From Synechococcus sp. CBW1107 (lineage in GTDB: Bacteria; Cyanobacteriota; Cyanobacteriia; PCC-6307; Cyanobiaceae), in NCBI RefSeq assembly GCF_015841355.1, contig NZ_CP064908.1:1426001-1490000 (forward strand): 64,000 nt of DNA, read 5' to 3'. The position numbers and the translations under genes are program-made. Below the pieces are notes generated by a model. That model ran no database searches. It was not told the origin of the DNA and was given only the letters and a program-made list of their open reading frames with translations. Below are positions 1-64,000 of the stretch, one piece after another; within the stretch, counting starts at the first letter, position 1, and each line of letters begins with the position of its first letter.

Positions 1-673
1 GCTCGAGACGCCGATCGAAGCCAGCGGCGAGCGTCTGCTGGCCCCGCAGCGGGACCGACTCAATGTCTGGTTGCTGGTGGGGGTCAACGGTGTCGGCAAA
101 ACCACCACCCTGGGCAAGCTGGCCAATCTGGCGGTGCGCAGTGGCTACAGTTGCCTGATCGCCGCCGCCGACACCTTCCGCGCCGCCGCCGTGCAGCAGG
201 TGAGCGTCTGGGGCGAGCGCAGCGGAGTGCCGGTGATCGCCAACCCCAGTGCCAATGCCGATCCGGCCGCCGTGGTCTACGACGCCATCGGCGCGGCCCG
301 CTCCAGGGGCATCGAACTGGTTCTGGTGGACACGGCCGGCCGGCTGCAGACCAAGAACAACCTGATGGAGGAACTCAGCAAGGTGCGGCGCATCGTCGAC
401 AAGCTGGCCCCGGAAGCGGTGGTGGAATCCCTGCTGGTGCTTGATGCCAGCCAGGGGCAGAACGGTCTGCGCCAGGCGATGGCCTTCGCCAGTGCCGCCG
501 GTCTCACGGGGGTGGTGCTCACCAAGCTGGATGGCAGTGCCCGGGGTGGTGTGGCCCTGGCGGTGGCCTCCGAAGCCGGCCTGCCGATCCGTTTCATCGG
601 CGCCGGCGAGGGCATCCGCGATCTGAGGCCCTTCAACAGCTTTGAGTTCGTCGAAGCCCTGCTCTCCAGCTGA
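1..673 (+). CDS. ftsY: Signal recognition particle receptor FtsY, C-terminal part
   Basis: This is the GTPase (NG) domain of the SRP receptor, which docks ribosome-nascent chain-SRP complexes at the membrane for co-translational insertion. The frame is open from base 2, so the N-terminal part lies outside the window. Visible motifs in order are the P-loop GVNGVGKTTT, DTFRAAAVQQ (G2), DTAGR (G3) and TKLDG (G4), then the closing GxGE...DLRPF segment. The spacing distinguishes it from Ffh, because the gene ends right after the G domain with no M domain. It is followed in the same direction by a SpoIIE-type phosphatase, a pairing I recall from picocyanobacterial genomes. Confidence 0.95.
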   Translation, partial: LETPIEASGERLLAPQRDRLNVWLLVGVNGVGKTTTLGKLANLAVRSGYSCLIAAADTFRAAAVQQVSVWGERSGVPVIANPSANADPAAVVYDAIGAARSRGIELVLVDTAGRLQTKNNLMEELSKVRRIVDKLAPEAVVESLLVLDASQGQNGLRQAMAFASAAGLTGVVLTKLDGSARGGVALAVASEAGLPIRFIGAGEGIRDLRPFNSFEFVEALLSS

Positions 674-748
674 GCCTCTTGAACCGGGGAATCCTGCTAC
701 CTTCGGCGCCTGCGGCCGCCTGTTACGAGCCGCACGCCGCCAGCCCGC

Positions 749-2113
749 GTGCCCCTGCCACCGCCCCGGCCCCATCAGGCCCTCACGGCATCGGCTTCCC
801 TGCGGCAACTGCTCGACAGCCTCAGCCGGGAGCAACGGCGCAACCAGGAGCTGCTGGCCTCCCTCGGCTTCGCCCTGCGCAGCTTCACCAACCTGAACCG
901 CTTCCTCGAGCTGGTTCCCCTGGTGTCGTCCCGCCTGGTGGGAGCTGAGGCCAGCCTGCTGGTGGTCTTCCACCCCGACGGGCGCCTCTGGCGGGAGCAC
1001 ACCCAGGCCAGTCCCGCCTCCCGCAGCGGCGAACTGGTGCGGCTGCTGGGGGAGCTGGATCTGCCCGCTGGCCTGGCTGAGGAGGAGGAGGTCTCCCAGC
1101 TCGATCTGCAGGTGCGCCGGCTGCTGGGGGAGGTGCAGCTGTTCGGCACCTCCGTGGTGGCCCGCAACCGGACCCGCGGACGCCTCTACGTCTTCGGCAG
1201 CGCCGAAGGTCTGACCTGGAGTGATGTCCACCGCCGCCACGTGCAGCTGGTGGCCGATCTCACGGGCGTGGCGATCGAAACCGAGCTGCTGCAGGAGGAC
1301 CGCCGCCGTCATGAGCGCCTTGATCGTCAGCTCAACACCGGTGCCGAGATCCAGGCGCAGCTGCTTCCCGACCACTGTCCGGTGATTGAGGGAGTGGAGC
1401 TGGCCGCCCGCTGTCGGCCGGCCTTCGAGGTGGGGGGTGACTACTACGACTTCATCCCGACCCGGCCCCGGCTCAGCGGACGCCGTCGTGAAACCTCTCG
1501 CTGGGCCCTGGTGATGGGCGATGTGATGGGCAAGGGTGTCCCCGCCGGCCTGCTGATGACGCTGCTGCGGGGGATGCTGCGGGCCGAGGTGCTGAGCGGC
1601 CATGCCCCCGACCGGATCCTGCACGACCTCAACGAACTGGCCCAGGAGGACCTGGCCCATTCGCATCGCTTCGTCACGCTCTTCTACTCCGACTTCGATC
1701 CCCGCAGCCGCGTGCTCCGCTATGCCAACGCCGCCCACAATCCGCCCCTGCTCTGGCGGCACCAGCGCCACGGGGTGGAGCGGCTCGATGCTCCGGGACT
1801 GCTGATCGGCCTGCAACCGGAGGCCCAGTACGGCTGCGAGCGGGTGGTGCTGGAGCCCGGGGATGTGGTGCTCTATTACACCGATGGGGTCAGTGAAGCC
1901 CTCGGTCTCACGGGTGAGCGCTTCGAGGAGGAGCGCCTGCAGCGGCACCTGGGAGAAGCCTGCCGGGCCGGTAAGAGCGCCCAGGGTGTTCTCGATGCTC
2001 TGTTCGAACGGCTCGATCGTTTCGTGGGTGCTGACCGGCAGCTGAGCGACGATGCCTCGATGGTGGTGCTGAAGGTGCGTGAGGAGGTGATGCTCCCCAC
2101 CCTGCCGGGTTGA
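749..2113 (+). CDS. SpoIIE/RsbU-type PP2C protein phosphatase with N-terminal sensor region
   Basis: This is a serine/threonine phosphatase of the RsbU/SpoIIE family, a class that usually dephosphorylates anti-anti-sigma factors. The first ~190 residues look like a GAF-type sensor region. The catalytic domain follows, with metal-binding motifs [16 protein letters not shown] and YYTDGVSEA and the NAAHNPPLL segment, ending near [10 protein letters not shown]. The 454-residue frame starts at a GTG; no ATG fits better upstream of the conserved part, and the first ~15 residues are uncertain. It lies 75 bases after ftsY and 55 before argH. The partner protein and the signal sensed are unknown. Confidence 0.85.
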
Positions 2114-2133
2114 GTGGGGTCCCAGGCTCGGAT

Positions 2134-2151
2134 GCGAAGCTGACGCTTCGC
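2134..2151. repeat. Short perfect hairpin between the phosphatase gene and argH
   Basis: GCGAAGC and GCTTCGC are separated by a 4-base loop. There is no following T-run, so it is a weak candidate for an intrinsic terminator. It could equally be a leader structure just upstream of the argH start. Confidence 0.4.
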
Positions 2152-2168
2152 GTCATGGTTCGGCTTCG

Positions 2169-3577
2169 ATGGCGGCACAGGCTTCCCAACCGGCGCGATG
2201 GAGTGACCGTTTCGAGGAGGGGCTCCACCCGGCCATCGAGCGCTTCAATGCCTCGATCGGCTTCGACATCACTCTGCTGCAGCAGGACCTGGATGCCTCC
2301 GTCGCCCATGCCCGCATGCTCGGCCGCTGCGGAGTGATCAGCGTCGCTGAGGCGGATCAACTCATCGCGGCCCTCGAGACGGTGCGCACGGAGGCGGCCG
2401 AGGGACGGTTCCGCCCCGGGGTGGAGGCCGAGGACGTGCACTTCGCGGTGGAGCACCGCCTGATCGCCCTGATCGGCCCCCTGGGCAAGAAGCTGCACAC
2501 CGGCCGCAGCCGCAATGACCAGGTCGGCACGGATCTGCGCCTCTGGCTGCGCCAGGCGATCGATGGTCTCGATGCCGGTCTGCGGCGCTTCCAGCAGGCC
2601 CTGCTCGACCAGGCGGAGACTCACCTGCACACCCTCATACCCGGCTACACGCACCTGCAGAGGGCCCAGCCCCTCTCTCTGGCCCACCACCTGCTGGCCT
2701 ATGTGGAGATGGCCGAACGCGACCGGCAGCGTCTTGCCGATGTGCGCCGCCGGGTGAACATCTCACCTCTGGGGGCGGCCGCCCTGGCCGGCACACCGGT
2801 GCCGATCGACCGGCGGCTCACGGCCGTGGAACTGGGCTTCGAGGCGATCTATGCCAACAGCCTCGATGCGGTCAGCGACCGCGATTTCGCCGTGGAGTTC
2901 AGTGCTGCCGCCAGTCTGATCCTGGTCCACCTCAGCCGCCTCTCGGAGGAGGTGATTCTCTGGGCCAGTGAGGAGTTCGGCTTCGTGCGCCTCACTGACC
3001 GCTGCGCCACCGGCAGCAGCCTGATGCCCCAGAAGAAGAACCCCGACGTGCCCGAGCTGGTGCGTGGCAAGGCCGGCCGGGTGTTCGGGCACCTGATGGG
3101 GTTGCTGACGATGATCAAGGGGCTCCCCCTGGCCTACAACAAGGACTTCCAGGAGGACAAGGAGGCGCTCTTCGATGTGGTCCGCACCACCGCGGATTGC
3201 CTCGAGGCGATGGCGATCCTGATGGAGGAGGGCATCCGCTTCCGGCCCGAGCGGCTGGAGCAGGCCGTGGGGGCTGATTTCTCCAATGCCACCGATGTGG
3301 CCGACTACCTGGTGGCCCGTGGTGTTCCCTTTCGCGAGGCCTACCAGCTGGTGGGTGGTCTGGTGAAGACCTGCCTGGCCGAGGGCCTGCTGCTGCGGGA
3401 TCTGTCCCTGGAGCGCTGGCGCCAGCTCCATCCCGCCTTCGAGGCGGACATCCATGCCGCGATCGAGCCCCGTCAGGTGGTGGCCGCCCGCCGCAGTGAG
3501 GGGGGCACGGGTTTCGAGCGGGTGGCCGAGCAGCTCAGGCACTGCCGCGAGCGGCTGGGGCCCGCGGTCCCAGCCGC

Positions 3578-3581
<4 letters not shown>
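2169..3581 (+). CDS. argH: Argininosuccinate lyase
   Basis: This enzyme cleaves argininosuccinate into arginine and fumarate, the last step of arginine synthesis, in the cytoplasm. The 470-residue length is normal for the family. The fumarase-superfamily signature [12 protein letters not shown] is present, as are TGRSRNDQV and [10 protein letters not shown]. The start at the ATG opening [11 protein letters not shown] places the usual W-x-x-RF motif near the N-terminus. The stop overlaps the stop of the convergent dusA gene by 4 bases. Confidence 0.97.
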
Positions 3582-4588
<1,007 letters not shown>

Positions 4589-4594
4589 TCGCCC

Positions 4595-5920
4595 ATGCTG
4601 CCTGTCGACTGGTCCCTGGTGGTCGCCGGAGGCGGGCCCGCGGGCTACATGGCGGCCATCACGGCCGCCGAGCAGGGGCTGGCGGGAGTGCTGCTGCTGG
4701 AGGCCACACCCCAGCCGCTGGGCAAGGTGCTGATCAGCGGCGGTGGCCGCTGCAATGTCACCCATGCCTGCTGGGATCCCCTGGCCCTGGTGGGCCATTA
4801 CCCCCGGGGGTCGAGGGCCCTGCGCGGGCCGTTCAGCCGCTTCGCACCCGGCGACTGCCTGGCCTGGTTTGCCGAGCGGGGACTGGAGCTGGTGGAGGAG
4901 CCCGACGGCCGCCTCTTTCCCCGCAGCAACCGCTCCAGCAGTGTGGTGGCCGTCCTGGAAGCGGCGGCTGCCGCCGCCGGGGTGACTGTCTGGAGGGGCG
5001 CCGCCCTGCGCCAGGTGGAGCCACGCGGGAGTGGTGGGTTCACGCTGCGGCTTCGCCTGTCACCGGGACTGGCCCCTGCTGGGGCTGCCAGCGACCTCGG
5101 TGCCGCCCGCCTGCTGCTGGCCACTGGTGGCCATCCCAGTGGCCGCCAGCTGGCGGGCCAGTTGGGCCATGACGTGGTGGCGCCGGTACCCTCCCTGTTC
5201 ACCCTGGCCCTGGAGGCCAACCCCCTGGCCGCCCTGCGCGGGGTGGTGATGGATCCGGTGGGACTGGAGCTGCGGCTGCCCTCCGGTCGCTTTCGCGAGC
5301 GAGGACCCCTGCTGATCACCGGCTGGGGGGTGAGCGGTCCGGCCACCTTGAGACTCACCGCCTTTGCGGCCCGTGCGCTCAGGGACAGCGGCTACCGCGC
5401 CGAGCTGCGCATCGACTGGAGTGGCGGCTGCTCTGCCGCTGAGTTGGCGCAGCGCTTCCAGACCGCCCGCGCCGAGCAGGCCCGCCGCCAGTTGCTCAAT
5501 GCTCGCCCCTGGCCCGAGCTCAGCCGCCGCCTCTGGATCCACCTGCTGGAGCGCCATGGGGTGACTCCCGACCAGCGTTGGGCTGATCTGCGCCGGCGCG
5601 ATGAGGACAGCCTGCTGGGCGCCCTGCGCTCCAGCACCTACGCGGTGGGCGGCCGCGGCCCCTTCGGTGAGGAATTCGTCACGGCCGGCGGCGTCACCCT
5701 GGGGGAGGTGAACCTGGCCACGATGGAGAGCCGAAAGCATCCAGGCCTGTACTTCGCCGGCGAGCTGCTCGATGTGGATGGAGTCACCGGCGGCTTCAAC
5801 TTCCAGCACTGCTGGACCAGTGGCTGGCTGGCCGGAGGTGCCATCGCCAGGGAGGCCCGCGAGGGACTTCCGGTGGCGATGGGCTCAGCGGATCTTGTCG
5901 AAGACCGAGAACATCGGTAG
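4595..5920 (+). CDS. HI0933-family (BaiN-like) FAD-dependent oxidoreductase
   Basis: This is a flavoprotein of the HI0933/BaiN family. The N-terminal dinucleotide-binding motif is VVAGGGPAGYMAAITAA, followed by ISGGGRCNVTH, the family hallmark. The C-terminus carries FAGELLDVDGVTGGFNFQ, which closes the FAD site. At 441 residues it is full length. The substrate is not known for the cyanobacterial members. The start MLPVDW was chosen because the longer open frame upstream is antisense to dusA. The last 36 bases overlap the 3' end of the convergent pilC remnant. Confidence 0.9.
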   Translation: MLPVDWSLVVAGGGPAGYMAAITAAEQGLAGVLLLEATPQPLGKVLISGGGRCNVTHACWDPLALVGHYPRGSRALRGPFSRFAPGDCLAWFAERGLELVEEPDGRLFPRSNRSSSVVAVLEAAAAAAGVTVWRGAALRQVEPRGSGGFTLRLRLSPGLAPAGAASDLGAARLLLATGGHPSGRQLAGQLGHDVVAPVPSLFTLALEANPLAALRGVVMDPVGLELRLPSGRFRERGPLLITGWGVSGPATLRLTAFAARALRDSGYRAELRIDWSGGCSAAELAQRFQTARAEQARRQLLNARPWPELSRRLWIHLLERHGVTPDQRWADLRRRDEDSLLGALRSSTYAVGGRGPFGEEFVTAGGVTLGEVNLATMESRKHPGLYFAGELLDVDGVTGGFNFQHCWTSGWLAGGAIAREAREGLPVAMGSADLVEDREHR

Positions 5921-6508
5921 ATACATGGCCACGAGAATCGCACCCACGATGATGCCGACGATCACGATCATGATGGGCTCCAGGAGTGAGGTCAGTGCTT
6001 TGACCGCCGCCTCCACCTCGTCTTCGTAGAAATCGGCGACCTTGGAGAGCATCGCATCCATCTCTCCGGTCTCTTCGCCAATGGCCAGCATGCTGAGAGC
6101 CATTTCCGGAAAGACGTTCTTGCGGGAGAGGGCCACGCTCACCGGAATGCCATCCTGTATCTCCACTCTGCAGTCCTCGATCGTATCGGCAAAGATTGAA
6201 TTTCTTGAGGTGTCGCGAACGATCTCCAGGCTCATCAGAATCGGCACACCGGCTTTGCTCAGTGAGCTGAAAGTTCGGCAGAACTGAGCTGTTTCTGTTT
6301 TCTGAATCAGGTCACCGAACAGGGGAATCCTCAGGACGAAGCCGTCGACTCTCCGCTTGCCTAGGGGAGTGTTGTAGAACCCGACGAACAGCCATGCGGC
6401 CAGGATCAGAAAGGCGATCAGGAACAGGGAGAATGTCGAACGAAGCAGGGCACTCAGATTCACCATCATCTGGGTGAAGACAGGCAGCTCCGCACCTAGC
6501 TGCTCGAA
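5885..6508 (-). pseudogene. pilC: PilC (type IV pilus platform protein), C-terminal part cut off by IS66
   Basis: This is the C-terminal 207 codons of the inner-membrane platform protein of the type IV pilus. It contains the second GspF domain, with FCRTFSSLSKAGVPI and the SMLAIGEETG segment, and the final membrane helix EPIMIVIVGIIVGAI. It begins directly after the 8-bp target duplication of the IS66 element. Joining this piece to 8210-8989 at the duplication restores one continuous frame (FADI-FEQLGAEL) of about 467 residues. An ATG inside the IS end could give a short chimeric start, but a working PilC from this fragment alone is unlikely. Confidence 0.92.
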
Positions 6509-6516
6509 GATATCGG
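6509..6516. repeat. Target-site duplication of the IS66-family element, left copy
   Basis: GATATCGG lies directly outside the left terminal inverted repeat and is repeated exactly at 8210-8217. Eight bases is the duplication length known for the IS66 family. Confidence 0.9.
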
Positions 6517-8209
6517 GTATGCGTTCAGGGGTCGGGACGCCCCACCGCACGAATGCAAGCCTGATCGCTCACCGCTGAGCGATCAGAGACTCTTCCTTGT
6601 CCTTTCTTCTGCCTTCAGGGATCGCTCAGCAGTGACGGCATCACCCCATCGCGGTGATGGGCGATCCAGGCCTGCTCCAGGAACTCCCAGACATCCCGCC
6701 CCTGTTGCCTGAGGGTAGTGGTGACCGTGAGCAGGCGGCTCCGGCAGATCGCACCTTGGCGGGATTGGACTCCTTGACTGATCTTGCGCTGAATCACCGA
6801 TTGGCGCAGGGCACGTTCTGCGGCGTTGTTGGTGGGCTCTATTCCCTCGTTCTCCAGGAAGGTCCACAACCCACCTGTCACCTTCTGGAGCTGCTGGCAC
6901 GTGCGCACTGTGCTGGCCCAAGGCGTTCGCTCGCCGCGCTGGTAGCCGAGCTCTACTACCCGCTGCAGCGTGGTCTCAAAGGTCTGGCGGATCGGCCGGC
7001 AGCTTTGCTGCAAGGCGGGCCAGTCAATCTTTCCCTCCTTGTAGCGGTGCCAGTGGCCAAACAGCTGCTGCTGCAGGCCCAGCAGCTGGGCTCCGAATTC
7101 AGCGCTGGCGCCCGGGCGTTCGGCGATGGCCGTCAGGTCGCGGATCAGGTGCGCCCAGCACAGCTGGCGCTGCTTGGTGGGCAGGTGGTTGTAGGCCGAG
7201 AAGCGATCGCTCACCACAATCCCGCCAAAGGCGTTCCCCAGCAGCTCGATGGCAGCGGTCGTCGATCGACTCAGCCCTTGCACAAATACCGTCACCACGG
7301 CGGTGACCATGACCCACTGCCAGCCCCGCTTTCCAGTGGGATTGTTGCCGTCGGCATTGCCGGTGGGGGCGCCAGTTTCATCTACGTAGGCCACCGGCTG
7401 CACGCGGGCAAAAGCAAGGGCCTCCTGCATGGGCTGCTCCAGTGCTGCACTCAAGCGCTGGCGGACCCGTCCAATCGCGCCGCGGCTCATCTCCACTCCT
7501 ACCAGCTGCTGGAGCAGGGCCTGGGTCTTGCTGAAACTCAACGGAAAGGCACTGCCCAGCAGGCCCACCAGTGCACTGAGCCTTGGGCCGTAGTGACTGG
7601 CCTCCACATCCGCCGGCAACGAGGCGCAGGTGCTGGTGGAACAGCAGGGGCAGACCAGGCGATGCAGCCGGTGCTCGATCACCAGCGGGGTAATCGGCGG
7701 GATCTCGATCACCTGATGGCGCAGGGGATCGAGATCCTCTCCCTGGAGCAAGGTGCCACAGCGGCGGCAGGCATCAGGGTGGTGATCCACCACCTGATCC
7801 ACCCGCTCGATCGACAGCAGCTCTGGTCCGGATCCGGGATGGCCCTGCTGGCCGCCCCGCTTGCGGCCACTGCCCTTGCGCCGTTCTGGCGGCTTAAAAC
7901 CCAGACCATCACTGGAGGGAGGTTTGGATGAGTTGCGAGAGCTGCGTCCGATCCGCTCACGCAGGTTTGCCAACTCGGTGGCCAAGGAGGTGAGTTGGCC
8001 GCGCAACAGCTCGATCTCCTGCTGCTGGGCGTTGATCAGCGCTCTGACGCTGGCGGGAGTTTCCAGCCAGTCGGCTTCTGGAATTCCAGCCGGATGTGCG
8101 GTCATCATAGGCGGGTCTCTACCTGAGATGCAACCGGAAATCAAGCTGTCGTCAAGGGTTCAGCAGGGCCGATGTTCGCCGCGAGCTGTCACGCCCCCTG
8201 AACGGATAC
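6517..8209 (-). mobile_element. IS66-family insertion sequence (single-ORF type), 1693 bp
   Basis: The element is bounded by imperfect inverted repeats starting GTATGCGTTCAGGGG (left) and GTATCCGTTCAGGGG (right, on the complement). Both resemble the GTAAGCG-type ends of IS66 elements. It carries only the large transposase and no tnpA/tnpB, like the ISBst12-type subgroup. It is flanked by 8-bp duplications and splits pilC. The intact target duplication and undamaged transposase suggest a fairly recent insertion. Confidence 0.93.
6615..8108 (-). CDS. IS66-family transposase (TnpC type)
   Basis: This is the DDE transposase of the element. The order is an N-terminal leucine-rich coiled coil (about residues 20-60), a basic SSRNSSKPPSSDG segment typical of IS66, and a zinc-binding region with CRRCG and CPCC. 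The catalytic core follows, with YVDETGA (first D), VSDRFSAYNHL (second D) and the glutamate in GIEPTNNAAERALR. About 497 residues from the ATG at MMTAHPAG; the further upstream ATG would add 12 residues. No frameshift is seen, so it is probably active. Confidence 0.94.
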   Translation of the reverse strand: MMTAHPAGIPEADWLETPASVRALINAQQQEIELLRGQLTSLATELANLRERIGRSSRNSSKPPSSDGLGFKPPERRKGSGRKRGGQQGHPGSGPELLSIERVDQVVDHHPDACRRCGTLLQGEDLDPLRHQVIEIPPITPLVIEHRLHRLVCPCCSTSTCASLPADVEASHYGPRLSALVGLLGSAFPLSFSKTQALLQQLVGVEMSRGAIGRVRQRLSAALEQPMQEALAFARVQPVAYVDETGAPTGNADGNNPTGKRGWQWVMVTAVVTVFVQGLSRSTTAAIELLGNAFGGIVVSDRFSAYNHLPTKQRQLCWAHLIRDLTAIAERPGASAEFGAQLLGLQQQLFGHWHRYKEGKIDWPALQQSCRPIRQTFETTLQRVVELGYQRGERTPWASTVRTCQQLQKVTGGLWTFLENEGIEPTNNAAERALRQSVIQRKISQGVQSRQGAICRSRLLTVTTTLRQQGRDVWEFLEQAWIAHHRDGVMPSLLSDP

Positions 8210-8217
8210 GATATCGG
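8210..8217. repeat. Target-site duplication of the IS66-family element, right copy
   Basis: A second copy of GATATCGG, directly outside the right terminal repeat, identical to 6509-6516. Confidence 0.9.
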
Positions 8218-8989
8218 CAAAGGTGGGAATCAGGAAAATCGTCATGCCGAGGAAGACGGCAATGGCGATCATCAGCACGATGACCGGATAGGCCAGAGCA
8301 CCTTTGATCTGATTCTGGAGCTTGGCATTCTGCTCCAGCAACAGGGCCAGCCGTTTCAGGGTTTCATCGAGCACACCTCCGAGTTCGCCGGCTTCGACCA
8401 TGGCGATGGTGATCCGATCGAAGACCTTGGGCCAGCGGCGCATGGCCACGCCCAGGCTCACCCCCTGACTCACATCGCTGGCGACGGCTTCGAGGGCCTG
8501 CCGGAACATCGGTTTCTTCTGCTGCTTGGCCACCAGGGTGAGGCCTCGCACGATCGGCACACCGGAATCCACCAGTGCCGAGAGCTTGCTGGCAAACAGC
8601 GCCTTCTCCCGGACATTGGGCCTGGCCTGGAACATCGTCCCCAGATCCCGGCTCAACAGACCGGAGCCGCCCTTCTCGCCACTCGCCAGCACCGAGCGTG
8701 TGGAGGAGATCGGCACCACCGAGGTCGCGGCGATGCCCCTTCGGCGCAGGTCCCGCTTGGCGCTGGCCAGGTCGGGAGCTTTGAGCTGGATCACCTTCTG
8801 CTGGCCCCGCTGGTTGGTGTAGGTGGCGGTGAAGACCGAAGCTGGGGCATCGGTTGCCGGGACCAGGGACTGGGCAAGGATGCCCCGCCGGCGCAGGTTG
8901 CGGCGGGCCGTGGGCAGATCCGAGGCCTCGACCCGCAGCTCCCGCTGGTCCCCCTGGGTGCTGGTGTACGTGGCCAGAAAGGCGGGCAT
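8210..8989 (-). pseudogene. pilC: PilC (type IV pilus platform protein), N-terminal part cut off by IS66
   Basis: This is the first 260 codons of the GspF/PilC platform protein. After the break the frame runs only six codons into the IS before a stop. It holds the first GspF domain (FASKLSALVDSGVPIVRGL, MVEAGELGGVLDETL) and the hydrophobic helix AYPVIVLMIAIAVFLGMTIF. The N-terminus carries a tandem duplication: two ~44-residue units, each starting ATYT and ending with RRNLRRRGI or KRDLRRRGI plus a VVP/LVP tail. This makes the intact protein longer than the usual ~400 residues. It lies 10 bases downstream of pilT. Confidence 0.92.
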
Positions 8990-8999
8990 GGTGATCGAA

Positions 9000-10088
9000 T
9001 CAGAGGGAGTTGCCGAGCAGACGGTTCAGCTCATCCGGCTTGGTGGAGTGGGTGCGGGCTTCCTCCAGGGTGATGTCTCCCTGCCTGACCATGTCCGCCA
9101 GGGCTTTCTCCAGGGTCTGCATGCCCAGCTGTCCGCCGGTCTGAATCTGGGAATAGATCTGGGCTGTTTTCGCTTCGCGGATCAGATTGGCCAGGGCCGG
9201 TGTGTTGATCATGATCTCCTGAGCCATCACCCGGCCATAGTTGTGGTTGGAGGGTGAACTTCTCCGGCAGAGTGTCTGGGCGAAGATCGCCGCCAGGCTG
9301 CTGCTGAGCTGGGTGCGGATCTGGGCCTGCTGGCCCGCCGGGAACACATCCACCATGCGATCCACGGTCTGGGCGGCCGAACTGGTGTGCAGGGTGGCAA
9401 ACACCAGGTGGCCGGTTTCGGCTGCGGTGATGGCCAGCTGGATCGTTTCCAGATCGCGCATTTCCCCCACCAGAATCACATCGGGATCCTCACGCAGCGC
9501 TGCTCTCAGAGCATTGCTGAAGCTTTTGGTGTCTTCATTGAGCTGGCGCTGATGGATCAGGCTCTTGTCATTGATGTAAGCAAACTCGATTGGATCTTCG
9601 ATCGTGATGATGTGCTCGGCACGGCTGTGGTTGATGTGATCGAGCAGGGAGGCCAGAGTGGTGCTCTTGCCCGATCCTGTCGGACCCGTCACCAGAACAA
9701 GTCCCGAAGGCCTCTTGGTGATGTCCACCACCACCGGAGGCAGGCCGAGCTCCTGGGGAGTGGGGACCTTGCTGTTCAGGGCCCGCATGGACGCGGCGTA
9801 GGTGCCGCGCTGACTGAAGACATTGATGCGGAAGCGGGCCAGGCCGCGCAGGCCGTAGGAGCAATCGAGTTCCCAGGTCTGCTCCAGCTGCTTCCGCTGG
9901 GAGTTGGTGAGGATCGAGAAGATCATGCGGTTGCAGGATTCCTCGCTGAGTGCCTGCTCCCGCATCGGCCTGAGTTCCCCGTTGAAGCGTCCGTAGGGTT
10001 GCTGGCCGGCCGAGAGATGAAGGTCGCTGCCCTTCTGCTCGACCAGCTCTTCCATCAACTCCTCGATCTGGAGCTCCATCGGGACCAT
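9000..10088 (-). CDS. pilT: Type IV pilus retraction ATPase PilT
   Basis: This hexameric ATPase powers pilus retraction and acts at the cytoplasmic face of the pilus base. Visible are the Walker A motif [10 protein letters not shown], the Asp box, the Walker B region REDPDVILVGEMRD and the His box region TGHLVFATLHTSSA. The start MVPMELQIEELM gives 362 residues, close to the normal PilT length, and avoids overlap with pilB. A longer frame would overlap it. It is the middle gene of pilB-pilT-pilC on the minus strand. Confidence 0.93.
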   Translation of the reverse strand: MVPMELQIEELMEELVEQKGSDLHLSAGQQPYGRFNGELRPMREQALSEESCNRMIFSILTNSQRKQLEQTWELDCSYGLRGLARFRINVFSQRGTYAASMRALNSKVPTPQELGLPPVVVDITKRPSGLVLVTGPTGSGKSTTLASLLDHINHSRAEHIITIEDPIEFAYINDKSLIHQRQLNEDTKSFSNALRAALREDPDVILVGEMRDLETIQLAITAAETGHLVFATLHTSSAAQTVDRMVDVFPAGQQAQIRTQLSSSLAAIFAQTLCRRSSPSNHNYGRVMAQEIMINTPALANLIREAKTAQIYSQIQTGGQLGMQTLEKALADMVRQGDITLEEARTHSTKPDELNRLLGNSL

Positions 10089-10135
10089 GCCGGGTTGATC
10101 CGGATTCTGAGTGCCGCTGAGACCGCCCGCAACAC

Positions 10136-11944
10136 TCAGCGGCGCGGGGTCAGACAGTAAGGGCACTCCAGCCATTCATCCCTGAGTCCTGCCCCGCAGC
10201 CCTGGCAGGTCAGGGTGGTGAGGGCCTGGGCGCGCCGCTGGGATTCCAGTTCGGTGTCGGTGAGCAGCATCCGCTCCACCTCCTCGAGGGTGGTCTGGCC
10301 GTGGCGCACCAGTTCCAGGCCATAGACCAGCAGGGATTTCATGCCGGTCTCGATCGAAAGATTGCGGATCACGTCGGTGCTGGCGCCCTTGGCGATGGCA
10401 CTGGCGAGGTTGTCGTTGATTCTCAGCACTTCGTAGACGCCGATGCGGCCCTTGTAGCCCCGTCCCTGGCAGACGGGACAGGTGCTGCCGTCGGCCCTGG
10501 GTCCCCGATTGGCTTTGTAGAAGGTGACCGACTGCTCCTGGCTGGCGAAGAGGCCGAAATGGCCCAGCTCTTCCTCCCCTGGGTGGTAGGGCACGCGGCA
10601 CGACTCGCAGACCTTGCGCAGCAGCCGCTGGGAGACGATCCCGATCAGGGAGGCACTCACCATGAAGGGCTCCACGCCAATCTCATTGAGCCTGGCGATG
10701 GCACTGGGGGCGTCGTTGCAGTGCAGGGTCGTGAGCACCAGGTGGCCGGTCAGGGCTGCCTCGATGGCGGTCTTGGCCGTCTCTCCATCGCGGGTTTCCC
10801 CCACCAGCAGCACATCCGGGTCCTGCCGCATGAAGGCCCGCAGGGCGGTGCTGAAGTCGTAGCCCTTGTCGCGGTTCACCTGGGTCTGGGTGATGCCCTT
10901 GAGCATGTACTCGATGGGATCCTCGACGGTGGAGATGTTGATGCCGGGCTCGTTCCGTTCCGAGAGCAACGAATAGAGCGTGGTCGATTTGCCCGACCCG
11001 GTGGGCCCGGTCACCAGCACCATCCCGAAGGGCCTGGCGCCCATCGATCGCACGGTGCTCAGGGCGGCCGGCTCGGTGATCAGCCGCTCGAGGCCCAGAC
11101 GGGTGCTGCTGCTGTCGAGCAGACGCAGCACCACCTTCTCCCCCCAGCGGCCTGGCAGGGTGCTCACCCTCAGTTCGATCGTGCGGCCGCGGAACATCCG
11201 GCGGATGCGGCCGTCCTGGGGCATCCGCCGTTCGGCGATGTCCAGCTCGGCCATGATCTTGAAGCGTGAGGTGACCGCCGGCGCCAGGCTTCTGGGCAGG
11301 TGTTCGACCGGATGCAGCACACCGTCCTGGCGAAAGCGGATCCGCAGCCCGTCCTCCTCCGGCTCCACGTGGATGTCGCTCGATTCCGACTCCATCGCCT
11401 GGATCAGGATGCGGTTCACCAGGCTCACCACCGGTGAGGCGTTGGAGGCTTTGAGGCTGGCCTCAAGATCCAGCTCCTGCTCCTCGGCAGCGGGCGCCTC
11501 CTCCAGGCGGTCCTCCAGGCTCAGACCCTCCAGCAGCGAGAGGCCGTTGGGCTGGGAGGTCAGGGCGGTGTCCTCGCTGGGGCGATGACGCCAGTCAGCC
11601 ATCTTCTGCTGCAGCGCTTCGCTGATCTCCTCCTGCAGCCCCAGACGCAACTCCGGTGTGATGCCGTTGGCCAGCACCGCCTCCTCCAGCTGCCGGCGCT
11701 GCTGTGCCTGCCAGTGGCTGGGGATCGCGATATGGAGCCGCTCTCCCTGGCGCACCAGGGGCAGGGCCACCCACTCCCGCCAGTGCTGGGCGTCAATCCT
11801 GGGGCAGGCCTCAGCGGCCCGCGGATCGGCCAGCTGCAGGTCCGCAGGGAGCAGCAGTTTCTCACCGCTGAGCAGCTCGGCCTCCAGGCGCCGCTGCTGG
11901 AGCGTTTCGGCCGCAGGGACCGGGCGTGTCGCCAAGAGGGTCAT
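10136..11944 (-). CDS. pilB: Type IV pilus assembly ATPase PilB
   Basis: This is the extension motor of the type IV pilus. An N-terminal MshEN-like region ([11 protein letters not shown]) is followed by the GspE core: [17 protein letters not shown], Walker [11 protein letters not shown], Walker [30 protein letters not shown], and a tetracysteine zinc site (CESC...CPVC) before GRIGVYEVL. After the usual end there is an extra C-terminal zinc-ribbon-like tail, CQGCG...CPYC. The start at MTLLATRPV leaves about 100 bases to the divergent grpE; an upstream ATG would overlap grpE. Confidence 0.92.
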
Positions 11945-12041
11945 GGCCGAGGCCGCAGGGATCAGGTGCGGGCTTCCGCCGCTTGTGGGAGGAGCCCGTC
12001 GACCAGCAACATGTTTAGGACCGATCGGCGTTGCAGTCAGC

Positions 12042-12779
12042 ATGAGCGGCGAAGCCACTCCCTACCCACAGGATCCCTCCGCCTACCCGCAGGATCCCTC
12101 CGCCGGGGCGGAGTCCCTGAAACAGGACCTTGACCCGCTGGGGGGGGACTCTCCGGCCGACACCGGCTCAGCCGAGCCGGCCTCCAGTGATCCGCAGCCC
12201 ACGGCAACGGGGGCCGCGGAGGAGGATGCCGAGTCTGTGACCCAGCGTCTGTCCGCGGAACTCGAGACCCTGCGGCGGGAGCATGAAACGCTGCGCGGTC
12301 AGTACATGCGCATCGCCGCCGACTTCGACAACTTCCGCAAACGCCAGAGCCGTGATCAGGAGGATCTGCGCGTGCAGATCGCCTGCTCCACCCTCAGCGA
12401 GATCCTGCCCGTGGTCGACAACTTCGACCGCGCCCGTCAGCAGCTTGATCCCCAGAGCGAGGAGGCCCTGAGCCTCCACCGCAGCTATCAGGGCCTTTAC
12501 AAGCAGCTGGTGGATGCCTTCAAGCAGCTGGGGGTGACCCCGATGCGGGTGGAGGGTGAACCTTTCGATCCCAACCTGCACGAAGCGGTGCTGCGCGAGC
12601 CCAGTGACCTGGTGAGTGAGGACGTGGTGATCGAGGAACTCCAGCGCGGCTATCAGCTGAACGGGCGCGTGCTGCGCCATGCTCTGGTCAAAGTCTCGAT
12701 GGGACCGGGTCCCGGGGCCTCGGAGGGGGTCGCGCCCCCGGCCCAGGACGGGGCAGCGGGTGGTGAGGAATCCAGCTGA
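12042..12779 (+). CDS. grpE: Nucleotide exchange factor GrpE
   Basis: GrpE is the DnaK nucleotide exchange factor. A long acidic, low-complexity N-terminus begins with two copies of a YPQDPSA repeat encoded by a 21-base DNA repeat. It is followed by the coiled coil and the family segment [15 protein letters not shown], and by the C-terminal beta domain ([30 protein letters not shown]). 245 residues. The TGA stop overlaps the dnaJ ATG (ATGA), indicating translational coupling. Confidence 0.95.
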
Positions 12780-13894
12780 TGGCCGAGTACTACGACCTGC
12801 TTGGGGTTTCCCGCGACGCAGACGCCGACACCCTCAAGCGGGCCTACCGACGCCTGGCCCGCCAGTACCACCCCGACATCAACAAGGAGCCCGGCGCGGA
12901 GGAACGCTTCAAGGAGATCGGCCGGGCGTACGAGGTGCTCAGTGACCCCCAGTCACGGGCCCGCTACGACCAGTTCGGAGAAGCGGGTGTCTCCGGAGCC
13001 GGAGCCCCCGACATGGGCGACATGGGAGGGTTCGCCGACCTCTTCGAGACGTTCTTCAGCGGTTTCGGCGGTGCCTCCGCTGGCGCTGGAGCAGGTCCAC
13101 GCCGTCGTGGGCCCCGCCAGGGGGACGACCTTCGCCTGGATCTCAGCATCAGCTTCAACGAGGCGGTCTTCGGCCAGGAGAAGGAGGTGCAGATCCGCCA
13201 CCTGGAAACCTGCGCCACCTGCCAGGGCAGCGGCGCCAAGAGCGGCAGCGGTCCCACCACCTGCGGCACCTGCGGTGGTCAGGGTCAGGTGCGCCGGGCC
13301 ACCCGCACCCCTTTTGGCAGCTTCACCCAGGTGGCCCCCTGTCCCACCTGTGAGGGAACCGGCCAGGTGATCGCCGACCCTTGCGGCGCCTGTGGCGGCC
13401 AGGGGGTCCAGCAGGTGCGCAAGAAGCTGCGGATCACGATTCCCGCCGGTGTCGACTCCGGCACCCGTCTGCGCGTGGCCGGCGAGGGCAATGCCGGCCA
13501 GCGTGGCGGCCCAGCGGGTGATCTCTACGTGTACCTGTTCGTTCAGGCCCACGACAAACTGCGCCGCGACGGCATCCACATCCACTCCGATGTGGCGGTG
13601 AACTATCTCCAGGCGATCCTCGGCGACACGATCGAGGTGGACACGGTGGATGGGCCAGCCACCCTGGAGATACCCGCGGGCACGCAACCCGGCACCACCC
13701 TCACCCTCACGGGCAAGGGCGTTCCCAAGCTGGGCAACCCGGTGGCGCGGGGCAACCACCACGTCACCGTGAAGGTGCAGCTGCCCACGAAGCTCAGCAG
13801 CCATGAGCGCGAGCTGCTCGAGCAGCTGGCCGGGCATCATTCCACCAAGGATCATCCCCACAAGAGCGGCCTGTTCGGCGGGCTGTTCGGTTAG
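12779..13894 (+). CDS. dnaJ: Chaperone DnaJ (type I Hsp40)
   Basis: DnaJ is the co-chaperone that delivers clients to DnaK and stimulates its ATPase. The J domain with the HPD tripeptide (YHPDIN) is followed by a Gly/Phe-rich linker. Four CxxCxGxG zinc repeats follow ([32 protein letters not shown]), then the client-binding C-terminal domains. At 371 residues it has the usual length. It is coupled to grpE by an ATGA overlap. Confidence 0.96.
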
Positions 13895-13909
13895 CGCCAT
13901 GGCCCGCCT

Positions 13910-14203
13910 GTGACCAGCAGCCCTCCCTCGGGGACTCCGCCCGCGGAACCCAGCCTGCGGCTCGATCTGCGCGGCACCCCCTGTCCCCTCAACTTCATCC
14001 GCAGCCGACTGGCACTCGAGACGATCGCGGCGGGTGAATGGCTGCTGCTCGATCTCGATGCCGGTGAACCCGAGTTGATGGTGGCCGAGGGCCTGCGCCA
14101 GGACGGACACCTGGTCGAGCGGGGATCCGGGACCATCCCCGAACCACAGGATTCGGCTGGCCGGGAGGGGGTCCGCCTGTGGATCCGCCGCCATGGGGAC
14201 TGA
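13910..14203 (+). CDS. TusA-family sulfurtransferase-like protein
   Basis: A small protein of 97 residues with the TusA-type motif LDLRGTPCPLNFIR. The Cys in the CP dipeptide is the sulfur carrier in TusA proteins; the actual partner here is not known. The start is a GTG, because the ATG 11 bases upstream is in a different frame and stops at once. It follows dnaJ after 15 bases and overlaps the rsgA start by 11, so it is likely co-transcribed with them. Confidence 0.8.
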   Translation: MTSSPPSGTPPAEPSLRLDLRGTPCPLNFIRSRLALETIAAGEWLLLDLDAGEPELMVAEGLRQDGHLVERGSGTIPEPQDSAGREGVRLWIRRHGD

Positions 14204-15194
14204 GACCGAGGCCAGGCCTGTCGGGGGCAAGGCGATGGTCAGGGGCCTGGTCACCGCGATTCAGGCCAACTTCTGCCTGGTGAGCCTGGAGATCCCTGGC
14301 CCCGGTGGACTGGATCAGCTGCTCTGCACCCGGCGCAGCCGGCTGGGTCAGGCCGGTGCTCGCATCCACGTGGGCGATCGGGTGGGGCTGGAGGGCATCG
14401 ACTGGCCTGCCGGTCGAGCCGCCGTGGGAGATCTGCTCCCGCGCACCAGCCTGCTGGGCCGCCCACCGGTGGCCAACTGTGACTTGATCGTGGTGGTCAT
14501 CGCGATGGCCGATCCGGCCCCGGATCCGGAGCAACTCAGCCGTTTTCTGCTCACAGCCGAACACAGCGGTCAGCCGGTGCAGGTGGTCTTCTCCAAGGTG
14601 GATCTGGTCCCGCCCGATCAGCTCGACTGCTGGCGGCAACGGCTGAGGAGCTGGGGCTATGACCCGATCGCGGTCAGCACAGCCACCGGTGAGGGATTGG
14701 CCGTCCTCAGGGACCGGCTCGCCCGGCCCGGAATCGCCGTGGTCTGTGGTCCGTCCGGGGTGGGCAAGAGCAGCCTGCTCAATGCTCTGGTGCCTGCCCT
14801 GGCCCTGCGGGTCGGCAGCGTGTCGGGTCGGCTCAGGCGCGGACGCCACACCACCCGGCATGTGGAGCTCTTCCCCCTGGCCCCCGGGGCACTGATCGCC
14901 GACACCCCTGGCTTCAACCGGCCTGAGCTGCCCCGCGATCCCGCTGTTCTGCCGGCCCTGTTTCCGGAGATCGCCTCAGCCCTGCTGGAAGGGCCCTGCC
15001 GCTTCAGCAACTGCCAGCACCGAGGTGATCCCGGTTGCCGGGTGGGCACCACCTGGGAGCGCTACCCCTACTACGCCGAGGGCCTGGCGGAGTTGCTGCA
15101 GGCCAGCGCCGCAGCTCAGGAAACCCGCTCCCAGCGGCCCCCCAGCGGGTCTTCCCGTCGCCGTCAGCGTCAGCAGGCGCCTGATCTGGGCTGA
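14193..15194 (+). CDS. rsgA: Ribosome small-subunit biogenesis GTPase RsgA
   Basis: RsgA is a circularly permuted GTPase that checks 30S subunit maturation. After an OB-fold N-terminus, the G4 motif SKVDL precedes the P-loop GPSGVGKSSLLN, showing the permutation. G3 is seen as DTPGF, and the C-terminal zinc knuckle as CRFSNCQHRGDPGC. 333 residues, a typical length. The basic tail after residue 310 is probably disordered. Confidence 0.94.
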   Translation: MGTETEARPVGGKAMVRGLVTAIQANFCLVSLEIPGPGGLDQLLCTRRSRLGQAGARIHVGDRVGLEGIDWPAGRAAVGDLLPRTSLLGRPPVANCDLIVVVIAMADPAPDPEQLSRFLLTAEHSGQPVQVVFSKVDLVPPDQLDCWRQRLRSWGYDPIAVSTATGEGLAVLRDRLARPGIAVVCGPSGVGKSSLLNALVPALALRVGSVSGRLRRGRHTTRHVELFPLAPGALIADTPGFNRPELPRDPAVLPALFPEIASALLEGPCRFSNCQHRGDPGCRVGTTWERYPYYAEGLAELLQASAAAQETRSQRPPSGSSRRRQRQQAPDLG

Positions 15195-15224
15195 CGTGAC
15201 GGAAAGCCAGGGCCACCGGGGGCC

Positions 15225-15560
15225 TCATCCCCCCAGACCGGGCAGGTTCAGGCCACCGGTGAGTTCCTCCATCCGCTCCTTCATCGTGCCGGTGGAGATG
15301 TCGTAGGCGGCTTTCAGGGCCTCGAGGGTGGCGGCTTCGGCGGCCTCGGTGCCATCAGCCAGCAGTTCGGGGGAGAGGCGCACCTTGAGCGGTTGCTGGT
15401 TGCCCGTCAGCCAGACGCTGGCCCGGCCATCGGCGCTGCTTCCTTCCAGTTCCATGGCGTCGAGCTCGTCCTGGAGCTTCTGGGCATCCTGCTGGATCTG
15501 CTGGGCCTTGCGGAAAGCTTCGGTCAGCTGTCCGAAGTTGGGGAGTCCGAAGCCGGCCAT
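15225..15560 (-). CDS. ebfC: YbaB/EbfC family nucleoid-associated protein
   Basis: A small DNA-binding dimer of the YbaB/EbfC family (111 residues). It has an N-terminal helix ([19 protein letters not shown]), a central beta sheet ([20 protein letters not shown]) and a C-terminal helix ending in a glycine/leucine-rich tail. It is convergent with rsgA and lies just downstream of murB on the minus strand, an order I recall from picocyanobacteria. Confidence 0.88.
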
Positions 15561-15607
15561 GCAGGAATCAAGAGCGCCGGTTCAGGCTACGGCCTCCCCT
15601 TCGACGC

Positions 15608-16540
15608 TCAGGCTCCTCGCCCGGCTGGCTGGCGCCGGGATCTGAAATCCCCCAGACGCTTCACCTCGGTTTGGAGCTCAAGGCCGTGGGCGCTGAAGAC
15701 CCGCTGCTGGACCAGCTGGATCAGCTGGTCGATGTCATCGGCGCTGGCGCCGCCGGTGTTGACGATGAAGTTGGCGTGAATCGGCGAGACCATGGCTCCT
15801 CCGATCGCCAGCCCCTTGAGGCCGAGCTGCTCGATCAACTGACCGGCCTTACGGGGCTCGGGGTTGCGGAAGACGCTGCCGCAGCTGGGCTGCTGGTAGG
15901 GCTGGCTGCTGGTGCGGCTCGAGAGATTGGCGCTGGTGCGCCGGCTGATCTCAGCGGGATCATGGCCCGAGCTGAGGCGGAACCGGGCCGAGAGCACCAG
16001 CAGATGGTCCTGCTGCAGCCGGCTGTGGCGGTAGGCGAACTCCAGCTCGCTGGCCTGCAGCACGAAGGGGCCACCCTCGCCGTTGGGATCGACCACCGTG
16101 ACCTCCTGGAGCCAGTCCGCCGTGCATCCCCCCTGGGCGCCAGCGTTCATCACCGCGGCACCGCCCACGGTGCCGGGGATTCCCACAGCCCACTCCAGAC
16201 CGCTCAGCCCAGCCCGGGCCGCCTTGCGAGCCAGGGTCGGGATCGGTTCCCCGGCCTGGGCTTCCACCAGCCCCGTGGCCGCATCGATCACGCTGCCCTG
16301 CAGCCTGCGGTTGCAGAGGGTGAGCCCCTCGAGTCCACCGTCGCTGATCAGCAGGTTCGAGCCGGCTCCGATCAGTCGCAGGGGAAGGGTTTCGGCCCGG
16401 GCCCATCGGACGAGGGTCATCAGTTCGTCACGGCTGGCCGGCTCCGCGAACCATTCAGCCGGTCCTCCCACCTTCCAGGTGGTGTAGTCGGCCAGGCTCA
16501 CCTGGCTCAGGGCAGGCTCGTGAGCCGGGGTCAGGGGCAC
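15608..16540 (-). CDS. murB: UDP-N-acetylenolpyruvoylglucosamine reductase
   Basis: MurB is a flavoenzyme that reduces UDP-GlcNAc-enolpyruvate to UDP-MurNAc in peptidoglycan synthesis. Visible are TTWKVGGPA, the FAD-binding [29 protein letters not shown], the catalytic-serine segment CGSVFRNP and the final HANFIVN. 310 residues. The start is a GTG only 3 bases after the murC stop, so murC and murB form one minus-strand operon. Confidence 0.95.
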
Positions 16541-16543
16541 GGC

Positions 16544-18019
16544 TCAGGCGGCCAGACGGGCGGCGGGCGCATCGGGCGCATCGGGGGGCATCAGCTCGGC
16601 GAGGGCCTGGAGTCGAGACCAGAGGCCGTTCACATCGCCCGCCCCCATCACCAGCACCAGATCACCGGGCTGGCTGCGGCGCACCACCTGTTCAGCCAGC
16701 TGGTCCAAGGTGCCACTCACCTTCAGAGGCAGGTCAGGGCGGAGTTGCTGCAGGCGATCGGCCAGGGCCTGACTGTCGACACCGGCAATGGGCACTTCTC
16801 CGGCGGCGTAGAGCGGAGCCAGCAGCACCGTGTCGGCGAGAGTGAGGGCAGCGGCGAAAGCATCCAGGAATTCGGCGGTGCGGCTGAAGCGGTGCGGCTG
16901 GAACACGGCCACCAGTCGTTGGGGCACGTCCGGCAGAGGGCTGCGGCCGCTGGTCACCATCAGACGCGCCATGCGCAGAGTGGCCTCCACCTCGCTGGGG
17001 TGGTGGGCGTAGTCGTCGACCACCTGGCGGCCTGCCCAGCGGCCCCGGTAGTCGAAACGGCGACCGGGGGAGCGAAGGGTTCGCATCGCCGTGGCCAGGG
17101 CGCCGAAGGGGACGCCCTCCAGGCGGCAGGCGGCGAGGGCGGCGGTGGCATTGCTGAGGTTGTGGCGGCCGGGCAGGGGGAGGCTGAAGCGCCCCACCAG
17201 CTCTCCCTGTTCGTAGAAGTCGGCGATGGTGCCTTCGCCGTGCTCCTCCACCGCCAGGGCGGCGAACTCCACTCCCTCGCTGCGCTCGATCGACCACCAG
17301 GCTGCGGGTTGGAAATGCTGGCGCAGCACGGGACAGTCGGCATTGGCGAGCAGGGATCCGCAGCCGGCCGCGAAGCGCTGGAGCGTCTGGATCAGAGCGT
17401 CGAGGTCGGGGTAGTGATCGGTGTGGTCGAGCTCCAGGTTGGTGATCAATCCGAGACTGGATCTGAATTTCACCAGGGAGCCATCAGATTCATCGGCCTC
17501 GGCCACCAGCACCCGGCCGCGGCCACTGCGGGCATTGCTCTGAAACACGGGCACGATGCCACCGATCACGGCGGTGGGGTCCTGGTCGGTGGCCGCCAGC
17601 AGAGTGGCGATCAGCGTGCTGGTGGTGGTCTTGCCGTGGCTGCCGGCCACGGCGATCGAGGGCTGTGCGTTGATCAGGGCTGCCAGCACGTCGGAGCGGT
17701 GGCAGATGGTCAGGCCGGCTTCTCGGGCTGCCATCAGCTCGGGATTGGCCGCCGGCACCGCCGTACTGATCACCACCAGCGCCGGGGTGTCGCCATCGCT
17801 GTTCAGGGACGCGATCGTTTCGGCGTCCTGGTGGGCAAACACCCGCACCCCACGTCGGCGCAGGGACTCGAGCACGGGACTCTCACGCGGGTCGGATCCG
17901 CTCACCTGAAAACCGCGGTCGGCCAGGATTCCGGCCAGTGCCGACATCCCAATGCCGCCGACCCCGATGAAGTGAAGGGGGGCCCGGTGGTCGAGCAGCG
18001 GTGCCAAATGCGTCTCCAT
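16544..18019 (-). CDS. murC: UDP-N-acetylmuramate--L-alanine ligase
   Basis: MurC is an ATP-dependent ligase that adds the first amino acid of the peptidoglycan stem. The N-terminal Rossmann motif is [14 protein letters not shown]. The central ATP site is [12 protein letters not shown], followed by [10 protein letters not shown] and the C-terminal domain with DYAHHPSEV. 491 residues, a normal length. It is transcribed divergently from gap2. Confidence 0.95.
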
Positions 18020-18134
18020 GCGGACCCGAAGGTAGGTGTTGACGCTGCGCTTGTCTCTCCCCTTTTAACGCTTGTTTGGCTCCGCGAAAGGTTCAGCGGC
18101 TGGAGCGGCTCCTGGAGGGGGGAGACCATTTCTG

Positions 18135-18140
18135 TATGAT
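18135..18140 (+). promoter_or_regulatory. Possible -10 element for gap2
   Basis: TATGAT preceded directly by TG lies 43 bases before the gap2 start codon. It resembles an extended -10 box. No convincing -35 box is visible at the normal distance, so this is only a candidate. Confidence 0.3.
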
Positions 18141-18183
18141 CGGCAGTCAAACTCCCCTTGTCAACGGGTTTCCCGTTCCTGCC

Positions 18184-19206
18184 ATGACCCTGCGCGTTGC
18201 GATCAATGGATTCGGCCGGATCGGTCGCAACTTCATGCGTTGTTGGCTCAGCCGTGGCGAAAACACCGGGATCGAGGTGGTCGGCTTGAACGACACTTCC
18301 GATCCACGCACCAATGCCCATCTGCTCGAGTACGACTCGATGCTGGGCAGGATTCGTGACACCGTGGTGGGTTACACCGATGACACGATCACGGTCAACG
18401 GTAAGCCGATCAAATGTTTTTCCGACCGTAATCCGCTCAACCTTCCCTGGAAGGACTGGGGGGTCGATCTGGTCATTGAAGCCACGGGCGTCTTCATTGA
18501 CACCGAAGGTGCCGGCAAGCACCTCAAAGCTGGCGCCAGCAAGGTGCTGATCACGGCTCCTGGCAAGGGTGACGGCATCGGAACCTTCGTCGTCGGGGTC
18601 AACGACGATCAGTACCGTCACGACGACTTTGACGTGATCAGCAACGCCAGCTGCACCACCAACTGCATGGCGCCCCTGGTCAAGGTTCTGGATCAGGCCT
18701 TCGGCATCGTCAAGGGCACGATGACCACCACCCACAGCTACACCGGTGACCAGCGCATTCTTGATGCCAGCCACCGCGATCTTCGCCGCGCCCGTGCCGC
18801 CGCCATCAACATCGTCCCCACCTCCACCGGTGCCGCCAAGGCCGTCGCTCTGGTGTATCCGCCGATGAAGGGCAAGCTGAACGGCATCGCCATGCGCGTG
18901 CCCACTCCCAACGTCTCTGTGGTCGACCTGGTGATCGAAGTGAGCCGCGGCACCACCCGTGAGGAGGTCAACGCCGTGCTCAAGGAAGCCTCGGAGAACG
19001 GCATGAAGGGCATCATCAAATACTCCGATCTGCCGCTGGTGTCCTCCGACCATGCCGGTACGGATGAATCCACGATCGTGGATGCCGATCTCACCCTGGT
19101 GATGGGCGACAACATGGTCAAGGTGATCTCCTGGTACGACAACGAGTGGGGCTACAGCCAGCGGGTGGTCGATCTGGCCGAGCTGGTGGCCAAGAACTGG
19201 AAGTGA
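18184..19206 (+). CDS. gap2: Glyceraldehyde-3-phosphate dehydrogenase, Calvin-cycle type
   Basis: The enzyme converts 1,3-bisphosphoglycerate to glyceraldehyde-3-phosphate, in cyanobacteria mainly in the Calvin cycle with NADPH or NADH. The protein opens with [13 protein letters not shown]. It carries the active site [12 protein letters not shown], the THSYTGDQR motif and [16 protein letters not shown]. 340 residues from the ATG at MTLRVAING; upstream in-frame extension is not conserved. The gene ends at a clear intrinsic terminator. Gap2 rather than Gap1 is inferred from sequence character and from the neighbourhood. Confidence 0.94.
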
Positions 19207-19241
19207 GGTCTGCTCCCTGTCCCTGAGCTCGGAGTGTCGGG

Positions 19242-19268
19242 GCCGTCCTGGCTGCAGGGCGGCTTTTT
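19242..19268 (+). terminator. Intrinsic terminator after gap2
   Basis: GCCGTCCTG and CAGGGCGGC pair as a 9-bp stem with one G-T wobble around a 4-base loop, followed by five Ts. It stands between the convergent gap2 and thiL genes. Confidence 0.85.
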
Positions 19269-19287
19269 CATGGTCCAGCGCCAGGGA

Positions 19288-20313
19288 TCAGTGAAAATGT
19301 GTGAAGCCTCGGCCCACGTCCGCCAGGGGTGAACCGTCACCGGCCCAGCGCAGAATCCCCGAGCCCGGGGTCAGTGATCCGATCCGGCGGCTCCCGGGCA
19401 GGGACCGGATCAGCTCCCGGGCCCAGCCTGGATCGAGGGCCAGCACCAGTTCGAAATCTTCACCGCCGTTCAGGCACCAGGTTTCGGCGACGGCCAGGGC
19501 CGCCATCTCCGGGTCGATCGGAAGGTCCCGGCGCTCCAGGAGAGCGTCGCATCCGCTCCCCTCGGTCAGGGTCTTCAGCGCCGCTGCCAGCCCATCGCTG
19601 CTGTCGGTGCCAGCCACTCTCCAGGGGCTGCCCACAGGCCTGCATGAGGCCAGCGCCGCAACCGCATCCAACCGGGGCCGCGGCCTGCGGTGCGCCTGAA
19701 CAGCTCGCTCCAGCAGGGCTGCGCCCGCCAGGCGCCAGTCGGCAGCCGGCGGTGAGGACGGCATCTCGTCCAGCAGAGCCGCGAGGCCCAGCCGGCTGAG
19801 GCCATGGGGTCCCGTGCTCACCAGGGCATCACCGGGGTGACCATCCCGGCGCCGGATCGGCCCGTCCGCTCCGAGCCGCCCCAGGGCTGTGACAGCAAGA
19901 AGCCGCTGGCCGCCGCCGCTGCAATCGCCCCCCAGCAGCGTGCCGCCGTAGCACCCCAAAGCAGCGCTGAGTCCGCGGTACACCCCCTCCACCCAGGCCC
20001 AGGGGGTGGCCGCGGGGGCCACGAGGGCCACCGTCAGCCCCAGCACCTCCCGGCAGCCCATGGCCGCGAGGTCCGAGAGGTTGGCCGCCGCCGCCCGCCA
20101 GCCCACATCGTCGGCGGCCATGGTGGAGTCGCTGAAATGAACTCCCTCCACCAGCACGTCGGTGTTGACCACCAGTGACCGCTCCGAGGGGCCATCCAGC
20201 AGAGCGGCATCATCGGTGAACTGTCCGGGGGGAGCGAAGGCTCCGAGCCGCTCGATCAGCTCCCATTCACCCAGGTCGGCGAGGGTCGGCGCCAGGCCTG
20301 AGCCCTCAGCCAT
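19288..20313 (-). CDS. thiL: Thiamine-monophosphate kinase
   Basis: ThiL phosphorylates thiamine monophosphate to the active diphosphate. The N-terminal part shows DDAALLD, NTDVLVEGVHF and the AAANLSDLAAMG motif; GGDCSGG follows, and a C-terminal GGEDFELVLAL. The start MAEGSGLAPT gives 341 residues. Its first 8 bases overlap the end of the upstream cyclophilin gene, so the two are likely co-transcribed. Confidence 0.92.
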   Translation of the reverse strand: MAEGSGLAPTLADLGEWELIERLGAFAPPGQFTDDAALLDGPSERSLVVNTDVLVEGVHFSDSTMAADDVGWRAAAANLSDLAAMGCREVLGLTVALVAPAATPWAWVEGVYRGLSAALGCYGGTLLGGDCSGGGQRLLAVTALGRLGADGPIRRRDGHPGDALVSTGPHGLSRLGLAALLDEMPSSPPAADWRLAGAALLERAVQAHRRPRPRLDAVAALASCRPVGSPWRVAGTDSSDGLAAALKTLTEGSGCDALLERRDLPIDPEMAALAVAETWCLNGGEDFELVLALDPGWARELIRSLPGSRRIGSLTPGSGILRWAGDGSPLADVGRGFTHFH

Positions 20314-21454
20314 GGGGCCGCAGGTTGTCGGCCCCCTCCACCACGGTCGCTTTGACAATGCCGTCGTCGGCGGTGAGCTCCTCGAGGACATCGAAGCCCT
20401 CGACCACGTAGCCGAAGGCGGCGTAGCGGCCGTCGATCAGATTGAGGCCCGCCGGGGTGAGTTCCGCCTCGAACAGGAAGAGGAAGAACTGGGAGGAGCC
20501 ATCGTCGAGGGCGGTGTCGGAGTGCGCCCAGCCCAGGGTCCCCTTGGTGGCGAAAGGCAGAACCGGAGTGGCCTTGAACAGGCCGAGCTCCTCGAAGGTC
20601 CTGTTGTAGAAGGGCTTGCTCTCACCCGGCACCATGATCTCGAGGGGCACCTTCCGTTCGTGGCCGGAGGCGTCCACATAGCCGCTGGCGGCTCCTTTTG
20701 GATCGCCGGTCTGCAGGACGTAGAAATCCTCGGCGCGGATGAAGGGCAGGTTGTCGTAGAACCCCCGCTGAACCAGATCAACGAAGGCTCCGGCGGTCAG
20801 TGGTGCGTTGTAGCCATCCACCACGGCGATCAGGTCCCCTTTGGTGGTGGTGAGCTTCACGGTGGCGCGACCCAGCAGCCTGGGCAGGTCGGCGAACTCT
20901 GCCGGAATGTCGAAGGGGAACGGCCCCACCAGCAGGGCTTCCGCTTCTCCGATGGTGCTCAGGGCACGGCGGCGGGTGGCCAGGAAGGCGTCGCGGTCCT
21001 GCTGCTCGGCGGCCTCGGCCACGGCCTGCAATTCAGATTCGAGGCGGTCGAGCAGGGCCGTGGCCTGATCGCGCTGCTCGGGCTGGTAGGCCGCGAGCAG
21101 GGCTGAGCGCCGGCTGCTCAGCAGAGCCTGGGCTTTGCGGGTCTTGCCGGTGAGCGCGCTCCAGCGCTTGGCACGCAGGTCGTCGCTGCTGTCTTCCAGG
21201 CGATGCTGCAGGTTCTGCAGATCCGGCTGCTCGATCGGCAAGGCATTGCGCAGAAGGGCTGCAGGATCGGTGACGGCGTTCCCCGGCGGCAGGGCCGCCG
21301 CCACCGGGCTGATCAGGCCGAAGAAGCTGGCGCCACAGGCGATCACCAGCGCCAGCAGCAGTCGTGTGATGGCCCGCCAGGGGTTCCGGCGCTGCTCTCC
21401 CGGACGCTGGGCCACGGGCCTGCGGGCTTGCGGTTGCTGAGAACTCCTGTTCAT
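20306..21454 (-). CDS. Secreted/lumenal cyclophilin-type peptidyl-prolyl isomerase (TLP38-like)
   Basis: The protein starts with a basic region and one hydrophobic helix (RLLLALVIACGASFFGLI) ending in AAA, a signal peptide or anchor. This predicts export to the thylakoid lumen or periplasm. A helical region of about 120 residues follows, as in the plant lumen protein TLP38/CYP38, then the cyclophilin domain (VKLTTTKGDLIAVVDG, FVDLVQRGFYDNLPF, SQFFLFLFEAELTPAGLNLIDGRYAAFG). The consensus cyclophilin catalytic arginine is not conserved in an obvious way, as in CYP38. 382 residues from MNRSSQQ. Confidence 0.85.
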   Translation of the reverse strand: MNRSSQQPQARRPVAQRPGEQRRNPWRAITRLLLALVIACGASFFGLISPVAAALPPGNAVTDPAALLRNALPIEQPDLQNLQHRLEDSSDDLRAKRWSALTGKTRKAQALLSSRRSALLAAYQPEQRDQATALLDRLESELQAVAEAAEQQDRDAFLATRRRALSTIGEAEALLVGPFPFDIPAEFADLPRLLGRATVKLTTTKGDLIAVVDGYNAPLTAGAFVDLVQRGFYDNLPFIRAEDFYVLQTGDPKGAASGYVDASGHERKVPLEIMVPGESKPFYNRTFEELGLFKATPVLPFATKGTLGWAHSDTALDDGSSQFFLFLFEAELTPAGLNLIDGRYAAFGYVVEGFDVLEELTADDGIVKATVVEGADNLRPHG

Positions 21455-21583
21455 GGCTGTCCCTGCCGGTCTCCGGGCGTTCTGCCGTACTTCGGACTTT
21501 GGCACAGCCTGCCGGGGGCCAGAGCCAGTCTCTGAGGGGGTTCAACGGCCAGCCGTACAATCCCGCTCACCCGTTCCGCCGGA

Positions 21584-22144
21584 ATGATCTCGAGCAACGA
21601 CTTCCGAACTGGCACCACCATCGAGCTCGATGGACAGGTCTGGAGGGTCGTCGAGTTTCTGCATGTCAAGCCTGGCAAGGGCTCTGCCTTCGTGCGCACC
21701 AAGCTCAAGGCCGTGCAAAGCGGCAACGTGGTCGAGAAGACCTTCCGAGCCGGGGAGACCGTCGCCCAGGCCCAGCTCGAGAAATCCACCCTGCAACACA
21801 CCTACATGGAGGGTGACGAGTACGTCTTCATGAACATGGCCTCCTACGAGGAGACTCGTCTCACGGCCAAGCAGATCGGTGATGGTCGCAAGTACCTCAA
21901 GGAAGGGATGGAGGTGAACGTGGTGTCCTGGAACGGGTCGCCCCTGGAGGTGGAACTTCCCAACTCCGTGGTGCTCGAGGTCACCCAGACCGACCCTGGC
22001 GTCAAGGGTGACACCGCCACCGGGGGGACCAAGCCCGCCATCGTCGAGACCGGCGCCCAGGTGATGGTGCCCTTGTTCATCACCATTGGCGAGAAGATCA
22101 AGATCGACACGCGCAACGACAGTTATCTCGGGCGGGAGTCCTGA
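21584..22144 (+). CDS. efp: Elongation factor P
   Basis: EF-P relieves ribosome stalling at polyproline stretches. All three beta domains are present. The loop that carries the modified residue reads [15 protein letters not shown], with a lysine at the tip. The C-terminus is [16 protein letters not shown]. 186 residues. It is followed after 5 bases by accB, an order common in cyanobacteria. Confidence 0.96.
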
Positions 22145-22149
22145 TTGCC

Positions 22150-22644
22150 ATGCAGCTCGACCACGACCAACTGCACAACCTGCTCATCTTCCTGGAGCAA
22201 AGCGACATCCAGGAGCTGAAGCTCGAGGGTGACGATTTCCGTCTGGAAGTGCGCCGCAATCTGCCGGCTCCAGCAGTGCTGCCCCCTGCACCGGCCCCGG
22301 TGGCCTCTCCCGCGGAAGCTCCAGCCGCCGCTCCGGCCCAGGGTTCCGCCGGCGTCACGGCTCCCTCCAGCCCCCCGCCTGCCCCCTCGTCGTTGCGGGC
22401 CGATCTCGTCGACATCACGGCCCCGATGGTGGGCACCTTCTATCGCTCTCCCTCGCCGACCGATCCGCCCTTCGTCGAGATCGGCAGCCGGATCAGTGTC
22501 GGCCAGCCTGTATGCATTCTCGAGGCCATGAAGCTGATGAACGAGCTGGAGGCTGAAGTCAGCGGTGAACTGGTGGAGATCCTGGTGGAGAACGGCACAC
22601 CGGTGGAATTCGGCCAGGTGCTGCTGCGGGTCAAGCCCGCCTGA
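22150..22644 (+). CDS. accB: Biotin carboxyl carrier protein of acetyl-CoA carboxylase
   Basis: BCCP carries biotin between the carboxylase and transferase parts of acetyl-CoA carboxylase. A short helical N-terminus and a proline/alanine-rich linker (about residues 40-85) lead to the biotinyl domain, with the biotin-attachment motif EAMKLMNE. 164 residues. It directly follows efp, probably in one operon. Confidence 0.95.
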
Positions 22645-22654
22645 ATCCAGAGAT

Positions 22655-22686
22655 GCTGAGCCGAGCCGGCTGTAGCCGGGCTCAGC
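22655..22686. terminator. Strong hairpin between convergent accB and pdxA
   Basis: GCTGAGCC pairs with GGCTCAGC, and the inner bases GCCGGCT/AGCCGG also pair, giving a long GC-rich stem. No T-run follows on the plus strand. It overlaps the pdxA stop, so it could act as a bidirectional transcription stop or as an mRNA end structure. Confidence 0.5.
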
Positions 22687-23704
22687 CCAGCTCCCAGGCT
22701 GTCTCCAGGGCCGCCACCATGCTGTCGGCACGGGCCAGGCCAGCACCGGCGATGTCGAAGCCGGTTCCGTGATCCGGTGACGTGCGCAGGAAGGGCAGCC
22801 CCAGGGTCGTGTTCACGGCCGCATCGAAGGCCAGCAGCTTGACGGGGATCAGCCCCTGATCGTGATACAGCGCCAGGTACCCGTCAGCTCCCTGACCATC
22901 ACCACGCCAGGCCGCGGCCGCCCCCAGCCAGCAGCTGTCCGGCGGAAGTGGCCCCTTCACCGTCACCGAGGGATGCCTCTGCCGCCAGCCCTCCAGCAGT
23001 GGAATCAGCCAGTCCTGCTCCTCCATCCCCAACTGGCCCCCTTCGCCGGCATGGGGATTCAGACCGGCCACCGTCAGGCTGGGCTCGGGCTGAAAGCGCC
23101 GGCAGAAGTCCAGCAGCATCTCCAGCTGATGCTCCACCAGGGTGGGTGTGAGGGCCTGGGGCACCTCGGCCAGGGGGATGTGGGTGGTGGCCAGCAGGGT
23201 GTTCAACCGCCAGCGGCCCCCGGGTGAGCGGGCGGTGAACAGCATCGAAGCCTGCTTTCGCCCGCAGAGTTCCGCCAGCCGCTCGGTCTGACCGGGGTAA
23301 CGATGGCCGGCGGCGTGCCAGGCGTGTTTGGCGATCGGCGCCGTGGTCAGGGACCGGGCCTGACCGCTGAGCACCAGATCCACCGCCGCATTCAGCCAGG
23401 CGAAGCTGGCCGCACCACTCGCCGCCGTCCCCTGCCCCGGGACGATCCCCTCCTGCAGTGGCCTGTCGAGGATGGGGTAGTCACCTGGATCCGCCAGCGG
23501 CGCCGCACTGCGGTCGCGCAGCTCCATGTAGGTCTGCTCCAGCCAGCGGCGGCAGCCCACCAGCACCACAGTCTCAGCTGTGCCCCGCGCCTTCAGGACA
23601 GCCAGGGACTTGAGGGTCACCTCGGCGCCGATGCCGGCGGGATCCCCCAGGGCCAGGGCGATGACTCCTTGTTTAGCGTTGTTGCCAGTGGCCTTGAGAG
23701 TCAT
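22682..23704 (-). CDS. pdxA: 4-hydroxythreonine-4-phosphate dehydrogenase
   Basis: PdxA oxidises 4-phosphohydroxy-L-threonine in the DXP-dependent pyridoxal phosphate pathway. The start MTLKATGNN precedes ALGDPAGIGAEVTLK. Further motifs are TAPIAKHAWHAAGH, GLNPHAGEGGQLG, YHDQGLIPVK and TSPDHGTGFDIAG. 340 residues. The start codon overlaps that of a small divergent gene on the opposite strand. Confidence 0.94.
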   Translation of the reverse strand: MTLKATGNNAKQGVIALALGDPAGIGAEVTLKSLAVLKARGTAETVVLVGCRRWLEQTYMELRDRSAAPLADPGDYPILDRPLQEGIVPGQGTAASGAASFAWLNAAVDLVLSGQARSLTTAPIAKHAWHAAGHRYPGQTERLAELCGRKQASMLFTARSPGGRWRLNTLLATTHIPLAEVPQALTPTLVEHQLEMLLDFCRRFQPEPSLTVAGLNPHAGEGGQLGMEEQDWLIPLLEGWRQRHPSVTVKGPLPPDSCWLGAAAAWRGDGQGADGYLALYHDQGLIPVKLLAFDAAVNTTLGLPFLRTSPDHGTGFDIAGAGLARADSMVAALETAWELG

Positions 23705-23885
23705 GATCCGCTGGTTGCTTCTGGGGGGACTGGTTCTGGGCCTGGCTCACGGGTTGCAGAAGAAATGGGTTGTGATCGACTGGTGCCGACTGAAGGCTGA
23801 CCTGAACATTCCCAGCCTCACCAATCTTCAACCGCTGGCAGCTCCGGTCTGCCCTGAGGAGGTGCTGCAGCCATCCCCTCGCTGA
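23703..23885 (+). CDS. Small hypothetical membrane-anchored protein (60 aa)
   Basis: It begins with a hydrophobic helix (IRWLLLGGLVLGLAHGLQ), followed by KKWVVIDWCRLKAD and a short tail containing NIPSLTNLQPL. Its start codon overlaps that of pdxA on the other strand, and its 3' end overlaps the convergent epimerase gene by about 58 bases. Composition and organisation look real, but no family is recognised. Function unknown. Confidence 0.45.
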   Translation: MIRWLLLGGLVLGLAHGLQKKWVVIDWCRLKADLNIPSLTNLQPLAAPVCPEEVLQPSPR

Positions 23886-24793
23886 AGAGCCTGTTCCTCC
23901 AGCAGGGAAGCCCTGAATCCTTCCCGGTAACTGGGAAAGCGCAGCCGGTAACCGAGCTCGACGCGCAGCCGCCTGTTGCTGGTGCGGCGATTCTCGCTCC
24001 AGAAGCTGCGGGCCATCGGACTGAGGCTCTCCTGGATCTGCGCGTAGGACTCCACCTCGGGTAATTTGCAGTCGAGCAGATGGGCGGCATAGCCCAGGGT
24101 TTCACTCGATGGGCAGGGCCTGTCGTCCGCCACGTTCAGTACAGAAGGCCGCTGATCACTCGGCAGGGCGAGGTTGTGCAGCAGGGCACCGGTGATGTCA
24201 TCGACGTGGATGCGGCTGAACACCTGGGCCGGTTTGTGGATCAGGCGGCTGCTGCCGGCGCGCAGGCCATCGAACGGGCAGCGCCCCGGCCCGTAGATCG
24301 CCGGCAGGCGGAACACCTGCAGGGGCAGGCCGCTGGCCTGCCACGCCTGTTCGCAGGCCAGCCGGGCACGGCTGCGGGGCAGTCCCGGAGCAGGCGGGTC
24401 GCCTTCGTGGACCCAGGCGCCGCCGCGATCGCCATAGACCCCGGAGGTGGAGAGGTAGCCCAGCCATTGCAGCGGCAGGCCGGCCAGGATGGCGCCAAGG
24501 CTTTCCAGCACCGGATCCTTGCCGTCACGGCCTGGGGGAACCGTGACCAGCACATGGGTCACCTCCTCCAGGGCTGCGGGCTCGATCCCAGGCCTGAGCT
24601 CGCTGGCGAAGGCCACCGGGCTGATTCCCTCCTCGAAGACGCGATGGCCACCGTGGCGCTGGCTGATCAGCACAGGCATGCCTGTGGCGGCTACCGCCGA
24701 GGCGAAGCGCCGGCCGCTGTAACCGCCCCCCAGCACGAGCATCCGGCCGGAGGCCCCTCTCCAGGGGCTGCGGTTGACAACAGCATTCACCAT
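23828..24793 (-). CDS. NAD(P)-dependent epimerase/dehydratase-like protein (extended SDR)
   Basis: The N-terminal dinucleotide-binding motif is MLVLGGGYSGRRFASAV. LSTSGVYGDRGG holds the conserved Ser, while the usual YxxxK is degenerate (around SRARLACEQ). FRLPAIYGPGR and FSRIHVDDI are typical of nucleoside-diphosphate-sugar epimerases of the YeeZ/COG0451 type. 321 residues. The substrate is not known. Confidence 0.82.
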   Translation of the reverse strand: MVNAVVNRSPWRGASGRMLVLGGGYSGRRFASAVAATGMPVLISQRHGGHRVFEEGISPVAFASELRPGIEPAALEEVTHVLVTVPPGRDGKDPVLESLGAILAGLPLQWLGYLSTSGVYGDRGGAWVHEGDPPAPGLPRSRARLACEQAWQASGLPLQVFRLPAIYGPGRCPFDGLRAGSSRLIHKPAQVFSRIHVDDITGALLHNLALPSDQRPSVLNVADDRPCPSSETLGYAAHLLDCKLPEVESYAQIQESLSPMARSFWSENRRTSNRRLRVELGYRLRFPSYREGFRASLLEEQALQRGDGCSTSSGQTGAASG

Positions 24794-24825
24794 GAGTACA
24801 CCTGTATCACTGCTCGGTTCCGCCG

Positions 24826-25044
24826 ATGGCTTCCTCCTGCTTCTCTACATCCCGTCCCCTCCCAGCGAGTCTGCCCCGCCCTGGCCAGGCCCGTCCCTGG
24901 AGCTTCCCCCATGCCGTGGGGGCTCTTCCGCTGGTGGTGGTGGCCCTGGTCCTCACCGCGGCCCTGGTGGCTCCCGAGCAGCCCGAGCAGCTCGCGGCCC
25001 TCTGCGAGCGTCACAACGGTCCAGCGGCCTGTCGTGTCTGGTGA
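24826..25044 (+). CDS. Small hypothetical protein with one hydrophobic helix (72 aa)
   Basis: The protein has a proline-rich N-terminus, a hydrophobic stretch (ALPLVVVALVLTAALVAP) and a conserved-looking tail with LAALCERHNGPAACRVW. It starts 33 bases from the divergent epimerase gene and ends 14 bases before the convergent HNH gene. I recall similar short proteins at this spot in picocyanobacteria, but the function is unknown. Confidence 0.5.
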   Translation: MASSCFSTSRPLPASLPRPGQARPWSFPHAVGALPLVVVALVLTAALVAPEQPEQLAALCERHNGPAACRVW

Positions 25045-25057
25045 CGAAGACTTGGTT

Positions 25058-25477
25058 TCAGGCCGGCTGCAGGGTCAGGGGCGGCCTCTGAGCCAGGGGT
25101 GCCGGTTGGGTTGGCGCCGCTGCCGGTTCGGGAGCGGCCCACTGCAACAGGCGCACGGCCAGGCGCAGGTCCCCATCCATCCAGGCGCGGATCGCCATCG
25201 CCCGGCGCGGATCGTAGAAGCGCTGACGCCGGTACCAGTCGAAAGCGTCAGCGTCGCTTTTGTGGCCGTTGCAGGCCAGGCAGGCGGGAACGCAGTTTTC
25301 GGTCACGCTCAGCCCGCCGCGGCAGCGCGGCATCAGATGATCAATCGACTCCGAACGATTGCCGCAATAAATACAGCGATGTTGGGTCTGTTTGTGCAGG
25401 GATTGTCTCCAGCGTCTGACTCGCAACTTGGGGCAGAGATCCTCAAGGAAGACCGCATCCCTGACCTGCATTCCCAT
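25058..25477 (-). CDS. HNH endonuclease family protein
   Basis: The protein has the HNH fold: CIYCG (first zinc pair), SIDHLMPRCRGG (catalytic His), ENCVPACLACNGHKSD (Asn and second zinc pair). The C-terminal segment WYRRQRFYDPRRAMAIRAW is shared by a cyanobacterial subfamily, from memory. 139 residues, ending in a proline/alanine-rich tail. It sits in core genome rather than in the islands; its role is unknown. Confidence 0.82.
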   Translation of the reverse strand: MGMQVRDAVFLEDLCPKLRVRRWRQSLHKQTQHRCIYCGNRSESIDHLMPRCRGGLSVTENCVPACLACNGHKSDADAFDWYRRQRFYDPRRAMAIRAWMDGDLRLAVRLLQWAAPEPAAAPTQPAPLAQRPPLTLQPA

Positions 25478-25609
25478 GCCTCGGTTGCGGACAGTTTGCC
25501 CATGGCTTCTGGACTGTCAATGTGTCGACGACTTCATTTTTTCAAGCTGATCGAGGAGCCTTGTTCAAGGCGCCAAGCCGACTAGAATCCAAGTCCACGA
25601 TGCGCGGCT

Positions 25610-27226
25610 GTGTCCCTGCGAGTCACGCGAGGGACTCAGCTGCGCTGCCTGCTGCGGCTTGGGTCCTGCGGCCTGATCGAGGTGATCTCCCCGTTCGACC
25701 CGGTCACCCAGGCCCAGTTGCGACGGATCAGGCCGCCGGGCCGCTGGAGGGCCCAGCGCCAATGCTGGGAGTTTCCGCTCGAGGCCGCCGGCCAGCTGGA
25801 GGCTCTGCTGGGGGAGCGCTTCCTGATCGAGCCGGACCTCGCCCAGTGGCTGGCCTGGTTGCGCCAGCCCCTCCCTCCCCTGCCCCCTCATCGGGAGTTG
25901 GTGGCAGCGGCCCAGCTGGAGGCTCCCTTGCCGGACGGGCGCCAGCTGTTCAGCCACCAGCGCACGGCGGCCCGCTGGCTGCTGGCGCGCCGTGGAGCTG
26001 TTCTGGCCCATGCGATGGGCCTGGGCAAGACCCTCACAGCCCTGATGGCGGCCCGCGCCCTGTCCCGTTGCGCCGACTGCCGCATTGCCGTGGTGGCTCC
26101 GGTGGGTCTGCACGGCTTCTGGCGGCAGGAGTCCCTGGCCCTGCAACTGGCCGTGGAGCTGTTCAGCTGGGCGCGATTGCCGGCGGAATTGCCCCCTGCC
26201 GGCACCGTGCTGCTTGTGGATGAGGCCCATTTCGCCCAGAACCTGGGGGCGGCCCGTACCCGCGCTCTGCTGCGCCTGGCCCGCCATCCGCGCCTGCGGG
26301 CGATCTGGCTTCTGAGCGGCACCCCGATGAAGAACGGCCGCCCGCTGCAGCTCTTCCCCCTCCTGGCGGCGATCGATCATCCCCTTGGCCGTGATCAGCT
26401 CAGCTTTGAGCAGACCTATTGCCAGGGCCATTGGTGCGAAAGCGGCGGGCGCCGCCATTGGCAGGCCAACGGTGCTGAACGTCTGGAGGACCTGCACCGT
26501 CTGATTCAGCCGTTGGTGCTGCACCGTCGCAAGCAGGATTGCCTCGACCTTCCCCCCAAGCGGCGTCTGATCTGCCCCGTGACGCTCAGCGCCAGCGAGG
26601 CCCGGGGCTTCGAGCATGAGCTGCAGCAACGGGTGGAGCGCTACCGCCTTCGGGCCGCCCGCGGCGAGGTGCGCCGCGACGCTGAATCCCTGGCGATGCT
26701 CACGGCCCTCAGGCAGATCGGCGCGGCCTACAAGCTGCCGGCGGCCCAGGCTCTGGTCACCGAGTTGCTCGCGGACGGAGCGGCGGTGGTGGTGTTCACA
26801 GCCTTCGTGGCCCCTGCCGAGCGGCTGGCCGCGAGCCTTGGTGGTGCCGTGCTCACGGGCCGTCTCAAGCCACCGGAGCGCCAGCGCCAGGTGGAGCGCT
26901 TCCAGGCGGGTCGGGTGCCCCTGCTGGTGGCCACCTTCGCGGTGGCGGGTCTCGGCTTCACGCTGCACCGAGCCAGTCACGTTGTGCTGCTGGAGAGGCC
27001 CTGGACCCCGGGCGATACCGAGCAGGCGGAAGACCGGGCCCATCGGATCGGTATGGCCGGTCCCCTCACGGCCCATTGGCTGCAGCTGGGGGTCGCCGAT
27101 CAGCTGGTGGACGGGTTGATCGCCAGCAAGGCCGAGCGGATCGCCCTGGCCCTCGGGGGCCGTCAGGCGATCCTGCGCCGCCAGGCCCTGCCGGCGATGG
27201 TGCGCCAGTTGCTGGAGGCCTGGTGA
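25610..27226 (+). CDS. SNF2/DEAD-like helicase family protein
   Basis: A superfamily-2 ATPase of the SNF2 type. An N-terminal ~90-residue domain precedes the motor: FSHQRTAARWLLARRG, motif I AHAMGLGKTLTA, motif II VDEAHF, motif III LSGTPMKNG, then the second lobe with VVVFTAFVAPAERL, TFAVAGLGFTLHRA and motif VI QAEDRAHRIGM. 538 residues from a GTG; the nearby ATG lies in another frame. It probably remodels nucleic acid; no partner is visible. Confidence 0.85.
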   Translation: MSLRVTRGTQLRCLLRLGSCGLIEVISPFDPVTQAQLRRIRPPGRWRAQRQCWEFPLEAAGQLEALLGERFLIEPDLAQWLAWLRQPLPPLPPHRELVAAAQLEAPLPDGRQLFSHQRTAARWLLARRGAVLAHAMGLGKTLTALMAARALSRCADCRIAVVAPVGLHGFWRQESLALQLAVELFSWARLPAELPPAGTVLLVDEAHFAQNLGAARTRALLRLARHPRLRAIWLLSGTPMKNGRPLQLFPLLAAIDHPLGRDQLSFEQTYCQGHWCESGGRRHWQANGAERLEDLHRLIQPLVLHRRKQDCLDLPPKRRLICPVTLSASEARGFEHELQQRVERYRLRAARGEVRRDAESLAMLTALRQIGAAYKLPAAQALVTELLADGAAVVVFTAFVAPAERLAASLGGAVLTGRLKPPERQRQVERFQAGRVPLLVATFAVAGLGFTLHRASHVVLLERPWTPGDTEQAEDRAHRIGMAGPLTAHWLQLGVADQLVDGLIASKAERIALALGGRQAILRRQALPAMVRQLLEAW

Positions 27227-27227
27227 G

Positions 27228-27656
27228 TCAGGGGGCCGCTGCCGCCGGGATGTCGCGGCAGCTTTCCTGGCGCACACGGATGTCGGTGACCAGCTGGGGG
27301 TCGTCGGCATCCTTCGCGGGCTTGCCGTTTCCGGTGGCCTTGAGCAGCTCTGCCGCCCTGTCGATGTCCTGGCAGGCCCTGGCCAGTTCGCCCCTGAGGG
27401 TGTGAATCACGAAGCGGTCACTGAGGGGACGGGCCTCCAGTGGGTAGGCGCTCACCACCCTGTCGCAGTGCTCGAGGGCCTGATCGAGCCGATCCACCTT
27501 GACCTCATCGAGGCACTCGTCCCGACGCAGCCGTGGGGATTCCGTGGTCGGGGGTTCCGCTGCCGCGCAACCGGCCAGAGCCAGGACCAGAGCCAGAGCG
27601 CACCAGAGGGCCCGGGGGGGGGCTGTGCGAAGGGAATCAGTAGGAATAGCGGTCAT
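27228..27656 (-). CDS. Putative lipoprotein, conserved hypothetical
   Basis: The signal peptide ends in a lipobox (LALAGC), predicting a lipid-anchored envelope protein. The mature part is helical with several cysteines (DECLDE, EHCDRV, RACQDI, QESCRDI) that may form disulfides, and resembles a TPR-like pair of helices. 142 residues from MTAIPTDSL. It overlaps the upstream secreted-protein gene by 20 bases. Function unknown. Confidence 0.7.
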   Translation of the reverse strand: MTAIPTDSLRTAPPRALWCALALVLALAGCAAAEPPTTESPRLRRDECLDEVKVDRLDQALEHCDRVVSAYPLEARPLSDRFVIHTLRGELARACQDIDRAAELLKATGNGKPAKDADDPQLVTDIRVRQESCRDIPAAAAP

Positions 27657-28119
27657 GGCGAGTGGTTCCGCCGCCGCTGGGGATGGGAACAGGACCTGTG
27701 CTGCCATTGGCGGGGATGTCGGTCCTCAGTGGCACGGGCTTATCACCGCCATAGAGGGCTCCCATGAAGCGGCCGCAGTCGGGGAAGGCCTCGGGGGAAT
27801 TCACCACGGCCTCGGTGATCATCACCGCGGCATGTTCTGGAGAGGTCTTGAACAGACTGGAGCCCTGGCGTTTGATCAGGGCATAGGCGGCGTTCCAGCT
27901 CACGTCGTGATCATTGCCGGCCTTGCGCATGAAGCAGTACACCTCCGCGCCTTTGGTGCCTGGATCGCTGGGGTTCGGCTGGCTCAGCACGGGGAGCGGA
28001 CCCGTCAGGAGCACCAGGCCGGGCAGCAGGATCCCGTGCAGGGCCGACCTCAAACTGTGGCTACGGTCCCTGGCGGGTGCCGTGGACGTTGGGCAGGGAC
28101 GGAGGAGACGGGACAGCAT
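27637..28119 (-). CDS. Conserved secreted protein of picocyanobacteria, function unknown
   Basis: A signal peptide (ILLPGLVLLTGPLPVLSQ) is followed by a compact conserved region, GAEVYCFMRKAGNDHDVSWNAAYALIKRQ and LFKTSPEHAAVMITEAVV, then FPDCGRFMGALYG. I recall this as a family confined to Synechococcus/Prochlorococcus-type genomes. 160 residues. It is followed by the overlapping lipoprotein gene. A cell-envelope or lumenal location is inferred from the signal peptide only. Confidence 0.7.
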   Translation of the reverse strand: MLSRLLRPCPTSTAPARDRSHSLRSALHGILLPGLVLLTGPLPVLSQPNPSDPGTKGAEVYCFMRKAGNDHDVSWNAAYALIKRQGSSLFKTSPEHAAVMITEAVVNSPEAFPDCGRFMGALYGGDKPVPLRTDIPANGSTGPVPIPSGGGTTRHDRYSY

Positions 28120-28200
28120 CGAGTCGGTCAGTGGAGCCGGTCATCGGGCACCAACGTATCGGTCGACTCCGAACTGTCGAGGGGGCGGCACGGGTGCCTG

Positions 28201-28722
28201 TCAACCGGAGGGATGACCAGCTGTGAATGACAGCACCATCCTGATCACGATGGGCACCACCAGCAGCACCGTGATCAGCCTCACGGCGTGAAGGGCCGCC
28301 ACGGCTGCCCCGACTCCGAATTCAGCGCCCACCAGGCTCATGCCGCTGATGCCGCCAGGGGCTGCCCCGAGCAGGGTGATGATCGGACTCACGCCCAGCA
28401 GCCTGCTGCTCCAGAGGCCGACCACCAGGCCGGTGGCCACCAGGGTGACGGTGATCAGGATCGCCGGCCGCCACAGTTGCCGCAGTTCCGTCAGCGCTGT
28501 GCTGGTGAGGCCGGTGCCGATCACCGTGCCGATGGCGATCTCCAGGCCCGTACGGGTGCCAGGGGGCCAGTGGGCCACATCCCAGCGCCCGCTCATGCTC
28601 ACCAGGCCCGCGCCGAGCAGGGCCCCCGCCAGGGGCGCCGCTGGAATCCCCGTGCGCAGGGCGAGCAGGCCACCGCCCAGGCCGGCAAGGAGGTAGATCG
28701 CCAGAGTGGCCAGGCTGGGCAT
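28201..28722 (-). CDS. AbrB-duplication (COG3180) membrane protein, single-repeat form
   Basis: A hydrophobic protein of 173 residues with about five membrane segments. The family motif PIITLLGAAPGGISGMSLVGAEFG is present, near HAVRLITVLLVVPIV. Proteins of this Pfam family (AbrB duplication, unrelated to the AbrB regulator) usually carry two such repeats in ~350 residues; this is a single copy, which suggests a dimer. The transported substrate is unknown. Confidence 0.75.
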   Translation of the reverse strand: MPSLATLAIYLLAGLGGGLLALRTGIPAAPLAGALLGAGLVSMSGRWDVAHWPPGTRTGLEIAIGTVIGTGLTSTALTELRQLWRPAILITVTLVATGLVVGLWSSRLLGVSPIITLLGAAPGGISGMSLVGAEFGVGAAVAALHAVRLITVLLVVPIVIRMVLSFTAGHPSG

Positions 28723-28814
28723 GCCCGCAGGTGACGCCAGGACGACTCAGTCTGGGAGATGGCTTGAGCGGTGAGCGGTTCTGTGTTGTGATCGGCCTTC
28801 TTGGTTCGGTTGCC

Positions 28815-29099
28815 ATGCCCTCGGAATCGGTGTCGTTCCGCATCACCCGCACGGCGGAGGATCTCGCCCAGACGGTGGCGGCCCTGTCGCATCGGCTGGT
28901 GCACCTGGAGCAACGGCTGGGCCTGCTGGAGATGGCGCTGGAGGACGACCAGCAGCCGGAGTCCGATCAGCTCCAGGCTCTCTCCAATGTGGAGGTGCTG
29001 CTGCGGGACTGCCGCCAGCTGCTTGAGACGTCAGCGCCGGCGTCCGCTCCGGTGGCGGTCGAGCCTGCCTCACCGCAGGAGCTGGACCTGGCCGCCTAG
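28815..29099 (+). CDS. Small coiled-coil protein, hypothetical (94 aa)
   Basis: It starts at MPSESVSFRITRTAEDLAQ. A long amphipathic helix follows (VAALSHRLVHLEQRLGLLEMAL) and a second one (LSNVEVLLRDCRQLLE), predicting a coiled coil. The tail is alanine/proline rich and acidic. No family recognised. It is transcribed divergently from the AbrB-duplication gene. Confidence 0.55.
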   Translation: MPSESVSFRITRTAEDLAQTVAALSHRLVHLEQRLGLLEMALEDDQQPESDQLQALSNVEVLLRDCRQLLETSAPASAPVAVEPASPQELDLAA

Positions 29100-29167
29100 G
29101 TGGTCGTCGGCACCGCTCCGGCGTCTGGGTCAGCACCTCATCCCGTCCCGTCGTGACAGGACCTGAT

Positions 29168-29240
29168 CACTCAGGGGCAGATCCTGACCACTCAAGGAGC
29201 GTCCTTATCACTCAAGCTGGCAGCGCCCTGCTTCTGAGTG
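29168..29240. repeat. Three CACTCA direct repeats about two helical turns apart, plus one inverted copy
   Basis: CACTCA occurs at 29168, 29189 and 29209, spaced 21 and 20 bases, each within a T-(G/T)-A-(T/C)-CACTCA-(A/G) context. An inverted copy TGAGTG lies at 29235. They are placed just upstream of the small gene at 29264. The spacing suggests protein binding on one face of the helix. Confidence 0.45.
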
Positions 29241-29263
29241 GCAGAATGAAAAGAAAAACAACC

Positions 29264-29485
29264 ATGGCCAGCACCTATCCGGCCTGCCCCCTGCCCCGTA
29301 ACGGGGGGTCGTTGACCGCTCCGTCCACCGTCCACCGCCCTGGCTACATTGAAGGTGGCCATCAGCTCGAGAAGCTGGAGTTCGCGCTGGCCATCGCCAT
29401 CAGCCGTGGGGACAGCAGCCGGGCGGGCCAGTTGCGTATCCAGATCGAGGCCCTCGGTGGTCTGGGCGAAGAGCCCGGCACCTGA
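29264..29485 (+). CDS. Small conserved hypothetical protein (73 aa)
   Basis: The protein reads MASTYPACPLPRNGGS, then a helix with GGHQLEKLEFALAIAISRGD and a second with RAGQLRIQIEALGGLGEE. An in-frame ATG 18 bases upstream is an alternative start. The amphipathic helices and clean end suggest a real gene. No family recognised. CACTCA repeats upstream may control it. Confidence 0.5.
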   Translation: MASTYPACPLPRNGGSLTAPSTVHRPGYIEGGHQLEKLEFALAIAISRGDSSRAGQLRIQIEALGGLGEEPGT

Positions 29486-29612
29486 TCAGCTGAACCGGTC
29501 TCTTCCTGTCAGGATTCCTCTCTCTTTCAAGCCATATTCTCGCCGAAGCGTTAGAGTGGCCCAAGATTGATCTGTTGTTGTGCTTGCGGTTCAAACGCGA
29601 TCTTCGATCGCC

Positions 29613-29804
29613 ATGTCACAAGGATCAGAGCAACGAAGCCAGTTTCTCCGCGATGCGGCCAAGCATGAATCCCGTGCCGAAGCTGCTGCCCAGCGAGGTG
29701 ATCTTGTCGAAGCGGCTCAGGCTGTACTCAAATCTCTGGATTGTGAGCGTCGCGCCGGGAGCATTGGACCCCAGATTCTCCAGGTGATCAAGCCGAGATC
29801 CTGA
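29613..29804 (+). CDS. Small conserved hypothetical protein (63 aa)
   Basis: The protein is mostly one helical hairpin: SEQRSQFLRDAAKHESRAEAA, then GDLVEAAQAVLKSLDCERRAG. It starts at the ATG before SQGSEQ. It is the last recognisable core gene before the island boundary at 29868. Function unknown. Confidence 0.5.
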   Translation: MSQGSEQRSQFLRDAAKHESRAEAAAQRGDLVEAAQAVLKSLDCERRAGSIGPQILQVIKPRS

Positions 29805-29867
29805 AGGGCTCGACACTCTTCATTCAGTCCCGGTCAGGGATTGACGAGGAATTGATCTTCAGATCAC

Positions 29868-29920
29868 AAGCGGGTGACCGGACTCGAACCGGCGACGTTC
29901 AGCTTGGGAAGCTTCTCGAT
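29868..29920. repeat. Attachment-site repeat (left junction), 3' half of tRNA-Gly(CCC)
   Basis: These 53 bases are identical to 44082-44134. On the minus strand they hold the anticodon loop TTCCCAA (anticodon CCC), the 3' anticodon strand, the variable region, the T arm (GCCGG-TTCGAGT-CCGGT) and the 3' acceptor strand CACCCGC. The 5' half of the tRNA (GCGGGTG acceptor strand, D arm) is not present. A duplicated tRNA 3' end flanking an integrase-bearing segment is the classical mark of tyrosine-recombinase integration. Confidence 0.85.
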
Positions 29921-29963
29921 GGATTGGCCGAACTGCCTGCGCTGCGGTGAGTCTCGCAAGCCC

Positions 29964-30096
29964 TCAGGCTTGGATGTGAGAAGGTCCGTGAGAAGCTTTC
30001 GATGAGGTGATTGCCATTGATAGCTGATCTGCACGCAGCGCATAGCCCATGGCCCGATAGCCCCGCAGCCGCCGCTCCCACATCCGTTGCGGTGAC
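29964..30096 (-). pseudogene. C-terminal remnant of the TOTE primase-helicase gene beyond the IS
   Basis: On the minus strand the sequence left of the IS3 element encodes RMWERRLRGYRAMGYALRA and then a further ~20 codons to a stop. The RLRGYRAMGYA ending is what I recall at the C-terminus of TOTE AEP-helicase proteins. It matches the gene cut at 32159 and lacks a start. Helicase motifs V-VI, expected between the two parts (~70 residues), are missing, so the insertion was accompanied by a deletion. Confidence 0.7.
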
Positions 30097-30126
30097 TGCC
30101 AGGAAAGATGACGTCCCTGCCGCTGA

Positions 30127-31212
30127 TCAGGCGGCCATTACCAACGTAGTCGGATTGGTGCTGTTTTCTGGATCTGGTGGGTTGATCCAGACCACCTCCG
30201 GCTGACGCCAGCAGCGTGTGCTGCCGCTCCAGCGGCGAGGATGCCGTTGACGGGCCTGTTCGTACAGCTGGGCTCGTTGGCTGCAGATCGCAACGGCCTG
30301 GCCGCTATGGCGCTGATCGGGAGTCACGAACCGGATGCCGCTGTGGCGGTGCTGGTGGTTGTACCAGTCCACGAATGCACAGGCCCAGGAGCAGGCTTCT
30401 TCCACGCTGTTGAATGGCCGCCGGGGGTAGTCCGGCCGGTATTTCACGGTGCGGAACAGCGACTCCGAGTAGGGGTTGTCATTGCTGACCCTCGGCCTGG
30501 AGAACGACCGCAGAACGCCCAGCTCCTCCAGCCGGGTTTCCAGGGTGGCCGCTCTCATGGCGTTGCCGTTGTCGGCATGGAGGATCAGCGTCTGGCGGCG
30601 CCTTCTACTGATCCGCTCCCGCAGGCAGGCCCGGCTGACGAGATCAGCGGCGATCTGTGCGTCCTCGCGATCGGCGACATCCCAGGCCACCACTTTGCGG
30701 CTCCAGACGTCGATCACCAGATAGAGATAGAGCCAGACACCACGCACGCTGGTGGGCAGGTAGGTGATGTCCCAGCTCCACACCTGATTCGGCCCCCTTG
30801 CCTCGAGTCGTGGCACTGCGCGGGGTTCCTGCGGTGGACGGGCCCGACCGCGATGGTGAGCCTGGCCATGGGCGTGGAGCACCCGATAGAAGCTGCGCTC
30901 TGAGCCGATGTAGACGCCCCGATCGGCCAGCACAGGAACGATCTGCGCGGGTGGCAGAGCTGCGAATTCTGATTGGTTGCAGGTGAGGAGAATCCGCTGG
31001 CGTTCCTCATCTGTCAATCGGTGAGAAACCAGGCGGTGGCTGCCTTTACGGCCATCATGGCCGTCCCCATCACCTGCGAACTGACGCCGCCAGCGCTGCA
31101 GGGTGCTCAGCCCCACGCCCAGCAGCGTGGCCAGTTCAAAAGACCGTGCACCAGCCGCCATACCGGCATCGAGGATCTCCAGCGCCTTACGGCGATCAAC
31201 TGGAGAGGTCAA
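30127..31212 (-). CDS. IS3-family transposase OrfB (integrase-core)
   Basis: This is the catalytic subunit. An N-terminal helix-turn-helix region (ELATLLGVGLSTLQRW) is followed by the rve-type core: WSWDITYLP (first D), ILHADNGNAM (second D) and the final glutamate around NDNPYSESLFRTVKYRP. Its start ATG overlaps the OrfA stop (ATGA), so it may be made separately by coupled initiation, or fused by frameshifting as in other IS3 elements. 361 residues. Confidence 0.9.
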   Translation of the reverse strand: MTSPVDRRKALEILDAGMAAGARSFELATLLGVGLSTLQRWRRQFAGDGDGHDGRKGSHRLVSHRLTDEERQRILLTCNQSEFAALPPAQIVPVLADRGVYIGSERSFYRVLHAHGQAHHRGRARPPQEPRAVPRLEARGPNQVWSWDITYLPTSVRGVWLYLYLVIDVWSRKVVAWDVADREDAQIAADLVSRACLRERISRRRRQTLILHADNGNAMRAATLETRLEELGVLRSFSRPRVSNDNPYSESLFRTVKYRPDYPRRPFNSVEEACSWACAFVDWYNHQHRHSGIRFVTPDQRHSGQAVAICSQRAQLYEQARQRHPRRWSGSTRCWRQPEVVWINPPDPENSTNPTTLVMAA

Positions 31213-31715
31213 TCGTCCCCGTCCTCTCCCCAGTAGGCCTGGATCTTTTTTGACGCCATCAGCAGAGCAGCCGCCTCTGCCAAGGCCTTGTCCTTACGGC
31301 GCAATTCCTGCTGCAGGCGCTTGATCTCCCGCTGATCGGCCTGGTGGCGCTTCTCCAGGTCTTTCTGCTCGGCCATGGTCAGCAGTGGCTGCGCATTGGC
31401 ATCCTGCGCCGCCTGGCGCCAGCGGTCCACCTGTTCGGGGAAAAGGCCCCGTTCGCGGCAGTAGGTGCTGAGTTCGGTGGCATTCATGCCAGCACTCTCC
31501 AGCACCACTGTGAACTTGTCGGAGGGACCCCAACCCTCCGGATCCTTCTGGGTGGCTGGCACCACCTCCCCCTGCAGCCGCCAGGCCTTCCGCCACTTGT
31601 AGAGGGTGATCACGTGAATGCCCAGCTCCTGGGCGATCTCAGTGCAGCTCTGGCGGTGGGGAGGCCCCATCCGCCGGCGGACATCAGCCTTGACGGCCTC
31701 GCTGTAAGGACGCAT
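31209..31715 (-). CDS. IS3-family OrfA (DNA-binding subunit)
   Basis: It has a helix-turn-helix segment (SCTEIAQELGIHVITLYKWRKAW) and a C-terminal leucine-rich coiled coil (EIKRLQQELRRKDKALAEAAALL) used for multimerisation. 168 residues. The N-terminal two thirds are repeated in the truncated copy at 31728-32090. Confidence 0.88.
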   Translation of the reverse strand: MRPYSEAVKADVRRRMGPPHRQSCTEIAQELGIHVITLYKWRKAWRLQGEVVPATQKDPEGWGPSDKFTVVLESAGMNATELSTYCRERGLFPEQVDRWRQAAQDANAQPLLTMAEQKDLEKRHQADQREIKRLQQELRRKDKALAEAAALLMASKKIQAYWGEDGDD

Positions 31716-32164
31716 TGGTCGGTTCCATCAGGCCCCCTGGTGGTTGAAATGGTCGGAATGGAGAGGCGTCATCTTTCCTGGCAGAGGGGGGCGCCAGCGG
31801 TCCACCTGTTCGGGGAAAAGGCCCCGTTCGCGGCAGTAGGTGCTGAGTTCGGTGGCATTCATGCCAGCACTCTCCAGCACCACTGTGAACTTGTCGGAGG
31901 GACCCCAACCCTCCGGATCCTTCTGGGTGGCTGGCACCACCTCCCCCTGCAGCCGCCAGGCCTTCCGCCACTTGTAGAGGGTGATCACGTGAATGCCCAG
32001 CTCCTGGGCGATCTCAGTGCAGCTCTGGCGGTGGGGAGGCCCCATCCGCCGGCGGACATCAGCCTTGACGGCCTCGCTGTAAGGACGCATTGGTCGGTTC
32101 CATCAGGCCCCCTGGTGGTTGAAATGGTCGGAATGGAGAGGCGTCATCTTTCCTGGCAGAGGGG
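31415..32164. repeat. 375-bp tandem direct duplication at the right end of the IS3 element
   Basis: 31415-31789 and 31790-32164 are two adjacent copies that appear identical by eye. Each holds the 5' part of orfA, the right terminal repeat and the first bases of flanking DNA (AGGGGG). Since flanking bases are included, the duplication arose after insertion. Confidence 0.9.
31728..32090 (-). pseudogene. Truncated second copy of IS3 OrfA
   Basis: Identical to OrfA for the first ~100 residues (through EQVDRWR). It then reads into the duplicated IS end and stops. It retains the helix-turn-helix but not the coiled coil, so if made it could act as a truncated DNA-binding version. Confidence 0.85.
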
Positions 32165-34288
32165 GGTGGCCAGCACGATGCGGGGTGCATCAGGAGGTAA
32201 CGCTTCCAGCGCGGCCAGGGTGGCGCTGCGCTGGCGTGCGCTCAGCCGCCCATGCAACAGGAACAGGTTTGCCACCCTGTCAGCCAGAGCGGCGGCGATC
32301 GTCGTGATGTGATCGGTGCGCTCGCTCAGGAGCAACAAACGGTGGCCGTCACCCCAGCAGGCGAGAGCCTCCTCCACGATCCGCTCGGTGCGGCGTGGGT
32401 CTTCCGCCAAGCGGCGCATCAGCTCCTGGATCGGCAGATCGGTTGGCAGCCCCTCGAGCTGATGGGTGCGGCTCACCAGTTCCAGGGTCTGGGGCGCTCC
32501 GGCAGGCCGCTGGGCGGTGTGGCGAATGGGGCCGCACTGCATGAACAGGATCGGCTGCAGACCGTCGCGGCGCACCAGGGTGGCCGACAGCCCCAGCACG
32601 TAGCGGGCCTTCACCTGGCGCAGGATGGCCTCAAAGGACGCCGCCGCGATGTGGTGGCATTCGTCGACAATCACCTGCCCGTAGCTCTGCACCAAGGGAT
32701 TCACCTCGCCCTTGCGCACCAGCGACTGCATCACGGCGATGTCGAGTTGGCCGGTGGGCTTGGCTTTGCCTCCACCGATGCAACCGATCGCCTCGGGAGC
32801 GACATCCAGAAAGGTGTGGAGCCGCTCCTGCCATTGGCGCAGCAGATCCGCCCGATGCACCAGCACCAGGGTGTTCACACCCCGCCGGGCCAGGATCGCT
32901 GCCGCCACCACCGTTTTCCCGAAGGCCGTCGGTGCCTGCAGCACGCCGATGTCATGGCGCAGCATCGCTTCGACGGCGGCCTCCTGGTCAGCGCGCAGCT
33001 GGCCCGTGAACGCCATCTCCAGCGGTGAGCCGTTCTGACGTTCATCCACCAGCTCCCAGCTGATCCCCTGCTCCTGCAGCAGGGTCTGCACGGGTTCCAG
33101 GCAGCCCCGAGGCAGGGCAATGTGCTGAGGAAAGTTCTCGGCGCAGCCGATCACCCGCGGTTTGTCCCACACCGACAGTCGCATCGCCTGGGCCTTGAAG
33201 AAGGCCGGGTTGGCGAAGGCGGCGAGGCGAATCAGGCGATTGAGTAGTGGCTGCGGTAGGCCCAAGCGCTCCACATAGAGGCGATCAGCCAGGGTGAGCG
33301 TGAGGGAGGTGGGCAGCGGTCCCCTGAGCCGCGAAAGCGGCACCGCTGCCTTCCATGGAGTCGCCATGTCCTCCTCGTCGATGAACGCCAGATCGAGAGG
33401 ATGGGCACCGCACGTGGCGCTCTGGATCAAGGTCTGCAGCCCCGCCACAGGCAACCTCTGCAGGGTTGCCAGATAGGCCCACTGATCGGGATAGGGATGC
33501 AGGTCGTCATTCACGAACACGCTGCAACCCCGCTGCCGGGCTTCCTTCTGCAGCGGCAGGGCGATCAGGTTGCCGAAGCCCCCCTTGGGCATGCTGTCCT
33601 GATTGGGGAAGAGCCGGTCGTAGGAGCTCAGCTGCAATTGATATGACGCAGCGCAGGTGTGGCTGATCAGGGCTGCCCCGAGTTGACGGGCCTCTCGGGC
33701 CGGTACCGCCTCCTCGAAGAACACCCACACGTGGGCGCCCTCTCCGGAACGGGAGATCTCCAGGGCCGCTGGCACGCCCAGCTGCCGGCAGGAGCCCAGA
33801 AAGGCCCGGGCGTCATCACGCCAGTCCTGCTCGTCAAAGTCGACGGCCAGCAGGTGGCAGTGGTCGTTCTCCAGCAGGGGGTAGAGGCCGATGGTGTGGT
33901 CTCCGGCCAGATGGCCGTAGATCGCCGCATCGCTGAGCGGCAATAGCTCCCGGTGGCTGCAGTCGCGGCACGCCACACGAGGCTTCTCGCAGATCCCCGG
34001 CTTCCATTCATTCGCACAGGCCGGCCCATACCCCGAGCGCCCGCTGCTGTTGCTCTGCCAGCGCAGGGCATGCACGTCGTCGCGACCGCGGAACAGGCGC
34101 CGGAACAGCGCCACCTTCTCCCGCGTGGAACTGGGGCCGTTGGCAGGTGCTGCCTGCGAAATCGGCGCGGGTTCCGTTGGGGCAGGGCCGCCGGATCGCC
34201 AGGCGATGCCGTGGGCCTCCAGAAGCCCAATCAAGCGGGCGTTCTCCCGGCGCAGCTGATCCAGCTCGGGGTGCATCGAGTCGGCCAT
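32144..34288 (-). pseudogene. TOTE-type archaeo-eukaryotic primase fused to superfamily-2 helicase, 3' end cut by IS3
   Basis: An N-terminal helix of the kind that opens such proteins precedes the AEP primase domain (about residues 60-290): LFRGRDDVHALRWQ, cysteine pair CRDC, catalytic HLLAVDFDEQDW, SRSGEGAHVWVFF, SSYDRLFPNQD and MPKGGFGNLIALPLQ. The helicase (about 430-714) has motif I APTAFGKT, motif II DECHH and motif III LSAT. Reading enters the IS after RIVLATP, so motifs V-VI are lost. TOTE proteins are known from Pfam/Aravind-group work as conflict-system components; the exact target is unknown. Loss of motif VI should abolish helicase activity, while the primase domain is intact. Confidence 0.85.
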
Positions 34289-34299
34289 GAGGCAGGGCC

Positions 34300-34491
34300 T
34301 CAGCGCTGGGCAGTTTGTCGGTAGACAGCATTACGCTCCCGCTTGCCAACCGCCACAACCAGCACCAGCAGCTCGTGCTCACGCACCTCGTAGACGAGGC
34401 AGTACCCGGAGGCACGACATTTGATGTTGTAGCGGTTGGAGGATCTACGCAATTTGCTCGCGGGGATCCTGGGCTCAGTCAGCCCTGGCAC
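34300..34491 (-). pseudogene. RelE-family toxin, C-terminal fragment
   Basis: Residues PRIPASKLRRSSNRYNIKCR, ASGYCLVYEV and VVAVGKRERNAVYRQ match the second half of RelE-type mRNA interferases. The first ~40 residues are missing and no matching sequence is seen directly upstream, nor is an antitoxin gene adjacent. The IKCRASGYCLVY substitutions (Cys for the usual Leu/Arg) also suggest decay. It lies 11 bases upstream of the TOTE gene. Confidence 0.7.
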
Positions 34492-34566
34492 CTGGCGGCA
34501 TGGACATAGCGGCTAGCAGATCCTCTGGAACCCGGCCGTTGTCGACGTGGTGCGGGAGCTGGGCTG

Positions 34567-34788
34567 ATGGAGAACCAGACGACCCCACCCCCGTCTGGTC
34601 GTCACCGGGTCTGGGTGACGACCGCCGAGGCATGCGCTGCCCTGGGCATAAGCCGCGAAACACTCCGCCAGCTGCGGCTGCACCCAAGGCCGGGGGCCCC
34701 TGCAGTGGCAACTCGAGAACGTGGAAGCCAGGATCACCGGCTGGAGCCGGCGGCATCTACAGCCCAGAATGCCACAAGTCGGACGTAG
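34567..34788 (+). pseudogene. Remnant of an excisionase-like helix-turn-helix gene
   Basis: The frame has GRHRVWVTTAEACAALGIS followed by RETLRQLRLHP, a MerR/excisionase-type helix-turn-helix. The continuation expected after the second helix appears in another frame as CTQGRGPLQWQLENVEARI. The segment normally between them (a short PGxHYRR-like strand) seems to be missing. This suggests a small deletion plus frameshift. Such HTH proteins accompany integrases in related islands. Confidence 0.5.
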
Positions 34789-34802
34789 AGTCATGTCTCT
34801 AC
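34785..34802. promoter_or_regulatory. Palindromic operator candidate upstream of VapBC copy 1
   Basis: GTAGAG-N6-CTCTAC is a perfect 6-bp inverted repeat. A close match (GTAGAG-N6-ATCTAC) lies at 41493-41510 at the same place upstream of copy 2. Toxin-antitoxin loci are usually autorepressed at such sites. Confidence 0.55.
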
Positions 34803-34831
34803 AGGCGGCCGTGATCGGCCGCAGATGCTCC

Positions 34832-35128
34832 TTGACACAGTCCAGGCCTCAGGATCGCTCAGCTGATGCTGGCCAGCACTTCCCGCAGGCGATCCGCCGC
34901 TGGGGGAACAGCCTGGCGGTCAGGCTCCCGGCCGATTGCCTGCGTCAGGCCGGACTGCAGGAAGGCGATCAGATCGACATCGTCGTTGGAGCTGATGGCC
35001 GCCTGAGCCTGGAGCCTCTGCGCAAGCTGGATCGCTCTGTCCTGGCCGCTGATCTGCGCCAGCTTCAGGCCACCATGCCTCTCACCCCTTCGGTGATCGA
35101 GGAATGCCGCGGCGGTGAACGCTGGTGA
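34832..35128 (+). CDS. AbrB/MazE-type antitoxin (VapB-like), copy 1
   Basis: The swapped-hairpin DNA-binding domain reads QAIRRWGNSLAVRLPADCLR, then GLQEGDQIDIVV. The C-terminal arm (DRSVLAADLRQLQATMPL) would wrap the toxin. The start TTG is chosen because it aligns with the GTG of copy 2 and lies downstream of the operator; an earlier ATG lies inside the palindrome. 98 residues. It is followed after 13 bases by a PIN-domain gene. Confidence 0.8.
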   Translation: MTQSRPQDRSADAGQHFPQAIRRWGNSLAVRLPADCLRQAGLQEGDQIDIVVGADGRLSLEPLRKLDRSVLAADLRQLQATMPLTPSVIEECRGGERW

Positions 35129-35141
35129 CGCTGAGCCCTCG

Positions 35142-35504
35142 ATGATCTATCTCGACACCAGCGTGGTGGTGGCTCTGCTGACCCCGGAAGAACGCAGTGC
35201 CCAAGCGCTCGACTGGTTTGCGGAATCCCGCGACTTCCTGATCAGCAGCGACTGGCTGATCACCGAGACCCACAGCGCCCTGGGGATCAAGCAGCGCCAT
35301 CACGGCCTCAGTTCTGAAGTACGCCAGGCCGCTGGGGAGCAGTTCGAGCGCCTGCTGCAGGGCGGTGTGGAACTTCGCTCCCTCGATCGCGACCGCTTTC
35401 ATCAGTCGGTGGCCTCGCGCAGCCGCTGCACCCATCTGCCCAGCTTCGATAGCTGGATGCAGCAGGCTGCAGCTGCCCTCGGGATGATGTCAGCACTGGA
35501 GTAA
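35142..35504 (+). pseudogene. VapC-like PIN-domain toxin, copy 1, with internal deletion
   Basis: The N-terminus MIYLDTSVVVALLTPEE holds the first PIN aspartate, and ITETHSAL the conserved glutamate. Compared with copy 2 (41835-42257), 60 bases are missing in frame after DRDRF, removing the segment that carries GDALHLA with the third acidic residue. The protein would be 120 instead of 140 residues. Loss of this acidic residue should abolish the RNase activity while the fold may still bind antitoxin. Confidence 0.8.
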
Positions 35505-35546
35505 ATCAACAATACGAAGCGGAGCCTCCAGAGGAAACTCGAAGTC

Positions 35547-35632
35547 AGAGGGCAGCAAGACTGACCTGCAACGGCTCTTGCCCGTCCGCCAGGCGAGCAT
35601 CAGCGAGGCGATTCAGCTCCACGTCTTCAACC
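35547..35632 (-). pseudogene. C-terminal remnant of a Phd-type antitoxin
   Basis: The minus strand encodes VEDVELNRLADARLADGQEP and LQVSLAAL before a stop, matching the end of the intact antitoxin at 42298-42552. The N-terminal two thirds are deleted, although the sequence that precedes the intact gene is recognisable just to the right. Confidence 0.75.
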
Positions 35633-35666
35633 AGCCCAGCTCTTCGGGCCACTCTGCATCGCGGCA

Positions 35667-36077
35667 ATGAAACTTGGGCTTCCCCTGGAAGCCCGACAAG
35701 GAGAAGCCGAGCGAGATCACCGTTCGTCTCGAGTCAAGGTGCCTCAGTTTCAGCGGCGCCATGGCTCCCTGTCCGAGGGTCCCCGCATCGTCGATCAGAA
35801 AAAGCAGCACTTGGATGGCGCGGCCATCGGCAACGGCTCCAACGTGGTCGTCATATTCAACATCTACGGTTGGGACGAAGAGAAAGGCTGTGGCATGACC
35901 TTCCAGCTACGCGTCGTTCAGGTGTTTGAGTTCGTGCCCTACGAGCAGGACGATCCAGCCGATGGCTTCGATGAGCTCGATGGGTACAAGACGGGCAGTT
36001 CTCCCCAGCACACTTCCTCTTCATTCTCTTGCCGCTTGTCGATGTGGGTCTTTGGCGGATACCCACATCCTGAATAG
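35667..36077 (+). pseudogene. Frameshifted phage single-strand DNA-binding-like gene
   Basis: The main frame carries RHGSLSEGPRIVDQKKQHL, then AAIGNGSNVVVIFNIYGW, GMTFQLRVVQVFEFVPYE and DDPADGFDELDGY, resembling single-strand DNA-binding proteins of T7-like phages. A plausible N-terminus (GFPWKPDKEKPSEITVRLES) lies in a different frame just upstream, so a +1 shift occurs near 35735-35742. The first part of the domain is missing. Assignment is from general resemblance only. Confidence 0.45.
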
Positions 36078-36097
36078 ATTGGCTTTTTGTGTCGATC

Positions 36098-36295
36098 TTA
36101 GGCCAAACCTTTCACCCCCAGCGATGGCTCCAGCCGATTGGTAACACCTAGGAAGCGAGTCTTCACGGCTTGATTCAGAAGCAACCCCTTCGATTCATTA
36201 AAGGCTCCAATAAGATCGCCGGCCAAGGAAGCAATAAGGCGGCTCAGGCCGCCTAAGTGACTTTCAGGATCAACAGGCTGTGAGAGGGCAGTCAA
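36098..36295 (-). CDS. Possible small protein at the end of the mtaD operon (65 aa)
   Basis: The TTG start overlaps the mtaD stop (TTGA). The protein contains HLGGLSRLIASLAGDLIGAF and NQAVKTRFLGVTNRLEPSLG. No family recognised, and it could be a remnant of a longer gene. The overlap is the only argument that it is translated. Confidence 0.25.
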   Translation of the reverse strand: MTALSQPVDPESHLGGLSRLIASLAGDLIGAFNESKGLLLNQAVKTRFLGVTNRLEPSLGVKGLA

Positions 36296-37632
36296 GCAAC
36301 GGCTTGAAGCCGTTCGATGATCTGATGTCTAAGAACAAGGCTAGCATTTCTGACCTGTGCTTCGTCGATGGTGATTAACTGGCGATCACGCATCAACACA
36401 CGGCCATTCACTAATAAATCGCAGACATCATTGGCCTTGGTGGCATAGACCAGAGCCGAATAGATACTACTTAGAGGAACCTGGTCGATCGCTTCCATTT
36501 CCAGCACAACGACATCCGCCCGCTTGCCCACTTCCAGAGAGCCGATCTGGGCTTCCAGATGCAGGGCTCTCGCCCCGCGGATCGTAGCGAGCTCAAACGC
36601 TTGCTGTGCGGAGACCACCTTGGGATCAGCCGTGATCAACTTGTGCAGCTTGGCTGCCGTGTCAATTTCCTCCCAGAGGCTAAGATCATTATTGGAGGCC
36701 GAGCCATCAGTGCCTAGTCCAACCGCCATATCCCGCGACAGCATCTGCGGTAGCGGTGCTACACCGGAGGCGAGCTTCATGTTCGACTGAGGGTTATGCA
36801 CCACGCCGACGCCATGGTGGGCCAGCATATCGAGTTCATGGGCTTCTGCCCAGACGACATGAGCCGCCACCATGTGCTCGCTGAGCACCCCGAGGCGCGC
36901 CAGATGTTCCACGGGTCTGGCCCCCTTGAGCCGCAGGCTCTCTGAAACCTCATGGCGGCTTTCCGCCAGGTGAATGATCAGCGGGCAATCGCGTTCAAGG
37001 GCGAATCGGTGAGCCTCGATCAGATGCTCATCTCCCACGGTGTAGGGGGCATGCGGGGCGATCGCCGGAGTGATCAGGGCATGACCCTGCCAGCGCTCCA
37101 CGAAGCGATGGATGGTGTTGAGCGCCGTGGCATGGTCGGCGGCGTCGGGAGCTGGGAAGTCAATCAGAGCTTGCCCAAGCAGACCGCGCAGCCCGGCGGC
37201 TGCCACCTCCTCGGCTACGGCCATTTCGTAGTAATACATGTCGCAGACGGTGGTGATACCGCCGCGAATCAGCTCAGCGAGTCCGAGGCGTGTGCCGCAG
37301 CGCACGAAGGCTTCATCCACGTTCATCGCTTCGGCAGGGAAGATCGTGTGTTGCAGCCAGTCGTCGAGGTCCTGGTCATCCGCCAGGCCACGGAACAGAG
37401 TCATCGGCAGATGGGCATGGCCATTGATCAGCCCTGGAATGACGGCGCGCCCGATGGCATCGATGCGCTGCTGGGGGCTGCAGCTCGCTTCGACGGATGC
37501 ACGCTCCCCGACGGCAACGATTCTGCCTGCCTTAATGGCCACGGCCCCATCGGCAATGACGCGTCGATGAATATCCATGGTGACGACGATGCCACCTGAA
37601 ATGAGGGTGTCGACGGATTGCTGATTACTCAT
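36292..37632 (-). CDS. mtaD: 5'-methylthioadenosine/S-adenosylhomocysteine deaminase
   Basis: An amidohydrolase-superfamily metalloenzyme. Metal-binding motifs are NGHAHLPMTLFRG, HLAESRHE, VVWAEAHELD and GTDGSASNNDLSLWEE. The family-specific segment APHAPYTVGDEHL is also present. 446 residues from MSNQQSVD. The start overlaps the end of the upstream nucleosidase-family frame (ATGAGTAA), giving a coupled pair that would act on MTA or SAH by deamination and glycosidic cleavage. Other members of the subgroup deaminate guanine or related purines, so the substrate is an inference. Confidence 0.82.
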   Translation of the reverse strand: MSNQQSVDTLISGGIVVTMDIHRRVIADGAVAIKAGRIVAVGERASVEASCSPQQRIDAIGRAVIPGLINGHAHLPMTLFRGLADDQDLDDWLQHTIFPAEAMNVDEAFVRCGTRLGLAELIRGGITTVCDMYYYEMAVAEEVAAAGLRGLLGQALIDFPAPDAADHATALNTIHRFVERWQGHALITPAIAPHAPYTVGDEHLIEAHRFALERDCPLIIHLAESRHEVSESLRLKGARPVEHLARLGVLSEHMVAAHVVWAEAHELDMLAHHGVGVVHNPQSNMKLASGVAPLPQMLSRDMAVGLGTDGSASNNDLSLWEEIDTAAKLHKLITADPKVVSAQQAFELATIRGARALHLEAQIGSLEVGKRADVVVLEMEAIDQVPLSSIYSALVYATKANDVCDLLVNGRVLMRDRQLITIDEAQVRNASLVLRHQIIERLQAVA

Positions 37633-38328
37633 GATCAGGAGCACCTTTAATCCAATTATAGACCTTATCGCGACCCATGGCTTGTTCTAGCAAAGCACGC
37701 ACAAACGCAGCGCTGGCATAAGAGCAATAATCATGCCAGTCATCTTTTTTTCTGAATCAGCGAAATCGCAGACGCCTTTTACGACCAGTGGAATAATGGA
37801 GCGTGAATACGTGCTACACATCGAGGCGGCGAGTGCAAGACCATAAGACTCCATGTCGATGGCCAGCAGAGAATGCTCCTTGCATTTAAGCTGGTCGATA
37901 TAGGATTTGTCTTTGATCACCTGTGGGCCGCAAGCCATCGAACCATAATGAATGATTGGTTTCGAATCAGATGGCATCGGGTGGCCAAAGTCTACCGGAA
38001 TCTGCTCCTGCAGAACGTGAGTATCCGTGACCGACGTCAGAAAATCAAGAACCCATGGCGGTGTTGAGATGCGATTCTGCACCGGAATCAGTTCCCCATC
38101 CCTGAGCTGGCCACTGGAGTGCTCAAAACATTGGCTGGCTATGACCAGATCTCCCAGATTCACGGATCCTCTGACGCCAGCACAGATGCCGGTCATCAAA
38201 GCCAATCTCGGCTTCCAAATGCACATAGCCTTGGTGGCGGTGATGGCCGCGCTGGTCAGCCCTTTTTCTTGCTGACGGAGTGCAACAATCCTTACCTTTC
38301 GCAGGGCTCGCTTCGCATCGCAGACCAT
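37625..38328 (-). pseudogene. PNP/UDP nucleosidase-family gene, frameshifted at a run of seven A and short at its N-terminus
   Basis: Motifs of the MTAN/phosphorylase fold are LALMTGICAGVRGSVNLGD and AIDMESYGLALAA, then VVKGVCDFADSEK, with the catalytic Asp region. At the A7 run (37745-37751) the frame shifts; one additional A would give SEKKDDWHDYCSYASAAF and continue to a stop overlapping the mtaD start. The frame as it stands ends at 37687 with an aberrant tail. Upstream of the ATG the frame stays open for ~25 codons, but the first ~60 residues of the family are not found. RNA slippage on the A-run could restore some product. Confidence 0.7.
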
Positions 38329-38810
38329 GTAGGATGTCCCGTGACGTGCTTGGCGTGTAAACTCAACTCCGAATATTCTCTGGAGCCACTTTAGCTCTTA
38401 ATGCAGGCCAGTCATTATCAGGATGTCGGCACATTCTTGCGAAGGATCGTAATCCAGTTGTGAATCTACTTGCTTCGCGGGTGACATTGTTTTGCTTTGA
38501 TGAGAGCACAGGATTGTGGTTGTAACGCCTAAAGGATGTGCATTGCGGCAATCTTAAAATTTACGGTGTTCATCTTGGCAAGTCTTGCCGAGAATTCGTC
38601 TGCTGTCAGCTGCGTAGGTATGGCGTCGGCTTCGACAAAGTCCATGTAGCCGCCGACGACGCCATTTGGTTGGCTGTCGACCCGAGAGGTACGCGTTCTG
38701 AGACGTTGAGATCCGGGCGGCTGAGCAGAAGCCAACTGAGATCATGCACTACCGCGGCCGCATCGCGATCAGTCAACTAGACTTGACTCATTCAGCGGTG
38801 TCCGTGCCGG
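38329..38810. other. No convincing gene
   Basis: Short open frames exist on both strands (for example 38529-38735 minus, containing PTQLTADEFSARLAKMN), but none shows a recognisable domain or good context. The lower GC and the truncated nucleosidase gene next to it suggest degraded sequence. Confidence 0.4.
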
Positions 38811-39560
38811 ATGGTGGGTGCGTTTAATGTCCGGGTGCGCGCTAGCTTTCATTCATCTTTGCCGTATCTGATCTCCCTGTTGGTGGCGGTGGTCCTCAAC
38901 CTGGGGCTGCGGCTGCGCATCATCGAGCATGTGCTGCGGGTTCAAGACAATAGCCACTGGTTGCTGCTGCTCATCCAGCGCAGCCTGTTGATGGTGTTTT
39001 CAGCCTTTTTTCTGGCGTTCTGTGGTCTAGTGCTGCTGCGTGTGCTCCCAGTCTGGCGCCGGGGAGCTGCTCTTGCCAGGCGTCAGCTGGGCCGGATGGT
39101 GCAGTTGGCCTCCGGAATGGCTGTTGCTAATCTGCTTTCCGAGAATCTGGTGATCTATCGGGTCAATCTGTCTTCCTATACGTTGCTGATGGATTCGTTG
39201 ATGCTCTATTTGAGCATCTGCCTCATTTTTCTGTTCTGGTACTGGTTCGTCGATAATCTGCCGCGTCGTCGCGGTCTGCTTTGGGAGCAGCGGCATGCTG
39301 AGTCAGGGACACTCAGCATGCCTTACGGAATCGTGTTTCCAGAGGAAACTCTGGAGCGCGAGCTATCGCAGTCGGATCGGTGGCAGCCGGGCTTCGTGGA
39401 CTACGCCTATTTCGCCATCTTGAGCAGCAATTGCTTTGGGCCTCCAGAGGGGCATCTGCTGGTGGGACGGTCAATCAAGCTACTCCAAATTGCGCATGGC
39501 ATTGCTATGATTGTCGTGTTTATTGTGATTCTGGCCAGGGCAATTAATACGCTGGCTTGA
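38811..39560 (+). CDS. Predicted four- to five-helix membrane protein (DUF1345/ion-channel-like)
   Basis: Hydrophobic segments occur at about residues 15-35, 48-75, 93-110, 120-145 and 222-246. The C-terminal part, WQPGFVDYAYFAILSSNCFG, then RSIKLLQIAHGIAMIVVF and ARAINTL, resembles the end of DUF1345-type proteins and the pore-helix region of two-helix ion channels, without a clear selectivity filter. 249 residues. Substrate unknown. Confidence 0.6.
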   Translation: MVGAFNVRVRASFHSSLPYLISLLVAVVLNLGLRLRIIEHVLRVQDNSHWLLLLIQRSLLMVFSAFFLAFCGLVLLRVLPVWRRGAALARRQLGRMVQLASGMAVANLLSENLVIYRVNLSSYTLLMDSLMLYLSICLIFLFWYWFVDNLPRRRGLLWEQRHAESGTLSMPYGIVFPEETLERELSQSDRWQPGFVDYAYFAILSSNCFGPPEGHLLVGRSIKLLQIAHGIAMIVVFIVILARAINTLA

Positions 39561-39726
39561 TGTAATTTCTATGGACTTCTTGTGGGCCCCTGTTTAACCG
39601 GTGTGATCAGGCGCCTCTGCTGCGCTTGCGGCCTCACCCCCCCCCTGTGTCAGCTGAACAACCTGCTGAGACAGAGCACTAAGTTCCTCCAGATTCCCGA
39701 TACACTCAATTTTATTCCTGGCAGTG

Positions 39727-40518
39727 ATGCGTTTGAATCATCCTAAGCAGCTACCGGAGGGAATTGTTGTGCTGACCGGCGGCAGCCGTGGAATCGGTCA
39801 TGAGCTCGTTAAGCTTTTCCTTGGCTCCGGACGGGGGGTGGTTGCGCTCTCGCGACAGCCTTGCGCCGATGCCGAGAATCTCATTCCACTGGGCGTGGAC
39901 CTCAGCCACGAGGCAGGGCTTGGCGCTGCTGTAGAGCAGCTGAATCTCGCTCTTGATGGCCGACCGGTGGCGGCTCTTGTGAATGGAGCAGGAGTTGTTG
40001 AGCCGCTTGGAGCTCTTGTACGCCAGTCCGCGTCTGATTTGCTGCGGGCGCTCTGCCTTATGGCCGTGGCTCCGGCGCAGTTGGCTGCCGCTATTGCGCC
40101 TCTGATGTCTTCAGGCGGCCGGATTCTCAACTTGTCCAGTCGATCAGCGCAGTCCACCTTGCCGGGTCTGGGTGCCTACTGCATGAGTAAGCAGGCGCTG
40201 CATGCAGTCACAGAAAGCCTGCGGCATGATCTGGGTCCGGGGATCGTGGTGGCTGAGTTGATTCCTGGTGAGGTGGACACTGGCATGCAGGCTAGCCTGC
40301 GCGATCCGGATCCTGAAGAGTTCCCCCTCGCTCCCTTCTTTCGAGGCAACCGCATCAACCTGATTCCAAGTGATGTGGCGGCACAGTTCTGCTATTGGGT
40401 GTTGACTCAGACCACAGCAGAAGCGTTCAACCGAGCCCAGCCATGGTGCATCTACGAGAGAGAGTATCAGCCGCTTTGGCTGGCTGAGGGAGCAGACTTT
40501 CCCTATGCAGCTCCATGA
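39727..40518 (+). CDS. Short-chain dehydrogenase/reductase
   Basis: A classical SDR: TGGSRGIGHEL (NAD(P) binding), LVNGAGVVEP, ILNLSSRSA with the catalytic Ser, and YCMSK for Tyr/Lys, then IPGEVDTGM. 263 residues from the ATG at MRLNHPK. It has no obvious pathway partner in the island; the substrate is unknown. Confidence 0.85.
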   Translation: MRLNHPKQLPEGIVVLTGGSRGIGHELVKLFLGSGRGVVALSRQPCADAENLIPLGVDLSHEAGLGAAVEQLNLALDGRPVAALVNGAGVVEPLGALVRQSASDLLRALCLMAVAPAQLAAAIAPLMSSGGRILNLSSRSAQSTLPGLGAYCMSKQALHAVTESLRHDLGPGIVVAELIPGEVDTGMQASLRDPDPEEFPLAPFFRGNRINLIPSDVAAQFCYWVLTQTTAEAFNRAQPWCIYEREYQPLWLAEGADFPYAAP

Positions 40519-40949
40519 ACCGAAGGGTTTGATCGGGAGCCCGGAAATTGTGCGGCTCGCCAATGGCATGGTGCCTCTAACGATGGAGCCGTCACGATGT
40601 TGGGCGACGGTTTTCTGTCATCATTTCCAAGATATGCTTGATGAAGTTATGAGTCTACTTTGTGTTTTCCCAGGTTTTGTGTTCACATGCCGGGTAGGAG
40701 GCTTCACACTTGCTTCTTGCCAATCAGGTTGTCAGTAGCCTCTAGTGGGTGCTTCAGTCTCCTGGCTGGAGGCCTTCCTGATAACACGCGGTACCCCGAG
40801 CATGGCGGATCTCGGCCAGTCATCCGCTGTGGCTGATTTGCATGCTGGCTGATCAAGCCCTTGATCGGCATATTTCCACCTTCTGCCAGTTGTATACCTA
40901 CGAGGGATGGCCCTCGGAGACGCCGGAGCAGTTGCTGCTGGCCTTGGGC
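40519..40949. other. No convincing gene
   Basis: Nothing recognisable on either strand. Just before the toxin-antitoxin fragments, TTGTATACCTACGAGGGAT (about 40888) is reminiscent of the operator region at 41493-41510, so a TA promoter remnant may be present. Confidence 0.35.
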
Positions 40950-41021
40950 CTCTGGATCTGGCGGGTGCGTCCCCCGGGTTTGTCTGCCCAGATCTTCGCC
41001 AGTCCCTCGAGCACTTGCTGC
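40950..41021 (-). pseudogene. Short integrase gene fragment
   Basis: The minus strand encodes LEGLAKIWADKPGGRTRQIQ, nearly identical to the same segment of the integrase at 42669-43962 (around 43365-43425). About 70 bases only, fused to the truncated antitoxin. It records recombination between integrase copies. Confidence 0.75.
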
Positions 41022-41193
41022 CAGGGTCGCGGCCGGTGAGCGCATCGTTCTGGCCCGTCATGGCAAGCCCATCGCCCAGCTGGTGCCCCTCGATCCCAGC
41101 CCGCGCCGGCAACTCGGATTCCTGCAGGGAAGCGTGGATGAGGCGTTCTCGGGCCCCCTGCCCGACGACGAGCTGGAGCGCTGGGGCTCATGA
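41014..41193 (+). pseudogene. Phd-type antitoxin, N-terminally truncated
   Basis: RVAAGERIVLARHGKPIAQL, then LDPSPRRQLGFLQGSVDEAF and PLPDDELERWG match the C-terminal two thirds of Phd/YefM antitoxins that pair with PIN toxins. The N-terminal DNA-binding part is replaced by the integrase fragment. Its stop overlaps the next gene's ATG. Confidence 0.75.
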
Positions 41194-41528
41194 AGCTGCT
41201 GCTCGACACCCATGTGCTGCTCTGGGCTCTGTTGGAGCCTCAGAAGCTCTCCTTGGAGTTGCGCAACTCCCTGGAGGACAGTGACAACACGCTCGTCGTC
41301 AGCGCCGCCTTCGCCTGGGAGATCGCGACCAAGTGCAGGCTGGGAAAACTGCAACACGCCCGTTCCGTCGTTGAGAATTACGCCATGGCCCTCCATCGTC
41401 TGGCGGATGTCGATCTGCCGCTCAGCTGTGCCGTGGCTCGGCGGGCCGGCCTCTGCGATGAGCCACTGCATCAACGGAAGCACCCACCAGATGTAGAGTT
41501 GTGTATCTACAGCGAGGGGATTCTGTGA
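41190..41528 (+). pseudogene. VapC-family PIN toxin, C-terminally truncated
   Basis: MKLLLDTHVLLWALLEPQKL has the PIN Asp, and SAAFAWEIATKCRLGKL the conserved Glu. The protein runs to VARRAGLCDEPLH, where the family normally continues with a DPFDRxL(I/V)AQA acidic motif. Instead the frame runs into the operator of VapBC copy 2 and stops. The last acidic residues of the active site are missing. Confidence 0.75.
41493..41510. promoter_or_regulatory. Palindromic operator candidate upstream of VapBC copy 2
   Basis: GTAGAG-N6-ATCTAC, a near-perfect inverted repeat matching 34785-34802, placed 14 bases before the antitoxin GTG. Confidence 0.5.
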
Positions 41529-41821
41529 CTTCTTCCGGGCCTCAGGGCTCTTCCCCGGATCCAGGTAGGCACTTCCAGCAGGCGATCCGCCGCTGGGGCA
41601 ACAGCCTGGCCGTTCGGCTCCCCACGGATTGCCTGCGTCAGGCCGGCCTGCGGGAAGGCGATCAGATCGAGATCGTGGTTGGCCCTGATGGCCGACTGAG
41701 CCTGGAGCCTCTGCGCAAGCTGGATCGCTCTGTCCTGGCCGCTGATCTGCGCCAGCTTCAGGCCACCATGCCTCTCACCCCTTCGGTGATCGAGGAATGC
41801 CGCGGCGGTGAACGCTGGTGA
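41525..41821 (+). CDS. AbrB/MazE-type antitoxin (VapB-like), copy 2
   Basis: 98 residues. It is nearly identical to copy 1 from QAIRRWGNSLAVRLP to the end; differences are a few substitutions (T for A in LPTDCL, R for Q in GLREGDQ, E for D). The GTG start aligns with the TTG of copy 1. It is followed after 13 bases by an intact PIN toxin, so this locus is probably functional. Confidence 0.85.
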   Translation: MTSSGPQGSSPDPGRHFQQAIRRWGNSLAVRLPTDCLRQAGLREGDQIEIVVGPDGRLSLEPLRKLDRSVLAADLRQLQATMPLTPSVIEECRGGERW

Positions 41822-41834
41822 CGCTGAGCCCTCG

Positions 41835-42257
41835 ATGATCTATCTCGACACCAGCGTGGTGGTGGCTCTGCTGACCCCGGAAGAACGCAGTGCCCAAGCG
41901 CTCGACTGGTTTGCGGAATCCCGCGACTTCCTGATCAGCAGCGACTGGCTGATCACCGAGACCCACAGCGCCCTGGGGATCAAGCAGCGCCATCACGGCC
42001 TCAGTTCTGAAGTACGCCAGGCCGCTGGGGAGCAGTTCGAGCGCCTGCTGCAGGGCGGTGTGGAACTTCGCTCCCTCGATCGCGACCGCTTTCGCCAGGC
42101 AGCGGATCTGCTCCAGGATCCGGGGCTCGGCCTGCGCCCGGGTGACGCCTTGCATCTGGCGGTGGCGCTGCACAGCCGTTGCACCCATCTGGCCAGCTTC
42201 GATAGTCGGATGCAGCAAGCCGCGACTGCCCTCGGGATGAGGCCGGCACTGGAGTAA
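41835..42257 (+). CDS. VapC-like PIN-domain toxin, copy 2 (intact)
   Basis: A 140-residue PIN-domain RNase. Acidic active-site residues are seen in IYLDTSVV, ITETHSAL, RPGDALHLAVAL and LASFDSRM. In other VapC toxins the targets are tRNA or rRNA; the target here is unknown. It is paired with the antitoxin at 41525-41821 and has the full catalytic set that copy 1 lacks. Confidence 0.85.
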   Translation: MIYLDTSVVVALLTPEERSAQALDWFAESRDFLISSDWLITETHSALGIKQRHHGLSSEVRQAAGEQFERLLQGGVELRSLDRDRFRQAADLLQDPGLGLRPGDALHLAVALHSRCTHLASFDSRMQQAATALGMRPALE

Positions 42258-42297
42258 GCCAACAATCCGAGGCAGGGCCTGCAGAGGAAAGCCGACG

Positions 42298-42552
42298 TCA
42301 GAGGGCATCAAGGCTGACCTGCACCGGCTCGTGCCCATCCGCCAGGCGAGCATCAGCGAGGCGATTCAGCTTCAGCTCTTCCACCAGGTCCATCAGTTCC
42401 TCGTAGGTCTTGGCCGGCACGCAGTAGAACGCTGGTTCGTTGCGGTTGAGCACAGCCACGGCCATCCCATCTCCCGCTGCCACGGTGGCCATGGGGTTCT
42501 TCTTGTGCGCCGAGATGCTCACGGCGATCTCGGTCAACACGCGATGCGCCAT
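42298..42552 (-). CDS. Phd/YafN-type antitoxin without adjacent toxin
   Basis: MAHRVLTEIAVSISAHKKNP has the DNA-binding N-terminus and LNRNEPAFYCVPAKTYEELM the dimer region, with a LADARLADG helix before the tail. 84 residues. Antitoxins of this kind normally precede a RelE-family toxin, but the downstream space is occupied by VapC copy 2. The RelE fragment at 34300-34491 may be its lost partner. Confidence 0.8.
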   Translation of the reverse strand: MAHRVLTEIAVSISAHKKNPMATVAAGDGMAVAVLNRNEPAFYCVPAKTYEELMDLVEELKLNRLADARLADGHEPVQVSLDAL

Positions 42553-42668
42553 GGACAACCCAGCTCAGCTCTTCGGTCCAGTCTGAATCGCGGTATGGGG
42601 CCCTGAGCAACCCTCAGGGGCTGGGCCGGACTGGGCCCAGGCGTTCGAGAAGGCGGAGGCAGTGATCC

Positions 42669-43962
42669 TCATGCCGCCAGAAAACGCTGCTCCGCCTTGG
42701 CGAAGGCGTCATCGACCACGTCATCTCCGCACCAGCGGCTGTAAGCCGCCAGGTGGGTCTGCACGCTGTGGCCCATCGCCGCGGCCACGACCTTGGGTGG
42801 CAGGTCGCAGATCACGTGCGCCCGGTGGGCGTAGCCGTGACGGCAGGAGTAAGGAACGAGTTTCTCGCCCTTGGCCTCGTAGTCCTGACGGAGCTTGTTC
42901 CAGAGAGGGCGTCGGTGCAGATACTGCCTGATGTCGTTTCCTGCGAAGCCCACTCGCATGGGTGGAAGCCGGTCGGGGGCGTACTGCTCGGCGAGTTGCC
43001 ACTGGGTAGCCCAGTCATCACAGGGCAGCAGCCTCAGGGCGCGGGGTGCGGGGCTTGGTCTTGCCGCGTGAGGCCACCTTTTCATAGGTGCACCAGAGGC
43101 GGCCATCACGGAGCTGAAGGTGGTGCAGTTCCTCAGGGCGCAATCCGTAGGCCGCCATCAACTGGAAGTCAAAACGCCAGCGAGGATCAGGGAGTGCATC
43201 CACCAGAGCCAGGATGTCCTCCACCTGCAGGGGTGTTGTGATGGCTTGTGGGGTCCTGGAGCGCCCCACATAGGTCGCAAGATTCTGCGGGGGATCCCAT
43301 TCCTCGCCCAGCCGCTCCTCCTCACGGGCCCAGCGCAGCAGGGCAGTGGTGCATTGCATCTGGATCTGGCGGGTGCGGCCTCCCGGTTTGTCCGCCCAGA
43401 TCTTTGCCAGCCCCTCAAGCAACTGCTTGGCGTTCTGCGGTGGAGCGGGCATCGCCATGGCTCCCAGCACGTGCTTCATGTGGTGGCGATAGACCCGTTC
43501 CCAGGTCGAGCCCTTGATCTCACCGCTGATCAGCTTGTAGTCGCGAAAGGCTTCGATCAGCTCGGACCAGTCCTCGATCGAGAGGGCTGCGGCAGGAGCG
43601 CTGAGCTTTGAGCCACCACCAGTGCTGGTGGACAAGCCTAGAGCTTCTGCAGCTGATCTCGCACCGGTTCCAGCATGGTGCGGCCGGTGGATGCGAGTTA
43701 CGCAGAGATCCGGATCAACGCCCTTCTGAAATTCATCAAACACATAGACAACTGCATCCCGAATTTCATCGACCTGATCGCATTGCCATGGAATGGGGAG
43801 CAATACCTGTCGTCTTTTCCCTCCGGCCGCACCTGCGGCAATGTTCAACCGGACGTTCCCCCGATGATTCAGAACGGTCCAACCTCTTCGGCAGCCCCGC
43901 TGAGACAGGGCGTGAGACACCACGGTTCGGATCGTCCCCTCCCAGTCACGGGTCGGCGCCAT
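42669..43962 (-). pseudogene. Tyrosine recombinase (island integrase), single-base frameshift
   Basis: The N-terminal frame (43018-43962) has an arm-binding part, a core-binding SAM-like domain (LIEAFRDYKLISGEIKG) and the first catalytic Arg in AYGLRPEELHHLQL. The C-terminal frame (42669-43109) has YSCRHGYAHRAHV (H-x-x-R region), AAMGHSVQTHLAAYSRW with the nucleophile Tyr. The frames join near 43035-43045 at CCCC; one base less gives KPRTRALRLLPCDDW. About 430 residues if repaired. It lies ~120 bases from the right attachment repeat, as expected for an island integrase. Confidence 0.88.
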
Positions 43963-44081
43963 GTGAGACGTTTGGTGAGATGTTTGGCCCTACAGCCGGC
44001 CTGTCAGGTGCGGTCAGCCGCTGGAATCCCTCAGGCCAGTGCCTGACTGGCTTCTCGGGAGATTTTCAAGGCCTGGACTGG

Positions 44082-44134
44082 AAGCGGGTGACCGGACTCG
44101 AACCGGCGACGTTCAGCTTGGGAAGCTTCTCGAT
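44082..44134. repeat. Attachment-site repeat (junction of the two islands), 3' half of tRNA-Gly(CCC)
   Basis: Identical to 29868-29920. The sequence to the right of both copies is also related for about 70 more bases, including CTTGGATGTGAGAAGGT, meaning that what follows each repeat is the same kind of element end. The 5' half of the tRNA is absent here as well. Confidence 0.85.
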
Positions 44135-44188
44135 TGATTAGCCGAAACGCCTGTGCCGCCATGAGTCTCGTAAGGCTTCAGGCTTGGA

Positions 44189-44239
44189 TGTGAGAAGGTC
44201 TGTGAGAAGGTTTTGGCCTTCTCCCTTGCTGTGAGAAGG
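44189..44239. repeat. Three TGTGAGAAGG repeats, candidate integrase arm sites
   Basis: TGTGAGAAGG occurs at 44189, 44201 and 44230. One copy and a near copy are also found at the same position relative to the left repeat (29975 and about 29987). Short direct repeats close to an attachment core are typical arm-type integrase binding sites. Confidence 0.45.
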
Positions 44240-44912
44240 CGCAGGTTGGAGCCGGCGGAGGTAGGGCAGAGGGGCATGGGCGGCTCTGTGGAAGGCGTTC
44301 TCTTTGCGCATGCCCAGCAATCCTTTGACCAGTGCATTCCTTTGCAAAGGCCGGGAGGTAGAAGCGAGATCTGAAAGTTGGATCCAGAGGGCTCAAGAGA
44401 TTGGCGGGCTGAGGTAACCATCGTCGAATCCCCTGCTGTTTCAGCAGTGCGTCCGGTCAGCGACGGCCGTCCTTCAGCGTGCCACGGCTGCGCCGTGGCG
44501 TGCATCGGCCAGCCGCCGCCGCCCTCCGCTCCGGGGCCGATGTGGGGGTGGAGGGCATGGCTGCCCTCCCGCGGCTGCGGTGGCCGGAGCTTCGCCCGCG
44601 TTTATGAAGAAGAGGAAGGCCCCAAGTTTCCTCGCGCCGGCTGCGTGGTCAGCTGGGCTTTCAGTGCTGAATCTGGTGGCCTTACTTATCGGCTTTCGGC
44701 TTCATCAGCGCATTGCACTGCATTGCGTAGATCCATTGCCCCGCAGCCACTCTGCTGGTCGCTCAGTGCGTTTGTACTGGTAGAATGAAGACTGCGCCAA
44801 AGGCCCAGAGCCCATCGCCGGCGGCAACCTAATCCCTGGTCTCGCCATCACAGCTGCGTATGCCTAAGCGGCAGTGATGCCCCGATCAGTTGTCCTTCTG
44901 GCAACTGAATCC
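44240..44912. other. Non-coding end region of the second element
   Basis: No open frame here shows a recognisable domain. A perfect hairpin GCCACGGC-TGC-GCCGTGGC lies near 44482-44500. The first ~50 bases belong to the element end described above. Confidence 0.4.
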
Positions 44913-45410
44913 ATGGCCTTATGTATTCAATCGCGGCCGGAAATTGTTCCGGCGCGCTCTCTGGTGATCGCTGCCGGCGGCGGCCGTGATCTGGCTTGGC
45001 CCCATCAGCGCGTTGCCGCTGAGCTGCTCGCCCGCGCGGGCGGCCGGCTGGTGCATCTGGTTCTCCATGGCGGGGCCCGTGGCGCCGATGTCGCCATTGG
45101 CCGCGCGGCCCATCAGCTGGGCTGGTCTTCCGTGGTGATGCCAGCCCAGTGGGAGCGGCACGGCCGCGCGGCTGGTCCGATCCGCAATCGGGAGCTACTC
45201 GAGCAGGCCATTGCCCGGGCCGTGGCCCACACCTCCCCGGTTTCGATCGCCTCGGTGCTGGTGGTGGCGTTCCCCGGGGGCCTTGGCACCGCCTCGCTCG
45301 TGCAGCAGGCCCGCCGCATGGCCTCCCGTTCGCCGGTGCCGATCTCGGTGGCCGAGGTCAGCACGTCCGCCGGGCTCTGGGCCGTTCCGGCAGGGGTCAC
45401 CCGTCCCTGA
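44913..45410 (+). CDS. SLOG-family protein (DUF2493/YpsA-type)
   Basis: A Rossmann-like SLOG domain: LVIAAGGGRD, VLHGGARGADVAIGRAA, PAQWERHGRAAGPIRNRELL and LVVAFPGGLGTASLVQQA. SLOG domains bind nucleotide-type ligands and are frequent in phage and defence loci. The start MALCIQSRP is chosen as nearest to the conserved core; an in-frame GTG/ATG lies 36-39 bases upstream. It is the first gene of a leftward-bordering module with Gp157 and Rad52 homologues. Confidence 0.8.
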   Translation: MALCIQSRPEIVPARSLVIAAGGGRDLAWPHQRVAAELLARAGGRLVHLVLHGGARGADVAIGRAAHQLGWSSVVMPAQWERHGRAAGPIRNRELLEQAIARAVAHTSPVSIASVLVVAFPGGLGTASLVQQARRMASRSPVPISVAEVSTSAGLWAVPAGVTRP

Positions 45411-45478
45411 TACCCACCACAAGCCTTTGGCGTTCTGTGGCGCCTACTGCTCCATTCCCCTTCTCTCCTCTCACCGTC

Positions 45479-46102
45479 ATGGCCGTTCTCACCACCATCC
45501 CCACCGCTGCCGCCACTGCTTCGGCCCCGGAAGCCTCAGGTCCTGCCTGTTCCCTGCAGCGGTCCGGTTCCCTATGGCAGCTGGGCATCGAGGCCCAGGA
45601 GCTCACCAGTGCCATCGGCCAGCTGGCTGAGCAGTTGGAGGCGGATGATCCAGGGCACCGCGCTTCAGCCCTCGCCGAGCTGGAGGCGGCACTCCTTGCA
45701 GAGGAGGGCAACAAAGCAGCCCTGGCGGCCAAGGCCGATGCCACCTGCTGGGTGATCGAGCACCTGCGCGGCCAGGCCGCCTACCGCCAGCAGCAGGCCA
45801 AGCGCCTCAGCGATCTGGCCCGCTCCGATGCCGGCCGCGCCGATTCCCTGGAGGAGTCGCTGGTCTTCGTCCTCACCCAGCTGCAACCAGCAGCCACCCG
45901 CTTCTCGTTCCCCAATCACGAGCTCAGCAGCCGCAAGTCCTCGGCCGTCGTGATCGACGACGAAGAGGCCCTCGATTCCGAGTGGCTCATGGTCACGACC
46001 ACCAGCAAGCCGGATCGAGCCGCCATCAAAGAGGCCCTCAAGGCTGGTCGCCAGATCAGCGGCGCTCAGCTCCTTTCCCGCCGTTCCTGGCGCATCCACT
46101 GA
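45479..46102 (+). CDS. Siphovirus Gp157-like protein
   Basis: A helical N-terminal half (LWQLGIEAQELTSAIGQLAE ... a long coiled coil rich in Ala/Arg) is followed by the family C-terminus: SSAVVIDDEEALDSEWL, then TTSKPDRAAIKEALKAGRQI and GAQLLSRRSWRI. This matches the Gp157 family of phage proteins, often encoded next to single-strand annealing proteins. 207 residues. Confidence 0.85.
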   Translation: MAVLTTIPTAAATASAPEASGPACSLQRSGSLWQLGIEAQELTSAIGQLAEQLEADDPGHRASALAELEAALLAEEGNKAALAAKADATCWVIEHLRGQAAYRQQQAKRLSDLARSDAGRADSLEESLVFVLTQLQPAATRFSFPNHELSSRKSSAVVIDDEEALDSEWLMVTTTSKPDRAAIKEALKAGRQISGAQLLSRRSWRIH

Positions 46103-46207
46103 CGGCAGCCAGAGGGGGCATCGCCCCTTCCCAACGGGCCCGCGCCTGGAGTGGGCCCCTGTCCTCCAATCCCGATCTCCAACCGTCCTCACCCCCGGAA
46201 AACAGCC

Positions 46208-47047
46208 ATGACCACCGCCGTCTTCTCACCTGAGCAGGTCGCCGCTCTCTCGGCTCCGCTCGATCGCTCCAAGGTCAAGCAGCGCGAGCAGGGTCGCGCC
46301 AAGGTCAGCTACCTGGAGGGCTGGCAAGCCATCGCCGAAGCCAATCGCATCTTTGGCTTTGACGGCTGGCAGCGCGAAACCATCGCCGTGGAGTGCGTCA
46401 ACCAGAGCGAGCGCTCCATTGGCCGTGATGGTCGCTCGGGCTGGGGCGTCACCTACACCGCACGCGTCCGCATCACGGTGGGTGCTGGCGAATGCAGCCC
46501 CCTGATCCGTGAGGGCAGCGGGGCCGGCCACGGCATCGACATCGACCTGGGCCAGGCCCACGAATCGGCCATCAAGGAAGCCGAGACCGATGCCATGAAG
46601 CGGGCCCTGATGACCTTCGGGAACCCATTTGGCCTGGCCCTGTATGACCGTCTTCAGCGCGGCGTGACCTCATCGGCCGGTGGAGAGGAACGGGGCCGCC
46701 CCGAGCAACGGGATCCTGCTCCTGTCGTCACCCGAGCCACGCGGCATGGATCTCAACAGCCCAGCCCGCCCCAGCGGGGTCCGGCAGTGCAGCCCCCTGA
46801 AGCGGAGCAGGTTGATCCTGCCCTGGCACCGCTGGATACCGCCACGATCCACCAGCTCCACAGCACCATCCGCTCTCTGCCTCGGCCTGCCCTGGAGGGC
46901 TTCACCAAGGCGTTCCGCAAGCGCTTCCAGGTGCCGTCCGATGCCCCCTCGATTGCTGATCGGATCTGCCAGCAGTGTCATCACGACTGGATCGAAGCCT
47001 TCTTGGTGCAGCACCAGCCCGGCAGGGAGCAGCTGGTGCCCTGTTGA
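46208..47047 (+). CDS. Rad52/22-family single-strand annealing protein
   Basis: The N-terminal core reads SYLEGWQAIAEANRIFGFDG, then VTYTARVRITV, EGSGAGHG and the AHESAIKEAETDAMKRALMT helix, and FGNPFGLALYD. This is the Rad52 fold used by phages for annealing-based recombination. A disordered proline-rich linker (about residues 160-210) leads to a C-terminal helical part. 279 residues. With the Gp157 homologue it forms a phage-type recombination module. Confidence 0.88.
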   Translation: MTTAVFSPEQVAALSAPLDRSKVKQREQGRAKVSYLEGWQAIAEANRIFGFDGWQRETIAVECVNQSERSIGRDGRSGWGVTYTARVRITVGAGECSPLIREGSGAGHGIDIDLGQAHESAIKEAETDAMKRALMTFGNPFGLALYDRLQRGVTSSAGGEERGRPEQRDPAPVVTRATRHGSQQPSPPQRGPAVQPPEAEQVDPALAPLDTATIHQLHSTIRSLPRPALEGFTKAFRKRFQVPSDAPSIADRICQQCHHDWIEAFLVQHQPGREQLVPC

Positions 47048-47087
47048 GGCGGCCGGAGAGAGTCAGTCCGGACCAAGACATCAGAAA

Positions 47088-47109
47088 GCCCCCGTCAGAT
47101 GGCGGGGGC
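47088..47109 (+). terminator. Hairpin after the Rad52-family gene
   Basis: GCCCCCG and CGGGGGC form a 7-bp all-GC stem with an 8-base loop, 40 bases after the stop codon. No T-run follows, so it is a weak intrinsic terminator at best. Confidence 0.45.
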
Positions 47110-47136
47110 AGATGCGACGGGCCGGCTCAGTGGGAT

Positions 47137-47607
47137 CTATGGAAGGTGGATCCACATGCAGGTAGGAAGCCGCAGATCCCGTGCCAGCTTGGCCACGGTC
47201 GCTGCCACTTCCTGCAGCCTGTTCAGGGGAATGGTCTCCGCTGCCGGATCGGCTGCGTCGAGCGAGGCTCCGATGACATGGATCGAGTTGGCAGCATCAA
47301 GCGGTGCAACGCCGTGTTCGTCCACAGCCTCCAGCTGTGCATCCTCTTGAAGCTGTTGCTCAGGCGGGATCTGGTCGGCAATCGGCTTGAGCTGGAGCCC
47401 ATTGGGAGTTGCCACCAGATTCACGCGCAAGCCCTCAAACTCAGAGAGGCGTGACAGGTCACCGAAGCGCCGGCTGCAGGCCAGCGCCCGGTGGAGGTTA
47501 TTGGCTGCATCGATGATGCTGACGACAGCGAATGGAACCCCATAGGGGGATGTTCCATGCCAGTTGATCTGATGCAGGATGCCCGTCGAGGGCTGGGATT
47601 CGGTCAT
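47137..47607 (-). CDS. Hypothetical protein (156 aa)
   Basis: From MTESQPSTGIL it shows a beta-rich N-terminus (GVPFAVVSIIDAANNLHRAL, LRVNLVATPNGLQLKPIAD), an acidic middle and an amphipathic C-terminal helix (LNRLQEVAATVAKLARDLRL). No family recognised. It lies downstream of the P63C-domain gene on the same strand, and both are convergent with the recombination module. Confidence 0.5.
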   Translation of the reverse strand: MTESQPSTGILHQINWHGTSPYGVPFAVVSIIDAANNLHRALACSRRFGDLSRLSEFEGLRVNLVATPNGLQLKPIADQIPPEQQLQEDAQLEAVDEHGVAPLDAANSIHVIGASLDAADPAAETIPLNRLQEVAATVAKLARDLRLPTCMWIHLP

Positions 47608-47723
47608 CACGAACGTGGGCGTGGTCTGTGGACGTTGAGAACGAAAGGGCAACAGGGTCTGAGTCTTGAACCCCTGCCGGAACCGAGGGAGATGCAGCTT
47701 CCCAGTTGATGAACGCCTGGTTT

Positions 47724-48860
47724 TCAGGCACATGACTTATCACCAAGCAACGGCATTTGCTTGGCACGGCTCCCATCAAGCTGATGGGGCCACTTCGCGG
47801 GGGCAGGCGCCAGTCGGGGCTGATTGCTCGCGCCGCCGAGAGCCTTGCGGCCGCGGCATTTGTACCGCGGGTTTGTCGAGTCCAGGACCCTCAACACTTC
47901 GCGGAACTGTCCCTTTGGCGTGATCGCCAGCAGAACCTTCGCCGCCTCCACGATCGGCTTGATCGCCCGAGCAAACGCAGGATCGCTGATCAGGGTGTGC
48001 ATGGGCCGCTGCCGGAAGCCGACCTGCTCGCCTTTGCTGTTGATCAGAACCGGCCTGGTCACCGGGTTGATCTCCTTCAGGGCCTGATAGACCTGAGGCG
48101 GAATGCGGTGATACACGAGATCAGCGAGGCAGCTCGCTGTGGCGGGAGACCCCCAGCGATGTCCAACGACCGATTCGTAGAACTGCCGGAACTGGGCATC
48201 AAACAGAGGTTCAGGGCGCTCTGTACCGAGGTCGATCCAGGCTTCCAGCAGCCGCTCTTCCACCGAGCGGTGGTCCACGATCCCAAAGGCCTGCTGGCAC
48301 AGCGCGATCAGTGAAACCTCAGCGCCGATCTCCAGCATGCGCACTGCAGCCGGGCCATAGGTCCGCGACGTCCGGCTGAGCTCCCCCCAGAAGCGGATCA
48401 GCGTCTGGTGGTCCATGGTCGTCGCATAGCCAGCGGGCCCCGCAAAGGGCACATCCAGCAGCAGAGGCCCTGGGCAGGGCGTGCTGGCCGCTGGATCACC
48501 TGCGATCACAGGGATCTGGGCAGGCCCTGGTTCAGGCATGTTCCCCTGAACAACGCGCTCGATAGTGCGTTGAGCCTGGGAGTTGGAGAGCATGTGCACC
48601 GAGGCCGCGGCGCTCCGCATCGAGAAGCGGAAGCTGCCATCCGGCATCAGGAAGGCGTCCAGCGTGGCAGGGCCGTAGCGGACCTTGCGCAGCTGCGCCG
48701 CGTAGGCGTTGGCTTCAGCTGGGGGCTGAATTTCCTTGAGGTGATCCAGTCCCCTGGGCTTTTTGGAGCTGCGGTTGACAGCAATCGGGGCCTGTTCAGC
48801 CTCGTAAACAAGACGCGCGCAATCTGGCTGCGCGCTCAGTGGCGCGGTAGCTTCGGTCAA
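47724..48860 (-). CDS. P63C-domain-containing protein
   Basis: The C-terminal half has the P63C pattern: LADLVYHRIPPQVYQALKEI, then RQRPMHTLISDPAF and LLAITPKGQFREVLRVLDST. The N-terminal half, with YGPATLDAFLMPDGSFRFS, fits the same family. 378 residues, ending in a basic, probably disordered tail. P63C proteins occur on phages and plasmids; their function is not established. Confidence 0.8.
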   Translation of the reverse strand: MTEATAPLSAQPDCARLVYEAEQAPIAVNRSSKKPRGLDHLKEIQPPAEANAYAAQLRKVRYGPATLDAFLMPDGSFRFSMRSAAASVHMLSNSQAQRTIERVVQGNMPEPGPAQIPVIAGDPAASTPCPGPLLLDVPFAGPAGYATTMDHQTLIRFWGELSRTSRTYGPAAVRMLEIGAEVSLIALCQQAFGIVDHRSVEERLLEAWIDLGTERPEPLFDAQFRQFYESVVGHRWGSPATASCLADLVYHRIPPQVYQALKEINPVTRPVLINSKGEQVGFRQRPMHTLISDPAFARAIKPIVEAAKVLLAITPKGQFREVLRVLDSTNPRYKCRGRKALGGASNQPRLAPAPAKWPHQLDGSRAKQMPLLGDKSCA

Positions 48861-49575
48861 GATGACCTCCTCCGGTTATCAGTGGCGTGCTGTTGGCGCA
48901 GCACGTCGGCCATTTGACCCCTGGGTGCGCTGCATCTGGGGGTCTCCCCCTACGCAGACACCACAGATGGCGTTACGGCCGATGGGAACAAATTAACTGC
49001 CCTGCCACGAAGTGACCAGCACGGTCAGTGAAGAATTCCCGGGAAGCCATTGATTTTTACTAGCCCCCTGTGCTTCCTGCGATGCCGCATGATGCACAGG
49101 GGGCTAGTAAGCTACGACCCCGTCAAACAGTCTTCCAGATTTCTTTAGGTTTCCAGATCAAGAGCCCCTTGCGCTGCAAGAGATCTGCGAAGTTGGAGCC
49201 TCAGGATTTACGTCAGCACATGCTGACATGGCTCTCCTGTGGTGTGCCCTTGGGCCCGCTTGGCGCCTTGAGCCCCCCTTCTGTTTGTGAGGTAATCGCT
49301 GGGCTTCGGCTATTCGCGCTGCAGCTGTTGTGATCGGCTGCGACTAATAGAGCCCGCTTCTGGCCTCCAGGGATAGAGCCGACATGGGCACCCTGCCGCT
49401 CCGACGACTTCCGCGGGAGGGGCAGAAGGGTGGCACTGCTGAGTGCCTGGCGATCACGCCACCCGGCCTGCCCAGGCTTGCGCGCCGCGCAAGGGCTGAC
49501 GCGAGTCGCTGCGCGCCCCTTGCGCGGTGCAGGCTGCGCCGGGGCTTGACGGCGGTGTCGTTCGCCAGCACAGCC
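48861..49575. other. Non-coding region with a strong palindrome
   Basis: No convincing gene. Contains the 17-bp inverted repeat described separately. AT-rich patches near 48980-49060 may hold promoters for the flanking genes. Confidence 0.4.
49057..49110. repeat. Perfect 17-bp inverted repeat with 20-base loop
   Basis: TTACTAGCCCCCTGTGC at 49057-49073 and its exact complement at 49094-49110. It lies ~200 bases upstream of the P63C gene and far from any stop codon, so it does not look like a terminator. Possible roles are an operator, a replication or transfer site, or a structured RNA element. Confidence 0.75.
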
Positions 49576-49788
49576 ATGGCCGCCACTCCTCTCAGCCGCA
49601 CCTGCCCGATCCGCATCATCTCGGTGCATCTCCTCGGGGCTGCCGGTGAGCTCCTGCGGGTGCTCTTCCTCGATCGCGAGGGGCACATCACAGCGATGCC
49701 TCACTATGTGCCCCGCGATGAGGCCTTGATCCTTGCTGCCAATCAGCAGCGGGTGCTCGGCGCCCAGGGCTGGGTGCAGGTGCTCTGA
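49576..49788 (+). CDS. Small hypothetical protein (70 aa)
   Basis: Starts at MAATPLSRT and is beta-rich: CPIRIISVHLLGAAGELLRV, then LFLDREGHITAMPHYVPRD and a helix ALILAANQQRVL. Codon use looks coding. No family recognised. Confidence 0.45.
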   Translation: MAATPLSRTCPIRIISVHLLGAAGELLRVLFLDREGHITAMPHYVPRDEALILAANQQRVLGAQGWVQVL

Positions 49789-50059
49789 AGCCCGAGCCCA
49801 GTCGCTCATCGCCCGGCGGGGAACCGTCGGGCTCTTCTGCGGCTGTAACTGGGGACGGCTGCCGCGAAGGCCTGTTCACGGTACGGGGCGGCTTCAAGGA
49901 CCCGCCTGGGTCAACTCTTTGATGATCTGCTGATCGAGCGCCAGGCCGTGCAGGAGTCCAACTGGATCCAGTAGCTGCGGGAGGATCTGCAGGGGCAGCA
50001 ACCTGAGGGGAGTCCCCACCGTTTCAATGGCTGAGACCACGGTTCCAGCACTGCCTGCC

Positions 50060-50410
50060 ATGTCCGTCTCGTTTCGGGAGGAGGACGTGGATCTCTCGCG
50101 GCTGCCGGAGGACAGCCGCGATATCGAGTCCCAGGCCTTTGTGGATGCGGTGTTTGCCCTGTATCAGGAGCCGTATGAGGGGATGGAGGGCAGCTTCTCC
50201 TGCTCCTACACCGAGGGACTGTTTGAAATCAGCTGGATCCCCCTGGGCGATCCCGGCACCGAACTGATGCAAGTGCGTTGGCTGTTGGAAGACGGCCGCC
50301 ATGAGGAGGCCATCCCTCTGCTGGAGCAGCTGTTGGAGCGTGAACCCGACAACCTGGAGGCGCGCCACGTGCTGATGATGGTGCTGAACGGCCACCGGCT
50401 GCTCAGCTGA
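50060..50410 (+). CDS. Short TPR protein with the N-terminal domain shared with 55302-56417
   Basis: Residues 1-70 (MSVSFREEDVDLSRLPEDSR ... SFSCSYTEGLFEISWIPLG) match the pattern of the N-terminus of the protein at 55302-56417 (SIEEAGFDASLLPEGSR ... VVFAAGRIEVAWEP). One TPR unit follows (LEDGRHEEAIPLLEQLLERE, PDNLEARHVLM), then a stop. 116 residues from the second ATG; an earlier ATG adds 11. It is convergent with the AcrVA2-like gene (8-base overlap). Function unknown. Confidence 0.55.
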   Translation: MSVSFREEDVDLSRLPEDSRDIESQAFVDAVFALYQEPYEGMEGSFSCSYTEGLFEISWIPLGDPGTELMQVRWLLEDGRHEEAIPLLEQLLEREPDNLEARHVLMMVLNGHRLLS

Positions 50411-51377
50411 GCCCCACATACACCGGCTGGAACCACTGCATCCGCCGGCTCTGACGCTTCTCACCATGCAGAACGGTGTGCCAATGGCCCCGGCGCCAGT
50501 GGGGCCGCCGGGCGGCACCGCCGCCCCCCCCTGAGGTGCTGTTGCTGGCGCCAGCCCTGGGGGTGCGATCGAGCCGGAAGTCCTTGCCGATCCACACCGG
50601 ACCCTGCGGGCTCACCGTGCCCTCTGGATCGGCAGCACCGGCGAACCCCTTGCCGCTGCGCACCTTGGCGGCGGGGCCGGTGGAGAGCAGTTCCGGCTGG
50701 TAGAGCTGCACCAGCAGGGCATTGATCGCCAGGCCCTCCATCCGCTGGTTGGTGCTCTGCACCGCCTGCTCGTCCCACTGCCAGGCCGGATGACTGAGGT
50801 CATCGACCGTGGGGTTCCGCTCGCCGATCTGCTCAAAAGAATGGCGGGTGAGGTAGCTGGTGCCATCAAGCGCTAGTCCCACACAGCTGATGCCACCGAT
50901 CCGCTGCGCCTGGGGCGGCAGCCAGTCGGCCATCGCCCGCAGGTCGGCCACGATCACCACCGGGATCGGCACCTTGGCTTCCGTGAACAGGGCGCCATCG
51001 GGGAGCATCAGCCGGAAGCAAGGCAGCACCTGCGGGAAGTCCTCATCCAGACGGGGAGAGGGTGTGCGGCGGAAGGCCTCGGCCAGCTCCGGCGCCAGGA
51101 AGCGGGGCGGGGTCTCCACGATCCGAGCCCAGCGGCAGGTGGTCGCCGCCCAGAAGCCGATCGGATCGTTCAGTTCATCCATCACCTCCAGCCCCGCCTC
51201 GATCAGGGCGGCATAGGCCAGGTGATTGGCCCAGCTCTGGAAGCCCCGCGGTGAGCGGTAGCGGTGCTGCTCCTGCTGGATGTAGGGGTCCTGGCGGCGC
51301 AGCTCGGTGATCACCGTGCCGATCGGCGGCAGGTCGGCCTGGCTGGCCCGAATCGATTCAGGCGTCAGCCGACTCAT
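50403..51377 (-). CDS. MGE-encoded protein with AcrVA2-like C-terminus
   Basis: 324 residues. The C-terminal 35 residues read RRPHWRRGHWHTVLHGEKR and QSRRMQWFQPVYVGLS. From memory, the type V anti-CRISPR AcrVA2 ends with a very similar RPHIRRGHWHG...RVRWQPAVFV pattern and has about the same length. A low-complexity glycine/serine linker (about 273-288) precedes it. The N-terminal part (PYIQQEQHRYRSPRGFQSWA, FWAATTCRWARIVETPPRFL) is not recognised otherwise. AcrVA2 blocks Cas12a production by engaging its nascent chain; homology over the whole length is not shown here. Confidence 0.6.
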   Translation of the reverse strand: MSRLTPESIRASQADLPPIGTVITELRRQDPYIQQEQHRYRSPRGFQSWANHLAYAALIEAGLEVMDELNDPIGFWAATTCRWARIVETPPRFLAPELAEAFRRTPSPRLDEDFPQVLPCFRLMLPDGALFTEAKVPIPVVIVADLRAMADWLPPQAQRIGGISCVGLALDGTSYLTRHSFEQIGERNPTVDDLSHPAWQWDEQAVQSTNQRMEGLAINALLVQLYQPELLSTGPAAKVRSGKGFAGAADPEGTVSPQGPVWIGKDFRLDRTPRAGASNSTSGGGGGAARRPHWRRGHWHTVLHGEKRQSRRMQWFQPVYVGLS

Positions 51378-51441
51378 CGAGGCGTGAGCGGGGGATTGCC
51401 TGGCTGAACCACGAGGTTGGTCACGTTCACCTGGGTGGCTG
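51374..51441 (-). pseudogene. C-terminal remnant of the 88-aa protein gene
   Basis: The minus strand encodes TQVNVTNLVVQPGNPPLTPR and a stop, matching the end of the gene at 53748-54014. The stop overlaps the ATG of the AcrVA2-like gene (ATGA). The N-terminal part is missing; the sequence to the right is unrelated to the intact gene. Confidence 0.75.
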
Positions 51442-52092
51442 CCCGACCCTCCACCCTATGGGCGCCGGAAGCAGAAGGCCTCTGACACAGAGGGCTTCGG
51501 CAGTAGAGATGGGGTCGAATTGCTGAACCGGTTGCAGCAGAGCGCCCCAAGATCCATTCACTTTTCGAGCAGGGTTGGTAGGACTACGAATCTTCTACTT
51601 CCTTGTGGAGATAGAGAATTTCTGGGGCTGGTCGATTTTTAGATGGCTTGATCGGGGCTGGCCGGATAATTTCAACGCGCCTGAAATAACCATATCTATC
51701 CGAATAGCAATCGGTCCAGACGATTGTCGCTTTAGGGCGGGGAGCTGGCTTTGGAGCCCATGGGAACCGCGGTCTACGTCCTTTGAGCCGGTTCCTAAGG
51801 ATGCGTGCTGCTCTGGGGCCTCCTCCAACCTTGTTACCCCTCGATCCGCTTCTCATTGCCATGATTGTCCGCAACAACGGGCGGCCCTAAGTGCACAGCC
51901 AGGAATCAGGCAGATACTGGATTGCTGCACGCAGCCCTGTTCTCTAAGGCCCAGAGGGGGCGCAGGCATGGCACCAGGGAGTAAGCCATCACCCCAACAA
52001 TAAGTGTGTTGGCCTGGAGGTAAGAAAACGAGCGGGGGCCTGATCACCCTGCTCCTGAGCATGCGCCTTGTTCGTAGGTAGCGCCCCTCCGA
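51442..52092. other. Region without a clear gene, one weak minus-strand frame
   Basis: A frame at 51584-51877 (minus, 97 aa) contains LRNRLKGRRPRFPWAPKPAP and WTDCYSDRYGYFRRVEIIRP; it is basic and proline-rich and might be real, but nothing else supports it. The rest shows no recognisable coding sequence. Confidence 0.3.
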
Positions 52093-53660
52093 GTGGTGTA
52101 ACTCAGGAGGTCCTGTGACCCTCTCCGGAGGGTGAACAGGAGCAGTCAGGGGATGACTGCTTGGAAGCTGATTGCGCAGCTCCATTGATCCATTATGAAC
52201 CCTGATCGCTGAATTGGCAACTCAGCGATCGATGTGTTCTGTGTAGATCGAGGTAGAAGCTGGTGCGCTTCAGCTGATGGTTGCAGCCGGCTGGGCGTTC
52301 GGATCTGCATCGGTGAGCTCCAAGGGCTCTTCTGGCTCTGGGATCTTGGCCATGGTGGCCTCAGAGAAGAAGCGGCGACGCTCCAGCTGCCATTCCTCCT
52401 GCTGCTCCAGCAGCTGGCTGCCCACCAGGCGCACGATCGCTGGATCATTGGGGAAGATGCCGACCACGTTGGTGCGGCGTTTGATCTCCTTGTTGAGGCG
52501 CTCGAGCGGGTTGGTGCTCCAGACCTTGCGCCAGTGCTCCTGGGGGAAGTGCAGGAAGGCCAGCACGTCGTCCCGGGCGGCTTCCATCACGGGCACGGCG
52601 CCGGGGAACTGCTTGCGCAGCATCTCGGTGACCCGCTGCCAGTGGGCGCGCACCTGATCTGGAGCCTGGATCACGAACACCGCTTTCATGGCAGCGGCCA
52701 CCATGTCCTGGCCGGCCTTGGGCACATGGCTCAGCAGGTTGCGCAGGAAGTGCACCCGGCACCTCTGCCAGCTACTGCCCTGGAACATCCGCTTGATCGC
52801 TGCCGTCAGGCCCAGGTGGGCATCCGAGATCACCAGGCGGGTGCCGTCGAGGCCACGCTCCTTGAGTGAGCCCAGGAACTGACGCCAGAAGCCCTCCGCC
52901 TCGCTGTCGCCCACGGCAATGCCGAGAACTTCGCGGTAGCCGAGGGCATTGATGCCGATCGCCACCACCACCGCCCGCGACACCACCTGCATATTTCGGC
53001 CCAGGCGGCCGTGGAGGTAGGTGGCGTCGAGGTAGACGTAGGGAAAGCGGGCATGGTCAAGCGGCCGGCCCAGAAAGGCTTTCACCTGCTCATCGAGCCC
53101 CTGGCAGATGCGGCTCACCTCCGATTTGGAGATGCCGCTGGCCCCGCCCAGCGCCTCCACCAGGGCGTCGACCTTGCGGGTGGAGATCCCGCCGGTGTAG
53201 GCCTCCATCACCACGGCGTAGAGCGCCTTGTCCACCCGGCGGCGTGGCTCCAGCCAGCTGGGAAAGAAGCTGCCCTGCCGCAACCTGGGAATGGCCAGGC
53301 TGAGGTCGCCCACCTGGGTGGTGAGCAGCCGCTCCCGGTAGCCGTTGCGATGGGTGGAGCGCTGATCGGGGCAGCGCTCATGGAGTTGAGCGCCCGTGAG
53401 GGCAGAAACCTCGGCTTCCAGCAGGTCCTGGAAACCCCGGCGCACGATCTCTGGGATCAGGGCGCCAGCGGTGGTGCCCTCCATGAGCTGGCTCAGCTCG
53501 GAGGCGCCACTATGGGTGAGGGTCATGGTCTGTGTTCGGTTTGGTGGTAGTTCTCCGAACAGGGTCACAGACCGGCCCACCCATTGCCACAGCTGAAATC
53601 TGAGGGAGGTGAGCCGTCAGCCCCGGCTACGCCGGGGCTGATCCTCCTGAGTTACACCAC
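52093..53660 (-). mobile_element. IS256-family insertion sequence, 1568 bp
   Basis: Inverted ends GTGGTGTAACTCAGGAGG at 52093-52110 and its complement at 53643-53660 enclose a mutator-type transposase. No target duplication is visible next to the ends, so flanking DNA has rearranged since insertion. It stands between two copies of the 88-aa/AcrVA2-like gene junction. Confidence 0.85.
52270..53526 (-). CDS. IS256-family (mutator-type) transposase
   Basis: A DDE transposase of 418 residues from MTLTHSGAS. Visible are the N-terminal SALTGAQLHERCPDQRSTHRNG, YVYLDATYLHGR with the first D, VISDAHLGLTAAI with the second D, WQRCRVHFLRNLL (C/D-x2-H) and the last glutamate in STNPLERLNKEIKRRT. It appears intact. 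Confidence 0.93.
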   Translation of the reverse strand: MTLTHSGASELSQLMEGTTAGALIPEIVRRGFQDLLEAEVSALTGAQLHERCPDQRSTHRNGYRERLLTTQVGDLSLAIPRLRQGSFFPSWLEPRRRVDKALYAVVMEAYTGGISTRKVDALVEALGGASGISKSEVSRICQGLDEQVKAFLGRPLDHARFPYVYLDATYLHGRLGRNMQVVSRAVVVAIGINALGYREVLGIAVGDSEAEGFWRQFLGSLKERGLDGTRLVISDAHLGLTAAIKRMFQGSSWQRCRVHFLRNLLSHVPKAGQDMVAAAMKAVFVIQAPDQVRAHWQRVTEMLRKQFPGAVPVMEAARDDVLAFLHFPQEHWRKVWSTNPLERLNKEIKRRTNVVGIFPNDPAIVRLVGSQLLEQQEEWQLERRRFFSEATMAKIPEPEEPLELTDADPNAQPAATIS

Positions 53661-53698
53661 TTGCTGGGACGCCGCTTGTTCGTAGCCCTCCTATTCCT

Positions 53699-53760
53699 GT
53701 GCCGATCGGTGGCAGCTCAGCCTGGCTGGCTCGGATCGATTCAGGCGTCAGCCGACTCGT
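53699..53760 (-). pseudogene. N-terminal fragment of a second AcrVA2-like gene
   Basis: The minus strand encodes SRLTPESIRASQAELPPIG, matching the first 20 residues of the protein at 50403-51377. The start codon is changed from ATG to ACG, and the rest of the gene is gone, replaced by IS256-flanking sequence. Confidence 0.8.
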
Positions 53761-54014
53761 CGAGGCGTGAGCGGGGGGGTGCCGGGCTGAACCTCGAGGT
53801 TGGTCACGTTCACCTGGGTGGTGGCACCATCGGCCCAGCTCACCGTCGCCACCACCATCGGGCTGTTGGGGGTGATCGGTGCGATGGCGGTCACCGTGCC
53901 CCGCGCAAAGGGTCCGCTGCTGGTAGGGGCATCAGGGCCGCTCACCATCGCCATCGACTGCAGGAAGGCCCGGGAGAAGCGAACGGTGTCGCCGATCTGC
54001 AGGGGTGCGCTCAC
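53748..54014 (-). CDS. Small phage-type protein, SH3-like (88 aa)
   Basis: The protein reads LQIGDTVRFSRAFLQSM, GTVTAIAPITPNSPMVVATV and SWADGATTQVNVTNLEVQ, a small beta-barrel pattern as in KOW/SH3-like proteins. In the other copy the gene ends earlier with a stop overlapping the AcrVA2-like ATG; here the same A-to-G change removes both that stop and that start, adding three codons. Function unknown. Confidence 0.6.
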   Translation of the reverse strand: MSAPLQIGDTVRFSRAFLQSMAMVSGPDAPTSSGPFARGTVTAIAPITPNSPMVVATVSWADGATTQVNVTNLEVQPGTPPLTPRRVG

Positions 54015-54056
54015 GGTGCTCTCTGGAGGGCGTTCCCCATCCTGGCTGGATCACGG

Positions 54057-54467
54057 ATGCTGGGTGCACTGCCCACGCCCAGCCCTGCCGTGAAGGACAT
54101 CCGGATCACCACCCAGGACGACCTGCCCGGGCCCGATGGCGATGAGCCCTACGACACGTTCGTCAACCAGACCGAGTACGGCAACGCCCGCTTCCTGCGC
54201 ACCAACGTGCTCTCGGCCCGGCCCGACCTCAAGAAGTACACGTCCTTGCGGTTCCAGCAGGACGTCAAGCGCCATCCCGATGCCGCCGGGCCAGGGCAGG
54301 ACGTGGTGCTGGTGTTCATGGAGGCCCAGGACCTGGAGCCACCGCTGACGCTGGTGTGCAGCGACCTGCACCTGGAGCTGGAGGGCTACCCGGTGGAGCA
54401 GGGGGCAGAGATCGAGATCCCGCTGCTGCCGCCCGGCAGCCGAGGGCCAGCTAAGGGTTTCGGCTGA
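54057..54467 (+). CDS. Hypothetical mobile-element protein (136 aa)
   Basis: Starts at MLGALPTPSPAVKDIRITTQ. An acidic N-terminal half with NQTEYGNARFLRTNVLSARP is followed by a beta-rich part (DVVLVFMEAQDLEPPLTLVC, DLHLELEGYPV). No family recognised. It is transcribed divergently from the 88-aa gene and followed by two further plus-strand genes. Confidence 0.55.
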   Translation: MLGALPTPSPAVKDIRITTQDDLPGPDGDEPYDTFVNQTEYGNARFLRTNVLSARPDLKKYTSLRFQQDVKRHPDAAGPGQDVVLVFMEAQDLEPPLTLVCSDLHLELEGYPVEQGAEIEIPLLPPGSRGPAKGFG

Positions 54468-54537
54468 GGAATCCAGCAAGGAGCGCGCCGCGGCTCTCGA
54501 TACCGTGGGGCTGCTTCCTGCTTGTCCTGGCCCGGCG

Positions 54538-55302
54538 ATGCCTGCCCATGCGCTCCTGCCGGCCGTGAACCGTCTGCTGCAGCAGGTGGAGGAGGCCAGT
54601 GGCCTGCCGGTGGCGGTGGCCCAGCAGAGCGACCTCAGCACCCTGGCCACGGTGCGGCCGGCCACGGAGGGATATCAGGCGCATCTGATCGCCTACCGCG
54701 ATGCCGATGAGGCCAGCAGCTACCACGTGGCCTTTGAGGCCGCCCTGCTGCTTCGCATCGTGCAGGTGCCGCCCGAGAAGCGGGTGAACCTCACCGAGAA
54801 GCGGGAGGCCAGAGAGAAGGTGGTGGCCCAGGTGGAAAAGATGTTCAAGGGCTCCATCGGGCTGGCCCAGGCGCGGAAGGCCGGGCTGCGCTTCTACGAC
54901 GGCCTGATGCTGCAGCTGCGCTCGATGGGTCCGGGGCTGTGGGCGGATCGCTGGCTGTTCGAGCAGATGCCGGAGCTGCGGGGCCTGCAGGCAGCAGTGC
55001 TGCAGGGCCAGGTGCAGCAGAACGTGCCCTGCCTCAATGCGGAGGTTGACAAGATGAGCCCCGCCGCGGTCGTGAAGGCCAGCCGGGCGATGAATGCGGC
55101 CCAGGCCTTCCAGACCGCTGAGCTGTTGGGCGTTCCGCCGCTGGCGATTCCGTACCAGGCGGCAGGGTTCGAGGCCCTGGCCAAGGAGCTGATCGCCATC
55201 ACCCGCGCCGAGCCCGCCACGGCGGATCCAGATCGGGAGATCGTCGATGGCTGGGCCGAGAAGCTGGGCCTGAGCCGCTGGTACGTCTGGAAGACGCCCT
55301 GA
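54538..55302 (+). CDS. Hypothetical mobile-element protein (254 aa)
   Basis: From MPAHALLPAVNRLLQQVEEA. Contains a mixed alpha/beta N-terminus (LIAYRDADEASSYHVAFEAA), a basic helical stretch and a helical C-terminus ending in EKLGLSRWYVWKTP. There is no HExxH or other obvious catalytic motif. Its stop overlaps the start of the TPR gene (ATGA-type), so the two are coupled. Confidence 0.6.
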   Translation: MPAHALLPAVNRLLQQVEEASGLPVAVAQQSDLSTLATVRPATEGYQAHLIAYRDADEASSYHVAFEAALLLRIVQVPPEKRVNLTEKREAREKVVAQVEKMFKGSIGLAQARKAGLRFYDGLMLQLRSMGPGLWADRWLFEQMPELRGLQAAVLQGQVQQNVPCLNAEVDKMSPAAVVKASRAMNAAQAFQTAELLGVPPLAIPYQAAGFEALAKELIAITRAEPATADPDREIVDGWAEKLGLSRWYVWKTP

Positions 55303-56417
55303 TGGAAGGCACTGCGTTCTCGATCGAAGAGGCCGGCTTTGATGCCTCGCTGCTGCCGGAGGGCAGCCGCACCCCTGGCACCGAGGCTTTCCACCGGGCG
55401 GTGACCGACTACTTCCAGTGCTCCTATGCCTCCATGGGCGGGCAGCTGTCGGTGGTGTTCGCTGCTGGACGCATCGAGGTGGCCTGGGAACCCACGGCGC
55501 CGGAGGCACCGGCGATGGCCTCCATCGGTCCACTGCTGCAGCAGCGCCGGTTCGATGAAGCCCGGCCGCTGCTGGAAACCCTGCTGCAGCTGCAGCCCGA
55601 GCACCCGGAGGCGCTCTACAACCTCGGCGTCCTCGCCAGCGAAGAGGGCAAGCCAGAGGAGGCCCGGCTGCTGCTGCGCCGAGCGGTGGTGGCGAACGCC
55701 GACGATGCCCACGCCCAGGCCAATGCCCAGGTGGCGCTGGCCCTGGCCGCGATGCGGCTGGGCGACAAGGCAGAGGCCCGCCAGGCGCTGGAGGCGGCGA
55801 TCGATCTGGAGCCGCAGAACAGCTTTGCCCTGCGCAGCCTGGGAAGCCTGCTGGTGATCGCCGGTGCCTTCGCTGCCGGAGTGGCGCGGTTCCGCCAGGC
55901 CCTGCAGGTGGCGCCAGACGATCTGATCACCACCTTCAACCTGGCCCAGGCGCTGCTGGAGCTCGATCCAGACGAGCACCGCGACGAGGCCGATCGGCTG
56001 CTGTTGCAGGTGATCGAAGCCCAGCCCTACGGCGAGCTGGCGAACAAGGCCAAGGACCTGCGGGGCAGCATCGCCGCCCGCGATCTGCGCGCCGATCAGC
56101 CAGAGGGTTTGCGGCAGGACGCCGTGAGCTACTGCCTTCAGGCCCTGCAGCTGTTCGAAGGGATGGACCAGCAGTGCTTCATTGCCGTGCTCAGCGAGGT
56201 GGCGGCCGTCGGCCAGAGCGGGCTGCAGATCAATGAGCGCGGCACCGCCCGCACCCTCAAGAACCTCCCCGGCAGCTGGAGTGATCTGGCCCTCGCCTGC
56301 CTGATCCACGTGGGCATGAAGCGGCTGACACCCGATGAAGACTCAGGACTGGGCATCGAGGCGGAGTACCAGGAGGCGGTGCGGTTGCAAAGGTTCCGCA
56401 GGGAAGATGCCTCGTGA
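55302..56417 (+). CDS. TPR-repeat protein with a conserved N-terminal domain
   Basis: The N-terminal ~70 residues (SIEEAGFDASLLPEGSRTPG, YASMGGQLSVVFAAGRIEVA) form a domain also seen at 50060-50410. TPR units follow (about residues 75-250): RFDEARPLLETLLQLQPEHP, EALYNLGVLASEEGKPEEAR, DKAEARQALEAAIDLEP and a further one at GVARFRQALQVAPDD. The C-terminal part is helical. 371 residues. Probably a scaffold for protein contacts; partner unknown, with the coupled upstream gene the best candidate. Confidence 0.7.
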   Translation: MEGTAFSIEEAGFDASLLPEGSRTPGTEAFHRAVTDYFQCSYASMGGQLSVVFAAGRIEVAWEPTAPEAPAMASIGPLLQQRRFDEARPLLETLLQLQPEHPEALYNLGVLASEEGKPEEARLLLRRAVVANADDAHAQANAQVALALAAMRLGDKAEARQALEAAIDLEPQNSFALRSLGSLLVIAGAFAAGVARFRQALQVAPDDLITTFNLAQALLELDPDEHRDEADRLLLQVIEAQPYGELANKAKDLRGSIAARDLRADQPEGLRQDAVSYCLQALQLFEGMDQQCFIAVLSEVAAVGQSGLQINERGTARTLKNLPGSWSDLALACLIHVGMKRLTPDEDSGLGIEAEYQEAVRLQRFRREDAS

Positions 56418-56569
56418 CAGCCTCATAATATTTACAGTCAGCCTGATAAATCTCGCTTTCCCGCAAATAGGTTCTAAGATTTCGTGCTGCTCTTTTCTGA
56501 CATAAGGGACTCCGACTGCGATCGATAAGTTATGGCATAAAGGTTCATTCGTTTGATAAGTAGAGTCGT

Positions 56570-56815
56570 TTATGCCTCCCGATTCTCAATACTTCTAGCA
56601 GGCAAGAGGCGCCCATTCACGAAGAAATCATCCTCGTTGCCGTTTAGAGTTTGGCCATCAGACTGAAATAGCCTAATGCAGTGGCCCGTTGCCAATGATT
56701 TTATATAGAAGTTAATCCCTGCCGGATCGCTGATAACTGGATACGATTCAGCTTGCCAATATACCTTCATTCCATCTTGGAGCGCCTTTACGATCTCTTG
56801 GGGTTTCATTGACAT
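56570..56815 (-). CDS. Small hypothetical protein (low-GC patch)
   Basis: Starts at MSMKPQEIVKAL; contains YWQAESYPVISDPAGINFYI and HCIRLFQSDGQTLNGNEDDF. 81 residues. It is divergent from the small gene at 56866 across a ~50-base AT-rich region. Marked AT-rich codon use compared with neighbours suggests recent transfer. No family recognised. Confidence 0.5.
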   Translation of the reverse strand: MSMKPQEIVKALQDGMKVYWQAESYPVISDPAGINFYIKSLATGHCIRLFQSDGQTLNGNEDDFFVNGRLLPARSIENREA

Positions 56816-56821
56816 CACGTT

Positions 56822-56836
56822 AATTGTCCTACAATT
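56822..56836. promoter_or_regulatory. Possible operator/promoter between two divergent small genes
   Basis: AATTGT-CCT-ACAATT is a 6-bp inverted repeat within an AT-rich intergenic region that must contain promoters for both small genes. A -10-like TATAC follows directly. Confidence 0.35.
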
Positions 56837-56865
56837 ATACACCAACGCCCAAGGGAGGCCCTGCC

Positions 56866-57132
56866 GTGGGAGCCATGTCTTTCGAGCAGTTTCAAGAATC
56901 AATGACGGTTGTCAGAGATCCATCTCAGCCTGAAGACGAGAAACTTCTTTGCTATGGTGGTTTTATTCATCAACCAAGCGCAGAACTTAACGTCGAAGAG
57001 ATACTGCATATAGTGAGTCGAGGGGACGGGACTTTTTACCTGCAGATAGGCAACATTGAGTATGTTTCAGAATTGGCGGAGTTAGAACACATCCTTTACA
57101 AGTGGGCATTGGATGAATACTGGATAAATTGA
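56866..57132 (+). CDS. Small hypothetical acidic protein (88 aa)
   Basis: The GTG start is preferred: AAGGGAGG lies 7 bases before it, a good ribosome-binding site, while the ATG of MSFEQFQESM is 9 bases further. The protein is acidic (PEDEKLLCYGGFIHQPSAEL, ISELAELEHILYKWAL-like C-terminus). No family recognised. Small, acidic and on a mobile element, it could be an inhibitor or antitoxin-like protein, but this is speculation. Confidence 0.5.
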   Translation: MGAMSFEQFQESMTVVRDPSQPEDEKLLCYGGFIHQPSAELNVEEILHIVSRGDGTFYLQIGNIEYVSELAELEHILYKWALDEYWIN

Positions 57133-57270
57133 TTCTAGGCGCTCATATGTCGACAGATCCTATTCATTCAGCAGAAACCAACAGGCGCACTCCCTCCCCC
57201 TCAATAATACGTCTGTACTGATGGCGCCTCATGGTCAGCGCCTTTAGACTTTTTCAAACACGCGAGATTG

Positions 57271-57597
57271 ATGGATCAAAAAAGTCCAGCATCGATCGCA
57301 CGCCTGCGCGGGTACTCAACTCGCCCCAAGGGATTTCCAATAATAAAGACAATTACTCAGTCCGAGTTTGACCGTGGATACCTTTACGTGTCATCGGGTG
57401 ATTTTATAATGTCGCATTTTCACGCCAACAGCTTTGACGTGAACTTTTTAGGAACGCTGGTTCGTTCGAAATCAATCGTAAGGGGGAGGGTGATTATCGG
57501 CAGGGAAACTATGCGATCTCGCGCGCGCCCTCAAATGGTTATACGCATTGAGCCATCTGAAGGCGATTGCCTTTCTATAAGTGAGGAGACGGATTAG
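57271..57597 (+). CDS. Hypothetical protein upstream of the putative restriction gene (108 aa)
   Basis: Contains FPIIKTITQSEFDRGYLYVS, then VNFLGTLVRSKSIVRGRVII and RPQMVIRIEPSEGDCL. Its TAG stop directly abuts the ATG of the next gene, indicating coupled translation. Not recognised; it could be a specificity or control component of the restriction system. Confidence 0.5.
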   Translation: MDQKSPASIARLRGYSTRPKGFPIIKTITQSEFDRGYLYVSSGDFIMSHFHANSFDVNFLGTLVRSKSIVRGRVIIGRETMRSRARPQMVIRIEPSEGDCLSISEETD

Positions 57598-58482
57598 ATG
57601 TTTTATATACACGAGCCGCTAAAGGCGTTCAGCATTACTGAAAGGAGTCTTGTGTCACCGTTGCTGATTCGCAAGATTAGCTCATTGGGCGGCATTGATA
57701 AACTTGAGGAAGAGCACTGGACTTCAATTTATTGCGAGATCAAGAATATACCCTTCCAGTCTTTTAGCAATGTTTTTGGCAACGACATTGAGCTTTCCGA
57801 TGGGTCCGTTGTCGAAATGAAGTGCATTAGAGTCGGGAGTCTTGAGGACAAGAAGTGGATTATGCATCCCTCCCTTACAAGGGTGGTTCCAGAGTGGTCT
57901 ACTAGTGATTCGGCTCAGGACAATATGTTTATGATAGTAAATGCATACAATGATCTTATATCTAAGACATTTCGGGGGAAGCCAGCCAGATGGGGGATTC
58001 TTCTCTATCTTGGAGACTTTTCATCCTTTATGTACTTCGAATATCCAATCAAGCAGCTAGATCCAAGCCGGCTGGTTGCGCGTTATAGATCAGTAGAGCG
58101 CATTAAGGTATCCAGGCGCTCCACTACTAATCTCTGGGTTTACGACGGCGGCAATAAGATCATGTCTATTACTTCACCCAAGGCGGGGATGAAGATACAA
58201 CCCTATTTCTATGTTCCGGCTCAACATCCAGAGAGATATGTTTTTGATCTTCGGTCGCAGCCAGTTCCTATCGAAAAAAGCATTCAGAGATTAATAGCCA
58301 TGAAAGCCGAGAAGGACAGTTGTTCTCATGATCAAGTAATTGCATCAATCTTGAACCAACAGCATTCCGACTCAAGCGAAGAGTTTGTTGCCGAGCCCTC
58401 GGTCACATTTGAAGTCGTTCAAAAGCTTGGTGGAATTGGGTCTGATTGGAAGACTTCCCTGATCAGGCGGCTAACGGAGTGA
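57598..58482 (+). CDS. Putative type II restriction endonuclease
   Basis: 294 residues. The best candidate for a PD-(D/E)xK nuclease site is VFGNDIELSDGSVVEMKCIR, where Asp and the E-x-K tripeptide could form the active site. Further features are HPSLTRVVPEWST and a beta-rich middle with GILLYLGDFSSFMYFEYPI. Assignment rests mainly on its pairing with the convergent cytosine methyltransferase (20-base overlap) and shared low GC. Confidence 0.55.
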   Translation: MFYIHEPLKAFSITERSLVSPLLIRKISSLGGIDKLEEEHWTSIYCEIKNIPFQSFSNVFGNDIELSDGSVVEMKCIRVGSLEDKKWIMHPSLTRVVPEWSTSDSAQDNMFMIVNAYNDLISKTFRGKPARWGILLYLGDFSSFMYFEYPIKQLDPSRLVARYRSVERIKVSRRSTTNLWVYDGGNKIMSITSPKAGMKIQPYFYVPAQHPERYVFDLRSQPVPIEKSIQRLIAMKAEKDSCSHDQVIASILNQQHSDSSEEFVAEPSVTFEVVQKLGGIGSDWKTSLIRRLTE

Positions 58483-59854
58483 GGTTCGCAAGATTCAGAG
58501 TCTTTATTGTTTCGCTTCCATCAACGAAACAAGGTGAACCTGCGATTAGTGATGCTACAGCTTTACCTAGTACTGGCGGAACAGCGTTCCCTATTTGAAA
58601 GACTCTTTCCATCCGTGTACCACTGACTGCCCAGTCAAGCGGGAATGTCTGCAATGCAAGAAGTGCTTCATCGCTGAGGAATTCATACGTAACATCTAGC
58701 TGATTTCCCTTTCCTAACCTATTGCCAAGTGTATGCCACTGTTGCAACCTGATTTGCGCATCTGGGACTCCATTGGGAGCTATTGCGAGCTTTGCTGCTT
58801 GATGGGCACCAATCGTTGGTGCTGGTTGATCAAGCGTCCAGGTAACCGGTTCATCATGTGGTCTCACTACATTTCTCAACCACAGACATGCCTTTGGACT
58901 AGATATAGCTTCGCTATGCTGATTGCATTGAATGAGTGCCTCGCGAAGTGATTTGGGTTGTGTTTTGAGCGGTATTATGGGATTTGACTTGGGCAGTTCC
59001 GCCTGAAACAGCGAGTTCTGCACGAACTCCTGCTTCTCAGTATCGTGACTTGACGCGATGAAGGGCATATCATGCCTTGAGAAAATCATCAACATTCTTT
59101 CGCGCCGCTGAGCAGCGCCAAAGAAAACAGAATTCCATACCGAATAACTGCATCGATATCCTTGCCAGGTAAATTCATTTTCAATCAGCTGCATGGCTCC
59201 ACCTTTGTGTGCCTTAGCTGATATAAATTGCTTCGTACTGGAGCTGTTGCATTTTGGGCAAACCTCGGCTGCTTCATCTTCTGCAAGAAGTGCTGGCATC
59301 CACTGATTATCGCAATCGAGACATTTTGTTTTCCAGATGTCCGCTCGACTGCTGAGAATTCCCTTTACGTTTTCCAGTAATACATATCTAGGCCGAACAA
59401 TGCTGACGATGCGAGCAAACTCAACGAATAGCATGCCTCTTTTGTCATACACGCTTTGTCGTTGTCCGCTCATAGAAAAGCTTTGGCAGGGCGGTCCTCC
59501 GAACACAAGGTCAACATCTCTCCCCCTCGTTAGACGGCCGAGATTTTTGCGGTCTAAACTCGCTATATCGCGATCATATACAAGCGTGTCTTTGCAGTAT
59601 CTGCCGGTATTGACATTGTCGCGAAGAGCAATCCAGTGCGGACGACTGGCCTGTCGCCTGCTTTTGCTTTTTTCATGCTGGCGAATTAGCGTGATTAGCT
59701 TTTCTTGTTGTCTTGCAAACCGCCGGTTAATTCGTAGGCTCCTGCATGCATGAGGGTTTAGCTCAACAGCTCCAAGTATGTTAAAGCCGGCCATTTCCAC
59801 GCCAATATCCAGGCCTCCTAATCCTGAGAAGAGGCTGAGTGCGGTTGGCTTCAT
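58463..59854 (-). CDS. DNA (cytosine-5) methyltransferase
   Basis: All key motifs of C5 methyltransferases are present: I (LFSGLGGLDIGVEMAGF), IV (FGGPPCQSFSMSGQR, catalytic Cys), VI (LLENVKGIL), VIII (AAQRRERM) and IX-X (RVFQIGNAVPPVLGKAVASL). The target-recognition part lies between VIII and IX. An inserted zinc-finger-like element CLDC...CPKC sits between VI and VIII. 463 residues, full length. Together with the convergent gene it forms a likely type II restriction-modification system. Confidence 0.93.
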   Translation of the reverse strand: MKPTALSLFSGLGGLDIGVEMAGFNILGAVELNPHACRSLRINRRFARQQEKLITLIRQHEKSKSRRQASRPHWIALRDNVNTGRYCKDTLVYDRDIASLDRKNLGRLTRGRDVDLVFGGPPCQSFSMSGQRQSVYDKRGMLFVEFARIVSIVRPRYVLLENVKGILSSRADIWKTKCLDCDNQWMPALLAEDEAAEVCPKCNSSSTKQFISAKAHKGGAMQLIENEFTWQGYRCSYSVWNSVFFGAAQRRERMLMIFSRHDMPFIASSHDTEKQEFVQNSLFQAELPKSNPIIPLKTQPKSLREALIQCNQHSEAISSPKACLWLRNVVRPHDEPVTWTLDQPAPTIGAHQAAKLAIAPNGVPDAQIRLQQWHTLGNRLGKGNQLDVTYEFLSDEALLALQTFPLDWAVSGTRMERVFQIGNAVPPVLGKAVASLIAGSPCFVDGSETIKTLNLANLTPLAA

Positions 59855-60393
59855 GCGGGGGGGCCCAGCCGGAATCTCGGTCTATTGTAGCGCTGCTTCC
59901 CGCGTCCGCTAGTGGGCGGGCCAATGCGAAGTCGCGATGATCCTGCTTCTCTGTCATTCGGATGCGATGGCACATTATTCTCGATCTTATTCGATATAAA
60001 AACTACCGCGATATTGGCGATGATAGCAATTTCTTTGATTTCTGCTGAGCACTTGTTAGCTAGATGAAGGCGGAGCCGGCCATCGGCAGAGCGAAGCTGT
60101 GTTTGCTGCTGCCTGCTGAGGCCCTCTAACTCCGATGAACCGTTGAAGTGAGCACCAATATTTTCCGATCTTGACTCAGTAGCGAAATCCTTGCATTGAT
60201 GATCTTTGTGGGTGTTTGCGAGATGTGTGCTACTGATAATTCCTAGAGCAATAGCCTCTGCCTTGGTCCTGGCCGCCATTGATCTTGCAGAGCAGTCAGC
60301 CACCACCTGCTTCATGGATGCAGGTCGTCTGGTTTTGCAAGTGCCGATGGGTGCAAGCCCGATGGTGTTACCCACTGCGGCCTCTGTCGCCAT
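59851..60393 (-). CDS. Possible protein upstream of the methyltransferase
   Basis: A minus-strand frame whose TGA overlaps the methyltransferase ATG. From the ATG at MATEAAVGN it gives about 180 residues, with AEIKEIAIIANIAVVFISNK as a hydrophobic stretch and a basic tail. No family is recognised and composition is unusual at both ends, so it may be non-coding. Confidence 0.25.
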   Translation of the reverse strand: MATEAAVGNTIGLAPIGTCKTRRPASMKQVVADCSARSMAARTKAEAIALGIISSTHLANTHKDHQCKDFATESRSENIGAHFNGSSELEGLSRQQQTQLRSADGRLRLHLANKCSAEIKEIAIIANIAVVFISNKIENNVPSHPNDREAGSSRLRIGPPTSGRGKQRYNRPRFRLGPPA

Positions 60394-60644
60394 CCATTCG
60401 GCTGTGCAGGCCCGCACGAAAAACAGCCCGGGCGAGAAGGAGCATAAGGCCGCCTGACTCTGAGTTGGTGTGGGTGTGTCGGGACTGACAATGCATTGGC
60501 CACCGAGCCGGCCCAGACCCACCGTATCCCGCGACCAGTCCTCGCGCCGCGTCAAGGATCGGGCCAGGCGCCCTCCGGTGTCGGGCGTCCTTGCCACGGC
60601 GCTGCGGCCGGCTGGTGGGGGTGGGGTTCTCCGCCGTCCTGCTG

Positions 60645-61218
60645 ATGGCTTCCCCCGCTTCCTCCCGCCGCCGCCAACAGGGTCCTGCCCGCCAGGCTGC
60701 TGTCCTGCGTGCCCGTAATGCCCTGGTGCTGCAGCACCTGCCGCTGGCCGATGCCATCGCCTCAGCCACCGCCCGGCACCTGTTCCCGCTGGTGGAGCGG
60801 GAGGATCTGATCCATGTGGCCCGAGAGGCCCTGGTCCGCTCCGCTCCCCGCTGCAGAGCAGGTGAGCCCGCGGGGCCCGATCTGCGCCGCTGCATCAGCG
60901 GGGCCCTGCAGCACCACCTCCGCGATCGCTTCCGCCTGGTGCGCATCTCCCGCCTGGAGCACGAAAAGGGCACCTGGCCGCTCGGCCACAGCAGCCTCGA
61001 TGCCCCCGTCGCTCGAGGCCTCCCTCGCCGGGCCGGCCCTGGAGCAGCTGGTGGAGCAGCTGCCGGCGGTTCAGGCCAAGGCCTTGCGGCTCACGGTCTG
61101 CGAGGGCCTCTCCCTGCGAGCCGCCGCGGCGCAGCTGCAGATCAGCCCGATGGCGGTGCAGCGGGCTCAGAAGAAGGCCCTCGCTGCTCTCAGCCAGCAG
61201 CTGGTGGGGGCGGGCTGA
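60645..61218 (+). pseudogene. Sigma-70-like factor (phage type), single-base frameshift
   Basis: The first frame has RARNALVLQHLPLADAIASA, HLFPLVEREDLIHVAREAL and LRRCISGALQHHLRDRFRLV, a region-2-like part. The second frame has LEQLVEQLPAVQAKALRLTV, CEGLSLRAAAAQLQISPMAV and QRAQKKALAALSQQL, a region-4 helix-turn-helix. The join is at a run of five C near 61004: four C would give LDAPSLEASLAGPALEQ. 190 residues when repaired. If real, the truncated product lacks the -35-binding helix-turn-helix. Confidence 0.75.
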
Positions 61219-61229
61219 GGCCCCTTAGC

Positions 61230-61424
61230 TCAGGCCTGCTCGACAACCAGCGTGGAGAGCGGCCACCAGCCGGTGCCGCCTTCGTCGTAGGCCAACTCCA
61301 CCATCGGATCGGCTTCGGGGGTCTCGGCTGCAAGGCTGAGCACCGTGGCGCCGGTCTCTGGGCTGATCAGATCCCGCCAGCAGCGCGAGCCAATCGCCGG
61401 CAGGGGGGTGGGGCTGGAGGTCAT
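61230..61424 (-). CDS. Small hypothetical phage-type protein (64 aa)
   Basis: Contains SRCWRDLISPETGATVLSLA and VELAYDEGGTGWWPLSTLVV. It lies 3 bases after the beta-propeller gene on the same strand. Function unknown. Confidence 0.5.
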   Translation of the reverse strand: MTSSPTPLPAIGSRCWRDLISPETGATVLSLAAETPEADPMVELAYDEGGTGWWPLSTLVVEQA

Positions 61425-61427
61425 GGC

Positions 61428-62477
61428 TCAGGGGCTCACCATCACCCGGTTGCCAGTGCCGCTGTTGCTCACCGCCGCGAACTGCCTGTGCTGGGGCGAC
61501 CAGCAGAGCGAGCGCCAGCCCAGATCAGCCGGGGAGCTGCGCACGGTCCAGATGATGGCATCGGGGCTGGTCATGATCCGGTTGCCGGTGCCGCTGCTGG
61601 CCACGGCCACCAAGAGCTCCCGCTGCGGCGACCAGCAGAGGGAGGTCCAGGCGTTGTTGGCCGCCGAGCTGCGGCTGCTCCAGCTGAGGCCATCCGGGGA
61701 GGTCATCACCCGGTTCCCCTTGCCGCTGCTGCTCACCGCCACCAGCAGACCCAGCTCTGCCGCCCAGCAGATCGCCGTCCAGCTGTTGGTTGCAGCGGCT
61801 GTGCGCAGCGTCCAGTTGCGGCCATTGGCTGAGGTCATCACCCGCTGGCTCCCGCCCGTGCTGCTCACCGCCACGAACAGGCCCAGTTGCGGCGCCCAGC
61901 AGAGAGAGCGCCACTCCTGATCCGCGGCAGCCGGGCCGGCTGTCCAGTTGAGGCCATCGCTGCTGGTCATCACCCGATTGCCCGTGCCTGAAATGGCGAC
62001 GGCCACCAGCAGGCCCAACTCGGGCGACCAGCAGATCGAAGTCCAGCTGTTGTCGGCCGGTGTCTGGCGAAGGGTCCAGCTGCGGCCATCCGGCGAGGTC
62101 ATCACCCTCTGGCCGGTCCCGCTGTCGCTGACGGCGACAAACAGCCCCAGCTCGGCGGCCCAGCAGAGGGCCACCCAGTTCTGATCGGCGGCCGCAGGTT
62201 GGGTGCTCCAGCGGATGCCATCGCTGGAGGTCATCACCCGGTTGCCGCTGCCGCTGTTGGCCACGCAGGCGTACAGGCGCAGTTCCGGCGACCAGCAGAT
62301 CGCCTGCCAGCTGTTGTCCGCCGCCGAGCGCACGGTCGACCAGAGCACGCCGCTGATTCCCAGCACCGGCGGCGGGCTCAGGAGGTCTGCCATCGCCGCT
62401 GCCTGCAGCTGGTAGGTGCCGGCCTGGAGCCCAGAGGGGCGGGTAATGGCGAGCAGGTCGCCTGGTTGGAGGGTCAT
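61428..62477 (-). CDS. Seven-repeat beta-propeller protein, likely phage tail/receptor-binding
   Basis: Seven repeats of ~44 residues follow the pattern (I/L)CWSPELGLLVAV, then SGTGNRVMTSPDGxxW. The S-x-D-G-x-x-W part is an Asp-box. The first strand is supplied at the N-terminus (WSTVRSAADNSWQAI) and the last repeat is incomplete (ends GNRVMVSP), so the ring closes between N- and C-terminus as in seven-bladed propellers. No signal peptide. An N-terminal ~45-residue head precedes. Its place among phage structural genes suggests host recognition. Confidence 0.75.
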   Translation of the reverse strand: MTLQPGDLLAITRPSGLQAGTYQLQAAAMADLLSPPPVLGISGVLWSTVRSAADNSWQAICWSPELRLYACVANSGSGNRVMTSSDGIRWSTQPAAADQNWVALCWAAELGLFVAVSDSGTGQRVMTSPDGRSWTLRQTPADNSWTSICWSPELGLLVAVAISGTGNRVMTSSDGLNWTAGPAAADQEWRSLCWAPQLGLFVAVSSTGGSQRVMTSANGRNWTLRTAAATNSWTAICWAAELGLLVAVSSSGKGNRVMTSPDGLSWSSRSSAANNAWTSLCWSPQRELLVAVASSGTGNRIMTSPDAIIWTVRSSPADLGWRSLCWSPQHRQFAAVSNSGTGNRVMVSP

Positions 62478-62489
62478 CAGCTGCGGCGA

Positions 62490-63167
62490 TCAGGGCAGGG
62501 CCGGCAAGGTGCTCAGGTCCAGCGGCATGTAGTCCCCGGCCGGTTGGGCGGTGGCCATCGCCGCTTTGAGGGCGGCAGCATCCACAGCGGCGCCCTCGGT
62601 GCCGGCGGTGAGGTCGTCGCCGCTGGCCAGCCGCAACACACCGGCTCTCTCGGTGGTGGCTGGATCAACGCTGAGCAGGGGTTGGGCTGGATCGCTCTCA
62701 TCAATGGCCAGTGGTGCGGCCACCTGGATGCGGATCACGCCGGCGCCATCGGGCCCCAGGGCGGCGTTGGCGCTCCAGTTGCTGCCGTCAAACAGCAGCA
62801 GGCCACCCTGGGCGATCTGCTGGCCAGCGAGGCCGCTCCAGCTCTCGAGGGCAATACCGGAAGCACTGACCAGGTACACATCCCCCGCGGCAGCCCCAGC
62901 CGGTGCCTCGGTGGTGGTGGGGTCGATCGCGCCCCTGTAGGTGAGGGCGCCGGGGATGGCGGCATGAAGGGTGCCGTCGGCATCCACCGAGAGGTTGGTG
63001 CCGGGCTTGATCGCACCGATTGCCACCGCCGTGGCTGGGCTGAGCATGAACGCCTTGACCTCATCAGCAGTGGCCCGATAGGGCGTGCTGCCGCGCTGCA
63101 CCAGCAGCAGGTCGGTGGGCTGAGGCAGGGAGCGGCCGGTGGTGCGGCTCTCGGTGGCGGTGGCCAT
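62490..63167 (-). CDS. Phage structural protein (cyanophage tail-fibre-like)
   Basis: Contains PQPTDLLLVQRGSTPYRATA, KPGTNLSVDADGTLHAAIPG and YLVSASGIALESWSGLAG, then LLLFDGSNWSANAALGP. The GTNLSVDADGTL and similar segments are common in cyanophage structural proteins, from memory. 225 residues. It precedes the propeller gene, and both probably belong to one tail operon. Confidence 0.65.
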   Translation of the reverse strand: MATATESRTTGRSLPQPTDLLLVQRGSTPYRATADEVKAFMLSPATAVAIGAIKPGTNLSVDADGTLHAAIPGALTYRGAIDPTTTEAPAGAAAGDVYLVSASGIALESWSGLAGQQIAQGGLLLFDGSNWSANAALGPDGAGVIRIQVAAPLAIDESDPAQPLLSVDPATTERAGVLRLASGDDLTAGTEGAAVDAAALKAAMATAQPAGDYMPLDLSTLPALP

Positions 63168-63207
63168 GGCGATCAGTTCAGAAGGGGAAGGCGGTTGAGA
63201 CGAGGGA

Positions 63208-63450
63208 TCAGGGAGGCAGGGGGCTGAGCAGGCGCAGGTCCAGCGCGATCACCACCACTCCCTCGCCGGCGGCAGCACTGAGCAGCGGCGCCAGGGCCTG
63301 CACTGCGCTGACACCCCCGGAAGGGGGTGGTTCAGGGGTGCCGCCGTCCTGCAGCTGGGCCTGTCCCAGGAAAATCACCCCCTGCGGCCGACTGCTGCTG
63401 CGGCACTGGGCCGTCAGCTGGGCCAGCACAGCCGGATCGGGAGTGGCCAT
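63208..63450 (-). CDS. Small hypothetical phage-type protein
   Basis: From the ATG: MATPDPAVLAQLTAQCRSSS, GVIFLGQAQLQDG, then a proline-rich part and GVVVIALDLRLLSPLPP. The frame is open further upstream to just beside the preceding stop at 63528 and looks coding there (ASAFLAGGWQQLSSTALAP). The true start may therefore be an unusual codon near 63529, coupled to the upstream gene. Confidence 0.5.
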   Translation of the reverse strand: MATPDPAVLAQLTAQCRSSSRPQGVIFLGQAQLQDGGTPEPPPSGGVSAVQALAPLLSAAAGEGVVVIALDLRLLSPLPP

Positions 63451-63527
63451 CGGCGCCAGGGCAGTGCTGCTGAGCTGTTGCCAGCCCCCAGCCAGGAATG
63501 CGCTGGCTGAGGCACCGCTGGCCCGCG

Positions 63528-64000
63528 TCAGAGCAGGGCATCCCCCAGCTCCAGGGCCGCGAGATCAGCAGGATCGCTGCTGGCAACACCCGTGCCGTCG
63601 CTGGTGGGCATGCTGCTGCCGCTGGCCTGGGCTTCCAGCGCCGTGGCTTGCTCCACGAGCTCAGCCTTGGTCTGGCTGCCATCGAGCTCCACGCCGTAGA
63701 CGGTGGAGCAGAACTCGACGATCTGGGCCTTGGTCATCGCCTGGAAGTCGGTGGGCTGTGAGGCCAGCAGGGCCTCGCCACCATCGGTGGTGGTCTCCAA
63801 CGGGTCGTCGGTAGGAGTGGGCTCATCGGGTGCCGGCGCGGGCTCCGTCACTTCTGGTTGCTCGGGCTCGAGGTCGAGTGCATCCACCAGCTCCGGTTCC
63901 GGCGCGTTGTCCCCGGCATCAACCGGGGTCGGCTCATCGCCACCACTGGCGGGGCTGAGCAACTGCCAGCCCAGGGCCTGCCAGCCGGCCAGGTGCACCG
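63528..64000 (-). CDS. Acidic protein with SAP/Rho-N-like domain, partial at window edge
   Basis: Open to the window end, so the N-terminus is probably outside. A long proline/acidic linker (about residues 20-80) is followed by a helix-extension-helix domain: FQAMTKAQIVEFCSTVYGVE, then GSQTKAELVEQATALEA. Such domains occur in phage structural proteins such as head-tail connector or scaffold accessories. Function unknown. Confidence 0.55.
   Translation of the reverse strand, partial: VHLAGWQALGWQLLSPASGGDEPTPVDAGDNAPEPELVDALDLEPEQPEVTEPAPAPDEPTPTDDPLETTTDGGEALLASQPTDFQAMTKAQIVEFCSTVYGVELDGSQTKAELVEQATALEAQASGSSMPTSDGTGVASSDPADLAALELGDALL

Follow-up and report, generated by a model that had tools for sequence, protein, structure and literature searches.

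A cyanobacterial prophage protein as a divergent relative of the anti-CRISPR AcrVA2 and the plasmid transfer inhibitor FinQ, and its possible action on a target other than Cas12a

AcrVA2, an anti-CRISPR protein of Moraxella and Shewanella phages (PDB 7CI1/7CI2), is reported to recognise nascent Cas12a and to set off the decay of its mRNA through machinery that these sources describe as not yet identified (PMC13131331, PMC10403363). Tubulin autoregulation by TTC5 in eukaryotes is likewise reported to proceed from nascent-peptide recognition to mRNA decay (PMC10403363); the parallel is drawn as an analogy only, and homology is not claimed. FinQ of IncI1 plasmids is reported to act on the F tra operon by terminating its transcription at multiple sites (PMC8744291), which as a claim differs from mRNA decay.

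Homology searches connect the two bacterial systems. With AcrVA2 of Shewanella phage vB_SbaS_Y11 as the query, 49 phage records and 607 plasmid records were retrieved, and 563 plasmids were typed as conjugative. Among the 60 plasmid rows listed, 50 are annotated FinQ or finQ, and the best FinQ row shares 24.9% identity over 95% of the AcrVA2 query (tblastn). FinQ alone, searched against the PDB with phmmer, matches AcrVA2 at E 4.1e-18. These matches show that FinQ is homologous to AcrVA2, so that an anti-CRISPR and an inhibitor of plasmid transfer are linked, and the two share a tail motif that reads RPHIRRGHWH in FinQ. The records behind this link are an IncI plasmid (L032) and a Shewanella phage (L028). 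A literature search, with bioRxiv preprints and the 2018 discovery paper outside its scope, returned no paper combining 'FinQ' and 'anti-CRISPR'.

The locus compared here with these systems lies in a 64,000-nucleotide stretch of Synechococcus sp. CBW1107, positions 1426001-1490000 of the genome, referred to as the window. It contains a genuine, intact gene with the following parts:

50403..51377, minus strand: intact gene of the AcrVA2/FinQ superfamily, 324 aa, ATG start (ORF call, fold and profile match, dN/dS)
50406..50513, minus strand: C-terminal tail, residues 289-324, HWRRGHWH...G...W..P..V, the proposed effector module (7ci1 and phrog_6160 matches)
50517..50672, minus strand: variable linker, residues 236-287 (highest dN/dS of five regions, 0.312)
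50988..51113, minus strand: second conserved block, in the body, residues 89-130 (1.56 bits per column)

The C-terminal end of the protein, from the ORF translation, is RRPHWRRGHWHTVLHGEKRQSRRMQWFQPVYVGLS. The original prediction had recognised an AcrVA2-like tail, and searches bear this out. Searched alone against the PDB, the protein matches AcrVA2 (7ci1) best, over residues 289-321 and, at E 0.63, weakly; an eight-sequence profile improves this to E 0.013, again in the tail. The PHROG family phrog_6160 matches the tail region only (E 1.7e-5), whereas it covers the annotated AcrVA2 of Shewanella phage Y11 over nearly its full length (1.1e-58). At thresholds up to E 1 or E 10, no Pfam, NCBIfam or PADLOC model matches the 324-aa protein. 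FinQ, two AcrVA2 proteins and five further relatives likewise have no NCBIfam match. With tblastn the protein has no match in the phage collection and two weak cyanobacterial matches among plasmids.

Comparisons between alignments extend the likeness into the body of the protein. Two eight-row alignments were aligned by hhalign over the last third only (98.5%). With 34 window-type and 65 AcrVA2-type sequences, the match covers 218 columns and residues 86-324 (99.0%, E 8.3e-18, hhalign E-values throughout being those of one comparison), and tail against tail gives 98.5% and E 3.8e-15. After removal of the tails, the bodies still give a weaker match in collinear position (80.6%, E 1.3e-5, 42 columns), as they do when gappy columns are also removed (86.8%, E 4.3e-6, 45 columns); 13 controls, one reversed and 12 block-shuffled, reached 0.2-5.1%. 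The stretch behind the tail-less match overlaps the conserved block at residues 89-130.

Structure prediction points the same way. A viral-contig scan with the window-type alignment found 88 relatives, and the 80 best were retained. A first AlphaFold2 model was built from 44 rows, namely the 324-aa protein and 43 viral relatives, none of them from the AcrVA2-type scan, and reached pLDDT 74.3 and pTM 0.73. Its top entries in VIA-align 2 are both AcrVA2: 7ci1 (Z 9.7, rmsd 5.0, 193 residues, model residues 48-324) and 7ci2 (Z 9.4, rmsd 6.2, 213 residues, model residues 36-324), with the next, unrelated chain at Z 2.2. A second model, from 110 rows including AcrVA2-type rows, reached pLDDT 80.9 and pTM 0.80 and gave Z 8.7 and 8.5 for the two AcrVA2 entries and 2.1 for the next chain. 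These scores concern only chains ranked by Foldseek (880 and 386), and best Z values of 7 to 8 are frequent for models lacking a clear Foldseek match, so weight was put on the gap to the next chain and on the aligned length. With Foldseek alone, neither model retrieved a PDB chain at or below E 0.001. The structural alignments show 12-15% identity at an rmsd of 5-6.5 A, and residues 1-47 have no match to AcrVA2 in the 7ci1 alignment. The predicted AcrVA2-like fold thus reaches well beyond the tail.

A resemblance confined to the tail, the outcome that would have counted against the original prediction, is rejected by the fold match, by the profile match over residues 86-324 and by the match of the tail-less bodies. 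The structure and profile alignments that had been suggested as a check instead place the similarity at residues 48-324 and 86-324, respectively. Pocket residues named in a paper were given no weight because they derive from docking.

The AcrVA2/FinQ superfamily is defined here by the fold together with the tail HxRR[GA]HW...G...W..P..V, and the 324-aa protein has both the AcrVA2-like body fold, as predicted, and the C-terminal tail. In a tree of 164 rows, made by a quick method and rooted at the midpoint, the four AcrVA2 rows from Moraxella and Shewanella phages form one starred clade that does not contain the 324-aa protein. FinQ falls with the AcrVA2 rows in a group of 14 (SH-aLRT 84), on a long branch, and the 324-aa protein lies across the deepest drawn split, which separates 59 from 105 rows (SH-aLRT 94). 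Its neighbours there are mainly cyanobacterial, plasmid and viral sequences. From this placement the protein is therefore taken as a member of the AcrVA2/FinQ superfamily and not as an AcrVA2. Profile and model evidence together identify it as a divergent member of a large superfamily of mobile-element proteins that includes AcrVA2 and FinQ, and the wider family that the original prediction had allowed for does emerge from the homology searches.

The protein is phage-borne like AcrVA2 and shares its predicted fold and tail motif, but it stands on a separate branch, in a host with no Cas1, Cas2 or Cas7 matches. FinQ, an AcrVA2 homologue with the same tail motif, differs in being plasmid-borne, in its reported target, the F tra operon (PMC8744291), and in its position on the AcrVA2 side of the tree; the gene described here sits in a chromosomal cyanobacterial prophage and not on an IncI conjugative plasmid.

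Elsewhere in the superfamily, L025 (G151) carries tandem genes at 11636-12715 and 10611-11072, both on the minus strand, which the tree divides: one lies on the side of the 324-aa protein and the other, short and perhaps broken, on the AcrVA2 side. A viral subgroup (L056, L070, L072, L080, L099 and similar) has proteins of about 440-560 aa with an extended N-terminal part.

Gene content places the gene in a prophage. Past the end of the 64-kb stretch there are matches to a major head protein, scaffold, portal, terminase large subunit and primase, in keeping with the phage-like element that had been suspected. The neighbouring genes are listed below, and counts over 19 Cyanobium-type loci take in the own locus, fragments and contig ends:

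45149..46102, plus strand: Gp157-like phage gene (PF05565, E 1.5e-20), same neighbourhood in L038 and L018
46151..47047, plus strand: Rad52-like recombination gene (PF04098, E 4.5e-41)
47724..48860, minus strand: 378-aa ORF, syntenic in L018, L038 and L216, no PHROG match
50027..50410, plus strand: short TPR gene (TPR_19, 2.1e-6), convergent with the 324-aa gene and overlapping its final 8 bases
53748..54014, minus strand: 88-aa ORF, located ahead of the gene at 8 of 18 further Cyanobium-type loci (locus comparison)
54057..54467, plus strand: 136-aa ORF of the divergent neighbour cassette, in 12 of 19 loci, own locus counted
54505..55302, plus strand: 265-aa ORF of the cassette, in 13 of 19 loci, two as fragments; no Pfam match
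55302..56417, plus strand: 371-aa TPR protein of the cassette (TPR_16, 1.1e-16), in 15 of 19 loci, remnants counted

Two neighbourhoods can be distinguished. The Gp157- and Rad52-like genes, two uncharacterised genes and the 324-aa gene form a set that is repeated in L038 and around the second copy of the gene in the same genome (L018). In Cyanobium-type loci the gene is also often divergent from the cassette of 136-aa, 265-aa and 371-aa TPR genes; this cassette, itself divergent from the 88-aa ORF, is Cyanobium-specific and travels with the gene. The short TPR gene resembles a portion of the 371-aa TPR protein at 36% identity, and the 265-aa protein has no relative in the phage collection or the PDB (best PDB E 0.84). 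Loci of the own genome apart, no relatives of the TPR, 265-aa, 136-aa or 88-aa neighbours occur near family members outside the Cyanobium group, and for this reason the neighbours were not made part of the mechanism. A partner gene common to the whole superfamily is rejected, these neighbours being found with Cyanobium-type copies only.

The recombination genes bear on the main rival to the silencing function proposed below. According to this rival, the protein would keep the AcrVA2 fold, and perhaps peptide binding, but act in another way, for example by sequestering a finished protein or by binding nucleic acid within a phage recombination module, with no translation-coupled loss of mRNA. 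A shared fold does not show function, and besides the Rad52- and Gp157-like genes at this locus, Rad52-like genes are found close to the superfamily member at six viral loci that do not belong to the Cyanobium group (L070, L078, L093, L094, L097, L098). Since AcrVA2 and FinQ, as separate relatives, are both reported to act on the expression of their targets (PMC13131331, PMC8744291), this alternative is considered a serious one but on balance doubtful.

Two further features of the window were noted. A low-GC island in the prophage at 57000-60000 (0.46-0.49 vs about 0.65) holds a DNA methyltransferase gene at 58463-59854 and is perhaps restriction-modification cargo. The ORFs at 35115-35504 and 41808-42257, both on the plus strand, have identical first 60 residues and are, judging from motifs, presumably PIN-domain (VapC-type) proteins.

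Viral contigs L038 and L039 encode the protein at 93% and 88% identity, and the nearest named relatives among the 79 loci of the genome scan are 18 loci (L213-L230) with best segments of 60-93% identity, from Cyanobium, Synechococcus, Vulcanococcus and unnamed cyanobacterial genomes. The element is thus cyanobacterial in its closest affinities, as had been supposed. The own genome, a single contig of 3.2 Mb, holds a second full-length copy at 3148153-3149127 (83%, locus L018) and a third at 807175-807928 that has no start and is frameshifted ahead of the tail. Three copies in one genome are also found in Cyanobium sp. Cruz-8D1 (L214, L217, L223) and Cyanobium sp. FGCU6 (L216, L218, L225); in the own genome one of the three is broken. 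A transposase ORF at 6615-8144 (minus strand), which we take to be IS66-like, has near-identical counterparts at 8213-9754 in L018 and 11173-12714 in L019 and there adjoins both other copies of the gene in the own genome.

Further parts lie at the start of the intact copy and upstream of it:

51316..51438, minus strand: 123-bp duplicate, comprising the end of the 88-aa ORF (remnant) and the start of the intact gene, 92% identical to 53699-53821
52270..53580, minus strand: Mutator-family transposase gene (PF00872, E 4.8e-127), between the intact gene and the remnant
53680..53760, minus strand: remnant of a second tandem copy, in which the gene is reduced to its initial 27 codons (81% in tblastn across 27 residues, E 9e-7)

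The intact copy and the 27-codon remnant look like tandem duplicates. In L039 the stop of the 88-aa ORF overlaps the gene start (ATGA), and at the intact copy just 25 of the 88 codons of that upstream ORF are matched. Such losses could mean that the gene is a decaying leftover in this genome and has lost its expression: most of the upstream ORF is gone, a transposase gene separates the copy from its tandem remnant, the third genomic copy is broken, and gene remnants are present in G007 too. The copy at 50403-51377, however, is complete and shares 94% identity with the G105 copy, which is also full length, and purifying selection acts across 14 copies, which makes decay improbable and ranks it below the main rival.

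The pattern of selection is uneven along the protein. Three of the 17 sequences tried showed no N-terminal motif in an open frame and were left out; the remaining 14 Cyanobium-type copies give a pooled dN/dS of 0.173. By region the values are 0.162 (residues 1-87), 0.127 (88-150), 0.136 (151-235), 0.312 (236-287) and 0.099 (288-324). Tail and body are therefore under purifying selection, and the linker alone is looser; in these copies the body (residues 1-235), which takes in the N-terminal part that the original prediction had suggested would define the target, is constrained at 0.13-0.16 and has no sign of diversifying.

Across 99 dereplicated sequences the tail, as had been anticipated, is the most conserved region, residues 288-324 reaching 2.34 bits per column against 1.56 in the block at residues 89-130 and 0.67-1.15 in the other five regions. 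This invariance is in part circular: a tail pattern was among the selection criteria of the two viral scans and of the genome scan. W262, G264, G305, W315 and P318 are also conserved, though they lie outside the search patterns. Of 11 re-examined loci that had been found with the A3 profile, a filter recovered a tail in 8 (7 distinct proteins) and none in 3. The constraint fits a fixed effector tail combined with one conserved target in these phages.

Whether that target could be Cas12a can be judged from the CRISPR genes of the host and its family. Cas1 (PF01867) was found in none of 37 sampled genomes of the host's family, the nine of its own genus included, whereas matches turned up in 14 of the 23 class members from outside the family and in 9 of 14 control genomes. 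Cas2 and Cas7/DevR were each absent from 10 of 10 family genomes, with 4 of 5 and 1 of 5 other genomes positive, respectively, and the own genome has no match to Cas1, Cas2 or Cas7/DevR. Cas12a (TIGR04330) was not matched in any of the 27 genomes that encode family members, that of the host among them, though no control genome matched either. Because Cas1, Cas2 and Cas7 are absent from the host and the sampled family genomes, an anti-CRISPR role in this host, which the original prediction had put forward, is unlikely, even if a CRISPR system lacking all three is still conceivable.

A true AcrVA2 that inhibits Cas12a would account for the predicted fold and the tail, and Acr genes can target the CRISPR systems of further hosts encountered by a phage. 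This explanation, which also ranks below the main rival, is nevertheless highly improbable given the missing Cas genes, the Cas12a count, for which no control genome matched, and the position of the protein outside the AcrVA2 clade; for this host, the same missing genes and tree position lead to its rejection. With the CRISPR genes looked for not found in the host, the silencing of some other gene is probable.

The reading favoured here, with belief and doubt in roughly equal measure, is that the protein is a phage-borne, nascent-peptide-directed silencer of a target other than Cas12a, acting through the conserved HxRRGHW tail. The body (about residues 48-235) would bind a short peptide of one chosen protein during its synthesis, and the C-terminal HxRRGHW[HR] module would then cause loss of the mRNA under translation, whether it cleaves the mRNA itself or engages the ribosome or a host nuclease. 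In this way the prophage would silence one conserved gene, belonging either to its host or to a competing element. Such silencing is favoured by analogy with two relatives from the AcrVA2 side that are reported to lower the transcripts of a specific target (PMC8744291, PMC13131331, PMC10403363), and the constrained body of the Cyanobium-type copies is as expected for one conserved target. Because the 324-aa protein branches apart from AcrVA2 and FinQ, a shared mechanism is an extrapolation.

A broader proposal, put forward more tentatively than the function of this one protein, is that AcrVA2 and FinQ represent a single widespread weapon of mobile elements, in which a retargetable peptide-reading body is joined to a fixed HxRRGHW effector tail. 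Phages and plasmids might thereby destroy the mRNA of one chosen protein during its translation. Cas12a would be one narrow target and the F tra operon a second one, and a third would fall to the picocyanobacterial branch; the 'multiple-site termination' attributed to FinQ would then be co-translational mRNA decay.

These results indicate that an anti-CRISPR fold is present also in prophages whose host gave matches to none of the tested CRISPR genes, and they connect FinQ, a classic inhibitor of plasmid transfer, with that fold. If the proposal is true, the action of FinQ would be directly testable by the logic of AcrVA2, and fold or tail alone should not suffice to name a gene of this kind an anti-CRISPR. 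For picocyanobacteria, it may offer a route to finding the gene against which several related prophages keep a silencer.
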